A stretch of DNA of 64,000 nt, from contig NZ_JAAFZB010000092.1 of NCBI RefSeq assembly GCF_010692725.1, positions 186,001 to 250,000 on the forward strand, in the 5' to 3' direction. The translations under genes were made by a program, and so were the position numbers. Origin of the DNA: Flavihumibacter soli (lineage in GTDB: Bacteria > Bacteroidota > Bacteroidia > Sphingobacteriales > Sphingobacteriaceae). Shown one piece after another: positions 1 through 64,000 of the stretch; within the stretch, counting starts at the first letter, position 1; each line of letters starts with the position of its first letter. Below the pieces are notes generated by a model that worked only from the letters and a program-made list of their open reading frames with translations, did no database searches and was not told where the DNA came from.

Positions 1-1214
1 GGGCTGCCATCCATCCGGGCACCCCAACTGGAGCGACCAGCATCAAGGGCCGCGTCCGCGGTACTAGGTTTGATACCATTAGATCCCGAGCCGAATTCAT
101 ACTGGAAGTCAGTGACATTTACAACCTGTTCCGCTACGTAATTCGTATTAAACTCAATACTCCCTTTCCCGCTGCCGCTCTTTGTTGTAACAAGGATCAC
201 TCCTGCTTTAGCACGTGATCCGTATAAGGCGGAAGCTGCTGCCCCCTTGAGGACTGTCATACTTTCGATATCATCCGGATTGATGTTCCCGATACCGTCA
301 CCTGAATCACCACCTTCACCGAACTTGCCCGGTACAGAGAAAACATTGTTATTCAATGGAATACCATTAATTACATAAAGAGGCTGGTTGGTCTGGCTGA
401 GACTGGAAACCCCGCGAATGATCACGCTGGTTGAGGCTCCGGGGCCACCGGCAATCGAATTGACACTTACTCCGGCAACCTTACCCACGAGGGCATTCGC
501 TACGTTCGTTTCCCGGGCCTTTGTCAGTTCCTCCCCTTTTACTTCTGTCACAGAATAACCCAGGGCTTTTCTCTCTTTACGTACTCCAAGGGCTGTAACC
601 ACTACTTCGCCCAGTACTTTTGAGTCTTCGGCAAGACTGATGGAGATCGAGGTCCGGTTATTCAATGCGATCTCCTGGGTTATGAAACCGGTAAAGGAGA
701 TCACCAGAATGTTGTTGCCATCGGTACGGAGGCTGAAATTTCCGTTTAAATCCGAGGTGGTGCCTTCGTTGCTCCCTTTCACCTGTATAGTAGCTCCCGG
801 AAGTGCCTGACCTTTGCTGTCAGTGATCCTTCCCTTAACCTCTATCGGATCTGCCTTGATCGAGCTGCTTTGTAATTTATCCGAAGAAGGAGCAATAGCA
901 ATAATGTCGTCGATGATCTTGAAATTTAATTTTGCCTGTTTCGAAACTTCTTTCATCAACTCACTGACGGTTCTTTCCTTTTCAGGAATATTAACCCGCA
1001 TTTTCTGGTCGATATCTTCCCTGTTATAAATAAAGCGATACTCGGTCAGTGCCTCAATCCGTTTAAGTGCGGGGATAACTTTGGCGTCAGTGAATCCGAT
1101 CCGGACCACCGGATTGGCCTTTGCCATTATCCAGGGTGTTAACAGGAAGATCAGCAGCCATAGAGCCGGCCACCGGTTATTCCTCAAATAGAAATGTAAA
1201 TGTTTCCTTTTCAT
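1..1214 (-). CDS. SusC/RagA-family TonB-linked outer-membrane receptor, N-terminal part
   Basis: TonB-dependent outer-membrane transporter for a large substrate, probably a glycan or peptide, running off the left edge of the window; about 404 codons are visible. After a signal peptide (hydrophobic residues about 15-32) there is an STN domain (about 45-105), a carboxypeptidase-like regulatory domain (about 118-205) and a TonB plug with the typical stretches VVVTALGVRK, PLYVINGIPL and SALYGSRAKAGVILVTTKSG. It starts at ATG 1214-1212. The STN domain is the part that signals to FecR proteins, and a FecR and an ECF sigma gene lie directly upstream on the same strand, so it is probably both transporter and sensor. 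A SusD partner would be expected beyond the edge. Confidence 0.93.
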   Translation of the reverse strand, partial: MKRKHLHFYLRNNRWPALWLLIFLLTPWIMAKANPVVRIGFTDAKVIPALKRIEALTEYRFIYNREDIDQKMRVNIPEKERTVSELMKEVSKQAKLNFKIIDDIIAIAPSSDKLQSSSIKADPIEVKGRITDSKGQALPGATIQVKGSNEGTTSDLNGNFSLRTDGNNILVISFTGFITQEIALNNRTSISISLAEDSKVLGEVVVTALGVRKERKALGYSVTEVKGEELTKARETNVANALVGKVAGVSVNSIAGGPGASTSVIIRGVSSLSQTNQPLYVINGIPLNNNVFSVPGKFGEGGDSGDGIGNINPDDIESMTVLKGAAASALYGSRAKAGVILVTTKSGSGKGSIEFNTNYVAEQVVNVTDFQYEFGSGSNGIKPSTADAALDAGRSSWGARMDGS

Positions 1215-1253
1215 AGCTCTTAGTTTTTATTGAGTTTGATACTTATTAATTCT

Positions 1254-1356
1254 AAGGCATCGGCTGAACCGGATTATTACTGTATCGGGTTTAATCTGGT
1301 ATTAATTAAGGCATCGGCTTGAACTGGATTATTACTGAATCTGGCTTAATCTGATA
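1254..1356 (-). repeat. Diverged direct duplication of the fecR 3' end
   Basis: Two copies of a roughly 48-bp sequence lie at 1254-1301 and 1308-1356. The right copy encodes the last residues and stop of the FecR protein (ending IIQFKPMP); the left copy encodes nearly the same residues (YQIKPDTVIIRF) but lacks one base, so it goes out of frame. I count 5 substitutions and 1 indel. This looks like the tail of a second fecR paralogue or an old tandem duplication. Confidence 0.8.
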
Positions 1357-2385
1357 AGCGAATTTATGTGCGAAGGCAAGGGCCTCAAGTACTGTTTCGA
1401 GGTTTTCATTTTTGAAATCGCCAGTGAAATGCTTGGTGATCTCCGGAGCATTCTGAACGTCGATCTTAACACCAAACCAGTCCTCCAGCTTGACGACTAT
1501 CTCATTGAATTCCGCATCACTGAAGGCCAGGAAATCAAGTTTCCATGCTTTAAGGTCATCAGCATGAAAGGTTTGCCTTTTCGGAGCGGTGTTTGATATT
1601 TTTTTGTTGATCACAACCTGCGAACCGGGTGTCAGATAGACAGCATTGCCGGACTTAACTTTCGTACCTACCTGTTCAACCTTTACCTTTCCGGTTAACA
1701 GTGAAACCTTCACTTCAGCCTCATGACTATAATAACGAACCATGAAGGCAGTTCCCAAAGCGGTGGTGAACGTATTGCCCGCTTTCACGATAAATGGCTT
1801 CTCCTTGTCCTCAGCAACTTCAAACAGGGCCTCTCCTTCAAGCCTCACAATACGATCCTTCCCGTTAAAATCTTTATCAATCTCAATCCTGCTGTTTGGA
1901 TTTAGTGTTACCAGGGTGCCGTCTGGCAGCCTCATCGTCTTTTTAGTACTATTCTGAGGGATGGATTTAACTTGCGCAACCGGAAGTGTTTTTGGATACT
2001 CATGCTGGCCCGGCCGAAAAAAGTAGCTTAACACAAGTATCACACTTGCAGCCGCTGCCAGAGAAACTGCGTTTTTTCTGAAGAAAGAGCGTGATTGCAT
2101 CAATTCCGATTCTTCATATCGGTCAGGAGAGGGAATATGGTCCAAAAAAAGCCTTTTAAAGTCCTCCAGGTCTTTTTGGGTTTTATTCCTGAGATTAAGT
2201 TCTTGTCTTAGCTCTGCATAAAGAGTTTTGGCTTCGCCTGCGGGGACACGCTTCTCAGGATTGTTTAACAACCAGGTTTCCCAGAAAAGAATATCATCAC
2301 TATTCTTCTCTGCGCAATAATTCAGAAACGATTCATCGGTTAGGAAATCCTCAATTTCATATTGTTGAAAGTTCATTTTCTCCAT
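1306..2385 (-). CDS. FecR-family anti-sigma factor
   Basis: Inner-membrane anti-sigma factor that relays a signal from an outer-membrane receptor to an ECF sigma factor. The 359-residue protein has a cytoplasmic N-terminal part (1-104), one membrane helix at about 105-123, a periplasmic FecR domain (about 145-240, with MRLPDGTLVTLN and GEALFEV) and a C-terminal DUF4974-type domain (about 288-356). It lies between the ECF sigma gene upstream (148-bp gap) and the STN-containing SusC gene downstream, the usual gene order in Bacteroidota. The start ATG at 2385 is followed by a second possible start (M4). Its 3' end is partly duplicated downstream. Confidence 0.93.
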   Translation of the reverse strand: MEKMNFQQYEIEDFLTDESFLNYCAEKNSDDILFWETWLLNNPEKRVPAGEAKTLYAELRQELNLRNKTQKDLEDFKRLFLDHIPSPDRYEESELMQSRSFFRKNAVSLAAAASVILVLSYFFRPGQHEYPKTLPVAQVKSIPQNSTKKTMRLPDGTLVTLNPNSRIEIDKDFNGKDRIVRLEGEALFEVAEDKEKPFIVKAGNTFTTALGTAFMVRYYSHEAEVKVSLLTGKVKVEQVGTKVKSGNAVYLTPGSQVVINKKISNTAPKRQTFHADDLKAWKLDFLAFSDAEFNEIVVKLEDWFGVKIDVQNAPEITKHFTGDFKNENLETVLEALAFAHKFAYQIKPDSVIIQFKPMP

Positions 2386-2533
2386 TTAAACTAAAGAGAA
2401 AGATGACTGCGATTTTTACCCGCTTTATTGAAGATTTATTTTCAATAGCGCCTGGAACCGGCGGAATAGCGGACTTGAGATTTATGCTGATGACAATGAT
2501 GGGAGAGGACAAGATGGATTATTCAGTCAGCAT

Positions 2534-3073
2534 CTAACTTAGATCCTTCCTTAGCGATTTAATCGCTTCATGAATTTTGTTATAGACCGTGCGGATTCGT
2601 AGAGAGGTCTTTTTAGCGATCTCTTCGCAGCTGAGATTCTCATAATACTTGAGCATAAGCAGTTCCTTCTGACGATCAGGAAGTTTGTCTATGGCGTGCC
2701 TGATCCGAAGCTGGTTTTCAAGGACAGAAGTATCGTTGATCATGAGCTCCTCTGCGGTGGGCTCAGGTTGAAGTTCATACTCGTGCTCAGTAAGACTGAT
2801 AGTGCGATGATTGAGTTTAATATCATAGATAAGCCTTCTCCTGAAAGAAACGATAAGATAGCTCTTCAGGTTGTCAGGGTCTCCAAGAGATTTCCTTTTG
2901 TCCCACAGGTAGAGGAAAAATTGATTGATCGTATCCTTTACCTGTTCCTCGTCTCCGGAGATCGTTCGGCCGTTCCTAACCAGATCGGGATGCAGCATCT
3001 CATAAATTGTAAATAAAGCATTTGTATCTCCGTCTTTCAATGCAAGCCACAGAATACTTTCATTTAAATTCAT
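2534..3073 (-). CDS. RNA polymerase sigma-70 factor, ECF type
   Basis: ECF sigma factor expected to drive transcription of the fecR-susC genes downstream. The 179-residue protein has a region 2 with FRRRLIYDIKLN at about 79-90 and a region 4 helix-turn-helix at about 130-176 (LPDRQKELLMLKYYENLSCE and the recognition part RIRTVYNKIHEA). The length suits the FecI-like Bacteroidota group. It opens the minus-strand locus; no clear -33/-7 promoter was found in the 260 bp upstream. Confidence 0.92.
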   Translation of the reverse strand: MNLNESILWLALKDGDTNALFTIYEMLHPDLVRNGRTISGDEEQVKDTINQFFLYLWDKRKSLGDPDNLKSYLIVSFRRRLIYDIKLNHRTISLTEHEYELQPEPTAEELMINDTSVLENQLRIRHAIDKLPDRQKELLMLKYYENLSCEEIAKKTSLRIRTVYNKIHEAIKSLRKDLS

Positions 3074-3335
3074 ACCCAGGACGATACCGTCTTATTACTA
3101 TTACATGTCTTATACTTAAATATAATTAATTTACCTGAACAAATCGCTAAGGTGAGGATCAATCTTTTCGGTCCGGAAGCTGTAATTAGGCAGCATTTTG
3201 AGAACATTTATACTTACGGAAAGCATATAAATTTTCATTCAGAGTAGGAGTGAACGATCATAATCTTATACCGCTGCAATACCAGAGTGCATAATGTAAG
3301 TTGGACTCGTCTTTATTAATCTGATGAGGCAGAAT

Positions 3336-3557
3336 TTATTCAGAACTTTCATTTGTTGAAGAGTCCAATTCTTTCAGAATCACATTAACATCTTCCTCGG
3401 TAGTGCTTAACTTGGTTTTGCAGATCTTTATAAGCTGCGCAGCCCTTTTCACTTTGTCGGATAACTCATCTACCGAGATCTCGCCCTGTTCAATTTCAGA
3501 GACTATCAGCTGAAGCTCTTCGAATGCTTCTTTGTAGTTTGGTTCTGTACCATTCAT
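3336..3557 (-). CDS. xseB: Exodeoxyribonuclease VII small subunit
   Basis: Small subunit of the XseA-XseB nuclease, which degrades single-stranded DNA to oligonucleotides. The 73-residue helical protein has the family pattern NYKEAFEELQLIVSEIEQGE followed by VDELSDKVKRAAQLIKICK. Its ATG shares one base with the TAA of xseA (TAATG), which indicates translational coupling and supports this start. Confidence 0.94.
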   Translation of the reverse strand: MNGTEPNYKEAFEELQLIVSEIEQGEISVDELSDKVKRAAQLIKICKTKLSTTEEDVNVILKELDSSTNESSE

Positions 3558-4942
3558 TATTCTGAGGTTTTTTGAGATGATTGTATAACACTGAGCAGTT
3601 GCCCTTCAAAAAGGATGGTGTCCAGGGTGTCGCCCGCTTTGGCCTCCCGGTATGTCTTCAGAGCATGTCCGTTCAGGCGTGTAATGCTATACCCGCGCTT
3701 AAGAACATTCTGAGGACTCATGTTGTGAATGTTCTTTTCCATTCCATTTAACTCCGTGTTGTGTTTCTTAAGCAGCGTAGAACTTTCCTTTTTAAGGTTC
3801 TGGCCTGTTTGCTTAAGTAATTGCTGGCTGGTGCCGCAATAAATGAATGCTGCTTTTTTTACACCTTCCCTGATCGCCGAGAGATAGTCACGATGACTTT
3901 TGAAAAGAAAGACGGATTGCCGGTAGATTGACCGTCCATGCTCTCTAACCCGGGTACGATTTTCAGTTAAGATCCTTTCTGTTACGGAGCGGAACAGCTT
4001 GATCTCCGCCTGAAAACGCATGCGTTCATCATATATCAGCCTTCTGCTCTGTTCCGCGATCCTTTCCTCCGCCCTGTGAACCGGGACAGAAAAATTGTGA
4101 AACTTTTGGATCAGGTCCTCAGCAATCTTGGTAGGCGTGATTGCATTGGTATGTGATATCATCTCCACAACGGTTTCGTTGGTTGCATGCCCGATCCCTG
4201 TGATCACGGGTATTGGAAATAACGCTATTTCCCTTGCCAGTTCATAATCATTGTAACAGGACAGCCCGATATCTCCGCCGCCACCACGAATGATAGCAAC
4301 AACATCAAAGTGTTCACGGACTTTCCTGATCCGCCGGAGCTGTGCAATGATCGAATGTTTCGCTTTCTCACCCTGCAAAAGAGAAGGGAACAGGAAGTGG
4401 AAAAACCGGTAGCCCCAGGAGTTCTGCTCCAGGACCTTTAAGAAGTCTGCATAACCCTTGCTGGTTTCGACGGATATAATTGCGATTCGTTGCGGAAGCA
4501 GAGGTATGGTGAGCAATTTGTTGGCATTAAAGAGACCTTCTGTCTGAAGCCTCTTAATCGTTTCCTGCTTCTCTTTTTCGATATCACCGAGAGTATAGCT
4601 CGGATCAATATCATGAATGATAAGTGAGAGCCCGTGGGCCGGATCGTAAGTAATGCTCGCCAGAAACAAAATCTTGATACCATCCTTCAGCGGTTCATTA
4701 AGTACCTTCAGGAACCTGTAGTTAATATTGCGGTAATCATCCCGCCAGAGGATTGATTTCATCTGTGCGATCACTTTCCCGTCCTTTTTCTCGACAAGTT
4801 CGGGATAGCAGTGCCCCGAGTGGGAGTACAGATTAAGCTTATTCATCTCCGCCTTGATCCAGTAGGTGCCCGAATAACGTTCGGAAAGCGTTTTCTGAAT
4901 GCTTCGGGAGACCTGAAGAAGGCTAAAGACCTGTTTATCCAC
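3557..4942 (-). CDS. xseA: Exodeoxyribonuclease VII large subunit
   Basis: Catalytic subunit of exonuclease VII. The 461-residue protein has an N-terminal OB fold (about 5-110) and the catalytic region with IAIISVETSKGYADF, VAIIRGGGGDIGL and PVITGIGHATNETVVE, followed by a long coiled-coil region and the C-terminal NVLKRGYSIT motif. The length is normal for the family. It forms a two-gene operon with xseB. The usual family sequence at the first motif is TSxxGAAxxD; here it is TSKGYADF. Confidence 0.95.
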   Translation of the reverse strand: MDKQVFSLLQVSRSIQKTLSERYSGTYWIKAEMNKLNLYSHSGHCYPELVEKKDGKVIAQMKSILWRDDYRNINYRFLKVLNEPLKDGIKILFLASITYDPAHGLSLIIHDIDPSYTLGDIEKEKQETIKRLQTEGLFNANKLLTIPLLPQRIAIISVETSKGYADFLKVLEQNSWGYRFFHFLFPSLLQGEKAKHSIIAQLRRIRKVREHFDVVAIIRGGGGDIGLSCYNDYELAREIALFPIPVITGIGHATNETVVEMISHTNAITPTKIAEDLIQKFHNFSVPVHRAEERIAEQSRRLIYDERMRFQAEIKLFRSVTERILTENRTRVREHGRSIYRQSVFLFKSHRDYLSAIREGVKKAAFIYCGTSQQLLKQTGQNLKKESSTLLKKHNTELNGMEKNIHNMSPQNVLKRGYSITRLNGHALKTYREAKAGDTLDTILFEGQLLSVIQSSQKTSE

Positions 4943-5002
4943 TTGCTTTTGTTTGAATCCGTGTTTTGGCTTTATTGAAGTTATTTATGAACTCGTTTGA
5001 AT

Positions 5003-5392
5003 TCAGGATGCCGATTCGACGATTGAATCCTTTTCCGAACATTCCTTCAGGAGTTCCTGCCGGTGCAAAAGTCCCCAGTCGCGGAGTGCGGCGATTACCG
5101 TTTTAAGCGACTCGCTGTGAGGCGTAAGTGAATAGGTAACCTTCACCGGGTATGTGTTCTCGACCCTTCTTTTAACCAGGCCATTCAGCTCCAGGTCGCG
5201 GAGTTCTTTCGACAGCATTCGATCAGTAACACCGTTAACCTCTCTGGAAATCTCGCCGAAGCGTTTTTCACCAAAGGTCAGTGCAACAATGATCGGAAGC
5301 TTCCATTTACCATTTAACACGTCAAGTGCATCCCGTATGGGACGGAGGATTCCCATGCATTCAGAATGCTCTTTCTCTTCCTGTTTTTTCAT
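5003..5392 (-). CDS. HxlR-family winged-helix transcriptional regulator
   Basis: DNA-binding regulator of 129 residues. The HxlR pattern is clear: a cysteine near the N terminus (SECMGILRPI), ALDVLNGKWKLPII, RFGEISREVNGVTDRMLSKE and the wing LVKRRVENTYPVKVTYSLT. HxlR proteins often sense thiol-reactive or redox stress through the N-terminal Cys; here Cys12 is the candidate. The gene is divergent from a YceI gene, and the shared 165-bp intergenic region holds two inverted repeats and opposing -7 boxes, so autorepression and control of yceI are likely. Confidence 0.93.
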   Translation of the reverse strand: MKKQEEKEHSECMGILRPIRDALDVLNGKWKLPIIVALTFGEKRFGEISREVNGVTDRMLSKELRDLELNGLVKRRVENTYPVKVTYSLTPHSESLKTVIAALRDWGLLHRQELLKECSEKDSIVESAS

Positions 5393-5414
5393 AATGTTCC
5401 TTTAACTATCATAA

Positions 5415-5474
5415 AGTATAGTGCTATACTATAATATAGTACTTACAAAGATATAGTAAGTATCTGTAAATTTG
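5415..5474. promoter_or_regulatory. Operator/promoter region between HxlR and YceI genes
   Basis: Two inverted repeats are present: AGTATAG-TG-CTATACT (5415-5430) and TACTTAC-9 nt-GTAAGTA (5440-5462). A rightward -7 box TAAATTTG lies at 5467-5474 for yceI. A leftward box TATCTTTG (complement of 5446-5453) for hxlR lies inside the second repeat. No good -33 TTTG was found for either. The layout fits a dimeric HxlR repressor acting on both genes. Confidence 0.6.
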
Positions 5475-5557
5475 CAGTGTAAAATTAGAAATTAAAAAAC
5501 ACCGGTAGGTATAGATAACAGCCGGAAGTATAAAAGAGAACTCTAAAAAACTAAGCA

Positions 5558-6094
5558 ATGACAACAACTAAATGGGTAATAGACCCCACACATTCTGAGA
5601 TTCAGTTTAAGATTAAACACCTGATGATCTCCACCGTATCCGGGCAGTTCAAACAGTTTGAAGGGGATGCCGAAACTGAGAGCGATGATTTCGAAACCGC
5701 AAAAGCACATTTTTCTGCCGACATTAACTCGATCAGCACGAATAACGAGCAGCGTGATGAGCATCTTAAGAACGGCGATTTCTTTGACGCTGAAAATCAT
5801 CCACAGCTAACCTTCACGACTGAAAACATCGAGAAGATCGATGATGATGATTACAAGATCCATGGTATACTGACCATGAGAGGTGTAAGCAAGAATATTG
5901 TGCTGGATGCTGAATTCGGCGGCATTACTCAAGATCCATGGGGAAATACCCGTGCGGGCTTTGAGCTTAATGGAAAAATAAATCGTAAAGATTTCGGTGT
6001 CAGTTTTGGTATGCTGACTGAAACAGGCGGCATCGCTCTGGGTGAGGAAGTAAAGCTACTAGCAAGTGTGCAATTTGTAAAGCAAGTGGCTTAA
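5558..6094 (+). CDS. YceI-family protein
   Basis: YceI-like lipocalin-fold protein that binds isoprenoid-type lipids in characterised members. The 178-residue sequence begins with WVIDPTHSEIQFKIKHLMIS and carries the conserved KNGDFFDAENHPQLTF and ILTMRGVSKNIVLDAEFGG blocks. No signal peptide is present, so this member is probably cytoplasmic, unlike E. coli YceI. It is divergent from an HxlR regulator, a pairing that suggests induction by stress or thiol-reactive compounds. Confidence 0.93.
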   Translation: MTTTKWVIDPTHSEIQFKIKHLMISTVSGQFKQFEGDAETESDDFETAKAHFSADINSISTNNEQRDEHLKNGDFFDAENHPQLTFTTENIEKIDDDDYKIHGILTMRGVSKNIVLDAEFGGITQDPWGNTRAGFELNGKINRKDFGVSFGMLTETGGIALGEEVKLLASVQFVKQVA

Positions 6095-6100
6095 GGCAAT

Positions 6101-6186
6101 ACTCAGTACTGAGTACATAGTATTAGTAGTTAGTGCATGGAACACCCTATGCTGCATGGGTCATCATATGCTGCTTGGGTCATCAT
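6101..6186. repeat. Heptad array followed by a 19-bp tandem repeat
   Basis: Directly after the yceI stop, ACTCAGT, ACTGAGT, ACATAGT, ATTAGTA and GTTAGTG follow in a 7-nt register (6101-6135). Then a 19-bp unit is repeated twice (6149-6167 and 6168-6186) with one mismatch. Confidence 0.6.
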
Positions 6187-6219
6187 AAAAGAGCCTTTCA
6201 GATAGTGAAAGGCTCTTTT
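6187..6219. terminator. Bidirectional terminator between yceI and the metzincin gene
   Basis: A perfect 14-bp stem (6187-6200 with 6206-6219, loop GATAG) flanked by A and T runs lies between two convergent genes. Confidence 0.85.
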
Positions 6220-6237
6220 CTTTTACTCCATGTTGTT

Positions 6238-7059
6238 TTAGTACAGGTAGTTCAGGGCGATAATGTCATTCGCATTGAACAGGCGATTACCACCGTTTGA
6301 GCATGCAAGCATCCAGGAGTTGGCATCAGCCTTCGAAGGGGTGCCCGGGATCAGGATTGCTCCAACACCAGCATTACCTTCATTCGACTTCTTACCGCCG
6401 CAGCTGAATGCCCGGTTCATGTAATCGGTATGACGAAAGCCAATGCAATGGCCCATTTCATGCGTCAGAACAGAGGCCAAATAATTGACGTCCGGATTGG
6501 AGCCGTAGGCAGCCGCATTTGTGTTCATCCGGATCTGGTTATAGGGATTGCCGGAAGAAGTGGGAAAGCCAGCAGAACCAAGGGTAATATATCCACCGCT
6601 AGGACCTTCATTGAATCCAACGATCGTGATATTTCCACCGCTGCTGACACGCTGAAATGTGATCCTTAAATTCTGCGCATTATAACGCGCAATTGCAACG
6701 TCGGTTGCCTGGGAGTACGGTGTGGTCAGATTACTCACGGAAACTGTAATAGTTCTGGGAAGTGACGTAACAAGGTTGGTGGTACGGTACTGTTCGTCCT
6801 CGGCAATCCGAAGACTCGGACTGTTAACATTTGCACTAAGGTTTTCGTCGGTTAAGAGGATGTCACCTTCCACAAGGTAACCGCCATCACGGGCGATCAC
6901 ATTCTCAGTGCTGAAGCCCAGTTTGTCGATCTTGTCGAGCACCTGCTGGGAAACGGTAGTTTGAGCCTGTTCGGTGGCCCGCTCAGATTTTTTGCAGGAA
7001 AATACGGCTACTGACAGCACTCCGGCCAGCAGGCAAATTGGTAGTTTTTTTAAGGTCAT
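6238..7059 (-). CDS. Secreted zinc metalloprotease lipoprotein, M57/HEIGH-like
   Basis: Predicted extracytoplasmic metzincin of 273 residues. A lipoprotein signal ends at Cys22 (LSVAVFSC). The zinc motif HExxHxxGxxH is complete: H200, E201, H204 and H210 in HEMGHCIGFRH. The region before it (DVAIARYNAQNLRITFQRV, then GGYITLGSAGFP) resembles Bacteroidota proteins called dual-action HEIGH metallopeptidase (M57). The substrate is unknown. The gene stands alone and converges with yceI across a strong terminator. Confidence 0.85.
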   Translation of the reverse strand: MTLKKLPICLLAGVLSVAVFSCKKSERATEQAQTTVSQQVLDKIDKLGFSTENVIARDGGYLVEGDILLTDENLSANVNSPSLRIAEDEQYRTTNLVTSLPRTITVSVSNLTTPYSQATDVAIARYNAQNLRITFQRVSSGGNITIVGFNEGPSGGYITLGSAGFPTSSGNPYNQIRMNTNAAAYGSNPDVNYLASVLTHEMGHCIGFRHTDYMNRAFSCGGKKSNEGNAGVGAILIPGTPSKADANSWMLACSNGGNRLFNANDIIALNYLY

Positions 7060-7412
7060 GTCTGGATTGGTTAATTTGTGAAATCATATATCAGAGTAAA
7101 ATATTTCTAAGAACCTTTAAAAGAGCATTGAAATCCATAACCGAACAAGGAAATCTTTTGTTTGGCGGGAAATCTTTTTTACTCCCTGACTTTAAGTGGA
7201 AGTGCGGAATTGAAACCCTTCCTGTAATAGAAGGTAAATATTAATTTTCTGAAGCACAAGCAGTTAAAAAGAAAAATTGTCAACTGCCTATGCACGTATT
7301 AGAGGGGAATAAACTCAGAGCTATCAATACAGACTTATTATGTTTAAATATGTAAACCGATAGTGCCTTTTAACGGTTACCCATAAACCTATAACCCCTA
7401 AACCCATAACCT
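7060..7412. other. Intergenic region upstream of the metzincin and exonuclease III genes
   Basis: Between two divergent genes. AT-rich, without a convincing TAnnTTTG box. The right end (7376-7412) is a 7-nt periodic array described separately. Nothing else recognised. Confidence 0.5.
7376..7412. repeat. Heptad array abutting the exonuclease III start
   Basis: GGTTACC, CATAAAC, CTATAAC, CCCTAAA and CCCATAA follow one another in a 7-nt register up to two bases before the TTG start codon at 7413. Confidence 0.6.
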
Positions 7413-8189
7413 TTGAAAATAGCTACCTATAACGTTAACGGCATCAACGGAAGGCTTCCGGTGCTGCTTCGCTGGCTCAAAGAATCGGCGCCGGATGTTG
7501 CATGTCTTCAGGAGCTTAAAGCTCCCCACGAGAAATTTCCGGAAGCCCAGATAAGGGACGCTGGTTACGAGCCTATCTGGCACGGGCAGAAAAGCTGGAA
7601 CGGGGTGGCTATTCTTTCGCGAATCGGGCAGCCGGAGGAGATAAACAGGGCGCTTCCCGGCGACCCTGAAGATTCACAAAGCCGGTACATTGAAGCGAAC
7701 GTTAACGGCATTCGAATAGCCTGCCTCTACCTTCCTAACGGCAACCCGGCTCCGGGACCAAAGTTTGATTATAAGCTGGGTTGGTTTAATCGTCTTCAAC
7801 TGCATTCTAAGGATCTTCTAAACCTGGATATGCCTGTGATCATGACCGGCGACTTCAATGTGATGCCAACCGAACTGGATGTTTATAAGCCTGAGCGATG
7901 GGTCAAGGATGCTCTCTTCCGCCCGGAAGTTCGGGCCGCTTTCCATGAACTGGCTGCGCAGGGCTGGACCGATGCGATACGTAAGCTCTATCCTGGTGAG
8001 GTTATTTATACCTTCTTCGATTATTTCCGTAATGCCTATGAGCGTAATGCCGGCCTGCGCATAGATCACTTTCTTCTAAATAAGAAACTGGACGGACGCC
8101 TTCTTAATGGGGGAGTCGACCTATACGTAAGAGGTTGGGAGAAAACAAGTGATCATGCACCGGTATGGATAGAACTGGCAGAAATTTAG
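7413..8189 (+). CDS. xth: Exodeoxyribonuclease III (AP endonuclease)
   Basis: DNA-repair nuclease of the EEP superfamily (exonuclease III/AP endonuclease), 258 residues. Motifs: KIATYNVNGI at the N terminus, CLQELK (metal-binding Glu), GDFNVMP, LRIDHFLLN and SDHAPVWIEL. The start must be TTG 7413-7415: an in-frame TAA lies at 7407-7409 and the conserved N terminus KIATYNVNGI follows the TTG at once. There is no purine-rich ribosome site; the upstream bases are a heptad repeat. An earlier stop may have been created when the repeat spread to the start codon. Confidence 0.93.
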   Translation: MKIATYNVNGINGRLPVLLRWLKESAPDVACLQELKAPHEKFPEAQIRDAGYEPIWHGQKSWNGVAILSRIGQPEEINRALPGDPEDSQSRYIEANVNGIRIACLYLPNGNPAPGPKFDYKLGWFNRLQLHSKDLLNLDMPVIMTGDFNVMPTELDVYKPERWVKDALFRPEVRAAFHELAAQGWTDAIRKLYPGEVIYTFFDYFRNAYERNAGLRIDHFLLNKKLDGRLLNGGVDLYVRGWEKTSDHAPVWIELAEI

Positions 8190-8313
8190 ACTCAACACTT
8201 TAAAAAACCAGCAATTCGTTCTGACAATATCCTGTAAGATAATTCAACAAAAATCCTGACATTCAAAAAGATATTCTGAATTTAGAGATACTAACGGTTG
8301 AATAATCGCACTG

Positions 8314-9753
8314 ATGGAAGAGATCGAAAATACAACTACGACAGTCGCAAAAGCGGATTCCGGACAAAAGCAATCGATATGGCATGAACTGAGAAACGCT
8401 ATCCGGGGTACCGAGGCCGATTATACGCAGATCGGTATCAGGAAAGCGATCTTCCTTTTGGCAGTCCCGATGATCCTGGAGCTGGTGATGGAGTCTACAT
8501 TCGCCGTCGTTGATATTTACTTTGTCAGCAAGCTCGGTGCTTCGGCGGTAGCCACTGTCGGCCTTACCGAAACCTATCTGTACCTGCTCTATTCCATTGG
8601 TATGGGCCTGGCAATGGCGGTAACGGCCATCATTGCCCGGCGGGTCGGCGAAAAGAACACAAAGGATGCCGGTATTTCAGCTGTCCAATCAATTCTCCTT
8701 GCCATTCTGGCATCAGTACCCTTTTCAATTGCCGGCATATTCTATGCTAAGGAATTGCTTGGGTTGATGGGGGCAGATCAGTGGTCCATAGAACATGGTT
8801 ACCTGTATACACGTTGGATGCTTGGCGGGAACATGGTCATCATGCTGCTGTTTGTCATTAACGCAATCTTTCGCGGAGCCGGGGACGCCGCAATCGCGAT
8901 GCGTATCCTCTGGATTGCCAATGGGATCAATATTATTCTCTGCCCCCTGCTAATTTTCGGATGGGGACCAATCCCGGCCATGGGGATAGAAGGCGCCGCA
9001 ATTGCTACGACAATCGGAAGGGGCACAGGAGTATTAACTCAGCTTTGGTACCTGTTTAAAGGGGGAAAACACATTAAAGTAAAACGCTCACAGCTCCAGG
9101 TGGATACCGCAAGCATGTTCAACATTGTTCGCACTTCGCTGGGTGGTATCGGCCAGATGATCGTAGCGATGACGTCCTGGATCTTTCTAGTGCGTATCCT
9201 GGCAGAAATAGGCAGCCAGGCAGTCGCTGGTTCTACTATTGCCATCCGGATCATGATGTTCACCATGATGCCGGCCTGGGGAATGTCGAATGCGGCCGCC
9301 ACGCTGGTAGGGCAGAACCTCGGTGCCGGTAACCCCGACCGTGCTGAATCTGCTGTCTGGAAAACCGGCACCTACAATATGATCTTCCTGCTTGGTGTAT
9401 CCCTCGTGTATTTCTTCTTTAATGATACCCTGATGCGCATTTTTACAGATGACAGCCGCGTTATCGCCGTTGGCGCAGAATGGCTGCGCATACTTTCTTT
9501 CTCTTATTTTGTATATGGCTGGTGGATGGTGTCCACTTCAGCATTTAACGGTGCCGGAGATACACGCACGCCGACAATGATAAATCTCGTATTCTTCTGG
9601 CTAATACAGATCCCCTTATCCTACTACCTGGCAATCATCCTCGACTGGCAGCAATCCGGCGTGTTCTGGGGTGTATTTGTTTCAGAAACCTCAGTGGGAC
9701 TTTTCACCCTATGGTTGTTTAACAGGGGCAAGTGGAAAACGGTGAAGGTGTAG
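8314..9753 (+). CDS. MATE-family multidrug/Na+ efflux transporter
   Basis: Twelve-helix inner-membrane antiporter of 479 residues. After a hydrophilic head (1-44) come the MATE repeats, with AVPMILELVMESTFAVVDIY in helix 1-2 and, in the second half, AGSTIAIRIMMFTMMPAWG and ATLVGQNLGAGNPDRAESAV. Two NGAGDTRTPTMI/FRGAGDAAIAMR blocks mark the two halves. It closely resembles the NorM/DinF group. The neighbours give no clue to the substrate. Confidence 0.92.
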   Translation: MEEIENTTTTVAKADSGQKQSIWHELRNAIRGTEADYTQIGIRKAIFLLAVPMILELVMESTFAVVDIYFVSKLGASAVATVGLTETYLYLLYSIGMGLAMAVTAIIARRVGEKNTKDAGISAVQSILLAILASVPFSIAGIFYAKELLGLMGADQWSIEHGYLYTRWMLGGNMVIMLLFVINAIFRGAGDAAIAMRILWIANGINIILCPLLIFGWGPIPAMGIEGAAIATTIGRGTGVLTQLWYLFKGGKHIKVKRSQLQVDTASMFNIVRTSLGGIGQMIVAMTSWIFLVRILAEIGSQAVAGSTIAIRIMMFTMMPAWGMSNAAATLVGQNLGAGNPDRAESAVWKTGTYNMIFLLGVSLVYFFFNDTLMRIFTDDSRVIAVGAEWLRILSFSYFVYGWWMVSTSAFNGAGDTRTPTMINLVFFWLIQIPLSYYLAIILDWQQSGVFWGVFVSETSVGLFTLWLFNRGKWKTVKV

Positions 9754-10159
9754 AAACAATTATGTTTTTGTTTAGAGTAGTTGGTGACGACTTTCTTACG
9801 ACCTTGTTTATATTCCTGTTAACCGGGCAACGCTAATCGGTCCTCTATCCCAGTTTTAATAGAACATTCAACGATCGATCAAATTGTAACTACTAACTTG
9901 CAATACTGATGTTTTAGAATATCTTTAGAGCAAAAAGTAAATTATTTTCGTTAATCGGAAATGCATTAACTGATAAATAGTATGGGTTTGCTTGTTTAAC
10001 AGGACCTTATAATATATTCGAGCGAAATCATCTATGGAACGCCCTACATTCGAAGAACATCCCAATCATTCGTCCGGTGTGCAACCGGTAGAACTTCCTG
10101 TGACATCATTCTCTGCGGGTGACCCTGCATCTAACAATTCCATTCAAGAAACGAAAAAT
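9754..10159. other. Intergenic region
   Basis: About 400 bp, AT-rich. The first part after the MATE stop lacks a hairpin. An in-frame upstream extension of the next gene begins at 10034, but family members start at the later Met. Nothing else recognised. Confidence 0.4.
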
Positions 10160-10906
10160 ATGGAAGTACACCACCACGCACATCATGATCATGGAAAGAA
10201 AAACTGGAAAAGCTATTTCTGGGAATTTATGATGTTATTCCTGGCCGTGTTCTGTGGATTCCTGGCCGAATATCAGCTGGAACATAAGATTGAAAGCGAC
10301 CGGGAGGAAGTCTATATCAAGTCGATGATTGAAGATCTGCAAAAGGACACGATGAATTTGGCCTCTGTTATAAGAGACTTTCAAATGCTCGATTTAAAGC
10401 TGGATACTGTTTTGAAGATGTATCCCAAGCTTTCAACTGGATATAATGATACGTTGTGGAGAAATGTTGAAGCAGTAGGGGGCTATCCGGATTTTATTTA
10501 TTCTGACCGGACCATGCAACAATTAAAAAATTCCGGGGCCATGCGTTTGATCAGAAATAAGAAAGTAACTGACGGAATTGCCAGTTATGATTCAAATGTT
10601 CGGGATCTTATCACTGTTGACATACCGGGTGTTTCCATTGAGTTTATGGCTACCAGAGAACTAGTGCATAAGATATTTGATCAGCAAAATTTCGCAATAG
10701 ACTGGAAAACGACATCGATAGCTCAAATGAAAAAAGCGAATAAAAATTATCTTTTAAAAAGCGATCAGGCCTCACTAGGCGAATTCTACAACAGCGTCTA
10801 TAGTCTTAAACATGTATACCAAATGATAAGTGGAAAGGAAACATTATTATACAAGGAGTCTGCATCATTAATTAACTTGTTAAAAAGCCAGTATAAATTG
10901 GAATAA
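10160..10906 (+). CDS. Membrane-anchored protein with His-rich N terminus (DUF6090-like)
   Basis: Protein of unknown function, 248 residues from ATG 10160. It starts with a His-rich cytoplasmic head (MEVHHHAHHDHGKKNWKSYF), then one membrane helix (about 21-40, EFMMLFLAVFCGFLAEYQLE) and a helical domain of about 200 residues. This architecture is widespread in Bacteroidota. An in-frame ATG at 10034 would add 42 residues of low-complexity sequence; I prefer 10160 because relatives begin with MEVHHH. The His-rich stretch suggests metal binding, which is inference only. Confidence 0.75.
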   Translation: MEVHHHAHHDHGKKNWKSYFWEFMMLFLAVFCGFLAEYQLEHKIESDREEVYIKSMIEDLQKDTMNLASVIRDFQMLDLKLDTVLKMYPKLSTGYNDTLWRNVEAVGGYPDFIYSDRTMQQLKNSGAMRLIRNKKVTDGIASYDSNVRDLITVDIPGVSIEFMATRELVHKIFDQQNFAIDWKTTSIAQMKKANKNYLLKSDQASLGEFYNSVYSLKHVYQMISGKETLLYKESASLINLLKSQYKLE

Positions 10907-10989
10907 GTTAAAATTTGAATTTAAAGAACAGGTTGAACCAGTACCTTTTACTCAGAAAAACTTGCGTCTATTTTAATTGGAGCTTCTAA

Positions 10990-11184
10990 ACTTGTCCCAA
11001 CCGCAAGGGCTTGCATATTGATTTGATAAGCAAAGATCCAAATGAACCGTATACAGTCTTCACCACCGAAATTAGGGACAGCAATAAAGACCATGATAAT
11101 TCGCTGAATGGTGTTGGAGCGGGAGCAGTTTCAGAGTATATTGTCTCACCATACATACATTTTTGTCTAAATGCTAAGTACTAA
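10990..11184 (+). other. Open, startless coding-like stretch, possible gene remnant
   Basis: An open stretch of 64 codons with no usable start (contains GLHIDLISKDPNEPYTVFTT and SLNGVGAGAVSEYIVSPY) ends in a stop formed by the heptad array. The amino-acid composition looks protein-like, but I do not recognise a family. It could be the tail of a decayed gene or chance. Confidence 0.25.
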
Positions 11185-11198
11185 ATACTAACTACTAG
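11164..11198. repeat. Heptad array abutting the glutaminase-family start
   Basis: TGTCTAA, ATGCTAA, GTACTAA, ATACTAA and CTACTAG follow in a 7-nt register and end two bases before the ATG at 11201. Confidence 0.65.
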
Positions 11199-11200
11199 TA

Positions 11201-13669
11201 ATGAAACGACCGATCTTAAACCTGCTCTTCCTCCTAATCACCTTCTCCTTATTTGCACAGGACCAAAAAGCGCCAGCTTACCCTTTAATTACACATGACT
11301 CCTATTTCAGTATCTGGTCCTTTGGAGATACATTAAATAACGTTACGACAAAGCATTGGACCGGATCAAATCAATCTTTACTTGGCTACATTAAAGTCGA
11401 TGGTAAAGTTTATCGCTTTTTAGGAAGGGAGGAACCTGTTTACCGAACGCTGCTACCGGCCGCGGATGAGTCTTCATACCGGGTAAAGTATACAGAAACA
11501 GCACCGGCGGACGGCTGGGTTGATCCACGCTTTGATGACAGTGCCTGGAAAACGGGAACAGCGCCTTTTGGAGATCATGCAGAGGCCGGAACCCCATGGA
11601 AGACCAGGGATCTCTGGATCCGCCGGGAATTCACTCTGAATGATCTGAAGTTTAATGACCTGTTCCTGAAGATCAGGCATGACGACGCTGCGGATGTTTA
11701 CATAAATGGAGAGAAGGCCGCTCACATACCGGGAGCCTCCGGTAAATTCAAGTACATCAGCCTCGAAGACTCCATAAAGAAAAAGCTGAAACAGGGTAAA
11801 AATATTTTAACGGTTCATTGTGTTAATACCGGCGGGGCCGCAATTCTCGATGCCGGGATAGTGGAACGGCGAGTGCAGAAGCAGGATGACCGGATCGTCA
11901 TAGCGAAGCAAAAAAGCGTCAACCTGACAGCAACGCAGACAATCTACCAGTTTGTTTGCGGTGGTGCAGACCTTACAGTGAAATTCACTTCGCCCTTGCT
12001 GCTGGATGACCTGGAACTGTTGTCAAGACCGGTCTCTTATATTTCGTTTGAGATAAAGGCAAATGACAATGCAAGCCATGACGCGGAGATTTTCCTGGGG
12101 GCATCTACGGATATTTCTGTCGACCTCCCGTCTCAGCAGGTGGCGGGAAGGAAGTATGAATCGGGTGGGCTGTCGATATTGAAAGCGGGCAGCACCGGAC
12201 AGGAGATTCTAAAAAAGAAAGGCGATGATCTTCGTATAGACTGGGGGTATATGTATGTCGCCGTGCCTTCGGATTCCAGGTCTAAACAGTATTTCACGAC
12301 GCAAAGCGAAGCTGCTGAATCATTTATTAGCAGTACCGGGCAGAATTCATTCACCAAAGGGGGCAAGAAGCTGTTCCTGAACACGGTTATACCTTTCGGG
12401 AAAATATCATCGGCAGCAAAGGAGCAATATGTTCTGATGGCATATGATGATCTTTACTCGGTCCAGTACTTTGGTCAGAACTTAAAGCCCTGGTGGAAAA
12501 ATGATCCTGGCCAGACCATTGAAAAGGTATTGCAAAAGGCCTCCGCAGAATACCGCCTTGTTATGAAGAAGCGTGAAGCCTTTGACAGGAAACTTTTCTC
12601 TGACGCAAAGGCGGCGGGTGGTGAAACTTACGCGAAGCTTTGTGAAATGGCTTACCGGCAAAGTATCGCCGCTCATAAGCTGGTGAAAAGTCCCGATGGT
12701 GAATTACTGTTTATGTCTAAGGAAAACTTCAGCAACGGATCCATCAATACCGTCGATGTGACGTACCCCTCTGCTCCGTTGTATCTGATCTATAACCCTG
12801 ACCTGCTTAAAGGTATGCTGAACGGGATCTTCTATTACAGTGAAAGCGGGCGCTGGAAAAAGAACTTTGCGGCTCATGACCTCGGAACCTACCCGATAGC
12901 CAACGGGCAGACCTATCCGGAAGATATGCCGGTCGAAGAATCGGGTAACATGCTGATCCTGACCGCTGCTATTGCCAAAGCCGAAGGGAATGCTGATTAT
13001 GCTAAAAAACACTGGAAGGTTCTAACTACCTGGGCGGAGTTTCTATCGAAAGAAGGTTTTGATCCTGCTAACCAGCTATCGACAGACGACTTTGCCGGCC
13101 ACCTGGCAAGAAATACCAACTTATCCGTCAAAGCCATAGCAGGCCTGGCCGGCTACGGGATGCTGGCGGGGATGCTTGGAGACCAGGCGACCTCGGCTAA
13201 ATACAACACCATGGCTAAGGATATGGCCAGGCGCTGGATGAGCATGGCTGATGCGGGAGATCATTACACACTCACCTTTGATGATAAAAATACCTGGAGT
13301 CAAAAATATAACCTGGTATGGGATAAGTTATTGGGACTGGGTTTGTTCCCTGCCGAAGTTTATAAGAAGGAGATCAACTTTTACCTCGGAAAACAGAATA
13401 GGTACGGCTTGCCTTTAGATAGTCGAAAAACCTATACCAAGTCCGACTGGATCATATGGACCGCTACTTTAGCTGACAATCAGAATGACTTCGATGCGTT
13501 AATAAAACCCGTTTTTAAATTCGCAACCGAAACACCCGACCGGGTACCTCTAAGCGACTGGCATGAAACCACATCCGGTAAGATGGTCGGCTTCCAGGCA
13601 AGAAGTGTTGTAGGCGGATACTTTATCAAAATGCTTGCCCATAAATTGGCATCCAAAGCAACGAACTAA
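11201..13669 (+). CDS. Exported glutaminase-family protein (DUF4964/DUF5127/DUF4965/DUF1793)
   Basis: Large secreted protein of 822 residues with an SPI signal peptide (about 1-19, LFLLITFSLFAQ). The domain series is that of the fungal glutaminase A family as found in Bacteroidota: DUF4964 (PAYPLITHDSYFSIWSFGD), then DUF5127, DUF4965 and an alpha-helical DUF1793-type toroid at the C terminus (FNLVWDKL-like YNLVWDKLLGLGLFP, GLPLDSRKTYTKSDWIIWTA). A beta-sandwich insert at about 90-180 (WIRREFTLND, IRHDDAADVYING) resembles a galactose-binding fold. The enzymatic activity in bacteria is not certain. It stands alone and is followed by a terminator. Confidence 0.88.
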   Translation: MKRPILNLLFLLITFSLFAQDQKAPAYPLITHDSYFSIWSFGDTLNNVTTKHWTGSNQSLLGYIKVDGKVYRFLGREEPVYRTLLPAADESSYRVKYTETAPADGWVDPRFDDSAWKTGTAPFGDHAEAGTPWKTRDLWIRREFTLNDLKFNDLFLKIRHDDAADVYINGEKAAHIPGASGKFKYISLEDSIKKKLKQGKNILTVHCVNTGGAAILDAGIVERRVQKQDDRIVIAKQKSVNLTATQTIYQFVCGGADLTVKFTSPLLLDDLELLSRPVSYISFEIKANDNASHDAEIFLGASTDISVDLPSQQVAGRKYESGGLSILKAGSTGQEILKKKGDDLRIDWGYMYVAVPSDSRSKQYFTTQSEAAESFISSTGQNSFTKGGKKLFLNTVIPFGKISSAAKEQYVLMAYDDLYSVQYFGQNLKPWWKNDPGQTIEKVLQKASAEYRLVMKKREAFDRKLFSDAKAAGGETYAKLCEMAYRQSIAAHKLVKSPDGELLFMSKENFSNGSINTVDVTYPSAPLYLIYNPDLLKGMLNGIFYYSESGRWKKNFAAHDLGTYPIANGQTYPEDMPVEESGNMLILTAAIAKAEGNADYAKKHWKVLTTWAEFLSKEGFDPANQLSTDDFAGHLARNTNLSVKAIAGLAGYGMLAGMLGDQATSAKYNTMAKDMARRWMSMADAGDHYTLTFDDKNTWSQKYNLVWDKLLGLGLFPAEVYKKEINFYLGKQNRYGLPLDSRKTYTKSDWIIWTATLADNQNDFDALIKPVFKFATETPDRVPLSDWHETTSGKMVGFQARSVVGGYFIKMLAHKLASKATN

Positions 13670-14023
13670 GCATTTTTAATTTTAGATATTCAGGTTTCAA
13701 AGGCGGAATTATAAATTCTGCCTTTGTAGTTTTCCAGTTGTTTAAGGCCTTTACGTGTAAATCCAATCAAACGGCTTATTTGTGAGTGTGCCTTTAGAAA
13801 TATTCCTGAATTAAAGCCTAACTTTACTTTAACTCACAAAATTTATTTATTAATTTTATTTCAACGATTGTTTGGAGAGTGCTTTATCCCCATTTTTCAA
13901 TTTATTTCTAAAGTTCTGAACAAAGCCGCCCAGCTTTATCGCCGATCCTAGCTATCATATTCTTTCAGCATTCTCATCCCGCAATTACTAGGAATTTAAT
14001 TTTTCAATTTAAAAATCAAGAAA
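13670..14023. other. Intergenic region with terminator
   Basis: Contains the hairpin at 13698-13726. The rest, 13727-14023, is AT-rich upstream sequence of the lipoprotein gene; no clear promoter box was found. Confidence 0.5.
13698..13726 (+). terminator. Terminator-like hairpin after the glutaminase-family gene
   Basis: A 12-bp stem (13698-13709 with 13715-13726) with one G-U pair and an AT-rich 5-nt loop, then TAGTTTT. Confidence 0.65.
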
Positions 14024-14563
14024 ATGAAAAAGTTGATCTTACTGATAGCGATCGGATTATCGCTTTCCTGTGAAAAGGAAAAGGTCCAAAATCAAACTGA
14101 GGACATTCAACTCAGCAAAGCAACGGCTGAAATATCGTCCAACGGAGCAAGCCAGATATCCGGGCTTGGCACGTATGCGGTAACGGGTGAATGTGAACCG
14201 CTGCTTGAAGGCGCCGCCTATGCCATTAAAATGACCGGGGAGCTTGAGGGTTGCCTCTACGCATTCATAGACAACTTCGAATGCTCACCAAGCGGAACAT
14301 ACCGGGAAAGTGGCAGAGAGTACTTTGTTGGCACCTACAAGGGAGTGGCCGGAACATTCTGGACTGGTTATGAATTCGCGGGCAGGTATGAAGGATGTCC
14401 CGAAAATGGCGAGGCATTAGGCGCTGAAATCTTCGGACGTTGTCAACATCCGATTGTGCCAGGCAGCGGCGAGGGAGTTTTCGAAGGTGTCACCGGTCGC
14501 CTGGACTTTAAGGACGACATCGAAGCGCAAAATTTCCCTTATAGGGGTCACCTTCGGTTTTAA
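14024..14563 (+). CDS. Lipoprotein of unknown function, beta-barrel-like
   Basis: Exported protein of 179 residues with a lipoprotein signal (LIAIGLSLSC, Cys16). The mature part is rich in Gly and aromatic residues and has six Cys. The C-terminal block SGEGVFEGVTGRLDFKDD followed by FPYRGHLRF recalls the DUF3224/allene-oxide-cyclase-type barrel proteins, but this assignment is tentative. Neighbours give no functional clue. Confidence 0.7.
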   Translation: MKKLILLIAIGLSLSCEKEKVQNQTEDIQLSKATAEISSNGASQISGLGTYAVTGECEPLLEGAAYAIKMTGELEGCLYAFIDNFECSPSGTYRESGREYFVGTYKGVAGTFWTGYEFAGRYEGCPENGEALGAEIFGRCQHPIVPGSGEGVFEGVTGRLDFKDDIEAQNFPYRGHLRF

Positions 14564-14908
14564 CATTTAACACGGCCTGTTTAGATCTACAGCGGGATGA
14601 ACACAGACCTCAAATAAAGCAAGGAATTCGAACGAGGTTGGGCGGCTATTAACTAACAAATCAGGAAGTTCAGGGACGGTATCTGGTATTTCTATTGAAT
14701 ATCCCCTCTAGTTTAATGTAACCAATTAAATCTGGTCCCCTGTTAAGCAGGTGATAACTACGTTTTTGCTCAATATTGCACACTTTCTGAACAATTATCA
14801 TGTTCTTATAAGTATTCCCTTTTTTGAAAAACTTATTGAAAAATAATTTGCGCAACCGATCAATTGCATTTATATTTGCAACTCAATGGTTGCAAATAAT
14901 AGACAAGT
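14564..14908. other. Intergenic region ending in the ArsR promoter
   Basis: The left 280 bp show no recognisable feature. The right end holds the promoter and operator at 14847-14898. Confidence 0.5.
14847..14898 (+). promoter_or_regulatory. Promoter with overlapping palindromic operator for the ArsR-AHSA1 operon
   Basis: A -33 TTTG at 14847-14850 and a perfect -7 box TATATTTG at 14871-14878 are 20 nt apart, the Bacteroidota primary-sigma arrangement. A perfect inverted repeat, TATTTGCAAC-6 nt-GTTGCAAATA (14873-14898), covers the -7 box and the predicted transcription start. Repressor binding here would block the promoter; the ArsR protein encoded 11 bp downstream is the obvious candidate. 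Confidence 0.8.
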
Positions 14909-15223
14909 ATGAGACGGGATGTATTTCAGGCGATCGCTGATCCTACCCGCAGGGCAATATTAACGCTGATCGCATTCCAGGCGATGACACCCAATGCCCT
15001 TGCCGAGCACTTCGGAAGCAGCAGGCAGGCGGTATCGAAGCATATTAAGATCCTGGCGGAGTGCGAGCTTGTCCGGCAGGAGGCATCGGGAAGAGAATTG
15101 TATTATCACTTAAATCCCAATAAAATGAAGGAACTTGATAGCTGGCTGCAGCCTTTCCGGGAAACGTGGGAGGGACGCTTCAATCAACTGGATAATATTC
15201 TGGATAACTTAAAAACCAAATAA
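14909..15223 (+). CDS. ArsR-family winged-helix regulator
   Basis: Metal-independent ArsR-type repressor of 104 residues. It has [34 protein letters not shown] (recognition helix) and [17 protein letters not shown] (wing). No Cys metal-binding motif is present. It is followed after 2 bp by an AHSA1-domain gene, a very common pair in which the regulator controls the START-fold protein. Its promoter carries a palindrome that it probably binds. Confidence 0.93.
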
Positions 15224-15225
15224 TC

Positions 15226-15723
15226 ATGACTACAGCAACAAAGGAGACTATGATCTCAAAAGACCTGGCAAACAAGAAAATTCTGGTGGTAAGAGAATTC
15301 GATGCACCGCTCGAAAAGGTATGGAGAGCCTGGACCGATAGTGAACTGCTGGACCAGTGGTGGGCACCTAAGCCATGGAAGGCCAATACAAAGTCAATGG
15401 ATTTCAGGGAAGGCGGGAGATGGCTTTATTATATGGCCGGGCCTGATGGTGAACGCCATTATTGCCGCTTCGACTATGAAACCATTGACGGGCCGCGGTC
15501 ATATACCGGTGCTGATGCGTTCTGTGATGAAGAAGGCAATGATATTGGCGAACTGCCCAACATGCACTGGAACACCAAGTTCTCTGAAACGGCTACCGGC
15601 ACGAAAGTAGAAGTGGAGATAAGCTTCAGTTCTAAAGAGGATCTTGAAAAAATCATTGAAATGGGCTTTAAAGAAGGCTTTACAGCTGCCCATGGTAACC
15701 TGGATGAATTACTGGCGAAATAG
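15226..15723 (+). CDS. SRPBCC/AHSA1-domain protein
   Basis: START-like (Bet v 1 fold) protein of 165 residues. Typical motifs: VREFDAPLEKVWRAWTDSEL, QWWAPKPW, FREGGRWLYYMAGPDGE and TKVEVEISFSSKEDLEKIIE. Such proteins bind small hydrophobic ligands; the ligand here is unknown. It is the second gene of the ArsR operon (2-bp gap) and is followed by a strong hairpin terminator. Confidence 0.92.
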   Translation: MTTATKETMISKDLANKKILVVREFDAPLEKVWRAWTDSELLDQWWAPKPWKANTKSMDFREGGRWLYYMAGPDGERHYCRFDYETIDGPRSYTGADAFCDEEGNDIGELPNMHWNTKFSETATGTKVEVEISFSSKEDLEKIIEMGFKEGFTAAHGNLDELLAK

Positions 15724-15743
15724 CAGCTTCTTATTAAAAGCCT

Positions 15744-15792
15744 AGCCTGATGCCCTGGTAGACGAATTGATCTGCCAGGGCATCAGGCTTTT
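15744..15792 (+). terminator. Rho-independent terminator after the ArsR-AHSA1 operon
   Basis: A perfect 15-bp stem (15744-15758 with 15775-15789), 16-nt loop, followed by TTTT. Confidence 0.85.
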
Positions 15793-15798
15793 ATAAAT

Positions 15799-15852
15799 AA
15801 CCTCCGGCTTTAGCCGGAGGTTAATCTGCCTACACTCCCGGGGCTTTAGCCC
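15799..15852. repeat. REP-like GC-rich palindromes
   Basis: AACCTCCGGCT/AGCCGGAGGTT (15799-15822) and GGGCTTTAGCCC (15841-15852) share the core GGCTTTAGCC. A third related palindrome lies at 18691-18714, so the DUF1080-oxidoreductase pair is bracketed by them. Confidence 0.6.
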
Positions 15853-15954
15853 AAACGCTTAATAAACCGTTATAATTAATTATGTTAGCATTTCATTCTA
15901 ACCAATTAATAGGGGCCGACCCAATAATTTCATTCAGAAGCTATAAGATAACGT

Positions 15955-17322
15955 ATGCTAAATCTCAGATACCCAATTCTCATCATCCTGCTTTTTGTCT
16001 CATTTGAATGTACCTCGCAAGATAAAACAGCTGCAAAATGGAACAGCCTTTTCAACGGCAAAGACCTGAAGGGCTGGAAACAGCTGAACGGGAAAGCTAA
16101 ATATGAAGCAAAGAATGGTGAGATCATCGGTACGACGGTTAGCAATGAGCCTAATTCCTTCCTAACGACCGAAAGAACCTATAGCGATTTTATCCTTGAG
16201 CTGGAAGTAATGGTCGACACACCGATGAATTCCGGTATTCAGTTCCGCAGCTTAAGCAAACCGGATTTTCAGAACGGCCGGGTACATGGCTACCAGGTAG
16301 AGATCGATCCCGCGAAGCGTGCCTGGAGCGGCGGCATCTACGACGAGGCCCGACGTGGCTGGCTCTATCCCATGGAGCTGAACCCGGAAGGCAAAAAAGC
16401 ATTCAGGAATAATACCTGGAATAAATACCGGGTAGAATGCATCGGCAATACCATCCGCACTTGGGTGAACGGCATCCCGACGGCACATATCATAGATGAT
16501 ATGACCAGGGAAGGTTTTATTGCGCTGCAGGTACATGCTATTGGTAAGGATGAAAAGCCCGGCAAAAAAGTACGCTGGCGCAACATCAGGATACAGACGA
16601 CTGATTTAAAGCCTGTACCCTATGATAAGATCGCCGTGGTCAACCTGCTGGCTAATAACCTTTCTGAGCAGGAGAAGCAGAACGGCTATTATTTATTATG
16701 GGACGGTAAGACCACTGCCGGCTGGCGGGGCGCTTACAAGACCAGCTTTCCCGAAAAAGGCTGGGAAATTAAAGATGGAGTTCTGACTGCCCCGAAAAGT
16801 GACGGCGCGGAATCAACCAATGGAGGTGATATCGTGACGGAGAAAGAGTTCTCAGCCTTTGAACTGAAGTTCGACTTCAAACTCGGCGAAGGTGCCAATA
16901 GCGGCGTTAAATATTTCGTCACCGAGTTGGAAGGGAATAAAGGCTCGGCGATCGGACTGGAGTACCAGATCCTGGATGACGCAAAACATCCCGATGCCAA
17001 ACTGGGCCGCAACGGTAACCGCACGCTTGCCTCACTCTACGACCTGATAGCTTCCCAAAAGGTCCCTGCTTCAATTAAGAATATTGGTGAATGGAACCAG
17101 GGAATTATCCGCGTCTACCCGGACAACAAAGTAGAATACTGGCTCAATAGTTATAAGGTGCTTGAGTATGTGCGTGGTTCCAAAGAGTTTAAAGACCTGG
17201 TGGCCATCAGCAAATACAAGGACTGGCCGAACTTCGGTGTGGCCGAAAAAGGCAGGATCCTGCTGCAGGACCACGGCGCTGCCGTATCGTTCCGGAGCAT
17301 CAAGATCAGGGAATTAAATTAG
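15955..17322 (+). CDS. Exported two-domain DUF1080 protein (3-keto-disaccharide hydrolase family)
   Basis: Protein of 455 residues with an N-terminal signal ([15 protein letters not shown]; Cys19 could be a lipobox but Glu at -1 is unusual). Two DUF1080 domains lie in tandem: about 30-215 ([19 protein letters not shown] ... VRWRNIRIQ) and about 240-453 ([20 protein letters not shown] ... [10 protein letters not shown]). The family is a lectin-like fold, and members hydrolyse 3-keto-glycosides. The next gene, 11 bp away, encodes a Tat-exported Gfo/Idh/MocA oxidoreductase that could make the 3-keto sugar, so both probably act in the periplasm. Confidence 0.9.
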
Positions 17323-17333
17323 ATCCTATTCGT

Positions 17334-18692
17334 ATGAGCACTTCAAGAAGAAAATTCATTAAGCAATCAGCAATTGCATCCGCAGGCGTATACCTGGGAG
17401 CAATGGGCTTCAGCGCCAAAAGTTACGGCCGGATCATCGGCGCAAATAACCGGGTAAGGGTAGGAGTGGTCGGTTTCTCTGACCGCTTCCGCCATTCTTT
17501 ATTCCCCTGCTTCTTACATCACAATAAAGAACTGAACTTTGATATCGTCGGTGTTTCGGATCTCTGGAACTACCGTCGTGAATTAGGTGTGGCGCACCTG
17601 AAGGAGAAACTTGGTCATGATGTGACCGCCTGCCGAAATAATGAGGAGCTCTATGCCCTCAAAGATCTCGACGCGGTGATCATCAGTACGGCAGACTTTC
17701 AGCATGCACTGCATGCCATAGAGGCCGTTGAGGCTGGTTGTGACGCCTACTGTGAAAAGCCTTTTGCCGAAACAATGAAGGACAACCGAGCAGCCCTCAA
17801 AGCGATTAAGAATTCCGACCGTATTGTACAGATCGGTTCGCAGCGCCGGAGCGGCAGCAATTATAAAGCGGCCGACAGGTTCATCAATGATGGTAAGTTC
17901 GGCGATATAACCATGGTAGAACTTAGCTGGAACATTAACCAGCCGGGACGGTGGCGCAGACCGGAATTGGTAGCCAAACTCAGGGAAGAGGATACCGACT
18001 GGAAGCGCTACCTGATGAACCGCCCTTCCGAACAATGGGATCCGCGTAAGTATCTTGAATACCGTCTGTTCTGGCCTTACTCTTCCGGGATGCCCGGGCA
18101 GTGGATGTCGCACCAGATCGATACCGTGCACTGGTTTACCGGACTGAAGCATCCGCGCAGCGTGGTGTCAAACGGTGGCATCTACCAGTGGAAGGATGGC
18201 CGGAGGAACTGGGATACAACCACGGCAGTCTTTGATTACGGTCCCTCGAACGACCTCAGCAAGGGTTTCCAGGTCGTGTTCACTTCCCGCATGCATAACG
18301 GCGATGAGAACCCGGCGGAGATCTATTACAGCAACGGCGGAGAGCTCAACCTGAACAGCAACATGATCTCCCCTAAAGGTGGTTTGGGAGAAACACATGC
18401 CACGGCGATGGGTATGAAGCCTAACCTGCTGGCGGAATTGAAGATCATAGCAGATGAAGTGAAGGTGGAAACAGCGGCAAACACCGGCGGCGATCCGCTC
18501 ACCTCAGCACACATGCGCAACTGGATGGAATGCGTGCGCAGCCGCAAGGAGCCGAACGCGCCGGTTGAGGCAGGTTACTACCACTCCATAGCGAACATCA
18601 TGACCACGGCTGCGGGTCGCACGGGCCATAAAGCCACCTTCGACGAAGCAAGACAGGAAGTGATGGTAGATGGTAAGGTGTTTAGGTATTAA
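17334..18692 (+). CDS. Tat-exported Gfo/Idh/MocA-family oxidoreductase
   Basis: NAD(P)-dependent sugar oxidoreductase of 452 residues. The N terminus has a twin-arginine signal (SRRKFIKQSAIASAGVYLGA), so it is exported folded with its cofactor. The Rossmann motif is VRVGVVGFSDR and the conserved EKPFAETMKDN motif is at about 142. Later blocks (MPGQWMSHQIDTVHWFTGL, HMRNWMECVRSRKEPNAPVE) match the Bacteroidota secreted group. Together with the DUF1080 gene it forms a plausible oxidise-then-hydrolyse pathway for glycosides. Confidence 0.92.
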   Translation: MSTSRRKFIKQSAIASAGVYLGAMGFSAKSYGRIIGANNRVRVGVVGFSDRFRHSLFPCFLHHNKELNFDIVGVSDLWNYRRELGVAHLKEKLGHDVTACRNNEELYALKDLDAVIISTADFQHALHAIEAVEAGCDAYCEKPFAETMKDNRAALKAIKNSDRIVQIGSQRRSGSNYKAADRFINDGKFGDITMVELSWNINQPGRWRRPELVAKLREEDTDWKRYLMNRPSEQWDPRKYLEYRLFWPYSSGMPGQWMSHQIDTVHWFTGLKHPRSVVSNGGIYQWKDGRRNWDTTTAVFDYGPSNDLSKGFQVVFTSRMHNGDENPAEIYYSNGGELNLNSNMISPKGGLGETHATAMGMKPNLLAELKIIADEVKVETAANTGGDPLTSAHMRNWMECVRSRKEPNAPVEAGYYHSIANIMTTAAGRTGHKATFDEARQEVMVDGKVFRY

Positions 18693-18714
18693 CCACGGGC
18701 TTAAGCCCGCGGTT
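18691..18714. repeat. REP-like palindrome after the oxidoreductase
   Basis: A 24-bp palindrome with the core CGGGCTTAAGCCCG and one mismatched pair, starting within the oxidoreductase stop codon (TAA 18690-18692). It may also serve as a terminator. Confidence 0.6.
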
Positions 18715-18909
18715 AAGGATGACCAGTTACTGATCATTCTGTGGAATGATGCTATCAAAACCAGCCAGTACAGCCTGCAGGCTTACCGTTCGGCAGGTCA
18801 ATTCAGCTGGGAGCCAGCTTTTGATTTTGCTGGAAGTCATGTCTGGGTTGCATTTGTCCGGCAGGACAGAAGCCTACAGAGTGACAGTCAGTACCTGGGA
18901 GTGGTGTAA
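18715..18909 (+). pseudogene. C-terminal remnant of a DUF6266-like protein
   Basis: An open frame downstream of the REP-like palindrome encodes a tail (GSHVWVAFVRQDRSLQSDSQ then YLGVV) typical of the end of DUF6266 family proteins, which are common in sphingobacteria. There is no start region or N-terminal domain, so it is a decayed 3' fragment. The assignment is by eye and needs a profile search. Confidence 0.5.
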
Positions 18910-19032
18910 TAACGAAAGCGAACGGGGTCTCAACCGGTTTTACATAGATAGCAATGTCCTATATGATCATAGGCGCGAAAAGGCTATATTAGATAGGCAT
19001 TCTATCTTGTAAACCCTTTTATCATACTCATT
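18910..19032. other. Upstream region of the acylase gene
   Basis: Contains a short inverted repeat AGATAG-5 nt-CTATCT (18991-19007). No promoter box was found. With the remnant and palindrome this fills the 340-bp gap. Confidence 0.4.
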
Positions 19033-21168
19033 ATGCTAACAGATCTTTGCATAAAGGGCAGGGCAGTCCTTAGCTGCACCTGTTTGTTGCTCCTATTTAT
19101 TTTTGTCACGACCCGGGCTCAAACTCCGGACGGGCAGGTGGCAGAAACCGAGATCCTTTGGGATAACTACGGCGTGCCGCACATATATGCGAAGTCTGCG
19201 GAAGAAATGTATTATTCTTTTGGCTGGTCGCAGATGCACAGTCATGGCAACCTGATCCTGCAGTTGTATGCGCAGTCAAGAGGGCGGGCGGCGGAATACT
19301 TAGGAAAAACCTTTATCGAATCGGATAAACAAATCCGGCTTTTTAAGATACCGGAGCAGGCAGCGAAAAACTATGCCTTGCAGCGGCCAGAATACAAGAG
19401 CTACCTGGATGCATTTGTCAATGGGCTGAATGACTATGCCAAAGCGCATCCTGGTGAAATAGGGGAAGCTTTTCAACGGATTTTACCGGTGAAGGCAACG
19501 GATGTATTGGGGCATGGTACCAGGATCATGGCTTTGGAGTTTTTGGCCGTTAATGATATTGCTGTGAGCAAAAGACTGACCACACCGGGTTCTAATTCTA
19601 TTGCAATTGGTCCGACGAGGTCACAATCAAAGAAAACGATGCTTGTTAGCAATCCCCATTTGCCCTGGGCTGATTTTTTTACATTCTATGAAGCTCACCT
19701 GAATTCGCCCGGTTTCAACGCGTATGGCGTTTCATTGGTTGGCTTTCCCGTATTAAACATCGCCTTCAACGAGAATCTGGGATGGACGCATACAGTTAAT
19801 ACCATTGATGCAAGTGACCGATATGAGCTTATGCTGAGGGATGATGGGTACGAACTCGATGGGAAGACAGAGACTTTTGAAGAAAAAACGGATGAAATTA
19901 AAGTAAGACAGGATGATGGAACGATGCAATCAGAGAATGTCACCTTTAGGTATTCCAGGCATGGCCCGGTTGTAGGACAGATGAACGGAAAGGCTTTTGC
20001 CATTCGGATTGCTGGCCTGGAAAACCCGTTCATGGCTGAACAGTTTCATCAGATGGCAAAGGCAGGAAGTTTTGCTGAATTTGAATCTTCTTTAAAGATG
20101 ATGCAGCTAGCTATGTTTAACGTCGTGTATGCAGATAAGGCCGGGAATATCATGTACCTGTTTAACGGAAATGTACCCGTCAGGGCGGAAGGAGACTGGA
20201 AATTTTGGAACAGCACCGTAAATGGTACTTCCTCCAGGCTGATCTGGAACAAGACACATCCTTATTCGGACCTGCCCAAAGTCTATAATCCAGCCACGGG
20301 CTTTGTACAAAATGCAAATGATCCGCCGTGGACAAGCACTTTTCCCATCGCTCTCGATCCCAAAAATTTTCCGGCATATATGGCACCTCAACGGATGGGT
20401 TTCAGGCCCCAGCGCGCTGTAAATATGTTGAAAGCGGATCAGTCGATTACCTTTGAGGAGCTTGTGAGCTACAAGGTGAATACCGAGATGGAAGCTGCAC
20501 ACCGGTTCCTCGACGATCTGCTTGCTGCGGTTGACCAATATCCGGATAGCCTGTCTTTGAAGGCGGCGGCAGTTCTGAAAGCATGGGACAAGTCGACGAA
20601 TGCAGACAGCAGGGGCGCAATTTTATTTGAACAATGGTTCGGGAAGTTAAACGGGATTAGTGTCGCTAAGCAATGGAGTTTAGCAGAGCCTGTAAGCACG
20701 CCTGATGGACTAAGCAATCCGAAGAGGGCGGTGGAATTACTGGTGCAGGCTTCGCAGGAAGTAATGAAGAAATACGGTTCGCTTGATATACCGTATGGTG
20801 AAATCAACAGGTTCAGGATCGGACATATTGATCTGCCTGGAAACGGAGGAACAGACGACCTGGGTGTTTTCAGAACGATGTATTTCAGGCCGGACACAGA
20901 TCATAAGAACCGGGCTGTCGGAGGCGAAACTTACGTGGCTATAACGGAGTTTGGCAAGAAAGTTAAGGCCAGCGTTCTGCTGAGCTATGGCAACTCATCG
21001 CAGCCGGGAACTAAGCATGCCGGGGACCAGCTTCAGCTATTGTCGGAAAGGAAATTCAGGCAGGCGCTCCTGGAAAAAGAGGAGGTGCTGAAGCACCTGG
21101 AGGAGAAAGAGCTTATCAATATGACTGTCGGGAAAAATAAAGCAGCGCTGCCTGCGTCCGGTCATTGA
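19033..21168 (+). CDS. Penicillin/AHL acylase-family Ntn hydrolase
   Basis: Exported N-terminal nucleophile amidohydrolase, 711 residues, that would cleave an amide-linked acyl chain (acyl-homoserine lactone or a beta-lactam side chain). It has a signal peptide (about 10-29), alpha-chain motifs EILWDNYGVPHIYAKSAEEM and FGWSQMHSHGNLILQLYAQ, and the autocleavage site G-S-N with Ser187 as predicted nucleophile (TTPGSNSIAIGP). The beta chain has SNPHLPWADF, NLGWTHTVN and YSRHGPVVG. This pattern is closest to AHL-acylase-type members, so quorum quenching or lipopeptide turnover is possible. Confidence 0.9.
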   Translation: MLTDLCIKGRAVLSCTCLLLLFIFVTTRAQTPDGQVAETEILWDNYGVPHIYAKSAEEMYYSFGWSQMHSHGNLILQLYAQSRGRAAEYLGKTFIESDKQIRLFKIPEQAAKNYALQRPEYKSYLDAFVNGLNDYAKAHPGEIGEAFQRILPVKATDVLGHGTRIMALEFLAVNDIAVSKRLTTPGSNSIAIGPTRSQSKKTMLVSNPHLPWADFFTFYEAHLNSPGFNAYGVSLVGFPVLNIAFNENLGWTHTVNTIDASDRYELMLRDDGYELDGKTETFEEKTDEIKVRQDDGTMQSENVTFRYSRHGPVVGQMNGKAFAIRIAGLENPFMAEQFHQMAKAGSFAEFESSLKMMQLAMFNVVYADKAGNIMYLFNGNVPVRAEGDWKFWNSTVNGTSSRLIWNKTHPYSDLPKVYNPATGFVQNANDPPWTSTFPIALDPKNFPAYMAPQRMGFRPQRAVNMLKADQSITFEELVSYKVNTEMEAAHRFLDDLLAAVDQYPDSLSLKAAAVLKAWDKSTNADSRGAILFEQWFGKLNGISVAKQWSLAEPVSTPDGLSNPKRAVELLVQASQEVMKKYGSLDIPYGEINRFRIGHIDLPGNGGTDDLGVFRTMYFRPDTDHKNRAVGGETYVAITEFGKKVKASVLLSYGNSSQPGTKHAGDQLQLLSERKFRQALLEKEEVLKHLEEKELINMTVGKNKAALPASGH

Positions 21169-21177
21169 ATTACAAAA

Positions 21178-21546
21178 ATGGAAACTAAAGACGGAAAACA
21201 GGCAGTGTATGCTCCCACGAGAGCTGAATGGCGGGATTGGCTGCAACAAAACAGCCAGTCTGAGAAATCTGTCTGGCTGATCCTGTATCATAAAAAAAGT
21301 AAGGTGCCCTGCGTCAGCATACAGGAAGCTACGGAGGAGGCTCTTTGTTTTGGATGGATCGATAGCCTGGCAAAAAGCAGGGATGCGGAAAGTTACTACC
21401 TGACCTTTACGCCGCGAAACCCCAAAAGCAAATGGAGTAAGCCCAACAGGGAGCGGGCAGAGCGGATGATAGCAGGTGGGCTGATGACCGCACAGGGGCA
21501 GAAACTTATTGACATTGCGAAGGAAACCGGGAGATGGGAATCCTAG
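21178..21546 (+). CDS. YdeI/OmdA-family protein, C-terminally short
   Basis: 122-residue protein with the YdeI core: RAEWRDWLQQNSQSEKSVWL, EEALCFGWIDSLAKSRD and YYLTFTPRNPKSKWSKPNRE. Typical members are about 190 residues and continue with an OmdA-like domain (YxxWIxxAKKxxTRxxRI); this one stops right after GRWES. No continuation was seen in the other frames, so it is either a natural short form or truncated. It starts 9 bp after the acylase gene and is probably cotranscribed. Confidence 0.82.
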   Translation: METKDGKQAVYAPTRAEWRDWLQQNSQSEKSVWLILYHKKSKVPCVSIQEATEEALCFGWIDSLAKSRDAESYYLTFTPRNPKSKWSKPNRERAERMIAGGLMTAQGQKLIDIAKETGRWES

Positions 21547-21596
21547 AAGGTCACTCATATTTTACCACGCTCTAATTTTTCCCTTATCTTAGTAAG

Positions 21597-22073
21597 ATGG
21601 CAGAAAATAGCAGGATCTCATTCCAGTTTATCAGCGAACCCACAGACGTAAATTTTGGCGGCAAGGTTCATGGCGGGATAGTCATGAAATGGATCGACCA
21701 GACGGCTTACACCTGTGCGAGAAGCTGGGCTGAAACTTATTGTGTTACCGTTTACGTCGGCGGGATCCGGTTTTTAAAACCGGTAAGTATCGGTGAGGTC
21801 ATCCAGATCAATGCCTATGTGATCTACACCGGCAATACGAGTATCCACATTGCGGTAGATGTTTATTCCCGGGATATCGGGCAAAAGGAATTTGAGAAGA
21901 AAACCCATTGTGTCATCGTGTTTGTTTCGGTCAATGCGGATGGTAAGCCGATCCCCGTTAAGAAATGGGAACCCGAGACAGAGAAGGAAATGAAGCTTGC
22001 TGAATATGCCCGGAAACTGACCGCATTGAGAGAGCAGATCAGTGAGGAAATGAAGCCATTTTTTGAGGAATAG
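21597..22073 (+). CDS. Acyl-CoA thioesterase, hotdog fold
   Basis: 158-residue cytoplasmic thioesterase of the YciA/BFIT type. The hotdog motif is clear: DVNFGGKVHGGIVMKWIDQT with the catalytic-region acidic residue, then RSWAETYCVTVYVGGIRFLK and HIAVDVYSRD. A charged C-terminal helix follows. The likely reaction is acyl-CoA hydrolysis; chain-length preference cannot be read from the sequence. Confidence 0.92.
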   Translation: MAENSRISFQFISEPTDVNFGGKVHGGIVMKWIDQTAYTCARSWAETYCVTVYVGGIRFLKPVSIGEVIQINAYVIYTGNTSIHIAVDVYSRDIGQKEFEKKTHCVIVFVSVNADGKPIPVKKWEPETEKEMKLAEYARKLTALREQISEEMKPFFEE

Positions 22074-22079
22074 GCTATT

Positions 22080-22170
22080 AGGTATCAGGTAGCAGGTATC
22101 GGGTATCAGGTACTTCAGTTAATTCTTAATTCTTCCACCTTCCCACCTTCCACCTTCCCGCCTTCCTCCT
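22080..22170. repeat. Compound heptad array
   Basis: Starts with RGGTATC units (AGGTATC, AGGTAGC, AGGTATC, GGGTATC) at 22080-22107, then in the same 7-nt register changes to ATTCTTA/ATTCTTC and then to CCACCTT-type units up to 22170, three bases before the stop codon of the convergent gene. Confidence 0.7.
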
Positions 22171-22172
22171 CG

Positions 22173-23021
22173 TTAGTCAAACCAAAAGTACTTCCAGTGC
22201 CTGGCTTCCAATTGATGCACTGCGAAGTAGCCCCGCTGCCTGTCCAGTTCGGAAGGGGATAGTCTGAGCAGGTCCTGGTTGTGACTTGTAAATTGATGTT
22301 CATCGAATTTGTTATACATGACGATTTCCCGGGTACCGGCTTGATAAGACAACTGCTCGAAGTAGAGATTGTAAGCCTTGCCATATGGTTCGTAGTGATA
22401 GCGCTGAATTCCGGTAATGGATGGTTTGTAATCTTCCCACAGCGAATGCAGGGAGGTAGGGTAGTGCCCTGTTCGCTGCCGGTAGGCTTCGATATCCCGG
22501 ATCAGTCCGGCGCTCTGGCGGATCACATAATCCCGGCTGTACTCCGTTGCGGACTCTATATACAATTGCCTGGATAACACTGCGATCAGCGGTATGCAGA
22601 CCAGGTAGACAGGTGTGAAGTTGAAATTGCGAGCTGCAGAATTTTTATTCCTTCTTAATTTGCGAACTGTCCTGAAAATGAAGTACCCTCCACCAAGCAG
22701 GATGCCTATTGCCGGAAAGCGGTTGTTGCTGGCCAGCGCTCCGACCACTGCTGCCAGAACCACTATACCGGATATCACCAGGGCCGCTAAGGCAAAGTGA
22801 TAGCCTTTGATCGAAGTTTTCCCGGCTCTTCGTTTTCTCAGTTCGTAGATCAGCCATGCTAATCCCATTGGGATGAAAAGCAAGCCAGCCAGGCTTACCA
22901 GCTGCGCGATGGTCGAAAGTGTAATGGCTGAGGCGTCATAATCGCCCGGAATAAATGGAAGGAATATACATGCCAGAAGCAGGATGGTTATTAAGGTGAT
23001 GCGAAGGAGGTGTAGAGGCAT
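22173..23021 (-). CDS. Membrane protein of unknown function
   Basis: 282-residue protein. Four hydrophobic segments are visible: about 7-25, 33-60, 78-98 and a weaker one at 139-152; segments are separated by basic loops (YELRKRRAGK, RTVRKLRRNKN). The C-terminal 130 residues are soluble and contain RDIEAYRQRTGHYPTSLHSL, a pattern like the helix-to-sheet turn of type II pseudopilins, and end in HQLEARHWKYFWFD. I do not recognise the family. It faces the GxxExxY element across a 116-bp gap. Confidence 0.7.
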   Translation of the reverse strand: MPLHLLRITLITILLLACIFLPFIPGDYDASAITLSTIAQLVSLAGLLFIPMGLAWLIYELRKRRAGKTSIKGYHFALAALVISGIVVLAAVVGALASNNRFPAIGILLGGGYFIFRTVRKLRRNKNSAARNFNFTPVYLVCIPLIAVLSRQLYIESATEYSRDYVIRQSAGLIRDIEAYRQRTGHYPTSLHSLWEDYKPSITGIQRYHYEPYGKAYNLYFEQLSYQAGTREIVMYNKFDEHQFTSHNQDLLRLSPSELDRQRGYFAVHQLEARHWKYFWFD

Positions 23022-23029
23022 GTGAATGT

Positions 23030-23071
23030 TGTCGGAACTATGATTTATTTGATGATATGATCGCTATGATT
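23030..23071 (+). repeat. GxxExxY-flanking 42-bp repeat, upstream copy
   Basis: A 42-bp sequence containing GGAACTATGATTTATTTGAT aligns with 23528-23569 downstream of the GxxExxY gene in 33 of 42 positions. Both copies have the same orientation. Confidence 0.65.
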
Positions 23072-23137
23072 TTTTACAGCAATAGCACAAGTTAAGAGAA
23101 TGGAAATGTTTTCTTAATTTATAAGATACAAATATCT

Positions 23138-23540
23138 ATGAATATGATCGTAAATGACAAATATCCGCTTTCAGAATTAACCGGGAGGATCATTGGCTGT
23201 GCGATGGAGGTACACAAATATCTGGGTAACGGCTTCCAGGAAGTAATATATCAGCGTGCTAGCTATGGAAATGCAATTGCAGGGACTGAAATTTTTACGG
23301 GAACACGAAATGAAGATAGAATATAAGGGTGAGGATATAGGTACAAGGCGGGTTGATTTTTTTGTAGAGGGTCAGGTAATGGTGGAGCTGAAAGCATTGA
23401 TTCAACTGGAAGATGTACATCTGGCACAGGCAATTAACTATCTGGAAGCTTATGGAATGACTATCGGCTTACTGATCAATTTTGGTAATACAAGCCTGCA
23501 GTTTAAGAGGGTAACGAAAAGAAGAGTGTCTGAACAATGA
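23138..23540 (+). pseudogene. GxxExxY-family protein (PD-(D/E)XK-like), frameshifted
   Basis: Small PDDEXK_3/GxxExxY protein broken by a frameshift. Frame 1 gives LSELTGRIIGCAMEVHKYLG and the signature GFQEVIY (G-x-x-E-x-x-Y); near 23258-23262 the reading must change frame to continue with LAMEMQLQGLKFLREHEMKI, then RRVDFFVEGQVMVELKALIQ (the D...ELK nuclease-like core) and GLLINFG. A loss of 2 bases (or gain of 1) in the run GTGCTAGC explains it. Restored length is about 134 residues, normal for the family. The last codons (VSEQ-stop) lie inside a copy of the flanking repeat. Confidence 0.85.
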
Positions 23541-23668
23541 TCTATTTGATTATTTGAAGACTATGATGGGCTGACGGTCTGATCATAGTTCAAGACAAAA
23601 TCATAGTCCATTATCCAATCAAAATAATCAAAGTTCCAGACAATATTATTCTTCAAAGTTCCAGACAA
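23528..23668. repeat. Inverted copies of the GxxExxY-flanking repeat
   Basis: A direct copy (23528-23569), a partial inverted copy (23582-23598), a full inverted copy (23600-23643) and another partial inverted copy (23654-23668, CAAAGTTCCAGACAA) form an imperfect palindrome of about 115 bp. Confidence 0.65.
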
Positions 23669-23725
23669 CCTTCCAGTTCGTTTCCCGTATTATTGCTCAA
23701 TTTATTAAGCCCTTTTATCTATACT

Positions 23726-24814
23726 ATGCTATCTTCCGGAAAACAAACTATCCTCGCCGCATTGGCCATTTCAAGTCTTTTTGCCGCATCCTGTTCGCCA
23801 GGTAAAAGCAGCAGTGCTTCTATAAAAGACTCTGTTAATACCACAACTGCTGATTCAGTAAAGGCAGTGACCACCGTGGCTCGACTCAAAAACATAAATT
23901 ATATCCCTAATGAACTGGGTAAGGTCATGGTACTGGAGTATCACCTGATCGGTTACCCGGAAGACCGCTGGCGAAGAACACCGGAGAATTTCCGTAAGGA
24001 TCTGCAGATGCTTTATGACAATGATTTTTACCCGGTTTCTGTACTGGATATTGCCTACGGGAACCTGAACGTACCTGCGGGTAAGACGCCCTTTGCGATC
24101 ACGCTGGATGATTCAAGTGCCGGTCAGTTCCGCTATATTGAAAAGAACGGGCAGCTGGTAGTTGATCCGAACTGTGCCTTAGGAATCATGGAGGATTTTA
24201 AGAAGAAGCACAGCGACTTTCCAATCACCGCAACCTTCTACGTGCTGCCGGCCATTAAGCCGACGCTCCGTTTGTTCGCACAGCCGGAGTACAAGAAGCA
24301 GAAACTGGAATGGCTGGTTCAGAACGGTTACGAGATCGGCAGCCATAACTGGTATCATTCCATGCTGAGCAAGTTAAGCGATGCGGGCGTACAGGAGCAC
24401 CTGTCGATGTTCGTGAAAGAGATCCGCGAGTTCCTGCCTGATTATGAAGTGAAGACCATGGCTCTGCCCTTAGGCATGCATGCGAAGAATCGGGCGCTGG
24501 AAGTGAGCGGGGAGTTCGAAGGCACAAAGTATAATCACCAGGCGGTATTGCTGGTGGGTTCTGTAAGCTCTGTATCACCGTATTCTAAAGATTTTAACCG
24601 CTTAGCCATACAGCGGGTTCAGGCAGGAGAACATACCGAGAACCCGGAGACATTCATGAAGAGCCAGATCAAACATAAGACCCGCTTTGTTTCGGATGGT
24701 GATCCGAAGACCATCAGCGCGCCGGAGAAATTAAAGGATCAGCTGAGGCCGGGCCTGGAAAAGAAGTATAACGTGAAGTGGATTAAAGAAGAGGCGGAGC
24801 TGGCGAGGAAGTAG
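23726..24814 (+). CDS. Polysaccharide deacetylase-like lipoprotein
   Basis: 362 residues from ATG 23726, which gives a clean lipoprotein signal (AISSLFAASC, Cys23); a TTG 33 bases earlier is possible but adds nothing. The NodB-like fold is seen in VMVLEYHLIGYPEDRW, FAITLDDSS (motif 1 acidic residues), TATFYVLP, GYEIGSHNWYHSML (His motif H-x-x-x-H) and KTMALPLGMHAK (motif 3). Motif 1 usually reads TFDDG; here it is TLDDSS. It probably acts on a cell-wall or extracellular polysaccharide; substrate unknown. Confidence 0.87.
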   Translation: MLSSGKQTILAALAISSLFAASCSPGKSSSASIKDSVNTTTADSVKAVTTVARLKNINYIPNELGKVMVLEYHLIGYPEDRWRRTPENFRKDLQMLYDNDFYPVSVLDIAYGNLNVPAGKTPFAITLDDSSAGQFRYIEKNGQLVVDPNCALGIMEDFKKKHSDFPITATFYVLPAIKPTLRLFAQPEYKKQKLEWLVQNGYEIGSHNWYHSMLSKLSDAGVQEHLSMFVKEIREFLPDYEVKTMALPLGMHAKNRALEVSGEFEGTKYNHQAVLLVGSVSSVSPYSKDFNRLAIQRVQAGEHTENPETFMKSQIKHKTRFVSDGDPKTISAPEKLKDQLRPGLEKKYNVKWIKEEAELARK

Positions 24815-24819
24815 CTGTC

Positions 24820-24916
24820 GGGTATCAGGTATCAGGTATCGGGTATCGGGTATCGGGTATCAGGTATCAGGTATCGGGTATCAGGTATTAGGTATCGAGT
24901 ATCGGTATCAGGTAAC
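24820..24916. repeat. RGGTATC heptad array
   Basis: About 13 units in a 7-nt register: GGGTATC, AGGTATC and variants (AGGTATT, GAGTATC), with one unit short by a base near 24904. It begins five bases after the deacetylase stop. Confidence 0.85.
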
Positions 24917-24994
24917 GGCTTTTACCTTTCAGTTTACCGTTCGGTAACAAATGATCCGGAACATAGTCTGACCACAGGACCACATCTCTCAACA

Positions 24995-26107
24995 ATGAAT
25001 TCTAAAGCTGTGTTAACTTCTAAACTCCTGACCATTACACTGTTAGCTGGAATGGCGATCCCGATGCATTTAGTTTCTCTGCATGCGGAAACGAGGCCAG
25101 GCTATTCAATAAGCATTGATTCCGTTTCTGGTAAGCAGATCGACGAAAAGAGCTTCGTTATGATCAACGGGATTGAGCAATGGGTAACGATAAAAGGTGA
25201 CCGGTCGAAGCCCGTTATATTATTCCTTCACGGCGGACCGGGGAGTCCTTTAAGTCCCTATGCAGATGCTGTCTACAAAGGGTGGGAGAAAGATTTCGTT
25301 TTAGTGCAGTGGGACCAGCGTGGAGCCGGGAGGACTTTCGGGCTTACGGCGCCGGCGGAATTGGATCCGAAATACTTAAAAGCAAACCCTCTAACGGTTG
25401 AGCAGATGACAAAGGACGGGATAGCCCTGACTGAATACCTGCTGAAGCATCTCGGCAAAGAGAAAGTATTCCTCTTCGGCACTTCCTGGGGCAGTGTTCT
25501 CGCTGCCCGGATGGCGAGCAGCCAACCTGACTTTTTTCATGCTTATGTTGGCCACTCGCAGGTGGTTAAGCCGGGCGAGTGGACGCAGCTTTACATAAAG
25601 ATCTTTACCATGGCTGAAATTGCCGGCGACCAGGAGTCGCTCGAGCTTTTGAAGTCTATTGGCGCGCCGCCCTATGATGTGGCAAACAAGACCGGAAAGT
25701 TGCTGCGGGTTGTTAAAAAATATGAGCGGCAGAATTCGAAGCCGGCACCGGCTGAGTGGTTTGAACCTGCACTGGAATATAATAATGAGACGGATATCAA
25801 GCACCGGGCAGATGGCGATGATTATTCATTTGTGAATTTTTCAGGCGATACGCGTTTCGGGTTGAAGTCGATGGTCGCCGGCATGGACCTGTCGAGGGAA
25901 GCTGTCATTTTTCAAATCCCGGTATATTTCATCCAGGGTGCACGGGATATTCTTACACCGCAGGAAAGCACCAGGGAATACTTCGAAAAGATTCGAGCGC
26001 CAAAAAAGGAGTACATTTTGTTGACGGAGACAGCCCATGGCTTTAACCAGCTTGTGGTGGATACCAAATATCGGATTCTGATGGAGCTTGCTGCCGGCAT
26101 GAAGTAA
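24995..26107 (+). CDS. Exported alpha/beta hydrolase, proline iminopeptidase-like
   Basis: 370-residue protein with a signal peptide (about 1-31). The hydrolase core shows the oxyanion-region motif LFLHGGPGSPLSPY, WDQRGAGRTFG, the nucleophile elbow GTSWGS (Ser164), GARDILTP (Asp) and TAHGFN (His). HGGPGSP and DQRGAG are typical of the S33 proline iminopeptidase group, so it may be an exported aminopeptidase. It stands alone; the upstream region begins with the heptad array. Confidence 0.9.
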   Translation: MNSKAVLTSKLLTITLLAGMAIPMHLVSLHAETRPGYSISIDSVSGKQIDEKSFVMINGIEQWVTIKGDRSKPVILFLHGGPGSPLSPYADAVYKGWEKDFVLVQWDQRGAGRTFGLTAPAELDPKYLKANPLTVEQMTKDGIALTEYLLKHLGKEKVFLFGTSWGSVLAARMASSQPDFFHAYVGHSQVVKPGEWTQLYIKIFTMAEIAGDQESLELLKSIGAPPYDVANKTGKLLRVVKKYERQNSKPAPAEWFEPALEYNNETDIKHRADGDDYSFVNFSGDTRFGLKSMVAGMDLSREAVIFQIPVYFIQGARDILTPQESTREYFEKIRAPKKEYILLTETAHGFNQLVVDTKYRILMELAAGMK

Positions 26108-26360
26108 TCTGTATTTCACAGGGATTATAACGGGAGAATCCGGATAATTCTCAGGAAGACCTCCGAAATTACAAGATGGTCTACTTTCACATCGAAAAAT
26201 CCGACCACTCTTGCCTGTACTTTCAGGCTGCGCCGGCTGCCGGCAGGAAATTATTCACTTTGTTCCTCACAAAATATCCGAATAAGGGTTTAAAGAAGAA
26301 TGCCGGGCTTTCCGGTTTATAAACCTCATAATAAATTAGTTTAGGATCAGGAACGTGAAG

Positions 26361-26762
26361 ATGAAAATCATACTGCTTACAACGCTACTCGCCATGGGAG
26401 GTTCACTCAGGGCACAGACAGCCAGCCTGGCAGTCACGATAGATAAACTTGAAAGCGACAAGGGGACCGTCCATGTGACCCTGAGGGATTCCGCGCAAAA
26501 GATAATTTCTGAAAAGGATGTGCCTATAAAAAATAATACTGCACATGTAGCTTTCGACAGCCTCGCCCATGGCAGGTACGCCGTCAAGGTCTTTCATGAT
26601 GAAAATAGTAACGAAAAGATGGACCGGACGCTTCTTGGCATTCCGACGGAGGGCTGGGGAGTTTCTACTGATCCGAAACGAGGTCGTGGGCCTGTACGGT
26701 TCCGCAATACCCTTTTTGATCTGAAAGAGAATAAGAAGATCACGGTCACGATAAGGAACTAG
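26361..26762 (+). CDS. DUF2141-domain exported protein
   Basis: 133-residue protein with a signal peptide (KIILLTTLLAMGGSLRAQ). The mature part is a DUF2141 beta-sandwich: LAVTIDKLESDKGTVHVTLR, GRYAVKVFHDENSNEKMDRT and LLGIPTEGWGVSTD. Function unknown. ATG 26361 is preferred over GTG 26355 because it gives a standard signal start. Confidence 0.88.
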   Translation: MKIILLTTLLAMGGSLRAQTASLAVTIDKLESDKGTVHVTLRDSAQKIISEKDVPIKNNTAHVAFDSLAHGRYAVKVFHDENSNEKMDRTLLGIPTEGWGVSTDPKRGRGPVRFRNTLFDLKENKKITVTIRN

Positions 26763-26810
26763 GGCATAAGAAGGGCCGTTCGCTCTTGATATCCTGTCTT
26801 GAAAAAACTT

Positions 26811-27995
26811 TTAATCTAATGCTTTTAATATGATCCCGCAGGCTTCTATTATCTCGCTTTCCGTAATGATCAGTGGCGGTGCGATCCGGAGGGACGTTTC
26901 ATTGTGCAGGAACCAGTCGATTATAAGACCGTTCTCCATGCAGGTTTTGCTCACCTGTTCGACTTCTTCGAATGAAGACAGCTGCAGTGAGAGAAGAAGG
27001 CCTTTGCCGCGAATAGCTTTTATCTTTGGGTGCTTCAGACTATTGCGAAAACTTTGTTCTTTGGCGGTGACTGTTGCTGTAAGGTTTTCTTTAAGCAATA
27101 CATTTAGAGCGGCCAGTCCGGCAGCACAGCTCACCGGGTGACCACCGAACGTGGTAATATGTCCGAGAATAGGGTTCTCTTTCAATGAGTCCATGATTCC
27201 TTTACCGGCAATGAATGCGCCGATCGGCATTCCGCCGCCCATGCCTTTAGCAAGCAGGAGAATATCAGGTATAATATCGAAATGTTCAAAGCCGAAAAGC
27301 TTTCCTGTTCGGCCAAATCCTGTCTGGATCTCATCCATTACCAGCAGGGTGCCTGTGGCATCACAACGCCGGCGCAATGCCTGCATGTATGTGTAATCAG
27401 GAACAATGACACCAGCTTCGCCCTGTATGGTCTCAACGAAAACGGCAGCGGTTTCCCGGGTGATCTGCTCGAGGTCTGCGGATTCGTTGAAGTGAATGAA
27501 GCTAACGCCGGGCAGTAAAGGCCTGTAAGCTTGCTTGTAATGCTCATTTCCCATCAGACTCAGGGCTCCTTGCGTACTACCGTGATAAGAGAGCAGGCAG
27601 GAAATGATTTGGGTTCTCCCCGTAAAGCGCTTCGCAAGTTTCATCGCCCCCTCCGTCGCTTCAGCCCCGGAATTGACAAAATACACGGAGTTGAGGGTAG
27701 CGGGCAGAACGGAGCATAATTTTTGCGCGAACAGCACCTGGGGAGCCTGTATGTACTCGCCGTAAACTGTCACGTGAAGGAACTTATCAGCCTGGTCTTT
27801 GATAGCCTGCACCACTTCCGGATGACGATGGCCGACATTGCTAACCGCAAAGCCGGAAACAAGATCAATATATTTTTTCCCGGCGGTGTCGGTTAGATAA
27901 ACACCTTCGGCACTTTCAATTTCGAGAGCTTTGGGAGTATCGGAAGTTTGCGCGGTATTTAACAGGAATAATTGACGTTGGCTGAGCATGGGCAA
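26811..27995 (-). CDS. Class III PLP-dependent aminotransferase (ornithine/acetylornithine type)
   Basis: 394-residue cytoplasmic aminotransferase. PLP-binding features: NSGAEATEGAMKLAKRFTGR, SYHGSTQGALS, VMDEIQTGFGRTGKLF and the Schiff-base lysine K250 in LLAKGMGGGMPIGAFIAGKG. The subgroup is ArgD/RocD-like (aspartate aminotransferase family in Bacteroidota annotations); no arginine genes are nearby, so the physiological substrate is uncertain. Confidence 0.92.
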   Translation of the reverse strand: MPMLSQRQLFLLNTAQTSDTPKALEIESAEGVYLTDTAGKKYIDLVSGFAVSNVGHRHPEVVQAIKDQADKFLHVTVYGEYIQAPQVLFAQKLCSVLPATLNSVYFVNSGAEATEGAMKLAKRFTGRTQIISCLLSYHGSTQGALSLMGNEHYKQAYRPLLPGVSFIHFNESADLEQITRETAAVFVETIQGEAGVIVPDYTYMQALRRRCDATGTLLVMDEIQTGFGRTGKLFGFEHFDIIPDILLLAKGMGGGMPIGAFIAGKGIMDSLKENPILGHITTFGGHPVSCAAGLAALNVLLKENLTATVTAKEQSFRNSLKHPKIKAIRGKGLLLSLQLSSFEEVEQVSKTCMENGLIIDWFLHNETSLRIAPPLIITESEIIEACGIILKALD

Positions 27996-28004
27996 AAATA
28001 CAAA

Positions 28005-28029
28005 AGGCCTCCATTTATAATGAAAGCCT
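28005..28029 (-). terminator. Terminator after the ECF-sensor operon
   Basis: On the minus strand a hairpin (AGGC and CATT stem segments, 3x3 internal loop) is followed by CCTTTTGTATTTTT. It separates the sigma operon from the aminotransferase gene. Confidence 0.6.
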
Positions 28030-28051
28030 CCGGAGCTTAATTTGTTAATAC

Positions 28052-28468
28052 TTATTGATCGCGTCTGTCTTTTAATTCTTTGATCATTTGTTCCCGGAAC
28101 TCTCGCTCGGCGTTAAAATAGGAAAGCACTTTATCCGGGGGCAATACTTTTGAGAATTCATCCTTATATTTCTTGCGGATGTTCAGTATACGGCTTTCAA
28201 AATCCAGCTCGTTATCCAGTTTGTTATTAGGATCAGCCTTTTGCTTTGCACGGGCCTCTCTTCTTTGTTTATAAATGACCCGCAATTCCTGCTGATAATT
28301 ATTGTATACCGGCCAGAATTTCTCGGCTTCTGAAGTGCTTAGATCTAATTTCTGGGTGATGTAGGCTACTTTTAAGGATTCTATCTGTTCGTAACGCTGG
28401 CTTTTGTCCTGCGCTGAAAGGGGCAGGGCTATCACCATACAGATAAGGAAACTCCAGATCATTCTCAT
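28052..28468 (-). CDS. Periplasmic sensor protein of an ECF sigma operon (CpxP/Spy-like)
   Basis: 138-residue exported helical protein. It has a signal peptide (FLICMVIALPLSAQ), then KLDLSTSEAEKFWPVYNNYQ, a Bacteroidota counterpart of the CpxP/Spy LTxxQ pattern, and a charged coiled-coil region. It is third in an operon of sigma factor, anti-sigma protein and this protein (12-bp gap), and similar genes are annotated as sensor of ECF-type sigma factor. It probably monitors envelope stress. Confidence 0.82.
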   Translation of the reverse strand: MRMIWSFLICMVIALPLSAQDKSQRYEQIESLKVAYITQKLDLSTSEAEKFWPVYNNYQQELRVIYKQRREARAKQKADPNNKLDNELDFESRILNIRKKYKDEFSKVLPPDKVLSYFNAEREFREQMIKELKDRRDQ

Positions 28469-28480
28469 ATTTATTCTGTT

Positions 28481-29110
28481 TTATAAGCTTGTGCTAATAT
28501 ACTCTTCCAGTTCGGCATCAGAAATATCACCGCTGAGGTCAGTGAGATTTACATTCTGTCCCAGGCTTTCCAGGATCATCGGGGTATCGCCGATATCGGA
28601 ATGAATTTGCAGATAATTAATAATCTCCTGGTCAGGGATGTGGCTTATTCCTGCCTCAAATGTGTCTTTCTGGTTATTGAAGATAAGCACTGAACCTAAT
28701 ACAACGGTTACACAGGCGGCCGCTGCGTATCTGATCCAGTTTGTACGGATAGGTCTTATCAGCGCTTCGGCAGGCTTTGCAGGGACAGTTGTGCCTGCTA
28801 AAATGTTTTGCTGCAGGGTAGTGAAGTATCCTTCGGGTACGGTAAATCCAGACGAAGGAGCATATCCCCTGATAACTTCCTCGGCTATTCTGCTTTCAGT
28901 CTGTTGGATGAGTGATTCAAAATAATCAGCGGGGACCGGAAATTCCTCTTCATTACTGAACCTGGAATCCTCGATAACACAGCGGGACCTGATATCGTTT
29001 TCCAGATTGCTGAAGTAATTCTCGGGTACGGTAAATGGATTCTTTTTATCTGTTGCAGATAATAATGGCGCTTCTTCCATCCAATCATTACCGGTATTCT
29101 CTAAATCCAT
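28481..29110 (-). CDS. Putative membrane anti-sigma factor
   Basis: 209-residue protein with a cytoplasmic N-terminal half holding three repeats of the form FxVPxxYFxxL (NPFTVPENYFSNLEN, FPVPADYFESL, FTVPEGYFTTL), one membrane helix at about 127-146 (IRYAAAACVTVVLGSVLIFN) and a short periplasmic tail. Position between the ECF sigma gene and the sensor gene suggests it sequesters the sigma factor through the repeats; that role is inferred. It starts 30 bp after the sigma gene. Confidence 0.78.
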   Translation of the reverse strand: MDLENTGNDWMEEAPLLSATDKKNPFTVPENYFSNLENDIRSRCVIEDSRFSNEEEFPVPADYFESLIQQTESRIAEEVIRGYAPSSGFTVPEGYFTTLQQNILAGTTVPAKPAEALIRPIRTNWIRYAAAACVTVVLGSVLIFNNQKDTFEAGISHIPDQEIINYLQIHSDIGDTPMILESLGQNVNLTDLSGDISDAELEEYISTSL

Positions 29111-29140
29111 ATTCTTAAGATGTGAAATTCGTTCAAAGGT

Positions 29141-29689
29141 TTAATCGGTATTTAAAAGATAGTGCTCGATTTTCTTAACTGCCAGGTGAAAGGATGCTTT
29201 CAGGCCCCCGACACTGGTGCCCAGGATCTCCGAGATCTCGTCATATTTAAGATCGTCGAAATACTTCATGTTGAACACAAGTCTTTGTTTTTCAGGGAGG
29301 GTAAGCAGTGCTTTCTGCAGCTTTAATTGCGCTTTATCGCCGTCAAAATAAGTGCTGTCGGCAAGTGACTCAGCGAGGTCATAACCTACTTCGTCAAGCG
29401 GGACATTATTTTTCAGTTTCTGGCGATTGAGAAAAGTGATGCTTTCATTAGTCGCTATCCGGTAAAGCCAGGTGTAAAGCTGTGAGTCGCTTCGGAAGTC
29501 AGCCAGATTTTTCCAGACTTTAATGAAAACTTCCTGTACCAGGTCGTCGGCGTCATCGTGATTGATAACAAGCCTCCGGATATGCCAGTATATTTTTTGT
29601 TGGTATTTTTTTAAAAGCAGATTGAATGCTTCGTTCCTGGAAGCAGGATCAGCGAATTTTTGAAGTATTTCAGAGTCTTCCGCTTGCAT
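29141..29689 (-). CDS. RNA polymerase ECF sigma factor
   Basis: 182-residue ECF sigma factor. Region 2: DDADDLVQEVFIKVWKNLAD and YTWLYRIATNESITFLNRQK; region 4: LPEKQRLVFNMKYFDDLKYD and GTSVGGLKASFHLAVKKIEH. First gene of the three-gene operon with an anti-sigma and a sensor protein. A near-match -7 box on the minus strand (TATCTTTA, complement of 29755-29762) could be its promoter. Confidence 0.93.
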   Translation of the reverse strand: MQAEDSEILQKFADPASRNEAFNLLLKKYQQKIYWHIRRLVINHDDADDLVQEVFIKVWKNLADFRSDSQLYTWLYRIATNESITFLNRQKLKNNVPLDEVGYDLAESLADSTYFDGDKAQLKLQKALLTLPEKQRLVFNMKYFDDLKYDEISEILGTSVGGLKASFHLAVKKIEHYLLNTD

Positions 29690-29761
29690 ATGATCAGGTT
29701 GAGGCTAGGTTTCAGGTAAGACGTGTGGCGGAAGATAAGGTTTAGGTAACAATTTAAAGAT

Positions 29762-29796
29762 AAAATGGAAGACAGAGTCATACTGCCTTCCATTTT
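29762..29796 (-). terminator. Terminator after the transketolase operon
   Basis: A 10-bp stem (29762-29771 with 29787-29796) extended by CAG/CTG pairs, with a T run on the minus strand. Confidence 0.75.
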
Positions 29797-29802
29797 AATT
29801 CT

Positions 29803-30759
29803 TTATTGCTTCCTGCTAATGGACTTTTGCGCAGCCTTAACAATATCGTCGGCTTCCAGCCCGTATTTCTTCATTAGCTGGTCAGGCGTACCGCTTTCGC
29901 CGAAGCTGTCATTAACGGCTACGTATTCCTGAGGAGCCGGGTTGTTTTTAGCAAGTACCTGTGCAATGCTGTCACCGAGCCCGCCGATACGGTTATGTTC
30001 TTCCGCTGAAACCACACAGCCGGTTTTGGCCACGGAATCCAGGATAGCTTTTTCGTCGAGAGGTTTGATCGTGTGAATATTGATGATCTCTGCATTGATA
30101 CCCAATTCAGCCAGTTTCTCGCCTGCCTCAATCGCTTTCCATACCAGGTGGCCGGTAGCGAAGATGCTTACGTCAGTGCCTTCATTTACCATCCATGCCT
30201 TACCAATCTCAAATTTCTGGTCAGGATCCGTGAAAACAGGAACGGTTGGACGTCCGAAACGCAGATAGACCGGACCTTCATAGTCTGCAATGGCAATAGT
30301 TGCTGCCTTAGTCTGGTTATAATCGCAAGGATTGATCACCGTCATGCCGGGCAGCATCTTCATTAAGCCAATATCCTCCAATATCTGGTGGGTAGCACCA
30401 TCCTCACCGAGGGTCAGGCCTGCATGTGAAGCGCATACTTTTACATTTTTGTTCGAGTACGCTATAGACTGGCGGATCTGGTCATACACCCTGCCAGTAG
30501 AAAAGTTGGCAAATGTGCCTGTATATGGGATCTTACCACCGATGGTCATCCCGGCTGCCATACCCATCATGTTAGCTTCGGCAATTCCGACCTGGAAAAA
30601 GCGCTCAGGGAATTCCTTCTGGAATGCATCCATCTTTAATGAGCCGGTAAGATCAGCGCAAAGTGCTACAACTTCTTTATTCTTTTTGCCTGCCTCAAGT
30701 AGGCCGGCACCGAAACCGGAACGGGTATCCTTCTTTTCGCTGTATGTGTATTTTTTCAT
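29803..30759 (-). CDS. Transketolase, C-terminal subunit
   Basis: 318-residue protein corresponding to the pyrimidine-binding and C-terminal domains of transketolase. Motifs: VALCADLTGSLKMDAFQKEF, FFQVGIAEANMMGMAAGM (catalytic Glu for thiamine diphosphate), SHAGLTLGEDGATHQILEDI and VSAEEHNRIGGLGDSIAQ. It pairs with the N-terminal subunit gene 83 bp upstream. Such split transketolases form a heteromer in the non-oxidative pentose phosphate pathway. Confidence 0.94.
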   Translation of the reverse strand: MKKYTYSEKKDTRSGFGAGLLEAGKKNKEVVALCADLTGSLKMDAFQKEFPERFFQVGIAEANMMGMAAGMTIGGKIPYTGTFANFSTGRVYDQIRQSIAYSNKNVKVCASHAGLTLGEDGATHQILEDIGLMKMLPGMTVINPCDYNQTKAATIAIADYEGPVYLRFGRPTVPVFTDPDQKFEIGKAWMVNEGTDVSIFATGHLVWKAIEAGEKLAELGINAEIINIHTIKPLDEKAILDSVAKTGCVVSAEEHNRIGGLGDSIAQVLAKNNPAPQEYVAVNDSFGESGTPDQLMKKYGLEADDIVKAAQKSISRKQ

Positions 30760-30842
30760 TTTATTTATTCGTTGGGGTCGCTATTGGCAGCATATCAGAC
30801 ATTGCTTTTGCCTTCTGCCTTCAATTCTTCTACTTTTAAAAC

Positions 30843-31691
30843 CTAGTAATCTTCCTTAGTATCTTCTAACTGTAAAAGCGCTGCCGCTAACTGTTCGTCG
30901 TTAGGAGCGATGCCGTGCCATTTGTGAGAGTGCATCATAAAGTCGATGCCGTTACCCATAACGGTTTGCATCAGGACCATGATCGGTTTTCCCTTGCCGG
31001 TTTTTGATTTTGCCAGTTCAAGTACACGGACGACATCCTGCATATCGTTACCATTCATTTCCAGTACTTCCCATCCGAAGGCTTCCCACTTATGACGAAG
31101 ATTTCCTAACGAAAGGACATTTTCTGTAGAGCCGTCGATCTGTTGACCGTTGACATCAATAGTGGAGATCAGGTTATCTACTTTGTTATGAGGTGCATAC
31201 ATTGCCGCTTCCCAGATCTGTCCTTCCTGTAATTCGCCGTCTCCGTGGAGGGAATAGACCAGGTTAGGATCGCTATTCATTTTTTTGGTAATAGCGGCAC
31301 CTATAGCTACTGACAGTCCCTGACCAAGCGAGCCAGAGGCAATGCGTATTCCCGGCAAGTGTTCATGGGTGGTAGGATGGCCCTGTAAACGGGTATCCAG
31401 CTTACGGAAGGTAGAAAGTTCTTCGACATCGAAGTAGCCAGCACGTGCCAGGACGCTATACCATACCGGGGAAATATGCCCGTTGGAAAGGAAGAACAGG
31501 TCTTCGTCTTTTCCGTTCATATGGAAATCAGGATTGTGTCGCATTACATGGAAGTAAAGGGCGACGAAGTAATCTGCGCAGCCTAAGGAACCGCCCGGGT
31601 GACCTGACTGGCATCCATGAACCATTCTGACGATGTCTCGCCGAACCTGGGTAGCAATACCCGTTAATTTTTCTATATCTGGACTCATCAT
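30843..31691 (-). CDS. Transketolase, N-terminal subunit
   Basis: 282-residue protein with the thiamine-diphosphate-binding half of transketolase: SGHPGGSLGCADYFVALYF, GSLGQGLSVAIGAA, HGDGELQEGQIWEAAMYAPH (GDG...N motif) and GNGIDFMMHSHKWHG. The start has tandem ATG codons (31691 and 31688). First gene of the split transketolase operon. Confidence 0.94.
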   Translation of the reverse strand: MMSPDIEKLTGIATQVRRDIVRMVHGCQSGHPGGSLGCADYFVALYFHVMRHNPDFHMNGKDEDLFFLSNGHISPVWYSVLARAGYFDVEELSTFRKLDTRLQGHPTTHEHLPGIRIASGSLGQGLSVAIGAAITKKMNSDPNLVYSLHGDGELQEGQIWEAAMYAPHNKVDNLISTIDVNGQQIDGSTENVLSLGNLRHKWEAFGWEVLEMNGNDMQDVVRVLELAKSKTGKGKPIMVLMQTVMGNGIDFMMHSHKWHGIAPNDEQLAAALLQLEDTKEDY

Positions 31692-31763
31692 ATTTTTTTC
31701 TTACAGCGGCGCTAAATTAGCCATTGTTGTTCATATGATGGGCCTGAAAGGCCAAAAATAACT

Positions 31764-31788
31764 AACATTGACAATGTTGATAAGTTTG
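31764..31788 (+). promoter_or_regulatory. Palindrome and -7 box upstream of the T9SS/collagen operon
   Basis: A perfect 7-1-7 palindrome AACATTG-A-CAATGTT (31764-31778) lies 2 bp before a -7 box TAAGTTTG (31781-31788). No -33 TTTG was found at the right distance. The gap also lies upstream of the divergent transketolase operon. Confidence 0.5.
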
Positions 31789-31873
31789 AAACATATAAAT
31801 AGATAACGCCGTAGAATGAAAATTCATTACTTTTAAGTTCTGAAAGCACCATTGAACCTTAAAACGCTCATTT

Positions 31874-33145
31874 ATGATTAAAAATTTACCTCCGCTTTTC
31901 AAGTGTAAAAAATTAGCCGGCAAAATAATTGTCGTTTTAGCTTTCGGCTGCATATTCCATACCGGTGCTTTCGCGCAGACTGGTTCCGTTGGTATAGGAA
32001 CGGAAGCTCCCAATGAGCAATCAGTCCTCGATATCGTTTCCGATTCAAAGGGCTTACTAATCCCGCGCTTAACTTTAACGCAACGAAATACATTACAGGC
32101 GCCGGGTTCAAGTAATTCTCAAATAAACGGTCTTCTTATTTATAATGTTACTGATCAGCGCTTCAATTTTTGGCTTAATGATCAGTGGTATGATATTTCT
32201 AATGGTGCCATGGGCCCACAGGGACCTCAGGGACTTGTTGGTCCTGCCGGAGCTATAGGCCCGGCTGGTGCCCAAGGGCCTGTTGGCACTCCGGGTCCTC
32301 AGGGTGTTCCGGGTCCTGCCGGTGCAACCGGTCCCGCCGGAGCTATGGGCCCTGCTGGTGCTCCGGGTCCTGCTGGTGCTCCGGGTCCGCAAGGTGATGA
32401 TGGTCCCGCAGGTCCTGTTGGTCCTGCCGGTGCTCCGGGTCCTGTTGGTGCTCCGGGTCCGCAAGGCAGTAATGGTCCCGCAGGCCCTCCGGGACCGCAG
32501 GGTATTAACGGTGCCACTTGGCTGAATGGCAGTGGTGCTCCGACGGCTGCACTCGGCGTTCAGAATGATCTCTATCTGGATAACGATCTGGGAGACGTTT
32601 ATATTAAAGGTGCCGGTGGCTGGGGATTATCCGCTAATATTAAAGGACCAGTCGGACCTAGTGCAGAAAGTGGATGGCTTAAAAATGGAAACGCCGGAAC
32701 TACTCCGGGAACATCAGGTGATTTTATAGGTACCCGCGACGCCCGTGATTTCGTTATCGGAACTAATCTTGTCGATCGTTTAAGAGTTTCATCCAGCGGT
32801 AACGTAGGCATAAACACCATAGCTCCAACCAGAAGGCTGGATGTGAACGGCAACGTAAGAATCGGTGCCAGTGGAACAACCATCAATAATATCATCAAAG
32901 CAAGTAACCCTGGCAATATTCCTGTGGTAGCAGCTGGAAGTTCCGTTATAGTTACTATCCCTGTAGCTAATGCGGCAGTAACATCATCAGTATCTGTATC
33001 ACCGGCGAATGCATTGCCTGATGGCCTGCTTATAGCTTATGCTCGTGTTTCTGTTGCAGGGACTGTTGAAATAAAATTTACTAATGTTGCAGGCACTGCA
33101 ACCACTGCCATTGCTCAGACTTTCCATATTACCATAATCGAGTAG
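31874..33145 (+). CDS. Exported collagen-like repeat protein
   Basis: 423-residue exported protein. A signal peptide ends at about 35 ([10 protein letters not shown]). A head region common in Bacteroidota surface proteins follows ([52 protein letters not shown]). Residues 111-215 (DNA 32204-32518) are 35 unbroken Gly-X-Y triplets rich in GPA, GAP and GPQ, expected to form a collagen triple helix, thus a trimer. After it come a tail-fibre-like block ([30 protein letters not shown]) and a beta-rich C-terminal domain. There is no T9SS sorting domain. It is first in a four-gene operon with T9SS genes (1-bp gap to the next). Confidence 0.88.
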
Positions 33146-33146
33146 T

Positions 33147-34346
33147 ATGAAAAAGACAGTAATGCTGATGCTGCTAGCAGCGGGAGCCTGCCTGCAAACA
33201 GCCCGATCACAGGTCGTGAACCGCGGATCTCAAATTAGTGTCTCAGAAGGAGCTATATTCTTTATTGACGATGCGTTCAATAATTACTCAGGTACTATAT
33301 TGAATAACGGCCGGCTGATCGTAAAAAAGGACTGGCAGAATAACGATGCCTCATCTACTGTGTTCAATAGATCGTCCACAGGAGTGGTTGAGTTTTCAGG
33401 AGACGCACAGCTGATAGGCGGAGCCAGTAAGACCGAATTCCCTTCACTTAGCTTTTCCGGTACCGGGCTAAAGTTTCTGGGTATTAATATGGATGTTACC
33501 GGTACACTGAGTTTGAACGATATTGAGCTGAAGACAGACGCTTATACACTTTCCGTTTTAAATTCAAGTCCTGACGCTATCACGAGAGGTACAGGCTTTA
33601 TCAGTACAGATAATAAAGGGAAGCTTGTGCGCATAATGAATTCGCCGGCTAGTTATCTTTTTCCTCTCGGCTCGGCTGACGGGGGTGCACCCGTCTACAG
33701 ACCACTGCAGGTAGAAATGACCGATGCGGTTCAGAATACTTTCACAGCCTCATTTGTTAAAAAGGATCCTTCAACAGAAGGTTATAGCCGCCAAAGTAAA
33801 AGGCCTGATGTAGAAACGGTCTTTGAAAAATACTTTTACCTGATCGATCAGAACGGATCATCTAAATTGAATATCCGGTTCGTTCAAAACTCTGCTGAAG
33901 ATGGAATATTAAAGCAATTAGTAAACTGGAACCGCTTTAACCTTTGGGAAAAAGCCGGCCCGTCCACAGTCGCTAAAGGCTCTTTCGGTGACGGACTTGA
34001 CCAAAATATTTTATTTGCTTCAAATGATGTCATCACGAATCTTCCGGTCACCCTCGCGGCAATTAAGGATGAAGGACCATTTACATTCTTCAATGCTTTT
34101 TCACCTGATGGCGACGGGAAGAACGACACATGGGAGATAAAGAATCTTGATCAGTTCCCTAATAATGATCTGACAGTGTTCAATCGTTGGGGTGACGAAG
34201 TTTTTAAAGCTAAGAGCTATTCATCTTCCAATGCATGGAATGGGGGAAGCTTGAATCCCGGGACCTATTATTACATCCTGAATGTGAATGTTGACGGTGT
34301 ACAAAAATCGTATAAGGGATTCATCACTATGGTTAAGAAAGATTAA
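33147..34346 (+). CDS. T9SS type B sorting-domain (gliding-motility C-terminal) protein
   Basis: 399-residue secreted protein with signal peptide (about 1-21). The middle is beta-rich with repeated Asn/Gly turns. The last 85 residues are a type B CTD: FFNAFSPDGDGKNDTWEIKN, LTVFNRWGDEVFKAKSYSSS and PGTYYYILNVNVDGVQKSYK. Type B cargo in characterised species needs a partner PorP/SprF, and that gene follows after 1 bp. It probably is a surface adhesin or anchor for the operon. Confidence 0.92.
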   Translation: MKKTVMLMLLAAGACLQTARSQVVNRGSQISVSEGAIFFIDDAFNNYSGTILNNGRLIVKKDWQNNDASSTVFNRSSTGVVEFSGDAQLIGGASKTEFPSLSFSGTGLKFLGINMDVTGTLSLNDIELKTDAYTLSVLNSSPDAITRGTGFISTDNKGKLVRIMNSPASYLFPLGSADGGAPVYRPLQVEMTDAVQNTFTASFVKKDPSTEGYSRQSKRPDVETVFEKYFYLIDQNGSSKLNIRFVQNSAEDGILKQLVNWNRFNLWEKAGPSTVAKGSFGDGLDQNILFASNDVITNLPVTLAAIKDEGPFTFFNAFSPDGDGKNDTWEIKNLDQFPNNDLTVFNRWGDEVFKAKSYSSSNAWNGGSLNPGTYYYILNVNVDGVQKSYKGFITMVKKD

Positions 34347-34347
34347 T

Positions 34348-35325
34348 ATGAAAAGACTTAGCATAGTAATTCTATTATGGTGTTTAAGCTTGGGTGCTTA
34401 TGCACAGCAGGATGCGCAGTTTAGCCAGTATATGTTTAATAGCCTGGTTATTAATCCTGCTTATGCAGGCTATAAAGAAGAATTGAACCTGAGCCTGCTT
34501 CATCGCAACCAGTGGGTTGGTTTGCCGGGTTCACCTAAGACACAGACCTTAATTGTCGACGGTGCTTTTTTTAATAATAAAAATGTGGGTCTTGGCTTAA
34601 GTATAGTAAATGATAAGATAGGACTTCAGTCTCAAACAGCAGCCTATGCAAATTATGCTTACAGAGTGCCTGTAGGAGAGAATGCGCGTCTGGCCTTCGG
34701 TCTTGCTCTTGGAGTTTCACAATATTCACTTAACGCCGGGCAGGCCAGCATTGACGATCCTAATGATCCGAACTTTAACAACGGAAACCAGAATTATTTT
34801 TCACCTGATGGTAAGTTTGGAATTCACTACAGCGATGATAAATTTTATGCAGGTGCATCTGTAACAAATATGATCTCAAGTTCGCTGAATTACCAGCAAA
34901 CCGGCAAGGATGTGATTGCCCGCCAGGGTAAGCATTTCTTTGTAACGGCGGGTTATTTAGCAGAGTTGAATGAAAATGTTAAATTTAAACCCTCGGTCAT
35001 GTTTCGTGAGGACACAAAAGGTCCAACAAACCTGGATGTGAATGCGTTTTTCCTTTTAAAGGATGCTGTATGGCTGGGTGCATCTTACAGAACCGGCTTG
35101 AATCTGTGGGAAAAACCCGAGTGGGAGAGCGGCACATTCAAAAAGAATGCAGTCGTTGGCGCGGTGGAAATGTTCTTTGCCCGGAAATATCGACTTGGCT
35201 ACGCTTATGATTATTCATTATCTGATTTAGGAGACTATACTAACGGGACTCATGAAATTTCCCTCGGTATCATTATCAGCAACAATAAAAAAGTTACCGC
35301 GATGCCTACTCCAAGGTATTTCTAA
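34348..35325 (+). CDS. PorP/SprF-family type IX secretion membrane protein
   Basis: 325 residues from ATG 34348, one base after the stop of the preceding gene; an upstream in-frame start at 34288 would overlap that gene and lacks a signal. Signal peptide MKRLSIVILLWCLSLGAYAQ, then the family block QDAQFSQYMFNSLVINPAYA and GLGLSIVNDKIGLQSQTAAY, HRNQWVGLPGSPKTQ. An outer-membrane beta-barrel is expected. SprF-like proteins are dedicated to the type B cargo encoded beside them. Confidence 0.93.
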   Translation: MKRLSIVILLWCLSLGAYAQQDAQFSQYMFNSLVINPAYAGYKEELNLSLLHRNQWVGLPGSPKTQTLIVDGAFFNNKNVGLGLSIVNDKIGLQSQTAAYANYAYRVPVGENARLAFGLALGVSQYSLNAGQASIDDPNDPNFNNGNQNYFSPDGKFGIHYSDDKFYAGASVTNMISSSLNYQQTGKDVIARQGKHFFVTAGYLAELNENVKFKPSVMFREDTKGPTNLDVNAFFLLKDAVWLGASYRTGLNLWEKPEWESGTFKKNAVVGAVEMFFARKYRLGYAYDYSLSDLGDYTNGTHEISLGIIISNNKKVTAMPTPRYF

Positions 35326-35336
35326 TAATTAATTCA

Positions 35337-37313
35337 ATGAATTACAGAAAAATTTTAATCGCAACGGCATTCAGTTTCTTTATTTATTTCCTTCCGCAGA
35401 ATATTTTTTCCGATAACATCGAGAAGGCAGATAAATACTATGAAAAGTATGATTACAAATATGCCATTGACCTTTATGAAAAGGTTATGCTGAAAAAGCC
35501 ATCCCTGGAGGTAGCACAAAAGCTGGCTAACTGCTATCGATTTATCAATGACACGGAAGCTGCCGAACAAGCATATGCAAGGGTTCTGACTTTTGAGGAT
35601 TTTGAGCCCATTAATTACAAGTATTATGCTGATGCGCTAAAGCAGAACTCCAGATTTGATAAGGCTAAAGAGAATTTCCTGTTATATGGACAAGCGGTTC
35701 CTTCTAAGTCTGAAGAGGCCAGGGTATTGGCCAACGCATGCGATGCGGCAAAGATGTGGGCTGAAAATCCTGAGCCAAATGTAAGTATTGAAAACGAGTT
35801 AGGTCTCAATTCTGAATACTCTGAATTTTCGCCGGTTAAATATAAAAACGGGTATGTATTCGTTTCCGATCGCTGGTTTGTGAAGACCGATGCTTCTAAA
35901 AAGAGTGACGAGGTTTATGGATGGACAGGAAATCCCTATCTGAAGCTTTATGAGAGTAGCGGTGAGAGCTCCCCGAAGTTGAGCTTGTTGCCCAAGCCGG
36001 TTAACAACGAGTTTCATACCGGGTCTGCAGTATTTACAGCGTCAGGCGACACAATTTACTTTTCGCGTTCTGAAGCTGATAACTCGAAGAAAGGTAAGGG
36101 TAAAGTAATAGGAAGAAATTTCATATACTACTCGGTAAAAACAAATAATGAATGGTCCGAACCTGTTGCGCTTGGCTTCAACAGTGATGCAACCTTTTCG
36201 GTTCAGCATCCTGCAATTTCTGCTGACGGAAACATACTTTATTTTGCCTCAGATATGCCAGGCGGGCTGGGAGGAAATGATATTTATGCTTCCCGCAAAA
36301 CTTCATCCGGCAGTTGGGGAAATCCAGTAAACTGCGGGCCCAATGTCAATTCGACTGACGATGAAGGGTTTCCATCGGTCAGTGTAGAGGGGAATCTATA
36401 CTTTTCTTCAAAGGGTCATGTGGGTATGGGCGGACTTGATATTTTCACTGCCAAAGGCAGTTACAATAACTTCGGGATAGCTGAAAATTTACGATCACCT
36501 ATAAACTCGCCAAAAGATGACTTTGGACTCCTGTATCTCAATGATAAAAGCGGCCTAATTTCTTCAAACAGAAACGGAGGTCGCGGGCTGGATGATATAT
36601 ATCGTTTTAACATATCAACTCCTAAGCTTGCTGAAGCGCCGGTTTTAGCGGTCGAAGGGCAGGTGCTCGACAAAGAAGATGGCTCAGTACTTGCACAATT
36701 GCCGATTCATCTGATCAATACTCAGACAGGTAAGCAGCTTACAGTACTTTCAGACGCTTCAGGCAAGTTCCGCTTCGATCTTGAAGCCGATCAGAATTAT
36801 ATAATTAAAGGCGACGACAATCGCTATTTTACCCGCCAGGAAGGCCAGATATCAACCAAAGGCGTGACGGAATCAACAACCTTCAGCGTTAAATTTGAGC
36901 TGGAAAGAAGCGACGCGGCTTACCTTGTCCGCTTAAATAATATCCATTACGACTTCAATAAATGGAATATTCGCCCCGATGCAGCGAATGAAATGAACAA
37001 GGTGTTGAGCTTTATGATGAACACCCCGAATGTCAATATAGAGATGCGGGCACATACGGACTCCCGGGGTACTGCTGCATACAACCAGCTCTTATCGCAA
37101 AAGCGCGCCGAATCAGCTGTTGCTTATTTGCGTAACAATGGCGTGAACGCTGACCGCTATACCGCTGCAGGTCTGGGAGAAACACAGTTGCTGACCACTT
37201 GTGGTAGTGGCCCTTGCACTGAGGCAGATCACCAGTTAAACCGACGTACCGAATTTAAAGTTGTAAAAATGAAACCTGCAGCTAGTAGTTTAACTGCTTC
37301 GTTGAGAAAATAG
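35337..37313 (+). CDS. OmpA-family protein with TPR, propeller and CRD (PorE-like)
   Basis: 658-residue exported protein. After a signal (about 1-25) come TPR helices (about 25-115, ADKYYEKYDYKYAIDLYEKV), PD40/propeller repeats (about 155-425, ISADGNILYFASDMPGGLGG and SVEGNLYFSSKGHVGMGGLD), a carboxypeptidase-regulatory-like domain (about 440-515) and a C-terminal OmpA domain (about 540-648, NIEMRAHTDSRGTAAYNQLL, LSQKRAESAVAYL) that binds peptidoglycan. This order matches PorE of Porphyromonas. It closes the four-gene operon and would anchor the T9SS attachment machinery to the cell wall. Confidence 0.92.
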   Translation: MNYRKILIATAFSFFIYFLPQNIFSDNIEKADKYYEKYDYKYAIDLYEKVMLKKPSLEVAQKLANCYRFINDTEAAEQAYARVLTFEDFEPINYKYYADALKQNSRFDKAKENFLLYGQAVPSKSEEARVLANACDAAKMWAENPEPNVSIENELGLNSEYSEFSPVKYKNGYVFVSDRWFVKTDASKKSDEVYGWTGNPYLKLYESSGESSPKLSLLPKPVNNEFHTGSAVFTASGDTIYFSRSEADNSKKGKGKVIGRNFIYYSVKTNNEWSEPVALGFNSDATFSVQHPAISADGNILYFASDMPGGLGGNDIYASRKTSSGSWGNPVNCGPNVNSTDDEGFPSVSVEGNLYFSSKGHVGMGGLDIFTAKGSYNNFGIAENLRSPINSPKDDFGLLYLNDKSGLISSNRNGGRGLDDIYRFNISTPKLAEAPVLAVEGQVLDKEDGSVLAQLPIHLINTQTGKQLTVLSDASGKFRFDLEADQNYIIKGDDNRYFTRQEGQISTKGVTESTTFSVKFELERSDAAYLVRLNNIHYDFNKWNIRPDAANEMNKVLSFMMNTPNVNIEMRAHTDSRGTAAYNQLLSQKRAESAVAYLRNNGVNADRYTAAGLGETQLLTTCGSGPCTEADHQLNRRTEFKVVKMKPAASSLTASLRK

Positions 37314-37328
37314 AGGAAAATCATTAAG

Positions 37329-37365
37329 AAATGAAAAAGGCTTCCTATGGAAGCCTTTTTCATTT
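37329..37365. terminator. Bidirectional terminator after the T9SS operon
   Basis: A perfect 17-bp stem (37329-37345 with 37349-37365), 3-nt loop, with A and T runs inside the stem, between convergent genes. Confidence 0.9.
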
Positions 37366-37375
37366 GGAGTGTTTG

Positions 37376-37837
37376 CTATTTGATCAGGTCAAGGACCTGC
37401 TGCGATGAATTCTTGGTATCCACTTTATCTATTATCTTTCGGATGTTTCCTTCCTTATCGATTACGAACGTCTTACGGAAGGTGCCCATATATTTTTTAC
37501 CATAAAGGTTCTTCTCTCCCCAAACACCATAATCTGACACTATTTTTTTGTCGGTATCAGCAAGCAAGGTAAACGGAAGCTGGTATTTGCTTATGAATTT
37601 CTGGTGTGATTTCTCATCGTCGATGCTCACCCCAATCACTTCAAACCCCTGGCTTGATAGAAACTGGTAATTATCCCTGAAATCGCATGATTCGGCTGTA
37701 CAACCCGGGGTATCATCTTTAGGGTAGAAGTACAGGATGACATCCTTACCACGAAAGTCACTTAATGAAACCTGATTACCGTTCTGATCATTGGCTACGA
37801 AACCGGGAGCAGGATCGCCTTCTTTTAATTCTTCCAT
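37376..37837 (-). CDS. bcp: Thioredoxin-dependent thiol peroxidase (Bcp/PrxQ)
   Basis: 153-residue peroxiredoxin. The catalytic motif FYPKDDTPGCTAESCDFRDN holds the peroxidatic Cys46 and, five residues later, the resolving Cys51 typical of PrxQ. LGVSIDDEKSHQKF-like sequence (VIGVSIDDEKSHQKFI) and GVWGEKNLYGKKYMGTFRKT match the family. Reduces H2O2 and organic hydroperoxides with thioredoxin. It converges with the T9SS operon. Confidence 0.95.
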   Translation of the reverse strand: MEELKEGDPAPGFVANDQNGNQVSLSDFRGKDVILYFYPKDDTPGCTAESCDFRDNYQFLSSQGFEVIGVSIDDEKSHQKFISKYQLPFTLLADTDKKIVSDYGVWGEKNLYGKKYMGTFRKTFVIDKEGNIRKIIDKVDTKNSSQQVLDLIK

Positions 37838-37891
37838 TTTTTGATCTGGGTTTTAGTGTTAACAACTTCAACTACGAAATTACAATTTATT

Positions 37892-39610
37892 TCAGCGTAT
37901 AAAACGCGCATTGAAGGTGGAAATATTTGATTTCATGTCTGAAATAACCAATTGCAGTTGATGAACTCCTCCTGTCGTGTTTTCGTCAAAGGTATGCCAC
38001 AGCAGAGCTCGTTTTGCATCATATTCCATCAGGATCCACCTGCCGTCAATAGTAGCCCGGTAAGATCCCAGACCGGAAAGATTATCAGAGATTTTGAACG
38101 AGATGCGGGAAGTACCAGTGAGGATCTTTCCATCCGTAATATTAACCGGTGTGATCCGGGGTGGTATAGTATCTGTCTTTACATAATAGTTTCCAAAATC
38201 TCGTGTTGTGGCCTTGATGAAACCATCCTCATATGTGCCTCCAGGCGAGCCCCCGCGACTGTTCACAAGCACTGCTTTGTCTCGCAGCTCCGGTTTCAAA
38301 GTAGAATCTGCCCTGATCCAAATCGTTAAGGCATCATTGACAGGGATCAGCCTGTTATGTACATGGTGCATTTTAGAAAAAGCCCCTGGGGGTTTAGCTG
38401 AAATCTGGTAGGAGAAATTCAGGTTGCTGTAGAATGAACCTTTGGGTGCAAGTAGTTTAAATTCCGGGGTTTCAAACCGGTTTTCCTTGTCAAAAAAGAA
38501 AGTTGTCATGGAGGCAGGAGCTTTTGCAGGCAAAATTTCGGCCTGCGAATTGCCCTTAATACGAAAGCTAAGATTACTTGTATTTCCCGCAACGTCCTTT
38601 ACCACATAGTTCACATCATGAACAAGGTTGTCAGTGATGTTAACAAGACCACTGGCAAGCCCGTCTTTATAAAGTGTTAAAAAGTTCCCTGGTTCGACGA
38701 AGCTCTTTTGAATGCGGACTCGCGAAGATATATATGCCGGGTAATCAAGATGCGAATTAATTGACCGGGAATGATGGAAGAAGAATCGCTCCCAAACCGA
38801 AGTATAGATGCTCTTTCCGTCGATGAAAAGCTCGATCGAGTAAACTCCTACCGGATTCTCTGAAGCCGAGTTTTTATCAAAGGTCATAATGCCGAAACCA
38901 ACTTCTCCATTTAGGTTTATTACCTGTGACTGGTTTAATTTATAGACACCCGCACTACCCGTTACCGGGAAATATTGCTTTGGCGTTTTCTCGCTAAAGG
39001 GAAGTCCGTTCAAATGGTAAACATACATGCCATTTATGATGGGCTTGACACGATCGGGAACCGTCAGGCCGAAAAGCTGGGGATTGATGGTCTCTTCCGT
39101 CTGGCTATCACGGATCTCAAAGTGCAGATGAGGCCCTCCTGAGCTGCCGGAGTTGCCAGACCAGGCGATTATCTCACCCTTTTTAACAGGAATTTCTATC
39201 GGAATTAAGGGAAAATCAACCTCAAAGGATTCTATCCGGTACTGATAGTTCTTAATTGTTTGTGCAATATGATCATTGAAGCGCTGCAAGTGACCATAAA
39301 CAGTGGTGAACCCGTTTGGATGAGTAATGTAAATGGCATTGCCGAAGCCTACCCCTTGCACACGCAGCCTCGAGATATATCCGTCAGCAACTGCATACAC
39401 AGGATATCCTTCCCGCTGGTTGGTCTTATAATCCATTCCGGAATGAAAGTGGCCGGCCCTCAGTTCGCCGAAAGACCCGGAAATCACGGGTGGGAGATCT
39501 AGCGGCGGTCTGAAATCAGACTTTGGGTACTCCTGACCTATAATAATTTCCTGGGCGAAAGCCGGGGAGTAGATGGCCAGAACAAACAATAACAGGAAGT
39601 AACGAAGCAT
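37892..39610 (-). CDS. M23-family metallopeptidase with C-terminal extension
   Basis: 572-residue exported LytM-type peptidase. Signal peptide about 1-19. The M23 zinc site is complete: H56-S-G-M-D60 in GHFHSGMDYKTN, and GGPHLHFEIRD with H161 and H163. The catalytic domain is N-terminal (about 35-175), and roughly 400 residues of beta-rich domains follow. The usual role is cleavage of peptidoglycan cross-links or activation of amidases. Confidence 0.92.
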   Translation of the reverse strand: MLRYFLLLFVLAIYSPAFAQEIIIGQEYPKSDFRPPLDLPPVISGSFGELRAGHFHSGMDYKTNQREGYPVYAVADGYISRLRVQGVGFGNAIYITHPNGFTTVYGHLQRFNDHIAQTIKNYQYRIESFEVDFPLIPIEIPVKKGEIIAWSGNSGSSGGPHLHFEIRDSQTEETINPQLFGLTVPDRVKPIINGMYVYHLNGLPFSEKTPKQYFPVTGSAGVYKLNQSQVINLNGEVGFGIMTFDKNSASENPVGVYSIELFIDGKSIYTSVWERFFFHHSRSINSHLDYPAYISSRVRIQKSFVEPGNFLTLYKDGLASGLVNITDNLVHDVNYVVKDVAGNTSNLSFRIKGNSQAEILPAKAPASMTTFFFDKENRFETPEFKLLAPKGSFYSNLNFSYQISAKPPGAFSKMHHVHNRLIPVNDALTIWIRADSTLKPELRDKAVLVNSRGGSPGGTYEDGFIKATTRDFGNYYVKTDTIPPRITPVNITDGKILTGTSRISFKISDNLSGLGSYRATIDGRWILMEYDAKRALLWHTFDENTTGGVHQLQLVISDMKSNISTFNARFIR

Positions 39611-39635
39611 TACAAGGGCTTAGGTCAGCAAAAGA

Positions 39636-40247
39636 CTATCGGATCTCAAAATCGAGAAGTTTCTGATCTTCCAAATAGCCTGCCAAACGATCACCTGATG
39701 TTATTTTACCAACCCCTTGTGGTGTGCCTGTAAAGATCAAATCACCCTTTTTCAATGTAAAATACCTGGAAACAAAGGAAATAATATATTCAAACGAGAA
39801 CAACAGATTTGATGTATTTCCTTTCTGCACGGTGTGGCCGTTTACATCCAGGCGGAAGTTCAGGTCATAAAGATTTGTGAAGTTTGCTTTTGATATAAAT
39901 TGGCTCACCGGGGCCGAATTGTCAAAAGCTTTGGCCAGTTCCCATGGTAATCCCTTTTCCTTGTGCTTTTGTTGAATGTCGCGCGCGGTAAAGTCAACAC
40001 CAAGGCCTACCTCGTCGAAATAGTTAGAGGCAAATTTTTCCGATATATGTTTGCCTTCTTTTGAGATCTTTAGTACCAATTCAATTTCATGGTGGATATC
40101 GTTTGAGAACTCCGGGTGGTAAAACGGTTTATTATCCTTCAGAATTGCCGTATCAGGTTTTAAAAAAATGACAGGAACCGTCGGTACAGGGTTGTTCAGT
40201 TCTTTGGCGTGTTCGGCATAATTGCGCCCGATTGCAATGATCTTCAT
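39636..40247 (-). CDS. Fumarylacetoacetate hydrolase-family protein
   Basis: 203-residue cytoplasmic FAH-fold enzyme. Motifs: IGRNYAEHAKELNNPVP, VIFLKPDTAILKDN, HHEIELVLKISKEG (metal-binding Glu residues) and LIFTGTPQGVGKITSGD. The short form resembles acylpyruvate hydrolase/oxaloacetate tautomerase-type proteins. It lies 25 bp after the M23 gene start region, on the same strand, and may be cotranscribed with it. Confidence 0.92.
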   Translation of the reverse strand: MKIIAIGRNYAEHAKELNNPVPTVPVIFLKPDTAILKDNKPFYHPEFSNDIHHEIELVLKISKEGKHISEKFASNYFDEVGLGVDFTARDIQQKHKEKGLPWELAKAFDNSAPVSQFISKANFTNLYDLNFRLDVNGHTVQKGNTSNLLFSFEYIISFVSRYFTLKKGDLIFTGTPQGVGKITSGDRLAGYLEDQKLLDFEIR

Positions 40248-40381
40248 CTAGTAATTAATTTTCAGGAAACAGTTGTGAAGTTGCCGGAGGCAATTGCACA
40301 GTTTGAGGCGCTAATATATCAGTAGTTTAACAGGAAAAAATTATTTAGTGGAATTTTACTGTAGAGAGGAGGGAACCGACA

Positions 40382-40930
40382 TTAAAGCACAGAGATCCGC
40401 TTGATAACAGTCTCAGTACCGACGATCAGCCTTACAAAATAGAAGCCGCTCGTGAGCTTAGAGGCAATACTAAAGGAATGATTTTGTTGCCCGGCTTGCA
40501 CCCGCTCAGAATAAAGGGTTGTCACTTCATTTCCAAGCACATCCATGATCATGATGGTGACGTTTGAATCCTTGCTAACGAGGTAGGTTAGGTTGAGCTG
40601 GTCCGTTACCGGATTAGGATAAACTTTAACATTGTTAAGGATCTTGTTATCATCACCTTCAATAGTATCTACTTCGCTGATCTTGGGCGGTACTGTGGAA
40701 GTATTGCCGAAGACCTTATCCACTTGAGGTTTAAAGGGCACGAAATTTACCTTGACACCGTTTTTAAGGTAGGCAGGTTTATTTTTTCGTGTATCGGTAA
40801 TCTTTGTCCTGGTAGTTTTCGTTGTATCAGCAGGACTAACCTGTACCCGTGCTTGTACCACACCAGACACCAGCACACAAAGGGCGGTGACAAGTGTAAA
40901 CGCTACAATACGCAGGTAAATTTTTTTCAT
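40382..40930 (-). CDS. T9SS type A sorting-domain protein
   Basis: 182-residue secreted protein: signal peptide (about 1-27), a low-complexity Thr/Lys-rich linker (TTKTTRTKITDTRKNKP), and a type A CTD from about 103 (VKVYPNPVTDQLNLTYLVSK, SGFYFVRLIVGTETVIKRIS). There is no catalytic domain, so the protein is mostly a sorting domain with a short N-terminal part. It stands alone next to a divergent kup gene. Confidence 0.9.
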   Translation of the reverse strand: MKKIYLRIVAFTLVTALCVLVSGVVQARVQVSPADTTKTTRTKITDTRKNKPAYLKNGVKVNFVPFKPQVDKVFGNTSTVPPKISEVDTIEGDDNKILNNVKVYPNPVTDQLNLTYLVSKDSNVTIMIMDVLGNEVTTLYSERVQAGQQNHSFSIASKLTSGFYFVRLIVGTETVIKRISVL

Positions 40931-41107
40931 GCTGAATTATCTAAGCAAAAATATAAATAATTATTTTATAGTCTGATACACAAAAATCACCCAATCTGTT
41001 TTTAACATTATTTAACAAAACCAGCTGGTATCAAGTCAGTTAAAAAAGGAAAACAAAGCGTCGCCTTTCGATATTAAAGCAGTTAAGTAATATTCATGTC
41101 AAGATCG

Positions 41108-41115
41108 TACTTTTG
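41108..41115 (+). promoter_or_regulatory. -7 box of the kup promoter
   Basis: TACTTTTG matches TAnnTTTG exactly and ends 17 bp before the kup start, giving a very short leader. No good -33 TTTG was seen. Confidence 0.5.
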
Positions 41116-41132
41116 ACGCATAAATTTTTCGA

Positions 41133-43079
41133 ATGTCAAGTCACAAGAATCTGCATAAACTTAGCGCCGGCGGTTTACTTATCAGTTTAGGTATAATTTA
41201 TGGCGATATCGGAACCTCCCCTTTATACGTTTTCAAGGCGATCATTGCAGAAGGAATCATTACAACGGACCTTATCCTCGGGGGACTCTCGTTAATATTC
41301 TGGACATTGACCCTGCAGACGACCATTAAATATGTTATCATCACTCTCCGGGCCGATAACAAGGGCGAGGGCGGAATCTTTTCCCTCTATTCCTTGGTGA
41401 AACGTAGGGCCAAGTGGCTGGTCATACCCGCCATGATCGGGGGTGCCGCACTCCTCGCCGACGGTATGATTACTCCTCCCATTACAGTATCATCAGCAAT
41501 CGAGGGGCTCCGCGTTTTTTATCCAAGCCTGAGCACCATTCCGATTGTGATCGGTATTATTTCCCTGATCTTTTTTATTCAGCAGTTCGGAACATCCTTC
41601 GTCGGCAAGGCTTTTGGTCCCCTGATGTTTATATGGTTCGGAATGATGGCCGTATTGGGTGGCATATACGTAGTCCAGTTTCCGGAGATACTCAAAGCAA
41701 TAAATCCTTACTACGCATACCATATACTGGTTACTAACCCCGGAGCGCTATTTATACTCGGAGCCGTCTTCCTGTGTACTACAGGTGCCGAAGCTTTGTA
41801 TTCTGACCTCGGTCACTGCGGCAGGTCGAACATTCGCATCAGCTGGATCTTTGTAAAGATCTGCCTCCTGTTAAACTATTTTGGGCAGGGTGTGTGGCTG
41901 TGGCAGCACCAGGGAAGTACCCTCGGAATAGAGAACCCTTTCTATAGCCTTATGCCCGAATGGTTCCTGATCTTTGGGATCAGTATCGCTACAATTGCCG
42001 CCGTTATTGCCAGCCAGGCGATGATCGCAGGCTCATTCACCCTCATATCTGAAGCGGTTCGTATGAATTTATGGCCGAAAGTGAAAATCAATTATCCGAG
42101 TAACCAAAAGGGCCAGCTATACGTTCCTTCTATCAATATCCTGCTTTGGCTGGGATGTATTGTCGTCGTACTGATCTTCCGCGAATCTAAAAATATGGAA
42201 GGGGCATACGGACTGGCGATAAACCTGACCTTTCTGATGACCACCATCCTGGTAGCTGTATTCCTGAGCCGTAAAAAGGTCCCGACTTATCTGATCGTAC
42301 TTTTCGTGTCGGTTTATGGAATAATAGAACTTGTATTCATGGTCGGTAATATGGCCAAGTTCCTTCACGGTGGTTGGTTTACCCTGGCCCTGGCATCAGT
42401 CCTGTTATCGGTAATGTGGGCATGGTCATCGGCACGACGGATCAAGAACCGTTATGTTCGTTTTGTAGAAGTAGATGATTACTACCAGGTTCTGGAAGAG
42501 CTGAGTGAAGACGACACCGTACCTAAATACGCCTCACAACTGGTATACCTTACCAGTGCAAACTTCGCGTCGGAAATAGAATCAAAGATCATTTACTCAA
42601 TCCTGCAAAAACAGCCCAAACGGGCTGATGTGTACTGGCTGGTGCATGTCGACGTAATGGATGAGCCTTTCACGAAAGAATATAAGGTTGATTTCCTGAT
42701 CCCTAACAAGCTCATCCGCATCGATTTCAAGCTGGGCTTCCGGGTTGAACAAAGTATAAATGTGCTGTTCCGGCTTGTCGTGGAAGAGCTTGTCAGAAAG
42801 GGAGAGGTGGATATTACCAGCAAGTACGCATCCTTACACAAGCATAATATTGTCGGCGATTTCCGTTTCATCGTACTAGAGAAAGTTCTCTCCAAGTCTA
42901 ATAAACTAACCTTTATCGAAAGGGTGATCATGGACTATTATTTCATACTGAAAAAATTCAGCCTCTCAGAAGAAACGGGCTTCGGACTGGATGCCAGCTT
43001 TGTTACCCTCGAAAGGGTGCCACTTGTCGTTTCGGTACCGGAGAATTCCGAGTTGAAACGGCTACACTATGAGCATTAA
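41133..43079 (+). CDS. kup: KUP-family potassium uptake permease
   Basis: 648-residue H+/K+ symporter. Family motifs: LGIIYGDIGTSPLYVFKAII, ADNKGEGGIFSLYSL, ALLADGMITPPITVSSAIEG, LTCTTGAEALYSDLGHCGR-like stretch (CTTGAEALYSDLGHCGRSNI) and FLHGGWFTLALA. About twelve membrane helices in the first 430 residues are followed by a long cytoplasmic C-terminal domain. The next gene overlaps its last 11 bp. Confidence 0.96.
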   Translation: MSSHKNLHKLSAGGLLISLGIIYGDIGTSPLYVFKAIIAEGIITTDLILGGLSLIFWTLTLQTTIKYVIITLRADNKGEGGIFSLYSLVKRRAKWLVIPAMIGGAALLADGMITPPITVSSAIEGLRVFYPSLSTIPIVIGIISLIFFIQQFGTSFVGKAFGPLMFIWFGMMAVLGGIYVVQFPEILKAINPYYAYHILVTNPGALFILGAVFLCTTGAEALYSDLGHCGRSNIRISWIFVKICLLLNYFGQGVWLWQHQGSTLGIENPFYSLMPEWFLIFGISIATIAAVIASQAMIAGSFTLISEAVRMNLWPKVKINYPSNQKGQLYVPSINILLWLGCIVVVLIFRESKNMEGAYGLAINLTFLMTTILVAVFLSRKKVPTYLIVLFVSVYGIIELVFMVGNMAKFLHGGWFTLALASVLLSVMWAWSSARRIKNRYVRFVEVDDYYQVLEELSEDDTVPKYASQLVYLTSANFASEIESKIIYSILQKQPKRADVYWLVHVDVMDEPFTKEYKVDFLIPNKLIRIDFKLGFRVEQSINVLFRLVVEELVRKGEVDITSKYASLHKHNIVGDFRFIVLEKVLSKSNKLTFIERVIMDYYFILKKFSLSEETGFGLDASFVTLERVPLVVSVPENSELKRLHYEH

Positions 43080-43575
43080 AGTCCATTCAAAGCGTTTGAG
43101 AAACATATATTTTGCGATACTAGGGCTGGCATTCCTAACTTTTATAGGGCTTCTCATTTATTTTGTTGGCGGAATATCTTCTGTATATCCACCAATTCAA
43201 AAATATGAGTACTCGGGTAATGTCACCAAGCTAGTGCAGGGTATTAAGGATTATGTACTGGCCGATACAAGCGTAACCTATGAAATCACAGACGCCGTGG
43301 GTAATAATGATCATGGCTATGCTATATTCATGACGATCAAGTTAACAAGCAATTCAAAGGACTTGTTATATGATCTAAAAATTCAGGATGATAATAATAT
43401 TAATGACGGTACTAAATCAGAGATAGCACTTGTAGGAGCCCATAATTTATCCAATACCACAGGCGGTTATAGGATTGTCGATCCGGAGGTAAAAGCCTTG
43501 GTTGACAATTTCAATACTTATTTTTTAGTTTCTTTAAAGAAACGAGCACATATAAGTGTAGTACCTTTGAATTGA
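43069..43575 (+). CDS. Single-span membrane protein of unknown function, overlaps kup
   Basis: 168-residue protein with basic N terminus (MSIKVHSKRLRN), one membrane helix at about 13-36 (YFAILGLAFLTFIGLLIYFV) and an extracytoplasmic domain of about 130 residues. The family is not recognised. Its ATG lies in the last codons of kup (11-bp overlap), so translation is probably coupled and it may assist or regulate the transporter; that is inference. Confidence 0.75.
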   Translation: MSIKVHSKRLRNIYFAILGLAFLTFIGLLIYFVGGISSVYPPIQKYEYSGNVTKLVQGIKDYVLADTSVTYEITDAVGNNDHGYAIFMTIKLTSNSKDLLYDLKIQDDNNINDGTKSEIALVGAHNLSNTTGGYRIVDPEVKALVDNFNTYFLVSLKKRAHISVVPLN

Positions 43576-43607
43576 TTCATTAGTGTCTTTCACGCCCTAT
43601 ATACAAA

Positions 43608-43635
43608 AAAGCCCGACACCATTGAGTCGGGCTTT
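43608..43635. terminator. Bidirectional terminator between kup operon and permease
   Basis: A perfect 10-bp stem AAAGCCCGAC/GTCGGGCTTT (43608-43617 with 43626-43635) preceded by A's and followed by T's, between convergent genes. Confidence 0.85.
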
Positions 43636-43687
43636 GGTTTTCAGTTTGTTGAGCTGAATATTTAGCTTATCAACTACATTAATTTTG

Positions 43688-45406
43688 TTATTCCACTATT
43701 ACCTGGTTCTTCGCATTCAGCCTGCTTTTATGATAACCGTAGGAGAAGTAAATAATAAGACCCAGTACCAACCAGATTAGAAAACGCAGCCAATTGGTAT
43801 AGCCGAGCTCAGTCATTAAGTATAAACAGCTCAGCAATCCAAGTACAGGTATCAACGACAGGTTTTTAACGAAAGACAGATACGCCATAACACCAGCTGC
43901 CAGGATGAACAGGAAATAGGGGAGTTTGTCCTTGTAAGTATGCCAGTCGCCGTTATAATTGAACAACGCCATTATCGGGTTACGAAAGATGATGATGCCA
44001 GCTATAAATAATCCGGGGACAATGTATTTAGAATTTACATAAGGAATGCGGAACCGTTTACGGTTCCCGTCGTTTATCTCTTCTTTTGGTAATAAAAGTA
44101 CGCCTGAGCAGACAAGCACAAAAGCGAAAAGCGTCCCGATACTGGTAAGGTCAGTTACTTCCGTCAGGTTCATGAATAAAGCCGGAATTGCGACTACGAA
44201 GCCGGTAACAATGGTTGCGAAGCCGGGTGTTTTATATTTTGGATGGATGCTGGAGAATTTCTTTGGGAGCAAACCATCGCGGCTCATACTCATCCAGATA
44301 CGGGGCTGACCCATCTGGAAGATAAGTAACACACTGGCTGTCGCAACAACAGCGCTGATCGAGATGATATAGCTGATCTTATCCAAGCCCACCCGTTTAA
44401 ATACGAACGCCAGCGGATCTTCAACCTGTAATTCTTTATAGCTTACCATTCCAGTTAAAACCAGGGCAATAAGGATGTAAAGGACCGTACAGATAATTAG
44501 TGAATAGATCATTCCCTTAGGCAGATCGCGTTGCGGGTTCTCGCATTCTTCTGCAGTGGTAGATATGGCATCGAACCCGATGTAAGCAAAGAAAACCCCG
44601 GAAACGCCCTTCATCATTCCCTCAAAGCCGTTAGGTAAGAACGGATCCCAATTAACCGGGTTGATATAAAAGAATCCCATAACAATAACCCCGATAACCA
44701 CAGCTACCTTAAGGAACACCATGGCATTGGTCGCTTGCTTCGTTTCGCGGATACCAATATAAACCAGCCAGGTGATCAGGAAGACGATAGCAAGGGCCGG
44801 GATATCGGCGATGAGCTTAAAGTTACCGCTTCCGGGAGCTGTTGACCATGCTTCTAAAGCATACTTAGCTTTTTCGGAAAATCCACTTACACTTCCGGCA
44901 GCCAGGAATTCATTATGAGCCCGCGCAGCAGTCATATAATCCATCGTGAGATAAGAAGGGATGTGAATATTGAAGCCTTCAAGCAGATTGGTGAAATATT
45001 CACTCCAGGAAATTGCAACGGCGATATTACCGATCGCATACTCCATCAACAGGTCCCAGCCGATGATCCATGCTACCAGTTCACCAAACGACGCATAGGC
45101 ATAGGTATAGGCGCTTCCTGAAACAGGAATTCTGGATGCGAACTCGGCGTAGCATAATGCAGAAAAACCGCAGGTTATTGCGGTTATCACGAACAAGAGG
45201 CTTACTCCCGGACCTCCCTGGAAGGATGCATTTCCAATTGTTGAAAAAATTCCCGCACCGATTACAGCGGCTATGCCCATGAGGGTCAGGTCTTTAACTT
45301 TTAGAACACGGTGTAAACCTGTTTCATTCTCGGCATCAGAAAATCCCGCTTCCCTATCTCTCATTATCAAAGCGATGGATTTTTTGCGGAGGAAGTTTTT
45401 CGACAT
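43688..45406 (-). CDS. APC-family amino acid permease
   Basis: 572 residues from ATG 45406. The permease begins LMGIAAVIGAGIFSTIGNAS and contains GFSALCYAEFASRIPVSGSA and GVFFAYIGFDAISTTAEECE, features of the cationic amino-acid transporter (CAT/YfnA) branch, with 12-14 membrane helices. An upstream in-frame extension to 45529 would overlap the divergent PAP2 gene and is rejected. Substrate not readable. Confidence 0.92.
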   Translation of the reverse strand: MSKNFLRKKSIALIMRDREAGFSDAENETGLHRVLKVKDLTLMGIAAVIGAGIFSTIGNASFQGGPGVSLLFVITAITCGFSALCYAEFASRIPVSGSAYTYAYASFGELVAWIIGWDLLMEYAIGNIAVAISWSEYFTNLLEGFNIHIPSYLTMDYMTAARAHNEFLAAGSVSGFSEKAKYALEAWSTAPGSGNFKLIADIPALAIVFLITWLVYIGIRETKQATNAMVFLKVAVVIGVIVMGFFYINPVNWDPFLPNGFEGMMKGVSGVFFAYIGFDAISTTAEECENPQRDLPKGMIYSLIICTVLYILIALVLTGMVSYKELQVEDPLAFVFKRVGLDKISYIISISAVVATASVLLIFQMGQPRIWMSMSRDGLLPKKFSSIHPKYKTPGFATIVTGFVVAIPALFMNLTEVTDLTSIGTLFAFVLVCSGVLLLPKEEINDGNRKRFRIPYVNSKYIVPGLFIAGIIIFRNPIMALFNYNGDWHTYKDKLPYFLFILAAGVMAYLSFVKNLSLIPVLGLLSCLYLMTELGYTNWLRFLIWLVLGLIIYFSYGYHKSRLNAKNQVIVE

Positions 45407-45488
45407 AATGGAAATTGTGTTAATTCGGAGTTTAAGTTCTCCCAAACTTAAAAATATATTTAGTTTTGAAGCCCATACAATAAAAATA

Positions 45489-46202
45489 ATGCCCAAAACA
45501 TTTCTAGGTCTTTTGCGCCAGCACCGCACTTTTGTTATCAGCTATCTCTTATTTCTTGTACTCGGTTATGTTATCCAGTTAGCTATTCCGAAGACGGAGC
45601 TTTTCTTGCTAACAAACAGGCATTATAATGAGACCTTAGACTATGTTTTTAAGGTGATTACGATGATCGGCGATGGTTTTACGATGGTACTCATAGGCCT
45701 CGGTATGCTGTTTGTCAGATATCGCTACAGCGTTGTCACGGTTTTGGCGTATGCGTATTCCTCAGTGGTCGTACAGATCGTCAAGCGTCTATTCAACTCC
45801 CCCCGGCCTTCCAAGTTCTTCGAGGGTATAAATCCTATACGAACACTGGATGGTTATCCCCTTTATGAATGGAACAGCTTTCCTTCGGGGCATAGCGCAT
45901 CTGCTTTTACCCTTGCGGTAGTCCTCACATATCTTCTCCCTAATAAACATAAACACTGGATCATCCTGCCGATGGCTTTGCTTACCGCTTTTTCAAGGGT
46001 GTACCTGGCGCAACACTTTTTCCAGGACATTGTAGCAGGCTCGGTACTCGCCGTCGTTTTAACTTTCCAGCTAATCTGGTGGCTTGAGAACTCGAAGTGG
46101 TATTACTCTCCCTCCCTGGACGGCTGTTTATTAGGTAAAAACCGGCTACCAAAACAAAGAAGCGACGAGCCGGCTTCCGAAACAGCTCCTGCGCAGGTTT
46201 AA
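45489..46202 (+). CDS. PAP2-family membrane phosphatase
   Basis: 237 residues from ATG 45489. All three PAP2 motifs are present: K99-x6-R106-P (KRLFNSPRP), P132-S-G-H135 (SFPSGHSASAF) and S169-R-x5-H176-x3-D180 (FSRVYLAQHFFQD). About six membrane helices. Likely dephosphorylates a lipid phosphate such as undecaprenyl pyrophosphate or phosphatidic acid. An in-frame ATG at 45273 would extend it across the divergent permease gene; rejected. The C terminus is hydrophilic. Confidence 0.93.
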   Translation: MPKTFLGLLRQHRTFVISYLLFLVLGYVIQLAIPKTELFLLTNRHYNETLDYVFKVITMIGDGFTMVLIGLGMLFVRYRYSVVTVLAYAYSSVVVQIVKRLFNSPRPSKFFEGINPIRTLDGYPLYEWNSFPSGHSASAFTLAVVLTYLLPNKHKHWIILPMALLTAFSRVYLAQHFFQDIVAGSVLAVVLTFQLIWWLENSKWYYSPSLDGCLLGKNRLPKQRSDEPASETAPAQV

Positions 46203-46264
46203 CGTAACATTATCGCGTTCTGAAAACTTTCCGGGCTTTCCGGCGGTTAGGTTAAAAAGATTAT

Positions 46265-46915
46265 ATGAAAAACCTGATCGTAATTTTCCTGCTACTCACC
46301 GGGCTCTCTTCATTCGGGCAGAGCGGCTGGAAGACCGTTAAACTTGACACTGCAATTTCCTTTCAATTGCCTAAGGGCTTTCAGAAAACCAAGTCTGACT
46401 CAGCAAGCAGTTTTAGTGCCGCCACAGGCTTCGGCACGATCCTCATATTTAAGGCTGATGATAACCAGCGTGTTACCCCGGATATAGAGCGCGACAAGCA
46501 CCTTGCAGATTTCTATGATGATTATATTAAGAGGGTAGAGTCATCTACTGCTGACGGAAAGATTACCCATGAGAGAGACACCCTGATAGGAGGTCTGAAG
46601 GTTAAAGATTTTACCTTGGAGCTGGACAGCGGGGGTGGTGTACAGGTTCGTAAATTCAGGATCCTTCATGCAAACAGTGCAACTTATACCTTCGAGTTCC
46701 TCTTCGAGGAAATGCATAAAGAATATGCTGCAGAAGAGTGCAATAAGTTTTTCAATTCTATAAAAGTGAATGAAAGTGTGGAGCACTCGGACCAGTTTAA
46801 TGCAACTGCTTCAGAAAACAGCGGAATAAATCCCTACCTGATTGGAGCGGTAGTACTGCTGATCATTGGGTTGATCATATTTTTTATAGTCAGGAAGAAA
46901 CGAGTCGTTAGTTAG
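46265..46915 (+). CDS. Exported, C-terminally membrane-anchored protein of unknown function
   Basis: 216-residue protein with signal peptide (LIVIFLLLTGLSSFGQ), a soluble domain (about 19-175) and a C-terminal helix (about 189-211, YLIGAVVLLIIGLIIFFIVR) followed by a basic tail, so the domain faces the periplasm. Family not recognised. It lies 62 bp after the PAP2 gene and could be cotranscribed. Confidence 0.78.
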   Translation: MKNLIVIFLLLTGLSSFGQSGWKTVKLDTAISFQLPKGFQKTKSDSASSFSAATGFGTILIFKADDNQRVTPDIERDKHLADFYDDYIKRVESSTADGKITHERDTLIGGLKVKDFTLELDSGGGVQVRKFRILHANSATYTFEFLFEEMHKEYAAEECNKFFNSIKVNESVEHSDQFNATASENSGINPYLIGAVVLLIIGLIIFFIVRKKRVVS

Positions 46916-46923
46916 TTTGCAGG

Positions 46924-47122
46924 TTGGAGTAGTGAGTTTGGAGTAATTAGTAGGGAACAAGGAATAAAGATCAAAGAGTAAAGACTGATTGTGTGTCTTT
47001 GCTCTTTGTTCTTAAATTCTTAACTCTTCATCCTTGCTCTTTGTTCCTTGCTCTTTGTTCCTTGTTCATTCTCCAAATTCGTAATTCTTAATTCGTAATT
47101 CTTAATTCCTTCCCCCTTCTCA
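46924..47122. repeat. Long compound heptad array between convergent genes
   Basis: Left half: TTGGAGT, AGTGAGT, TTGGAGT, AATTAGT, AGGGAAC, AAGGAAT, AAAGATC, AAAGAGT, AAAGACT (46924-46986). Right half, shifted by 3 nt: CTTTGCT, CTTTGTT, then CCTTGCT/CTTTGTT alternation, then GTAATTC/TTAATTC alternation, to the peptidase stop codon (46997-47122). The left half is partly the reverse complement of the right (GAACAAGGAA against TTCCTTGTTC), so the transcript can fold back. Confidence 0.75.
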
Positions 47123-48829
47123 ATCCTCCAGCTTATTCAGCTCCGACTTTACAAACCCGGCAAGCTCTTTAACATAGTGCGCACTAAAATTGAATTCAAT
47201 TCCGGCAGTCTCATAGATCTCTTTAATGGTTTTGGTATAACCCAATTTGAGCGCGTTCAGGTATTTCTCTAAAGCTTCCTTCGGATTTTCTTTATAGTTT
47301 TTCCAGACAGCAATGGCACCGAGTTGTGCGATACCATACTCGATATAATAAAAGGGCACTTCAAAAATATGGAGTTGTTTCTGCCAGAGATTTTCGAGTG
47401 CCTCCCTGTTGCCGGCCCAGTCAGCGAAGTTATTACCGAACGGTTCAAATATCCGGATCCAGGCCTCCCTGCGTTCCTCAGGAGTTTGCTTAGGATTCGT
47501 GTAGATCCAATGCTGGAACTGATCAACGACAGCCACCCAGGGGAGGGTTTTCAGTACATCTTTCAGCTGATCGCGTTTAGCACGTTTCAGGTCTTCCTCG
47601 TTATCAAAGAATACATCCCACTTATCCATCGAGATCAGTTCCATACTCATGGAAGCCAGTTCTGCAACTTCTGAGGGAAGGTGTTTAAAATCATTGAGTT
47701 CAAGATGGGCCGAAATAAAAGTGTGCAATGCATGACCGCCTTCATGAACCATGGTTGTCAGGTCCCTGAATGTGTTTGCCGAATTCATAAAGATAAAGGG
47801 AGCACCTGTTTCGGCAAGGGGATAATTATAACCGCCGGGTGCTTTTCCCTTGCGGCTTTCAACGTCGAACAGGTTGTTAGCCTTCATGATAGCCAGGCGT
47901 TCGCCGATGTAAGGATCCAGCTGACTGAAACATTCAACCGATTTGTCAACGAGTTCCTGACCATTGTTGAATGGTTTCAATGCCGGTTTACCCGATATAT
48001 CCACGTCCATATCCCAGGGCTTCAGAGCCTTGAGACTCAGGGCCTTTGCTCTTTTTACTGCCTGGTCATGAAGGATCGGAACGATCTCCAGCTCAATGGC
48101 TTCATGAAATTTATAGCAGTCGTGGGGGGTATAGTCAAAACGACCCATTGCCTGGAACATATAATCCCGAAAGTTTTCAAAGCCCGCATTATGGGCAACT
48201 TCGTGGCGTAGCTTCAACAGAAGCTGAAAAAGGTCGTCAAGCTTGTCTTTATCTTCCAAACGACGCTTGCTAATGGCTTCCCAGGCTTGCTGCCGTACCT
48301 CACGGTTTGGATCTTTCAGGAAAACAGATGCCTGTTCAAGCGTGTATTCCTGGCCTTTAAGATTAACAGACATGGAACCGGTGATAGCCTGGTATTTTTG
48401 CTGCTCCACCTGGATCTGGGTAAGTAACGGGATATTTTCTTCACGAAATAATTCCAGGGCCTTCTTGATGCTACGGATCAGGACAAAATACTTTTTCTTG
48501 TCCAGCTGTTTCAGATAAGAGCTGCCGATGAATTTCTTGTTCAGCTCATTGTTTATCGGAGCGATCTTCGGCTCAATCTCTGTAGCGAAATATTGAAAGT
48601 CTGCCAGCAGCTTTTCGTCCGTTGTATCACAGGTCATGCGGATATAGCGCCAGGCGAAATTCTCCTCCAGCGCAGCCTCCAGTTCACTGCGGTCTGCAAG
48701 CCATTTTTCCAGTTCAGCGGCCGACTTAATGTTCCGGGTTTCGAGTTCCTTAAACAGGGGCTCCAAAGTTTCCCAGGTGATCTCAAGTGTGGCAGGAATA
48801 TACTTTCGTTCTTTCTTAACAATCATCAT
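47120..48829 (-). CDS. M3-family oligoendopeptidase
   Basis: 569-residue cytoplasmic zinc oligopeptidase (PepF-like). The zinc motif HExxH is H362-E363-G-G-H366 in MVHEGGHALHTF; the third ligand is in the following LPSEVAELASMSMELISMD (Glu). No signal peptide. It probably degrades short peptides. Its stop codon TGA lies in the last unit of the heptad array. Confidence 0.94.
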   Translation of the reverse strand: MMIVKKERKYIPATLEITWETLEPLFKELETRNIKSAAELEKWLADRSELEAALEENFAWRYIRMTCDTTDEKLLADFQYFATEIEPKIAPINNELNKKFIGSSYLKQLDKKKYFVLIRSIKKALELFREENIPLLTQIQVEQQKYQAITGSMSVNLKGQEYTLEQASVFLKDPNREVRQQAWEAISKRRLEDKDKLDDLFQLLLKLRHEVAHNAGFENFRDYMFQAMGRFDYTPHDCYKFHEAIELEIVPILHDQAVKRAKALSLKALKPWDMDVDISGKPALKPFNNGQELVDKSVECFSQLDPYIGERLAIMKANNLFDVESRKGKAPGGYNYPLAETGAPFIFMNSANTFRDLTTMVHEGGHALHTFISAHLELNDFKHLPSEVAELASMSMELISMDKWDVFFDNEEDLKRAKRDQLKDVLKTLPWVAVVDQFQHWIYTNPKQTPEERREAWIRIFEPFGNNFADWAGNREALENLWQKQLHIFEVPFYYIEYGIAQLGAIAVWKNYKENPKEALEKYLNALKLGYTKTIKEIYETAGIEFNFSAHYVKELAGFVKSELNKLED

Positions 48830-48987
48830 TTTTTGTTTAATGCACGAAGTTAACGGAAATCTGGCTTTTGTTTTAATCGGGATGTCAGCAGAGTTTAATT
48901 TTTAAGGGATTACCTATTACAATAATAGCGGTTTTAAAAACAAGGGACATGAGGTGATTAGGGTAGGTCTGGTAAAGGTCTGCTAGT

Positions 48988-49016
48988 GGTTAGGCCACCA
49001 AATTGGTGGCCTAACC
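48988..49016. promoter_or_regulatory. 29-bp perfect palindrome
   Basis: Two 14-bp arms (GGTTAGGCCACCAA and TTGGTGGCCTAACC) around one central A. No T-run follows and no gene ends here, so a protein-binding site is more likely than a terminator; a REP-like element is also possible. Confidence 0.55.
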
Positions 49017-49169
49017 TTAACATGAGTACTACAAGTCCTAAACAAATTGTCAGCCGGAATCGGATATTGATTTATTTGAAATGATCGGAGTGCCGCATCA
49101 AAACTCTGGCTATTGTCCCGGCCTAAGTTGCATAACTAACCCTAAAAATTAACGTGCTTAAAAGCTTAA

Positions 49170-49220
49170 TTAGAATAGTTCTAAATAATTTTGAATAACC
49201 GTGAAATTCTGTTTCCTTTG
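49170..49220 (+). promoter_or_regulatory. Fur-type box and promoter of the TonB receptor operon
   Basis: TTAGAAT-A-GTTCTAA (49170-49184) is a 7-1-7 inverted repeat with one mismatched pair, the form of Fur/PerR-family boxes. It lies just upstream of TTTG (49190-49193), 19 nt, TTCCTTTG (49213-49220; one base off TAnnTTTG). TCTAAATAA occurs twice (49180-49188 and 49239-49247). Iron-dependent repression of the operon is the natural reading. Confidence 0.6.
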
Positions 49221-49255
49221 TGCTTTATTTATAATAAATCTAAATAAGATAAAAA

Positions 49256-51724
49256 ATGAACGTCAAAAAAAATCGTGCCTGCATGAAAGCATGGACGAGT
49301 GCAGTGGTTTTACTATTTCTTTTCAGCTCGAATGTTTTTTCGCAAACAAAAGGAAAGGGTACTATACAAGGAACAGTAAAGACTTCAGAAGGAAAGCCCG
49401 CTGAATTTGTAAATATTATAATAAAGAATATTAAGAATACCGTGGTTGATGTGAACGGAGACTACCAGTTAAAAAACTTATTGCCAGGTAATTATGAAAT
49501 TACTGCAAGTTACCATGGACTTGAGAGTCAGTCTAAGAGTGTTGTAGTGACTGCGAATCAAACGGCGATAGTGGATTTTATTTTAAATGAAAGCAGTCAG
49601 CAATTAAAAGAAGTGGTGGTGCAAGTGAACGTAAATAAGTTTTCGAAAAAGGAAACTCCCTATGTTTCAAAAATGCCTTTGGCCAACCTGGAAAATCCGC
49701 AGGTATATCAGGTTGTCAATAAGGAATTGCTCACAGAACAAATGATCTTCAGCGTTGATGATGCCATTATGAATACGCCGGGCATACAGAAAATGTGGGA
49801 AGCAACGGGCAGGGGCGGTGATGGAGGAACCTACTATAATACCAGGGGCTTTATTGTACAAAGCGGCCTGCGTAACGGAATAGCCGGTCTGGTTACCAAC
49901 CAGGTTGATGCGATAAATCTTGAAAGAATGGAAGTCATTAAAGGCCCTTCAGCCACACTTTTTGGAAGTGAACTGAGTTCTTATGGAGGTTTAATAAACC
50001 GCGTGACAAAAAAACCTTTCGATACCTTTAATGCAGAATTATCCTATTCTACCGGGAGTTATGATTTTAACAGGGTTAGTGCGGATGTGAATACCCCCGT
50101 TGATAAAGCCAAAAAGCTGATGTTTCGTTTAAATACCGCTTATAATTATGAAGGTAGTTTTCAGGATCAGGGCTATAACAGAAGTTGGGCCGCAACCCCT
50201 TCTTTGCTCTATCAGGCTAACGACAGGCTCTCAATAAACTTAGACGCCGAACTATATGAGGGCAAGAATATTGGAAAGCAAATTCTCTTTTTCTATTTTC
50301 CAGCCTCAGCATTAGGAGCCAGCACGCCCGATCAATTAAATGTTGATTACAACCAATCCTATATGGGGGAGGGTTTGTCGCAGGAATCAAGGAGTGCCAA
50401 TTTCTTTGGTCAGATAAACTATAAATTAGCAGATAACTGGACGAGTTCAACAAACCTGACCTCCAGCAATAGTTTTTCGAATGGTTTCTCGCCTTATTTT
50501 TATCTTATCCCGGATGATGTAGTAACAAGCAATCCGGCTGATGCAGGTAAAGCCAATTACCTGGCACGGGCTGATCAGTCGACAGGCGATAGCGAAAACA
50601 GTATTTTTCAGATTCAGCAGAATTTCAACGGCGATTTTAAATTAGGAAACCTAAGAAACCGGATAGTCCTGGGACTGGATTATTACCATACAAATTCAAA
50701 CCAGAATTTCTTTGGCAGCGGCTTCGACGTCGTTCCGTTAAACAATAATGGTTTTGACTTCAGCAGCTTTAATGGAGCCAATATGCAGGCAAAATACGCT
50801 ACCGGAGATCCTGATTTTACCTATCCTATAGTCAATAAGATCAATATATACAGCGCCTATGTTTCCAATGTTCTGAATCTTACCGAAAATCTGAATGTTT
50901 TGGCTGCACTCCGCGTTGACAGGTTTGAAAATAAAGGAGGAACCGAAGGGGGCGTTGTGCTTCCCTTTAAGCAGACAGCTTTCTCACCAAAATTTGGTGT
51001 GGTCTATCAACCGGTGAAAGACATATTATCACTGTTTGTGAATTACCAGAATGGATTTAACAACAAAGGTACCTATAATGCCTACAATGCAGCTGACCCT
51101 GCAACGCCTGTACCTTTAAGTGCGAAACCAGAGCAGGCAAACCAGGTTGAGGGTGGTGTTAAGCTGGATGCCCTGCAAGGAAAGCTTAGTGGAACGGTAA
51201 GTTATTATTCCATTAAAGTAGAGGATATCCTTCGTTCTGATTCGCGTGCTCCTAATATTGCTCAGATACAGGATGGTACGCAGGTGAGCAAAGGCATAGA
51301 AATGGACTTTATTGCGAATCCGGTTGTAGGTCTGAACTTAATTGCGGGTTTTAGTTATAATGATTCGAAGATGGAAAAAGCAGATGCTGATGTGAACGGC
51401 CGCCGTCCCGCTACAGCATCATCCCCTTACCTGGCGAACTTATGGCTCAGCTATCGTCTTCAAACTGTTGTAAAGGGACTGGGTGCAGGTTTGGGAGTAA
51501 ATTACGCCAGTGATAACAAAATCCTGAACAGCGTTTCGATGGGCGAATTCACGCTTCCTGCATACACCATTCTGGGTGCAACCCTATTTTATGATAAGTC
51601 AAAATACAGGATCGGTTTGAAAGCAGATAATTTAACAAACGAAAGGTATTATATCGGCTATTCCACCATGAACCCTCAAAAATTACGAAGCTTTTCTGCC
51701 AGTGTATCTTATAAATTTAATTAG
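49256..51724 (+). CDS. TonB-dependent siderophore receptor
   Basis: 822-residue outer-membrane receptor. Signal peptide (about 12-30), carboxypeptidase-regulatory-like domain (about 36-115), TonB plug (TPGIQKMWEATGRGGDGGTY, ERMEVIKGPSATLFGSELSS) and 22-strand barrel ending in an aromatic residue region (RSFSASVSYKFN). The GPSATLFG plug motif and NLTNERYYIGYS near the end are typical of ferrichrome/ferric-siderophore receptors. Followed by a PepSY membrane protein, the usual iron-uptake pair. Confidence 0.93.
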   Translation: MNVKKNRACMKAWTSAVVLLFLFSSNVFSQTKGKGTIQGTVKTSEGKPAEFVNIIIKNIKNTVVDVNGDYQLKNLLPGNYEITASYHGLESQSKSVVVTANQTAIVDFILNESSQQLKEVVVQVNVNKFSKKETPYVSKMPLANLENPQVYQVVNKELLTEQMIFSVDDAIMNTPGIQKMWEATGRGGDGGTYYNTRGFIVQSGLRNGIAGLVTNQVDAINLERMEVIKGPSATLFGSELSSYGGLINRVTKKPFDTFNAELSYSTGSYDFNRVSADVNTPVDKAKKLMFRLNTAYNYEGSFQDQGYNRSWAATPSLLYQANDRLSINLDAELYEGKNIGKQILFFYFPASALGASTPDQLNVDYNQSYMGEGLSQESRSANFFGQINYKLADNWTSSTNLTSSNSFSNGFSPYFYLIPDDVVTSNPADAGKANYLARADQSTGDSENSIFQIQQNFNGDFKLGNLRNRIVLGLDYYHTNSNQNFFGSGFDVVPLNNNGFDFSSFNGANMQAKYATGDPDFTYPIVNKINIYSAYVSNVLNLTENLNVLAALRVDRFENKGGTEGGVVLPFKQTAFSPKFGVVYQPVKDILSLFVNYQNGFNNKGTYNAYNAADPATPVPLSAKPEQANQVEGGVKLDALQGKLSGTVSYYSIKVEDILRSDSRAPNIAQIQDGTQVSKGIEMDFIANPVVGLNLIAGFSYNDSKMEKADADVNGRRPATASSPYLANLWLSYRLQTVVKGLGAGLGVNYASDNKILNSVSMGEFTLPAYTILGATLFYDKSKYRIGLKADNLTNERYYIGYSTMNPQKLRSFSASVSYKFN

Positions 51725-51797
51725 GATCTCCACAAAAAGACCCGAAGCTTTGTTAAGCTTCATAGACTATTCATTAAACGATCTGTAGCATATTATA

Positions 51798-52970
51798 ATG
51801 ACAGCTTCTTCAATAAAAATATGGTTCAATGTTCACGTGTGGACAAGTCTGATTTCCACGGCGTTTTTACTGATGCTATGCATTACCGGATTACCCCTGA
51901 TATTTTATGAAGAAATCGATCATTTTCTCGGCAAAGAGCTGCATGCTTCGGTAGTTCCTGCCGGGACACCCGAATATTCTAAAGATGCCGTTTTAGAACA
52001 GGCCATGAAGAAGATTCCCGGAAAAGAAGCAAAGTATATTTTTTGGGATGAAAAGGAACACCCGGGACAAATGTTTGTAACTCTCGCAGATTCGTCAGAA
52101 GCACCCATTGAAGCAGACCATTATCTGACTATGGATGAGCGGACCGCAAAAGTTATGGATACCCCGCCAAATGAAATGAATTTCATGTTAATCATGTATT
52201 ATTTGCATGTGGAAATGCTTGCCGGAATACCTGGCAAGCTTTTCCTTGGCCTGATGGGAATTCTTTTTATTGCAGCAATTGTCTCAGGGGTGGCATTATA
52301 TGGACCGATCATGAAACGCTATGATTTCGGAATGATAAGGACAGAAAAGTCCTCGCGTTTAAAGTGGCTTGATCTGCACAATATGCTCGGAATTGTGACA
52401 CTTGCCTGGGCATCTGTGGTAGGGATTTCAGGGGTTATTAATACCCTATCAGATCCGGCACTTGAAATGTGGCGGTCGGGGCAACTCGCCGAAATGGTTT
52501 CAACATATAAAGACAAGCCGAAAATTGAAGGGAAGTTAAGCTCATTGGATGGCGCTCTGCAAAAAGCGAAGGAAGCTGCTCCCGGTATGAAGGTTTCTTT
52601 TGTGGCTTATCCCGGTACGCTTTATTCAAGCAGCCATCATTACGCGGTTTATATGATAGGGACGACCCCTTTAACATCAAGGATAATCAAGCCCGTTTTA
52701 ATAGATGCCGAAACAGGTCAATTTACTGCTGTAAGAGACCTTCCCTGGTATTTGCAAACTATCTTTATCTCTCAACCTTTTCATTTTGGGGACTATGGCG
52801 GCCTCCCAATGAAGATAATCTGGGCTATTTTTGATATTGCAACAATTCTCGTTTTGATTTCAGGACTTTACCTATGGTTCGCAAGACGGAAGGCACGAAA
52901 GAATCAACTTTCAAGACTTATGAAGAATGCGGAAGTATTAACCCTGGCAGCTGTAGAGGATGAAGACTAA
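51798..52970 (+). CDS. PepSY-associated transmembrane protein (siderophore reductase-like)
   Basis: 390-residue inner-membrane protein of the PepSY_TM family. Four membrane helices: about 12-35 (VWTSLISTAFLLMLCITGLP), 142-165 (GKLFLGLMGILFIAAIVSGV), 195-215 (DLHNMLGIVTLAWASVVGIS) and 340-366. A periplasmic PepSY domain lies at about 40-125. Conserved His residues in helices 1, 2 and 3 suggest haem or metal binding. Such proteins reduce ferric siderophores in the periplasm. Middle gene of the iron operon. Confidence 0.92.
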   Translation: MTASSIKIWFNVHVWTSLISTAFLLMLCITGLPLIFYEEIDHFLGKELHASVVPAGTPEYSKDAVLEQAMKKIPGKEAKYIFWDEKEHPGQMFVTLADSSEAPIEADHYLTMDERTAKVMDTPPNEMNFMLIMYYLHVEMLAGIPGKLFLGLMGILFIAAIVSGVALYGPIMKRYDFGMIRTEKSSRLKWLDLHNMLGIVTLAWASVVGISGVINTLSDPALEMWRSGQLAEMVSTYKDKPKIEGKLSSLDGALQKAKEAAPGMKVSFVAYPGTLYSSSHHYAVYMIGTTPLTSRIIKPVLIDAETGQFTAVRDLPWYLQTIFISQPFHFGDYGGLPMKIIWAIFDIATILVLISGLYLWFARRKARKNQLSRLMKNAEVLTLAAVEDED

Positions 52971-53142
52971 AGACAACTATTTATTAAAACTCTGGGGCAT
53001 GCCCGTATTTATCGCTGTTTTAACCATTATCGGATTGTTACTGGCGATAGTCGGCACGGGCTTATGGCACTTTTTTTCATGGGTCGCCTTATGTATTCCG
53101 CTCTATATTATGATCAGGTTTGGAAAGAGATGTTTTAAATAG
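52960..53142 (+). CDS. Small membrane protein linked to the PepSY gene
   Basis: 60-residue protein with two helices (about 13-35, MPVFIAVLTIIGLLLAIVGT, and 36-52) and basic ends. Its ATG overlaps the PepSY gene by 11 bp, preceded by GAGG, so it is translationally coupled. Similar small proteins commonly follow PepSY_TM genes in Bacteroidota; function unknown, perhaps a subunit of the reductase. Confidence 0.85.
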   Translation: MKTKDNYLLKLWGMPVFIAVLTIIGLLLAIVGTGLWHFFSWVALCIPLYIMIRFGKRCFK

Positions 53143-53272
53143 CAATTCTCCCGGATTAAGAGATTGCAACGCAGGTAATTCTTTCAGCATCAATGCGATT
53201 AATCAAGTCGGAGTATTCCTCGTTCCCTGACAAATATTCGATTTAACCGTCTTCTGAATCAGCATGGTAAAT

Positions 53273-53599
53273 TCACTTATCTGCCAATGACTTATAGGCC
53301 AGAATTTCCTGTTTCAGTGATAGATAAAAAGTGATAAAGTCGATAACTTTTTCATAAAGATTTTCGATATCTGAGTCTAAGGTGGCGTATTGTATGGCAT
53401 CGTAATACTGATCCCATTCGTCACCTGTGTTGGCCAGGACTAAACACCGACGGACTACAGGCGTGAGCCAGTCGTGGGAAGTGTCAAACTGCAATTCGTC
53501 GTAGGTGTACTTTCTTCCCCTCACCACAACCGTGAAGTGATCTGCGGGATATTTCATAAACTCAATAATGAGCCTGTTATTATTGTTATTCTCCTTCAT
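53273..53599 (-). CDS. Small phage/accessory-type protein
   Basis: 108-residue protein with an Asn-rich start (KENNNNNRLIIEFMKYPADH), a YDELQFDTSHDWLTPVVRRC block and a helical tail (LYEKVIDFITFYLSLKQEIL). This layout (IAEFM, then SWDWLMPVV, then a VVEFIKWYN-type tail) is seen in small proteins of Bacteroidota prophages and mobile elements. Function unknown. No other phage genes lie beside it. Confidence 0.65.
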   Translation of the reverse strand: MKENNNNNRLIIEFMKYPADHFTVVVRGRKYTYDELQFDTSHDWLTPVVRRCLVLANTGDEWDQYYDAIQYATLDSDIENLYEKVIDFITFYLSLKQEILAYKSLADK

Positions 53600-53896
53600 C
53601 TGTATCTAAGTGGCCACATCAGATATGTGTGGGGCCAGGTTTTTTGTCTCTCTTACGGCTGCAGAAGATGTTTGTCGTCAATTCTATGTAATTAAATTTC
53701 AGCGTTTTAAATAAATTTTTGCCGACTTTACAATATTGGGGTTTAAATACGTCTGAGGTACCCGGTCAGCTTGCTGACTTGCTGAGAGGTGGGCAACAAT
53801 GGCGAGGAATTTGAAAACGTATTTTGGTAAACCCGGGCGGAGAGATTCTTTCGCAGGATGCGCAGAAATTATAACATTTAATGAGGTGAGATATTT

Positions 53897-54322
53897 CTAA
53901 AGTTCGATTTGGCGGCAGCAACACCATGTGACCACGCCCCAGATAATAATTTTAGTTTCGGGGCTGATTTCCAGAGGTTCGTCATTTTCTTTCCCGGTGG
54001 TCAGATACCTGCGTTTTACATGGCTGATCAGCTGGCGCACCAGCCATTCGCCGTTCTTCCATGCAATGACGATCACGCCGCCGGTTGCCGGCATCGAGCG
54101 GTCGACAACCAGCAGGTTTCCCTTCTTAATTCCGAAGGTTTCCATTTCATCGGAATTGGCTTTAAAGTAATAAGTGCTCAGGGGATCATTTACAAGGGGC
54201 TGCAGGATACCGGGTCCATCCTCGGTATGATCAGTCGCCGGCAACTGGAGGCAGTTTTCATTTCCGGGGCTATTAAAAGGCTCGGATTCAGTATCCCGGA
54301 TGTGTAGCAAGTCCCGCAGCAT
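53897..54322 (-). CDS. UmuD/LexA-like S24 protein with substituted catalytic residues
   Basis: 141-residue protein aligned by eye with UmuD. The region FKANSDEMETFGIKKGNLLV corresponds to UmuD [20 protein letters not shown]; the catalytic Ser of the DSM motif is Glu59 here. The later block WKNGEWLVRQLI corresponds to DGEFTVKKLQL, with the catalytic Lys replaced by Arg96. The VVDRSMPATGGVIVIA strand between them is intact. No DNA-binding domain and no partner umuC nearby. It is probably a non-cleaving S24-fold protein, perhaps a decoy or remnant. Confidence 0.8.
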   Translation of the reverse strand: MLRDLLHIRDTESEPFNSPGNENCLQLPATDHTEDGPGILQPLVNDPLSTYYFKANSDEMETFGIKKGNLLVVDRSMPATGGVIVIAWKNGEWLVRQLISHVKRRYLTTGKENDEPLEISPETKIIIWGVVTWCCCRQIEL

Positions 54323-54548
54323 AACGATGTGTTTGTCTTACAAATTTACTAATAATATTAGCAAGATAATTGAAATTATTTCCTGAATACGGTTAAATTC
54401 CTGGGGATGAGGGTAAAAAATAATGAGGTAGGGTGAAGCATTCACGGATTAAGCTTCAATAGATAAGGTCGCGGGTCATTAAGCCAAAAGAAAAGGCCAT
54501 ACATTTCTAAAAGAAATTTTAATTCAGTTTATTTACAGGCTCGCCAAC

Positions 54549-55064
54549 ATGATGGATACCTCAACCTCGATGATACGAAGTAGCTGCTTTTATGAGAAAA
54601 TTCAAAAGAGACTTTACACTGGTGTACTTATAGGTCTTATTTCAGCTTTTTCAACGGGTTGCCATCCACTATTTTGCCCCTGGGAGTTGGGGTACTCTCA
54701 ACTGACTGATGTACCACCGCAAAAGGAATTAATAGGGAAGTATTTCCTGAGTAAAAAATCATCGTCATTATTAGCTAATGAAGGGTTTAACATTAACCAA
54801 TCTGAGCTGGAGTTAAAGGATGATATGCAGTTTGTGCTAACTGATGTTCCGGAAACTATCGTAGAGGATCCTTATTCAACCAGTAAGTCCGTCATTAGCA
54901 GAACGGGGACCTGGAGTATGAATTGCGGCGAATCCTACGATTGCATGATCGAGCTACACGGGATTGGGGTGTTTCCCTTATCGGAAAAAGGTGGGATACT
55001 AGCAGTTCCTATTACCATGGGTGACGGAGATGAGTGTCGTGGGATAGTATTTGAAAAGAAATAG
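54549..55064 (+). CDS. Lipoprotein of unknown function
   Basis: 171-residue protein with a long N-terminal region and a lipobox-like site (LIGLISAFSTGC, Cys38). The mature part has SELELKDDMQFVLTDVPETI and ends with GDGDECRGIVFEKK; it resembles small DUF-type domains that describe polymer-bound envelope proteins, but I do not recognise the family. A start nearer the signal is possible (M8). Confidence 0.65.
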   Translation: MMDTSTSMIRSSCFYEKIQKRLYTGVLIGLISAFSTGCHPLFCPWELGYSQLTDVPPQKELIGKYFLSKKSSSLLANEGFNINQSELELKDDMQFVLTDVPETIVEDPYSTSKSVISRTGTWSMNCGESYDCMIELHGIGVFPLSEKGGILAVPITMGDGDECRGIVFEKK

Positions 55065-55118
55065 TCATTATCCCGACCAGTGTATTAATGATATCAAAGT
55101 TAATGAATATAGGTATTC

Positions 55119-55391
55119 ATGAATCTAAAGCACTGCCTCTTAATATCACTATCTGTCTTAGCCCTGGTAATTACTTATCCGATTGTCTGCTATCTTTCCT
55201 ACAATTTCATTGTTTTGCCCGAAATACCTGCTCAGCCTTATATTCAGGTGTTTTTTACAGCTCCCCTTTTAATTGCACTCGGGTTTTCATTCATTTTTTT
55301 CTACCGCAAAAAACTCTTCGGAACACTCTGTCTGTTAACAGGATTAATTTGGTTAATAGGGATAGTAAGTGAAATCATGTCCAAGCCATAA
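55119..55391 (+). CDS. Small three-helix membrane protein
   Basis: 90-residue hydrophobic protein with helices at about 6-28, 40-60 and 66-86 (LCLLTGLIWLIGIVSEIM). No family recognised. It lies 54 bp after the lipoprotein gene on the same strand. Confidence 0.6.
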   Translation: MNLKHCLLISLSVLALVITYPIVCYLSYNFIVLPEIPAQPYIQVFFTAPLLIALGFSFIFFYRKKLFGTLCLLTGLIWLIGIVSEIMSKP

Positions 55392-55425
55392 AAAACCATA
55401 CAGTTGCCAATAAAGGGGTTCTCCT

Positions 55426-56532
55426 TTAAAGGCTAGGCTTAATTCTTAGATACTGTCTTTCTTTATTCAGATAACCATTGGCATCCCAGTAGGCATTTAT
55501 ATGTAGGGCAGCAACGTATAGGAATCCATCGCTGCTCCAAAACATACTGTCCATGCCGTTTACCGGCATCCAATTCCTGAAGCTTGCGGCCATTATCATC
55601 CGGACTTTATTATTCTGAATGGTATAAAGTTCTAAATCTGCAGTGGTGTTATAGGGATTAGCGGAAATGCAAAGAATGTGTTTTTTATCCGGTGAAATGA
55701 AAGGATAATCCACAAAAGAGTTTTCTTCTTTTCCGGAGGTTTTGTTGATGAACTTGTAATCCCAACTTTCCCAATACGAGCCTTGTAAAATATAGCTATT
55801 CAGAAATTCTATTTGACCCAGGTAAACATACTCTTGCCTGTCTTCTTCAGCGTCAGGCTTGTCAATATATTTTCTTATTCCCTTAGCGGTAGGTAATATG
55901 ATGACACCATTTTTTTTATAGATTACGGTGGTGTCTGCCAGCATATAATTAACGGCAGAAGCCTTATTGTGATCAAATGTAGCTTTGTCTGTTAATTCGA
56001 TTTCCAGGTAATCTGTCAGGATTTTACCTTCTTCATACTGGATAGTTTTTTGATCAATGGTGAGCGATGTGATTATGTTGAGGTCGGTTTTTAAAAGTTT
56101 AATGTCAATTAATTTGCCAGTAGCACTCTTTGGAATATATACTTTTTCCCAGCCAGTGCTTTCGATATTACTTCCATTTCTGACAAACTTTCTCATCACC
56201 CGTTCACGGACCCCTAGCCATTCTCCGCTAATTTCGATTACATCTAGTTTGGCCCCGTATTCAAACCGGACTACCGGTGCTGAAAAGTGATCAGGGTGCA
56301 ATTTGCTTTCCACGCCATCTTGCAGGGTAACATAAACATGATCTAAAACTTTCGTGTTATTATAATCTATTTTGTTGCCTGTTTGCTCAGCTGTTGCGAT
56401 TGTGACAGTGTCTCTTAAGAGAGGGTCTGGTTTAATCTTTTTTGCCGATAATGCGGAGTTTCTGCAACTACCGGCGGCCATGGCTGAGCTAAATATTAAA
56501 ATGTATGCTGTTTTTCTGTACATGAGATTCAT
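55426..56532 (-). CDS. Lipoprotein of unknown function, coupled to the upstream gene
   Basis: 368-residue exported protein with lipobox SAMAAGSC (Cys23). A region at about 65-120 (VYVTLQDGVESKLHPDH, FEYGAKLDVIEISGEWLGVR) looks SH3-like, and the C-terminal half has propeller-type strands (FISPDKKHILCISANPYNTT, MFWSSDGFLYVAALHINAYW). Start ATG 56532 overlaps the TGA of the upstream gene (ATGA), so the two are coupled. Not recognised as a named family. Confidence 0.72.
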   Translation of the reverse strand: MNLMYRKTAYILIFSSAMAAGSCRNSALSAKKIKPDPLLRDTVTIATAEQTGNKIDYNNTKVLDHVYVTLQDGVESKLHPDHFSAPVVRFEYGAKLDVIEISGEWLGVRERVMRKFVRNGSNIESTGWEKVYIPKSATGKLIDIKLLKTDLNIITSLTIDQKTIQYEEGKILTDYLEIELTDKATFDHNKASAVNYMLADTTVIYKKNGVIILPTAKGIRKYIDKPDAEEDRQEYVYLGQIEFLNSYILQGSYWESWDYKFINKTSGKEENSFVDYPFISPDKKHILCISANPYNTTADLELYTIQNNKVRMIMAASFRNWMPVNGMDSMFWSSDGFLYVAALHINAYWDANGYLNKERQYLRIKPSL

Positions 56533-57455
56533 TTAACCAACTTGACCCGGTTGTTATAAAAGGGCACATATTTCTTCCCGTTAAAAACAAAGGGCGTATA
56601 CGCTAAGGTTGCATCTGTATCCGGGACAGCCATGGTAACTAAAAGTATGGGCTTATCATTCTGGTATAAGGGAATTGGAAGAATATCCCAAAAGGCGTAT
56701 TCCTCCGTCTGCTTACAAAGTAAATTTATTTTGTTTCCTTTCAGCTCAGTGAGATATGAAACATTGCGGGGCTGCTCCTGGAAAGATAGAACCGAATAAA
56801 GTGACCCGGTTTCTTTAACCTCCACATGTTTAGATGCGAATTGATAACCCGACCGGATACTTAATTCCTTTTTCAATCTGGCAGTAAGTAAAGTGTCGGC
56901 AATATACTTGGAGGAAACAGCACGTTTTAGTTCGTTGCTCGGGCTCAGGCAATAAAAGATATCCGACTTAATTTTTAATGTTTTTGCAGGTTTGAACACC
57001 GCGATAAAATAACTCTCAATGTTAGTTTCATAATATTCGACCCTGCTTAGTTTAACACCGGCGATCCGTTCATGTAAAGGACTGAAGATCTCCAGTATAT
57101 TTAGCAGGTCGAGGTTGAAATGCTGCCTTGCCACCGATATGGGCAACCTGCTTCTTGTCATTTCATCATCCCGGTAAATTACGGAATCAGTCATTTGGGT
57201 AACGGTCTCCCAATCAAATGTGTCCGGGTTCTTCAGCTGCAGGTCAACATAGAATTCCTGGGTTTCCGGGAAATAAGCAATTGAATTGATATAGACCTCT
57301 TTACTGACGGAAACCTTCTTCGGCTGAACGACGGTTGTTGATTCGGTTTTTTCGGGTAAGGTGGCAGATATTCTTGTGCAGGAGTTTAGGAATAGGACAA
57401 TCAGGGACGGGATTATTATTTTCAATTGGCTAGGGAATAATTTTAAGAAATCCAT
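56529..57455 (-). CDS. Lipoprotein of unknown function
   Basis: 308-residue exported protein with a lipobox (SLIVLFLNSC, Cys26). The mature part is soluble; no domain recognised. It contains short blocks such as EVYINSIAYFPETQEFYVDL and PILLVTMAVPDTDATLAYTP. It is first of an ATGA-coupled pair with another lipoprotein gene, suggesting the two proteins act together on the periplasmic or cell-surface side. Confidence 0.7.
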   Translation of the reverse strand: MDFLKLFPSQLKIIIPSLIVLFLNSCTRISATLPEKTESTTVVQPKKVSVSKEVYINSIAYFPETQEFYVDLQLKNPDTFDWETVTQMTDSVIYRDDEMTRSRLPISVARQHFNLDLLNILEIFSPLHERIAGVKLSRVEYYETNIESYFIAVFKPAKTLKIKSDIFYCLSPSNELKRAVSSKYIADTLLTARLKKELSIRSGYQFASKHVEVKETGSLYSVLSFQEQPRNVSYLTELKGNKINLLCKQTEEYAFWDILPIPLYQNDKPILLVTMAVPDTDATLAYTPFVFNGKKYVPFYNNRVKLVK

Positions 57456-57534
57456 TATGATTAGCGTTTTACGCGCTGCATGTGTATTTCCGGTTAAAGT
57501 AAATATCTTGGGCGGAATATGTAATGGATATTAT

Positions 57535-57747
57535 ATGAAATTATTAAACATTCTCTGGAAAGTTTTTTTACTAGTGATAGTTCTGCTGGTAATTTATCTG
57601 GTAATGATAGCAGTTGTTTCACAGTCGTTATATGCAGTTAGACAATATTTTGGTGAGAGAATTTTTCTAATATTATGCATTTCGATCGTTGTATTATTCC
57701 TTGTCCATGAGTTGGTAAAGTTTACAAGGAAGAAACTAAGAACCTAA
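57535..57747 (+). CDS. Small two-helix membrane protein
   Basis: 70 residues from ATG 57535: two helices (about 8-30, VFLLVIVLLVIYLVMIAVVS, and 42-61) and a basic tail. Earlier in-frame starts overlap the divergent lipoprotein gene. Weak support; the hydrophobic pattern and basic C terminus are the only evidence. Confidence 0.45.
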   Translation: MKLLNILWKVFLLVIVLLVIYLVMIAVVSQSLYAVRQYFGERIFLILCISIVVLFLVHELVKFTRKKLRT

Positions 57748-57875
57748 TTTTAAGAAGAGGGGTATTGTGGCTATTAAATCCACCGATATTAATTGTCCCG
57801 GAAGAAAGCCTTAGTGAGTTTGGAAACTATTTGATACAAATCTTAAAGCCTCAAAATTAATCATATTACAATAAA

Positions 57876-58211
57876 ATGGGAAGCTTCTATCGACTACAAA
57901 TCCAATGTGACAGAGCAAAAAAGAAAAAGATTGATTCCATATTGGGTGAATCAATTGATGACCCTCAAATCGGGTGGAGTTTAGTAATTGACGAAGACTC
58001 TCCCAGATTCGGCAATGCGCTTAGCATTTTTATTGATCTGGTGAATGGTCACTTAATTGAATTGAAGGAAATTGGTGTTGCAATGGATAAGATAACTTTC
58101 TGGTATTTGTATGAATATGAGCAGCAATGCAATATGGAGTTTTGGCCAGACATTACGAGGAGGATTGGAGAGCTGGGAATTGTACTTTGTATTAGTTGTT
58201 GGGAAAAATAA
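57876..58211 (+). CDS. Small acidic protein, immunity-protein-like
   Basis: 111-residue cytoplasmic protein with the ending ELGIVLCISCWEK and a CNMEFWPDITRRIGELGI block. This pattern resembles DUF4279-type or polymorphic-toxin immunity proteins, which I recall end similarly, but no toxin gene is beside it. Only moderate support for that reading. Confidence 0.55.
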   Translation: MGSFYRLQIQCDRAKKKKIDSILGESIDDPQIGWSLVIDEDSPRFGNALSIFIDLVNGHLIELKEIGVAMDKITFWYLYEYEQQCNMEFWPDITRRIGELGIVLCISCWEK

Positions 58212-58360
58212 CTTCCCATCATTCAACCGTTCAGCCCAAGGTTGAAGTGAAGTCTTTCAAATTATTATCTATTGAGGATAAATTGTCCCTAAGTACCTTA
58301 TTCTATACCTAATTACAGAATGGCTGATAAAACCATTTAAGTTTTATTCTGTCATTACGA

Positions 58361-59215
58361 TTAACTCCTCAAATAAACATCCAACAGGAAAAAGCTTGCG
58401 AACACTACAGAAGCGATTCCATTCGTAGTGAAAAAGGCCCGGTCCACTTTGCTAAGATCGTCCGGCTTAACCAGCTGGTGCTGGTAGACTAGCAGCACGA
58501 TAAAGAACAGGACTCCGGCAATATAGAACCAGCTTAAGGGCGTAAAGAGAAGCGGAAGAGCAATGAAAAGTACTGCCAATGCGTGCAGCAGTGATGACAA
58601 CTGAAGTGCGCGTTTTTTTCCCAACCAGGCAGGGATGGAGTTCAGCCCGTTCTTACGATCAAATTCCTCATCCTGTAAAGCATAGATGATATCGAAGCCG
58701 CTTACCCAGCATAGAACCGCCAACGAAAAGAAGACCGGCAATAGCGCAAACTCCCCGGTAACGACCAGGTAGGCACCGATGGGTGCAAGCGACAGGCCGA
58801 GGCCCAGCACCAGGTGGCAAAGCGGGGTAAAGCGCTTGGTAAAGCTATAGCCCAGAACAACCGCCAATGCAACGGGTGAGAGTGCCAGGCAAAGTGGATT
58901 TATAAACAAGGTGGTGGCAATAAACAGCAGGCAGTTAACGATGGTGAATGCCAGCGCTTCCTTCGCCGAGATGCGGCCAGAAGGGATATCGCGGATGGCA
59001 GTCCGCGGGTTTTCCGCATCGATGTCGCGGTCGAGATAGCGGTTAAAAGACATGGCAGCGTTTCGCGCAAATACCATGCATAGGACCATTAATAGCAATT
59101 TGATCCAGGTGAACTCATGTTCGGTAGTGGTAACGGCAAGGAAAAAACCGATAAAAGCAAAAGGCAGTGCGAATACTGTATGGGCAAATAAAACCAGTGA
59201 AAAATACTTTTTCAT
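58361..59215 (-). CDS. UbiA-like polyprenyltransferase (MqnP type)
   Basis: 284-residue membrane prenyltransferase. The first Asp-rich site reads SFNRYLDRDIDAENPRTAIR DIPSGRIS (about 57-85), the second DIIYALQDEEFDRKNGLNSI (about 172-192). The NPRTxxRdiPsGriS pattern is that of the UbiA-like group that includes MqnP of the futalosine menaquinone pathway. Nine helices expected. The ubiE/menG gene is 1 kb away, supporting a menaquinone role. Confidence 0.88.
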   Translation of the reverse strand: MKKYFSLVLFAHTVFALPFAFIGFFLAVTTTEHEFTWIKLLLMVLCMVFARNAAMSFNRYLDRDIDAENPRTAIRDIPSGRISAKEALAFTIVNCLLFIATTLFINPLCLALSPVALAVVLGYSFTKRFTPLCHLVLGLGLSLAPIGAYLVVTGEFALLPVFFSLAVLCWVSGFDIIYALQDEEFDRKNGLNSIPAWLGKKRALQLSSLLHALAVLFIALPLLFTPLSWFYIAGVLFFIVLLVYQHQLVKPDDLSKVDRAFFTTNGIASVVFASFFLLDVYLRS

Positions 59216-59243
59216 TTAGACATTAGACGTTAGACATTAGATC
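59216..59243. repeat. TTAGACR heptad array between ubiA-like and engB genes
   Basis: TTAGACA, TTAGACG, TTAGACA, TTAGATC fill the whole 21-bp gap and form the engB stop codon (minus strand). Confidence 0.75.
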
Positions 59244-59872
59244 TCAGAGGGGTCGGGTCGTACGATATCGAGTTTCTCGAATTTCTTGTTCAGGTCATCG
59301 ATAAAAGCAAGTACTTCATCGCGACCTTCGTCGGTTTCTGCCGATGTGATGAACTGGGGTGGGGCTTCCTCAAATAATTCCAGGATAGATTTCCGGAATT
59401 TTGCCATGTTTTGGTCCGACTTTACCTTCGACTGCTTGTCGGCCTTGGTGAAAACGAGGACAAAAGGAATTCCATTTTCACCAAGCCATGAGCAAAACTC
59501 AAGGTCTATTTTCTGAGGGGTAAGCCTGCTGTCTATCAGGGTGAAAACACATTGAAGATTTTCGCGGTTTCGCAGGTAATAACGGATAAATTTTTCCCAG
59601 TCGCTCCGGTTACTTCGTGATGTTTTGGCATAGCCATAACCGGGCAGATCGACCAGCTGCCAGTTCTCATTTATCAGGAAGTGGTTTATCAGCTGTGTTT
59701 TTCCCGGTGTCTGCGATGTTTTTGCCAGTCCTTTTTTCTGTACCAGCATGTTTATCAATGACGATTTGCCGACATTGGAACGGCCGATAAAGGCGTACTC
59801 GGGCAATACCGGGGCGGGAAGCCTATCGGTACGGGTATTACTGCATTGAAATTCTGCGCTTTTGATGATCAT
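59237..59872 (-). CDS. engB: Ribosome biogenesis GTPase EngB/YsxC
   Basis: 211-residue GTPase of the YihA family, needed for assembly of the large ribosomal subunit. G1 GRSNVGKSS (30-38), G3 DLPGYGYAK, G4 TKAD and the G5 region SAETDEG. Its C terminus ends in PDPSEI and the stop codon lies in the heptad array. The ATG at 59872 gives a standard family start. Confidence 0.96.
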   Translation of the reverse strand: MIIKSAEFQCSNTRTDRLPAPVLPEYAFIGRSNVGKSSLINMLVQKKGLAKTSQTPGKTQLINHFLINENWQLVDLPGYGYAKTSRSNRSDWEKFIRYYLRNRENLQCVFTLIDSRLTPQKIDLEFCSWLGENGIPFVLVFTKADKQSKVKSDQNMAKFRKSILELFEEAPPQFITSAETDEGRDEVLAFIDDLNKKFEKLDIVRPDPSEI

Positions 59873-59886
59873 TATCGCAAAGGTAA

Positions 59887-59950
59887 GTTTAAGTTTTGAG
59901 TTTGGAGTTTTGAGTCCGGAGTTTGGCTTTTGAAAGCCCTGAGTTTGGTG
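59887..59950. repeat. TTTGGAG-type heptad array upstream of engB
   Basis: TTTTGAG, TTTGGAG, TTTTGAG, TCCGGAG, TTTGGCT, TTTGAAA in 7-nt register (59894-59935), with further related sequence to about 59950. Confidence 0.65.
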
Positions 59951-60032
59951 TTGTAGAAATCAATAAATTGACAAACGGCCGAATTGACAAATTGAACAAT
60001 CGGATTAGCAAATTACTATCTTTACCCGCTCT

Positions 60033-60764
60033 ATGTCAAAGCAGGTTACACCGTACACCAATTCGCAGGCTACCAAAAAAGAGCAGGTAGCGGATATGTT
60101 CAATAACATTTCAGGCACCTATGATTTTTTAAATCATTTTATGTCACTTGGTATTGACGTAATCTGGCGAAAGAAGGCGATCCGGGAATTATTGAACCAC
60201 AAGCCGCAGTACATGCTCGATGTCGCTACCGGGACGGGTGATTTTGCTTTCGAAGCACTTCATATTCTAAAGCCGGCAAAGATCATCGGCGTGGATATTT
60301 CCAAAGGAATGCTCGAGGTAGCACGGCACAAGATTAAAAAGCGCAAGCTCGAAGACGTTTTTGAGGTGCGGATGGGAGATTCTGAAAAGCTGCTTTTCGA
60401 GGACAATACTTTTGATGCCATCACTGTAGCCTATGGTGTACGCAATTTCGAAAACCTGGAAAAGGGCTTAAGCGATATGTATCGCGTTTTGAAACCTGGT
60501 GGAAAGGTTGTTATCCTGGAATTTTCCAAGCCGAAAGTTTTTCCGGTTAAGCAGGGCTACAACTTTTACTTTAAATATATCACCCCGGCAATCGGGAGGA
60601 TCTTTTCGAAAGATGCCAGTGCCTATTCCTATCTGCCGGAGTCGGTCGCTGCTTTTCCGGATGGTAATGAATTTACGGCACGAATGGTGCAGTGTGGATT
60701 TCGCGATACCAAATCACGGCCCCTGGCGTTTGGAATTTGTTCTATTTATACCGGAATTAAATGA
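60033..60764 (+). CDS. ubiE: Demethylmenaquinone methyltransferase
   Basis: 243-residue SAM-dependent methyltransferase (MenG/UbiE). Motifs: VADMFNNISGTYDFLNHFMS, MLDVATGTGDFAFEALHI (SAM site), ITVAYGVRNFENLEKGL and KVVILEFSKPKVFPVKQGY. Converts demethylmenaquinone to menaquinone. Its end overlaps porT by 4 bp (ATGA). Confidence 0.95.
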   Translation: MSKQVTPYTNSQATKKEQVADMFNNISGTYDFLNHFMSLGIDVIWRKKAIRELLNHKPQYMLDVATGTGDFAFEALHILKPAKIIGVDISKGMLEVARHKIKKRKLEDVFEVRMGDSEKLLFEDNTFDAITVAYGVRNFENLEKGLSDMYRVLKPGGKVVILEFSKPKVFPVKQGYNFYFKYITPAIGRIFSKDASAYSYLPESVAAFPDGNEFTARMVQCGFRDTKSRPLAFGICSIYTGIK

Positions 60765-61492
60765 CGAGAAAATCGATCCTGTTAATAACACTTACACTAC
60801 TTTTCAGCTTTAAAACGTTCGCTCAGAAAAACTGGGGCGGGGGCGTTGATGAAGAACCTTTTCATTTTGGCTTTACTTTTCAGTATGTTTCCTCTGAGTA
60901 CAAAGTGTTGAAGAAAGCCGAATGGCGTGATCAGTTTCCCGGTCCCCCGGGAGAGGAGACGAAGCCAACTTTATACAGCGTCAGTTCACCGGTGTCTCCG
61001 GGCTTCGGCCTGGGCTTCGTCAGCAATTACCGCCTTGGGAAGAACGCTGACGTACGTTTCACGCCTGCACTTGTCTTTTCTGACCGACTGCTGGACTATA
61101 TGTATTTATCAGAAACAGATTTTAAGCAGCAAAAGGTGCAATCCACACTTGTGGATTTTCCGCTGGGGATCAAGCTTAAATCCGACCGCAGAAAGAATTT
61201 CCGGGCTTACATGCTGGCGGGCGCCAAGTATTCCATTGATATTGTTTCAAAGAAGAAGACCAACGATGTGGATAAGATATGGACCGAGAAGCTTGTAAAG
61301 AATACCCGTAGCATTCTTTGGTATGAAGCAGGAATTGGTTTGGATCTCTATTTTGAGTTCTTTAAACTTTCACCGGAACTGAAGCTGGCGAATTCTTTCC
61401 AGAGCGTTTTAACACCCGAAGATCATCCGTATTCAGCCCCACTGGATAAGCTTATCCTGCGTAACCTGCAGTTCAGCCTTTACTTTGAATAA
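60761..61492 (+). CDS. porT: Type IX secretion outer-membrane protein PorT
   Basis: 243-residue beta-barrel protein. Signal peptide (SILLITLTLLFSFKTFAQ), then KNWGGGVDEEPFHFGFTFQY, GFGLGFVSNYRLG and LELKLANSF-like strands (ELKLANSFQSVL, NLQFSLYFE). The size and N-terminal sequence are those of PorT. ATGA overlap with ubiE; this neighbourhood is common in Bacteroidota. Confidence 0.92.
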   Translation: MTRKSILLITLTLLFSFKTFAQKNWGGGVDEEPFHFGFTFQYVSSEYKVLKKAEWRDQFPGPPGEETKPTLYSVSSPVSPGFGLGFVSNYRLGKNADVRFTPALVFSDRLLDYMYLSETDFKQQKVQSTLVDFPLGIKLKSDRRKNFRAYMLAGAKYSIDIVSKKKTNDVDKIWTEKLVKNTRSILWYEAGIGLDLYFEFFKLSPELKLANSFQSVLTPEDHPYSAPLDKLILRNLQFSLYFE

Positions 61493-61558
61493 TTAAAAAA
61501 GCGCCGACTTTCTGAAAAGCTCCGGCGGTTTATTAATTTCGACTTTTAAATTTCCACG

Positions 61559-62314
61559 ATGTCAAGAATTGCCCTTATTACAGGTGCCAGTGCCGGGATA
61601 GGAGAGGCCTGTGCCCGCTTATTCGCTGAGCAAGGCTATAATCTTATTCTTTTAGCACGCAGAACTGAAAAGCTCGAAGCGCTCGCTGAAACTTTTCGTA
61701 TTAAATACGGTATTGAAGTGCGAACTTTGACAGCAGATGTCGCAAAAAAAGAGGACGTCTTACAGCTGGAAGGACTTGCTGATGACTGGAAAAAGGTAGA
61801 TGTTTTGATAAACAACGCGGGCTTAAGCCAGGGTCTGGATCCGATACAGGAAGGAAATACGGAGGACTGGGACACCATGATCGATACCAATGTCAAAGGG
61901 CTACTCTATATTACAAGAGTGGTTTCGCCATGGATGGTTAAGCGTAAATCGGGGCATATTATCAATATTGGTTCTATCGCGGGCAAAGAAACGTACGCTA
62001 ATGGCAACGTTTATTGCGCAACCAAGCATGCAGTGGACTCACTGAACAAAGCTATGCGAATTGATCTTCTTCCTTTTGGTGTTAAAGTGACCGGAATTCA
62101 TCCGGGAGCAGTGGAAACCGAGTTCTCGGAAGTTAGATTTAAAGGAGATATAGACCGGGCTAAAAAAGTTTACGAAGGTTTTGAACCACTGCATGCGCAG
62201 GATATAGCGGAAGCGATCTGGTTTGCGGTTAACCGGCCGGCACATGTCAATATCAATGATATGCTGATCATGCCGACCGCGCAGGCGAATACCACGCACC
62301 TGGTTAAGAATTAA
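61559..62314 (+). CDS. SDR-family NAD(P)-dependent oxidoreductase
   Basis: 251-residue classical short-chain dehydrogenase (YdfG-like). Cofactor motif TGASAGIGEA (9-18), NNAG in LINNAGLSQG, the catalytic Ser in NIGSIAGKE and the YxxxK motif in VYCATKHAVD, followed by PGAVETEFS. Substrate probably a 3-hydroxy acid or serine. Its stop codon and last two residues lie in the heptad array. Confidence 0.94.
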   Translation: MSRIALITGASAGIGEACARLFAEQGYNLILLARRTEKLEALAETFRIKYGIEVRTLTADVAKKEDVLQLEGLADDWKKVDVLINNAGLSQGLDPIQEGNTEDWDTMIDTNVKGLLYITRVVSPWMVKRKSGHIINIGSIAGKETYANGNVYCATKHAVDSLNKAMRIDLLPFGVKVTGIHPGAVETEFSEVRFKGDIDRAKKVYEGFEPLHAQDIAEAIWFAVNRPAHVNINDMLIMPTAQANTTHLVKN

Positions 62315-62327
62315 GAATTAAGAATTA
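62304..62327. repeat. TTAAGAA heptad array
   Basis: Three TTAAGAA units in a row, the first of which supplies the SDR stop codon region. Confidence 0.7.
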
Positions 62328-62376
62328 CAATTACGACTCCTACCTGAAAACGACCGGATTCTAAATAAACCAAAAC

Positions 62377-62829
62377 ATGCTACAAGAAACAATAGATCAG
62401 GATATTAAAACAGCTATGCTGGCAAAGGATAATGTTCGCCTTCGCGGACTTCGTGCGATCAAGGCTGCGCTATTAAATGCCAGGACCGAAAAAGGTGCCA
62501 GCGAAACACTGACGGAAGATGCGGAAGTTAAGGTTCTGCAGCGTCTCGTAAAGCAGCGAAAAGAGTCGTCTGAGATCTACGAAACTCAAAATCGGCCGGA
62601 TCTTCGGCAGATAGAAGTTGAAGAACTGGAGGTTATTGAAGCCTATCTGCCGAAGCAGATGGATCGCGACGCTATTGTGGCGCATGTCCGGGATGCGATC
62701 GTTCGTACCGGTGCTGGCAGCTCAAAGGATATGGGCAAAGTTATGGGCCTGGTGAACAAGGAGCTAGCCGGGAAGGCTGATGGTAAAACAATTTCCGAAG
62801 TAGTTAAAGAATTACTTGCAGCCCTGTAG
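62377..62829 (+). CDS. GatB/YqeY-domain protein
   Basis: 150-residue protein with the YqeY fold: IDQDIKTAMLAKDNVRLRGL, RAIKAALLNARTEKG, QRKESSEIYETQNRPDL and GSSKDMGKVMGLVNKELAGK. Related to the tail domain of GatB; may act in tRNA-dependent amidation or have another role. Confidence 0.95.
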   Translation: MLQETIDQDIKTAMLAKDNVRLRGLRAIKAALLNARTEKGASETLTEDAEVKVLQRLVKQRKESSEIYETQNRPDLRQIEVEELEVIEAYLPKQMDRDAIVAHVRDAIVRTGAGSSKDMGKVMGLVNKELAGKADGKTISEVVKELLAAL

Positions 62830-62948
62830 GTTAGCGATTAATCAAGTAAAAACTCTTATTTTTATTAGCGTTTAATTAAGTTTTTGTCCTGTATTTACAT
62901 TCAGACTTATATCTTAGCAACCAATACACATAATGCTCAAATGATTCT

Positions 62949-63710
62949 ATGGAATTCGCGATAAAAGAAGAAAAAGGTTTTAAGTATGTTGAAGAGGGTG
63001 AGGGCGAAGTTTTATTATTACTTCATGGGTTGATGGGAGCGCTTAGTAACTGGGAAGATGTAGTGAATGAATTTAAGGGGGAATACAGGGTCATTATTCC
63101 CATGTTGCCATTATATGATTTGCCTTTACTTACCACGGGTGTAAAAAGCCTTGCTAAATTTGTTCATAAGTTCGTTCAGTTCAAGGGATTGAAGAACGTT
63201 GTTGTACTTGGAAATTCTTTGGGCGGTCATGTTGGCCTGATCTATACTCTTGCTCATCCAGAAGAGGTTAAAGCTCTCGTTCTGACGGGGAGTTCCGGGT
63301 TATATGAAAATGCGTTTGGCGGCTCTTTTCCGCGCCGCGAGAGCTATGATTTTATCCGTGAGAAGGTCGAGTTTACATTCTATGATCCGGCTACTGCTTC
63401 GAAAGAGCTTGTTGATGATGTTTTCGCCACTGTAAACGATCGATATAAGGTGATCCGGATCCTGGCAATGGCGAAGTCAGCGATACGCCATAATATGTCG
63501 AAAGAGCTTAATAAAATTACCGTTCCCGTGTGCCTGATCTGGGGTGCTGATGACAAGGTAACACCGCCGGCAGTTGCAAAGGAATTTCATGAAATTTTGC
63601 CAAATTCCGAACTAAACTGGCTCGATAAATGCGGCCATGCTCCAATGATGGAAAGGCCTGAAGAATTTAATATGGTTCTAAGGAAATTTCTGGATCGGAT
63701 TAAAAACTGA
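62949..63710 (+). CDS. Alpha/beta hydrolase
   Basis: 253-residue cytoplasmic hydrolase. Oxyanion site LLLLHGLMGALSNW, nucleophile GNSLGG (Ser90), acidic residue in WGADDKVTP, His in KCGHAPMMERPEEF. Cleavage of an ester or C-C bond is likely. A CBS-domain gene starts 6 bp after its stop. Confidence 0.93.
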   Translation: MEFAIKEEKGFKYVEEGEGEVLLLLHGLMGALSNWEDVVNEFKGEYRVIIPMLPLYDLPLLTTGVKSLAKFVHKFVQFKGLKNVVVLGNSLGGHVGLIYTLAHPEEVKALVLTGSSGLYENAFGGSFPRRESYDFIREKVEFTFYDPATASKELVDDVFATVNDRYKVIRILAMAKSAIRHNMSKELNKITVPVCLIWGADDKVTPPAVAKEFHEILPNSELNWLDKCGHAPMMERPEEFNMVLRKFLDRIKN

Positions 63711-63716
63711 CCACTA

Positions 63717-64000
63717 TGTTAGCACGCGAATTGATATCTGATGCTATCCCGCCTCTAAGAACTTCTGATACTGTCGAGAAGGTTTTAGACAGGATGGCTG
63801 AATTCCGTGTAAACCACCTTCCAATTGTAAATGAAAGTCAAATTCTTGGATTGATCTGTGAGGAAGACCTGATTGAAGTTCAGGATTATCAAACAGAGAT
63901 CGGCGGACTAAACTTAAGCCTGCGCAATTATTCTGTATTTGAAGATCAGCATGTTTACGACCTGATTCGAATGATCCATGAACTGCGGCTGACGGTTATT
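63717..64000 (+). CDS. CBS-domain protein, N-terminal part
   Basis: At least 94 residues are visible before the window ends. It starts LARELISDAIPPLRTSDTVE KVLDRMAEFRVNHLPIVN, a CBS domain (about 5-60), followed by GLICEEDLIE and the start of a second motif. CBS pairs bind adenosine ligands and regulate partner proteins. It is downstream of the hydrolase and probably cotranscribed. Confidence 0.9.

Follow-up and report, generated by a model that had tools for sequence, protein, structure and literature searches.

A fibre gene without a recognised T9SS domain leads a type B CTD/PorP/PorE-like operon in Flavihumibacter soli and its relatives

Cargo of the T9SS is normally recognised by its C-terminal domain (CTD). 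Among the closest described systems, the type B CTD protein PG1035 of P. gingivalis forms a complex with PorP and the lipoprotein PorE, for which static wall anchoring was proposed (accessible portion of PMC9143113), and operons of type B CTD, SprF and PorE genes are present in F. johnsoniae (accessible portion of PMC12618676). The stretch of Flavihumibacter soli DNA analysed here (64,000 nucleotides; hereafter the window) contains an operon that, as far as these portions describe the two systems, resembles them in encoding a type B CTD protein, a PorP/SprF protein directly downstream and a PorE-like OmpA protein, but differs in being led by a gene for a CTD-less fibre protein (Table 1). The CTD-B protein is short and has a fibre-associated N-domain, and in contrast to the P. 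gingivalis lipoprotein PorE the last gene product is nearer to CHU_0125 and has no lipobox. The literature covered, partly seen and with preprints and most subscription papers outside its scope, yielded no link between collagen-like or tail-fibre proteins and the T9SS or SprF.

Table 1. Features of the fibre operon (positions within the window; FIBN and CTDBN are names coined here)
Feature	Position	Strand	Remarks
Gene 1, fibre gene P0001, 423 aa	31874..33145	+	ORF
Fibre N-domain FIBN, residues ~36-107	31979..32194	+	VGIGT...GLLIPR...GLLIYN...WYD
Collagen-like shaft, residues 111-215	32204..32518	+	35 Gly-X-Y triplets
Neck motif, residues 300-336	32771..32881	+	similarity to Bd2133 and tail-fibre PHROGs
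C-terminal head, residues 340-423	32891..33142	+	predicted beta-sandwich like phage tailspike C-terminal domains
Gene 2, T9SS adaptor P0002, 399 aa	33147..34346	+	N-terminal fibre-associated domain and type B CTD
Adaptor N-domain CTDBN	33201..34043	+	all-beta model; fibre-locus marker across Bacteroidia
Type B T9SS C-terminal domain, residues 314-394	34086..34328	+
Gene 3, PorP/SprF family outer-membrane protein, 325 aa	34348..35325	+	presumed adaptor shuttle/anchor
Gene 4, PorE/CHU_0125-like P0004, 658 aa	35337..37313	+	TPR - PD40 - CarboxypepD_reg - OmpA (peptidoglycan-binding type)
Possible terminator, hairpin with T tract	37334..37360	.	between convergent operon and bcp; by eye

The operon and its products

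The four genes lie on the plus strand with intergenic gaps of 1, 1, and 11 bp, as the original prediction described, and their reading as an operon-like block is supported. Genes were called with a purpose-made greedy ORF picker; for gene 3 the mechanical ORF opens at 34288, and the start preceding the signal peptide was used in Table 1. The possible terminator was seen by eye only and is absent from the computed hairpin scan listing. In several genomes the operon is flanked by tkA and bcp. The 4.4-Mb genome also encodes SprA, four PorP-family proteins, and at least seven loci that match the CTD-B protein (P0002 itself counted); P0001 is its sole match to PF01391 at E ≤ 0.001.

The fibre protein P0001 comprises, in this order, a Sec-type signal peptide (up to about residue 35, ending ...AFA/Q as judged by eye), the N-domain FIBN, a collagen shaft, a tail-fibre-like neck, and a C-terminal head. 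FIBN has no Pfam match and was found in all adaptor-adjacent fibres examined, save one cut by a contig end (L062) and one split over two frames (G166). The triplets of the shaft run without interruption and match Collagen PF01391 with 52.9 bits (cut-off 27.2). A Gly-X-Y shaft is shared with the collagen-like adhesins of other bacteria, Scl1/2 and Lcl, whose profiles match mostly along it; however, the scores are far under the cut-offs (73.8 vs 325 and 60.4 vs 500), and the ends and the anchor are different. The neck has local similarity to Bd2133, a mosaic adhesive trimer (MAT) fibre of Bdellovibrio (8ond, E 1.2e-5). Like the MAT fibres, as described in the accessible portion of PMC10769870, P0001 is a chimeric tail-fibre-like bacterial protein; unlike them, it has a collagen shaft, belongs to a T9SS adaptor operon, and has no Bdello_MAT_N (NF053851) match listed at E ≤ 1.

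In structure models, all of single chains, the predicted head resembles the C-terminal domain fold of phage tailspikes such as KP32gp38 and HK620 with moderate scores (6tku, Z 8.3, rmsd 2.8, 83 aligned residues; HK620, Z 6.2); dUTPases and snail lectins reach Z 5-6, values of Z 5-8 can reflect a common arrangement, and the best Foldseek match was weak (Bdellovibrio Bd2439 fibre, E 0.08). In contrast to the tailspikes, the operon is chromosomal, and the head was found neither in phage records (tblastn) nor in IMG/VR contigs at the sensitivities used. These results, together with the location of the gene, which tkA and bcp flank in several genomes, and the confinement of whole-protein PHROG matches mostly to the collagen and neck regions, led us to reject a prophage tail-fibre gene. 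The absence of a CTD from the collagen-like protein was predicted correctly: the matches listed for P0001 at E ≤ 1 include no T9SS sorting domain. Neither an LPXTG motif (by eye) nor a lipobox-like tetrapeptide was found in P0001; the latter occurs in one of eight operon fibres and in 4 of 35 relatives, always within a seemingly ordinary signal peptide.

The adaptor P0002 exceeds the curated cut-offs of CHU_C PF13585 (85.7 vs 27) and of the TIGR04131 type B sorting domain (47.7 vs 35), and the modelled fold of its CTD matches that of the T9SS substrate CTD 8glk_D (Z 9.3, rmsd 2.0, 74 aligned residues). Neither the CTD-B protein nor the PorP protein gave a useful sequence match in the PDB. The product of gene 3, directly downstream, matches PorP/SprF TIGR03519 with 296 bits (cut-off 90.55). 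P0004 exceeds the cut-offs of OmpA PF00691 (55.9 bits vs 27.2) and PD40; CarboxypepD_reg is slightly under its cut-off (30 vs 32.3) and the TPR matches are weak. Thus, the family names given in the original prediction hold for collagen, type B CTD and PorP/SprF, whereas the protein called PorE-like scores better with NCBIfam CHU_0125_OmpA (NF053607, 457 bits, under the cut-off of 620) than with T9SS_PorE (NF052230, 381.8 bits, under the cut-off of 600). Its best NCBIfam match is CHU_0125 of Cytophaga hutchinsonii (accessible portion of PMC5891637, where the neighbours of CHU_0125 are named but not described), yet under the curated cut-off, and we describe P0004 as PorE-like without filing it as PorE. 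It has no lipobox, because no Cys is present among its first 60 residues (by eye); lipobox-like tetrapeptides occur in 3 of 28 relatives, P0004 not among these, within ordinary-looking signal peptides. Judged by sequence, genes 2 to 4 look like a self-contained anchoring set resembling the published PorE-PorP-type B CTD module. This much of the earlier proposal stands; the CTD-B protein is more than a single cargo, as CTDBN marks fibre loci across Bacteroidia.

Conservation of the gene block and the wider association of fibre and adaptor

Of 201 family genomes sampled, 29 encode a full-length adaptor. At each of the 30 loci defined in this way, the fibre gene is the immediate upstream neighbour, at distances of -11 to +16 bp (mechanical start codons). 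This count includes G166, where two frames share the fibre gene and its ORF, lost by the picker, was later recovered. Relatives keeping genes 2 to 4 without gene 1 were sought, as the original prediction had suggested, and none was found among these 30 loci. Four further operons (L062, L065, L074, and L077), which bring the total to 34, were found through the fibre and therefore are no test of its constancy. The orthologue counts depend on E-value limits of 1e-35, 1e-7, 1e-90, and 1e-65, and the HMMs were made from 8-9 operon members and are therefore biased toward close relatives. At least 10 Gly-X-Y triplets are present in 20-21 of the 34 loci and fewer than 10 in 13, the longest total shaft having 174. 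We therefore reject the notion that collagen is essential: of the collagen-repeat leader proposed earlier, the constant neighbour gene is retained, the collagen itself is optional, and 'fibre gene' is the better name.

The closest departures from this arrangement are as follows. One decayed operon (G113/L108) retains fibre and PorP stubs and an open PorE frame, and has no CTD-B gene; in G169 and G173 a contig edge cuts the operon before the fibre. Second copies in G121 and G060 encode a CTD-B protein of 170-175 aa without the N-domain and without a fibre-HMM match, with an interrupted-collagen protein two genes upstream in G121 and partial masking in G060. A reverse scan of genome contigs with the head gave 27 loci: the four-gene order is present at 18 of the 18 that bear Sphingobacteriaceae/Sphingobacteriales-type names, and the module is absent from the available DNA at the 9 outside Sphingobacteriaceae, several on short contigs and one a doubtful match. 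Of 20 genomes of the genus, 4 carry the operon, with the fibre gene adjoining tkA, and in 13 tkA and bcp abut, a pattern of block gain or loss.

The association extends beyond the family. Among the matches listed, a fibre lies within three genes of 18 of 20 CTDBN loci outside the family; of 20 other CTD-B loci, taken from these genomes as controls, 1 has such a neighbour (Fisher p 6e-8). The test loci were the best-scoring one per genome, genomes examined earlier being left out; the controls, one per genome, were chosen by hand rather than at random and measure 421-916 aa, apart from one of 1026 aa and one of 1416 aa, and some loci of both sets are cut by contig ends. In the earlier set, a fibre was found at 6 of 9 CTDBN loci (6 genomes) vs 2 of 20 controls not matched for length (p 0.004). 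T9SS sorting domains are present on 25-26 of 28 CTDBN proteins (type B on 14, type A on 12; the L187 adaptor, split over two frames, was excluded) and on none of 35 neighbouring fibres at E ≤ 0.001, two of which (L171 and L174) are C-terminally cut. These 35 were taken from 41 fibre-flagged neighbours after exclusion of five locus-end pieces and one 160 aa ORF; one matches Bdello_MAT_N and four match Peptidase_S74. Similar fibre-partner gene pairs occur in many Bacteroidota families. We reject chance adjacency on the grounds of synteny, the loss of whole blocks and the comparison with control loci.

An inherited neighbourhood, in which the fibre has no physical interaction with the other three products, would agree with the co-evolution test at the proposed interface: across 30 operons, FIBN and CTDBN gave no clear signal above the background measured with PorE (partial rank correlation 0.08, a value reached in 86 of 500 permutations), so that the co-evolution sought between them was not seen. 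For FIBC and CTDBN the correlation was 0.15 (reached in 18 of 500 permutations), whereas the fibre domains correlated with the CTD and with PorP at 0.33-0.42 (reached in 0 of 500). We nevertheless regard a mere shared neighbourhood as very improbable, since the association recurs in 10 of 12 class-test families, among the matches listed, with other gene orders and CTD types.

A proposed displayed stalk and its alternatives

We propose, with a probability of roughly 60%, that the operon encodes a 'split adhesin', in which a CTD-less trimeric stalk is displayed by a short T9SS adaptor. The fibre subunit, with no known outer-membrane export signal, would be exported by Sec and trimerise via the head, with its resemblance to tailspikes, and via the shaft of collagen or other repeats; the N-terminal beta domain of the adaptor would bind the fibre, and the type B CTD would carry the adaptor and the bound fibre through SprA. 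Binding and co-export are suggested by gene neighbourhood. By analogy with published relatives, the CTD would then remain on PorP, which the peptidoglycan-binding PorE-like protein would fix to the wall. The product would be a static stalk of variable length, with about 30 nm of collagen here as estimated from 105 residues, and with a head at its far end, probably for ligand binding, consistent with a role in adhesion. A broader and more tentative reading, to which we give somewhat less than even odds, is a T9SS piggyback: the adaptor domain, interchangeably on type A or type B CTDs, would recruit large CTD-less trimeric fibres, both collagen-like and tail-fibre-like, in the periplasm, and these would leave via SprA.

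We know of no CTD-less T9SS passenger, and the accessible portion of one T9SS review (PMC10202324) holds no relevant passage on such proteins. A T9SS signal hidden in the fibre was rejected on the lack of sorting-domain matches in P0001 and 35 relatives; T9SS CTDs are likewise not among the best 50 structures listed for the head, where a hidden signal is still possible. Since no T9SS domain was detected on any of the 35 fibres, and head and N-domain are found away from the module too, the fibre might be exported without the T9SS, by another route or an unrecognised signal in its head, the adaptor merely catching it at the surface. We consider this unlikely: the constant operon link and the block loss favour a joint route, and the operon contains no other export gene.

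Still less probable is that the CTD-B protein itself acts as the adhesin and that the fibre stays in the periplasm, as a scaffold or spacer between this protein, PorE and peptidoglycan, even though the fibre has a Sec-type signal without a lipobox and the periplasm could host a long rigid protein. Shafts of up to 174 triplets would measure about 150 nm (at 0.29 nm per residue), far more than the periplasm, and the head resembles tailspike C-termini with moderate scores. Moreover, many CTD-B proteins at other PorP-PorE loci are giants (13 of 20, with 983-4535 aa), vs about 400 aa for the adaptor. Against the split adhesin, short CTD-B proteins without a fibre also exist, at two PorE-paralogue loci (515 and 519 aa) and among most short controls. 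A fibre lies upstream of the CTD-B gene at 1 of the 8 PorE-paralogue loci, out of 20, whose upstream neighbour is visible; in the rest a giant ORF or a contig end intervenes, or the CTD-B gene itself is not visible.

Should the piggyback reading be true, the fibre-adaptor pair would represent a general appendage system with two components in Bacteroidota, and no earlier class of T9SS passengers that lack a CTD is known to us. The finding bears on whether the T9SS can export preformed complexes, and it could provide a way to display collagen of various lengths on bacteria. If fibres ride on an adaptor, a class of surface proteins escapes current secretome predictions for Bacteroidota, and a display mechanism would be at hand for the phylum's collagen-like and tail-fibre-like proteins.

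Products of the operon

The four co-directional genes of the operon, spaced by 1, 1 and 11 bp in the window ORFs, encode in order a collagen-like protein (the fibre, P0001), a type B CTD protein (the adaptor, P0002), a PorP/SprF protein and a TPR-propeller-OmpA protein (PorE-like) according to profile searches, and the gene order, gaps and product types of the original prediction are thereby borne out. SprA is encoded in the same genome. The ORFs beside another PorP gene (locus L045) are presumably GldK-N, judging by their sequence starts. Near the operon lies a gene for a 182 aa protein, and ORFs resembling the sigma-factor-like gene set recur at many of the syntenic loci examined.

P0001 starts with a Sec-type signal peptide, recognised by eye, and a conserved N-domain, after which lies a collagen shaft of 35 Gly-X-Y triplets. 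Its neck motif (residues 300-336) is common to Bdellovibrio MAT fibres (8ond, E 1.2e-5) and is also found in tail-fibre PHROGs. The head (residues 340-423) was modelled confidently (block pLDDT 89-97; 76 for the entire model). Foldseek gave only weak matches for it, led by a Bdellovibrio fibre (E 0.08), and a second structural comparison placed phage tailspike C-terminal domains at the top; the head aligned with 6tku and 9qrm at Z 8.3 (rmsd 2.8, 83 aligned) and with the HK620 tailspike at Z 6.2, and dUTPases and snail lectins also score Z 5-6. Model confidence and structural neighbours support a putative β-sandwich of the often-trimeric kind, homology to tailspikes not being proven by fold scores. 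The profile search listed no T9SS sorting domain for P0001, as anticipated for a collagen-like protein without a CTD.

P0002 (model pLDDT 88) combines an all-beta N-domain, for which the structural hits scatter over yeast adhesin-like A-domains and tailspikes at Z of about 6-8, with a C-terminal domain resembling T9SS CTDs in both sequence and fold (8glk_D, Z 9.3).

Features of the window and of related loci (genome and contig handles in brackets)
Feature	Coordinates	Strand or position	Basis
Window: sigma-factor-like gene and two small partners, beside tkA/tkB	28052-29689	-	by eye
Window: four-gene operon	31874-37313		window ORFs
Window: hairpin with T tract	about 37334-37360	3' of operon	by eye
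Window: 182 aa protein, C-terminus reads like type A T9SS sorting domain	40382-40930	- (opposite to operon)	by eye
L039 (G005:C27): second, divergent operon; several fibre-like ORFs in series, then adaptor, PorP, PorE	2-14161
L108 (G113:C58): decayed operon; fibre and PorP stubs, PorE-like frame open	8571-11184
L109 (G121:C2): interrupted-collagen protein, 1184 aa DUF285-repeat protein, 170 aa CTD-B protein, PorP, PorE	3139-12941
L111 (G018:C10): CTD-B/PorP pair, then gene with weak fibre-head match	8116-12522
L182 (family f28): N-domain protein	4550-7060
L184 (family f28): N-domain protein	9191-10459

Conservation of the operon

The adaptor alignment was matched in 32 of 201 sampled family genomes, with a full-length copy in 29 genomes (30 loci). 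The survey of gene order, set beforehand as a test, found a fibre gene just upstream at all 30. The remaining three genomes have fragments at contig edges (G169, G173) or a partly matching 462 aa protein preceded by collagen proteins of 1288 aa and 529 aa (G219). Four named loci found via the fibre bring the operons read to 34, each of which keeps the fibre-adaptor-PorP-PorE order, with adaptors of 393-415 aa. Fibres range from 238 to 1066 aa, the exceptions being G166, whose fibre is split between two reading frames, and L062, truncated where its contig ends. The counted ORF has at least 10 triplets in 20 of the 34 (21 if G166 is included), and fewer than 10 in 13: one in G030 with other repeats, ten short fibres (238-263 aa) and two longer ones (864 aa in the second copy of G005, 361 aa in G097). 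Given this constant position and the differing repeats and lengths, the shaft is interchangeable; the operon is fibre-led, with collagen optional. Fibre HMMs match two of four fibre-like ORFs in L039 and four upstream ORFs at L090 (G097).

A reverse scan of named genomes with the head gave 27 loci. The operon is present at 18/18 with Sphingobacteriaceae/Sphingobacteriales-type names, and no module was seen within the DNA examined at each of the other nine (Chlorobiota, Chitinophagaceae, Runella and others), including one doubtful match, L082.

Among the matches listed, 31 of the 201 family genomes carry a PorE orthologue (>700 bits): 28 of the 29 adaptor genomes plus G113 (with the decayed L108), G169 and G173; in the adaptor genome G097 the best PorE copy reaches 436 bits. 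In the genus, 19/20 genomes yielded tkA, which lies next to the fibre gene in four, abuts bcp in 13, stands beside a different gene in G013 and is at a contig end in G012. L111 belongs to a genus mate lacking the operon.

Association of the adaptor N-domain with fibres

The adaptor N-domain is matched (1e-15) in at least 91 of 198 genomes of the class. We took 20 N-domain loci from 12 families (best-scoring, one per genome, previously read genomes excluded) and used as controls 20 CTD-B loci of another kind in those genomes. A locus counted as positive if a gene with FIBN (fibre N-domain), FIBC (fibre head) or 10 or more triplets lay on its strand no more than three genes away. Fibre genes were nearby at 18/20 N-domain loci versus 1/20 controls (p 6e-8). 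In an earlier set drawn from other genomes, fibres accompanied 6/9 N-domain loci (six genomes) versus 2/20 controls (p 0.004); those controls were not matched for length, and most came from different genomes within that sample. At each of the two positive controls, a collagen-like gene accompanies a small CTD-B protein, of 244 aa in one and 173 aa in the other. Sorting domain matches among 28 N-domain proteins were of type B in 14 and type A in 12, and by eye the C-termini were 14 B, 11 A and three without, one of them truncated. Since fibres occur at 18/20 loci and the CTDs are of both types, the N-domain goes with the fibre, not with a particular CTD type. None of the 35 neighbouring fibres (two lacking the C-terminus) matches a type A or type B sorting domain; 24 match Collagen, four Peptidase_S74 (endosialidase chaperone) and one Bdello_MAT_N, and the latter two matches would tie these fibres to MAT-type chimeric fibres. 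The L182 and L184 proteins have similar C-termini with no T9SS sorting domain recognisable by eye, and each adjoins fibre genes.

Among 20 loci with more distantly related PorE paralogues, 13 carry CTD-B ORFs of 983-4535 aa, so that a single giant adhesin is a common cargo there. At two further loci the CTD-B protein measures 515 or 519 aa and no fibre is present, L128 has a 430 aa adaptor with a fibre, and four are unassignable, owing to truncation or because no CTD-B gene was seen; at 8/20 the gene upstream can be seen. The window-type operon divides the stalk from the T9SS-tagged part, with a gene for each. The CTD-B protein of the second module copies in G121 and G060 measures 170-175 aa; in G121 the interrupted-collagen protein lies two genes upstream, and L109 resembles another split-adhesin layout, without the adaptor N-domain.

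Proposed anchoring and export

The last three operon genes are of an already known kind, in line with the self-contained anchoring set envisaged originally: PMC9143113 and PMC12618676 describe a complex of PorE, PorP and a type B CTD protein, SprB with SprF bound, and postulated wall anchoring of nonmobile type B proteins via PorP-PorE-like complexes. The literature searches made turned up nothing on a fibre as partner, on an adaptor domain linked to it or on the pairing of that domain with both CTD types. T9SS substrates are thought to exit SprA CTD-first, with a carrier, according to PMC10994853. This published work and the neighbourhood data suggest that the adaptor would bind the fibre and that the two would be co-exported. 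A co-evolution test on 30 operons gave no support for an interface between the fibre and adaptor N-domains, and the main rival is that the fibre leaves by another export route. The bolder reading, to which we tentatively assign a probability of about 0.4, is that the fibre would be exported piggyback on the adaptor.
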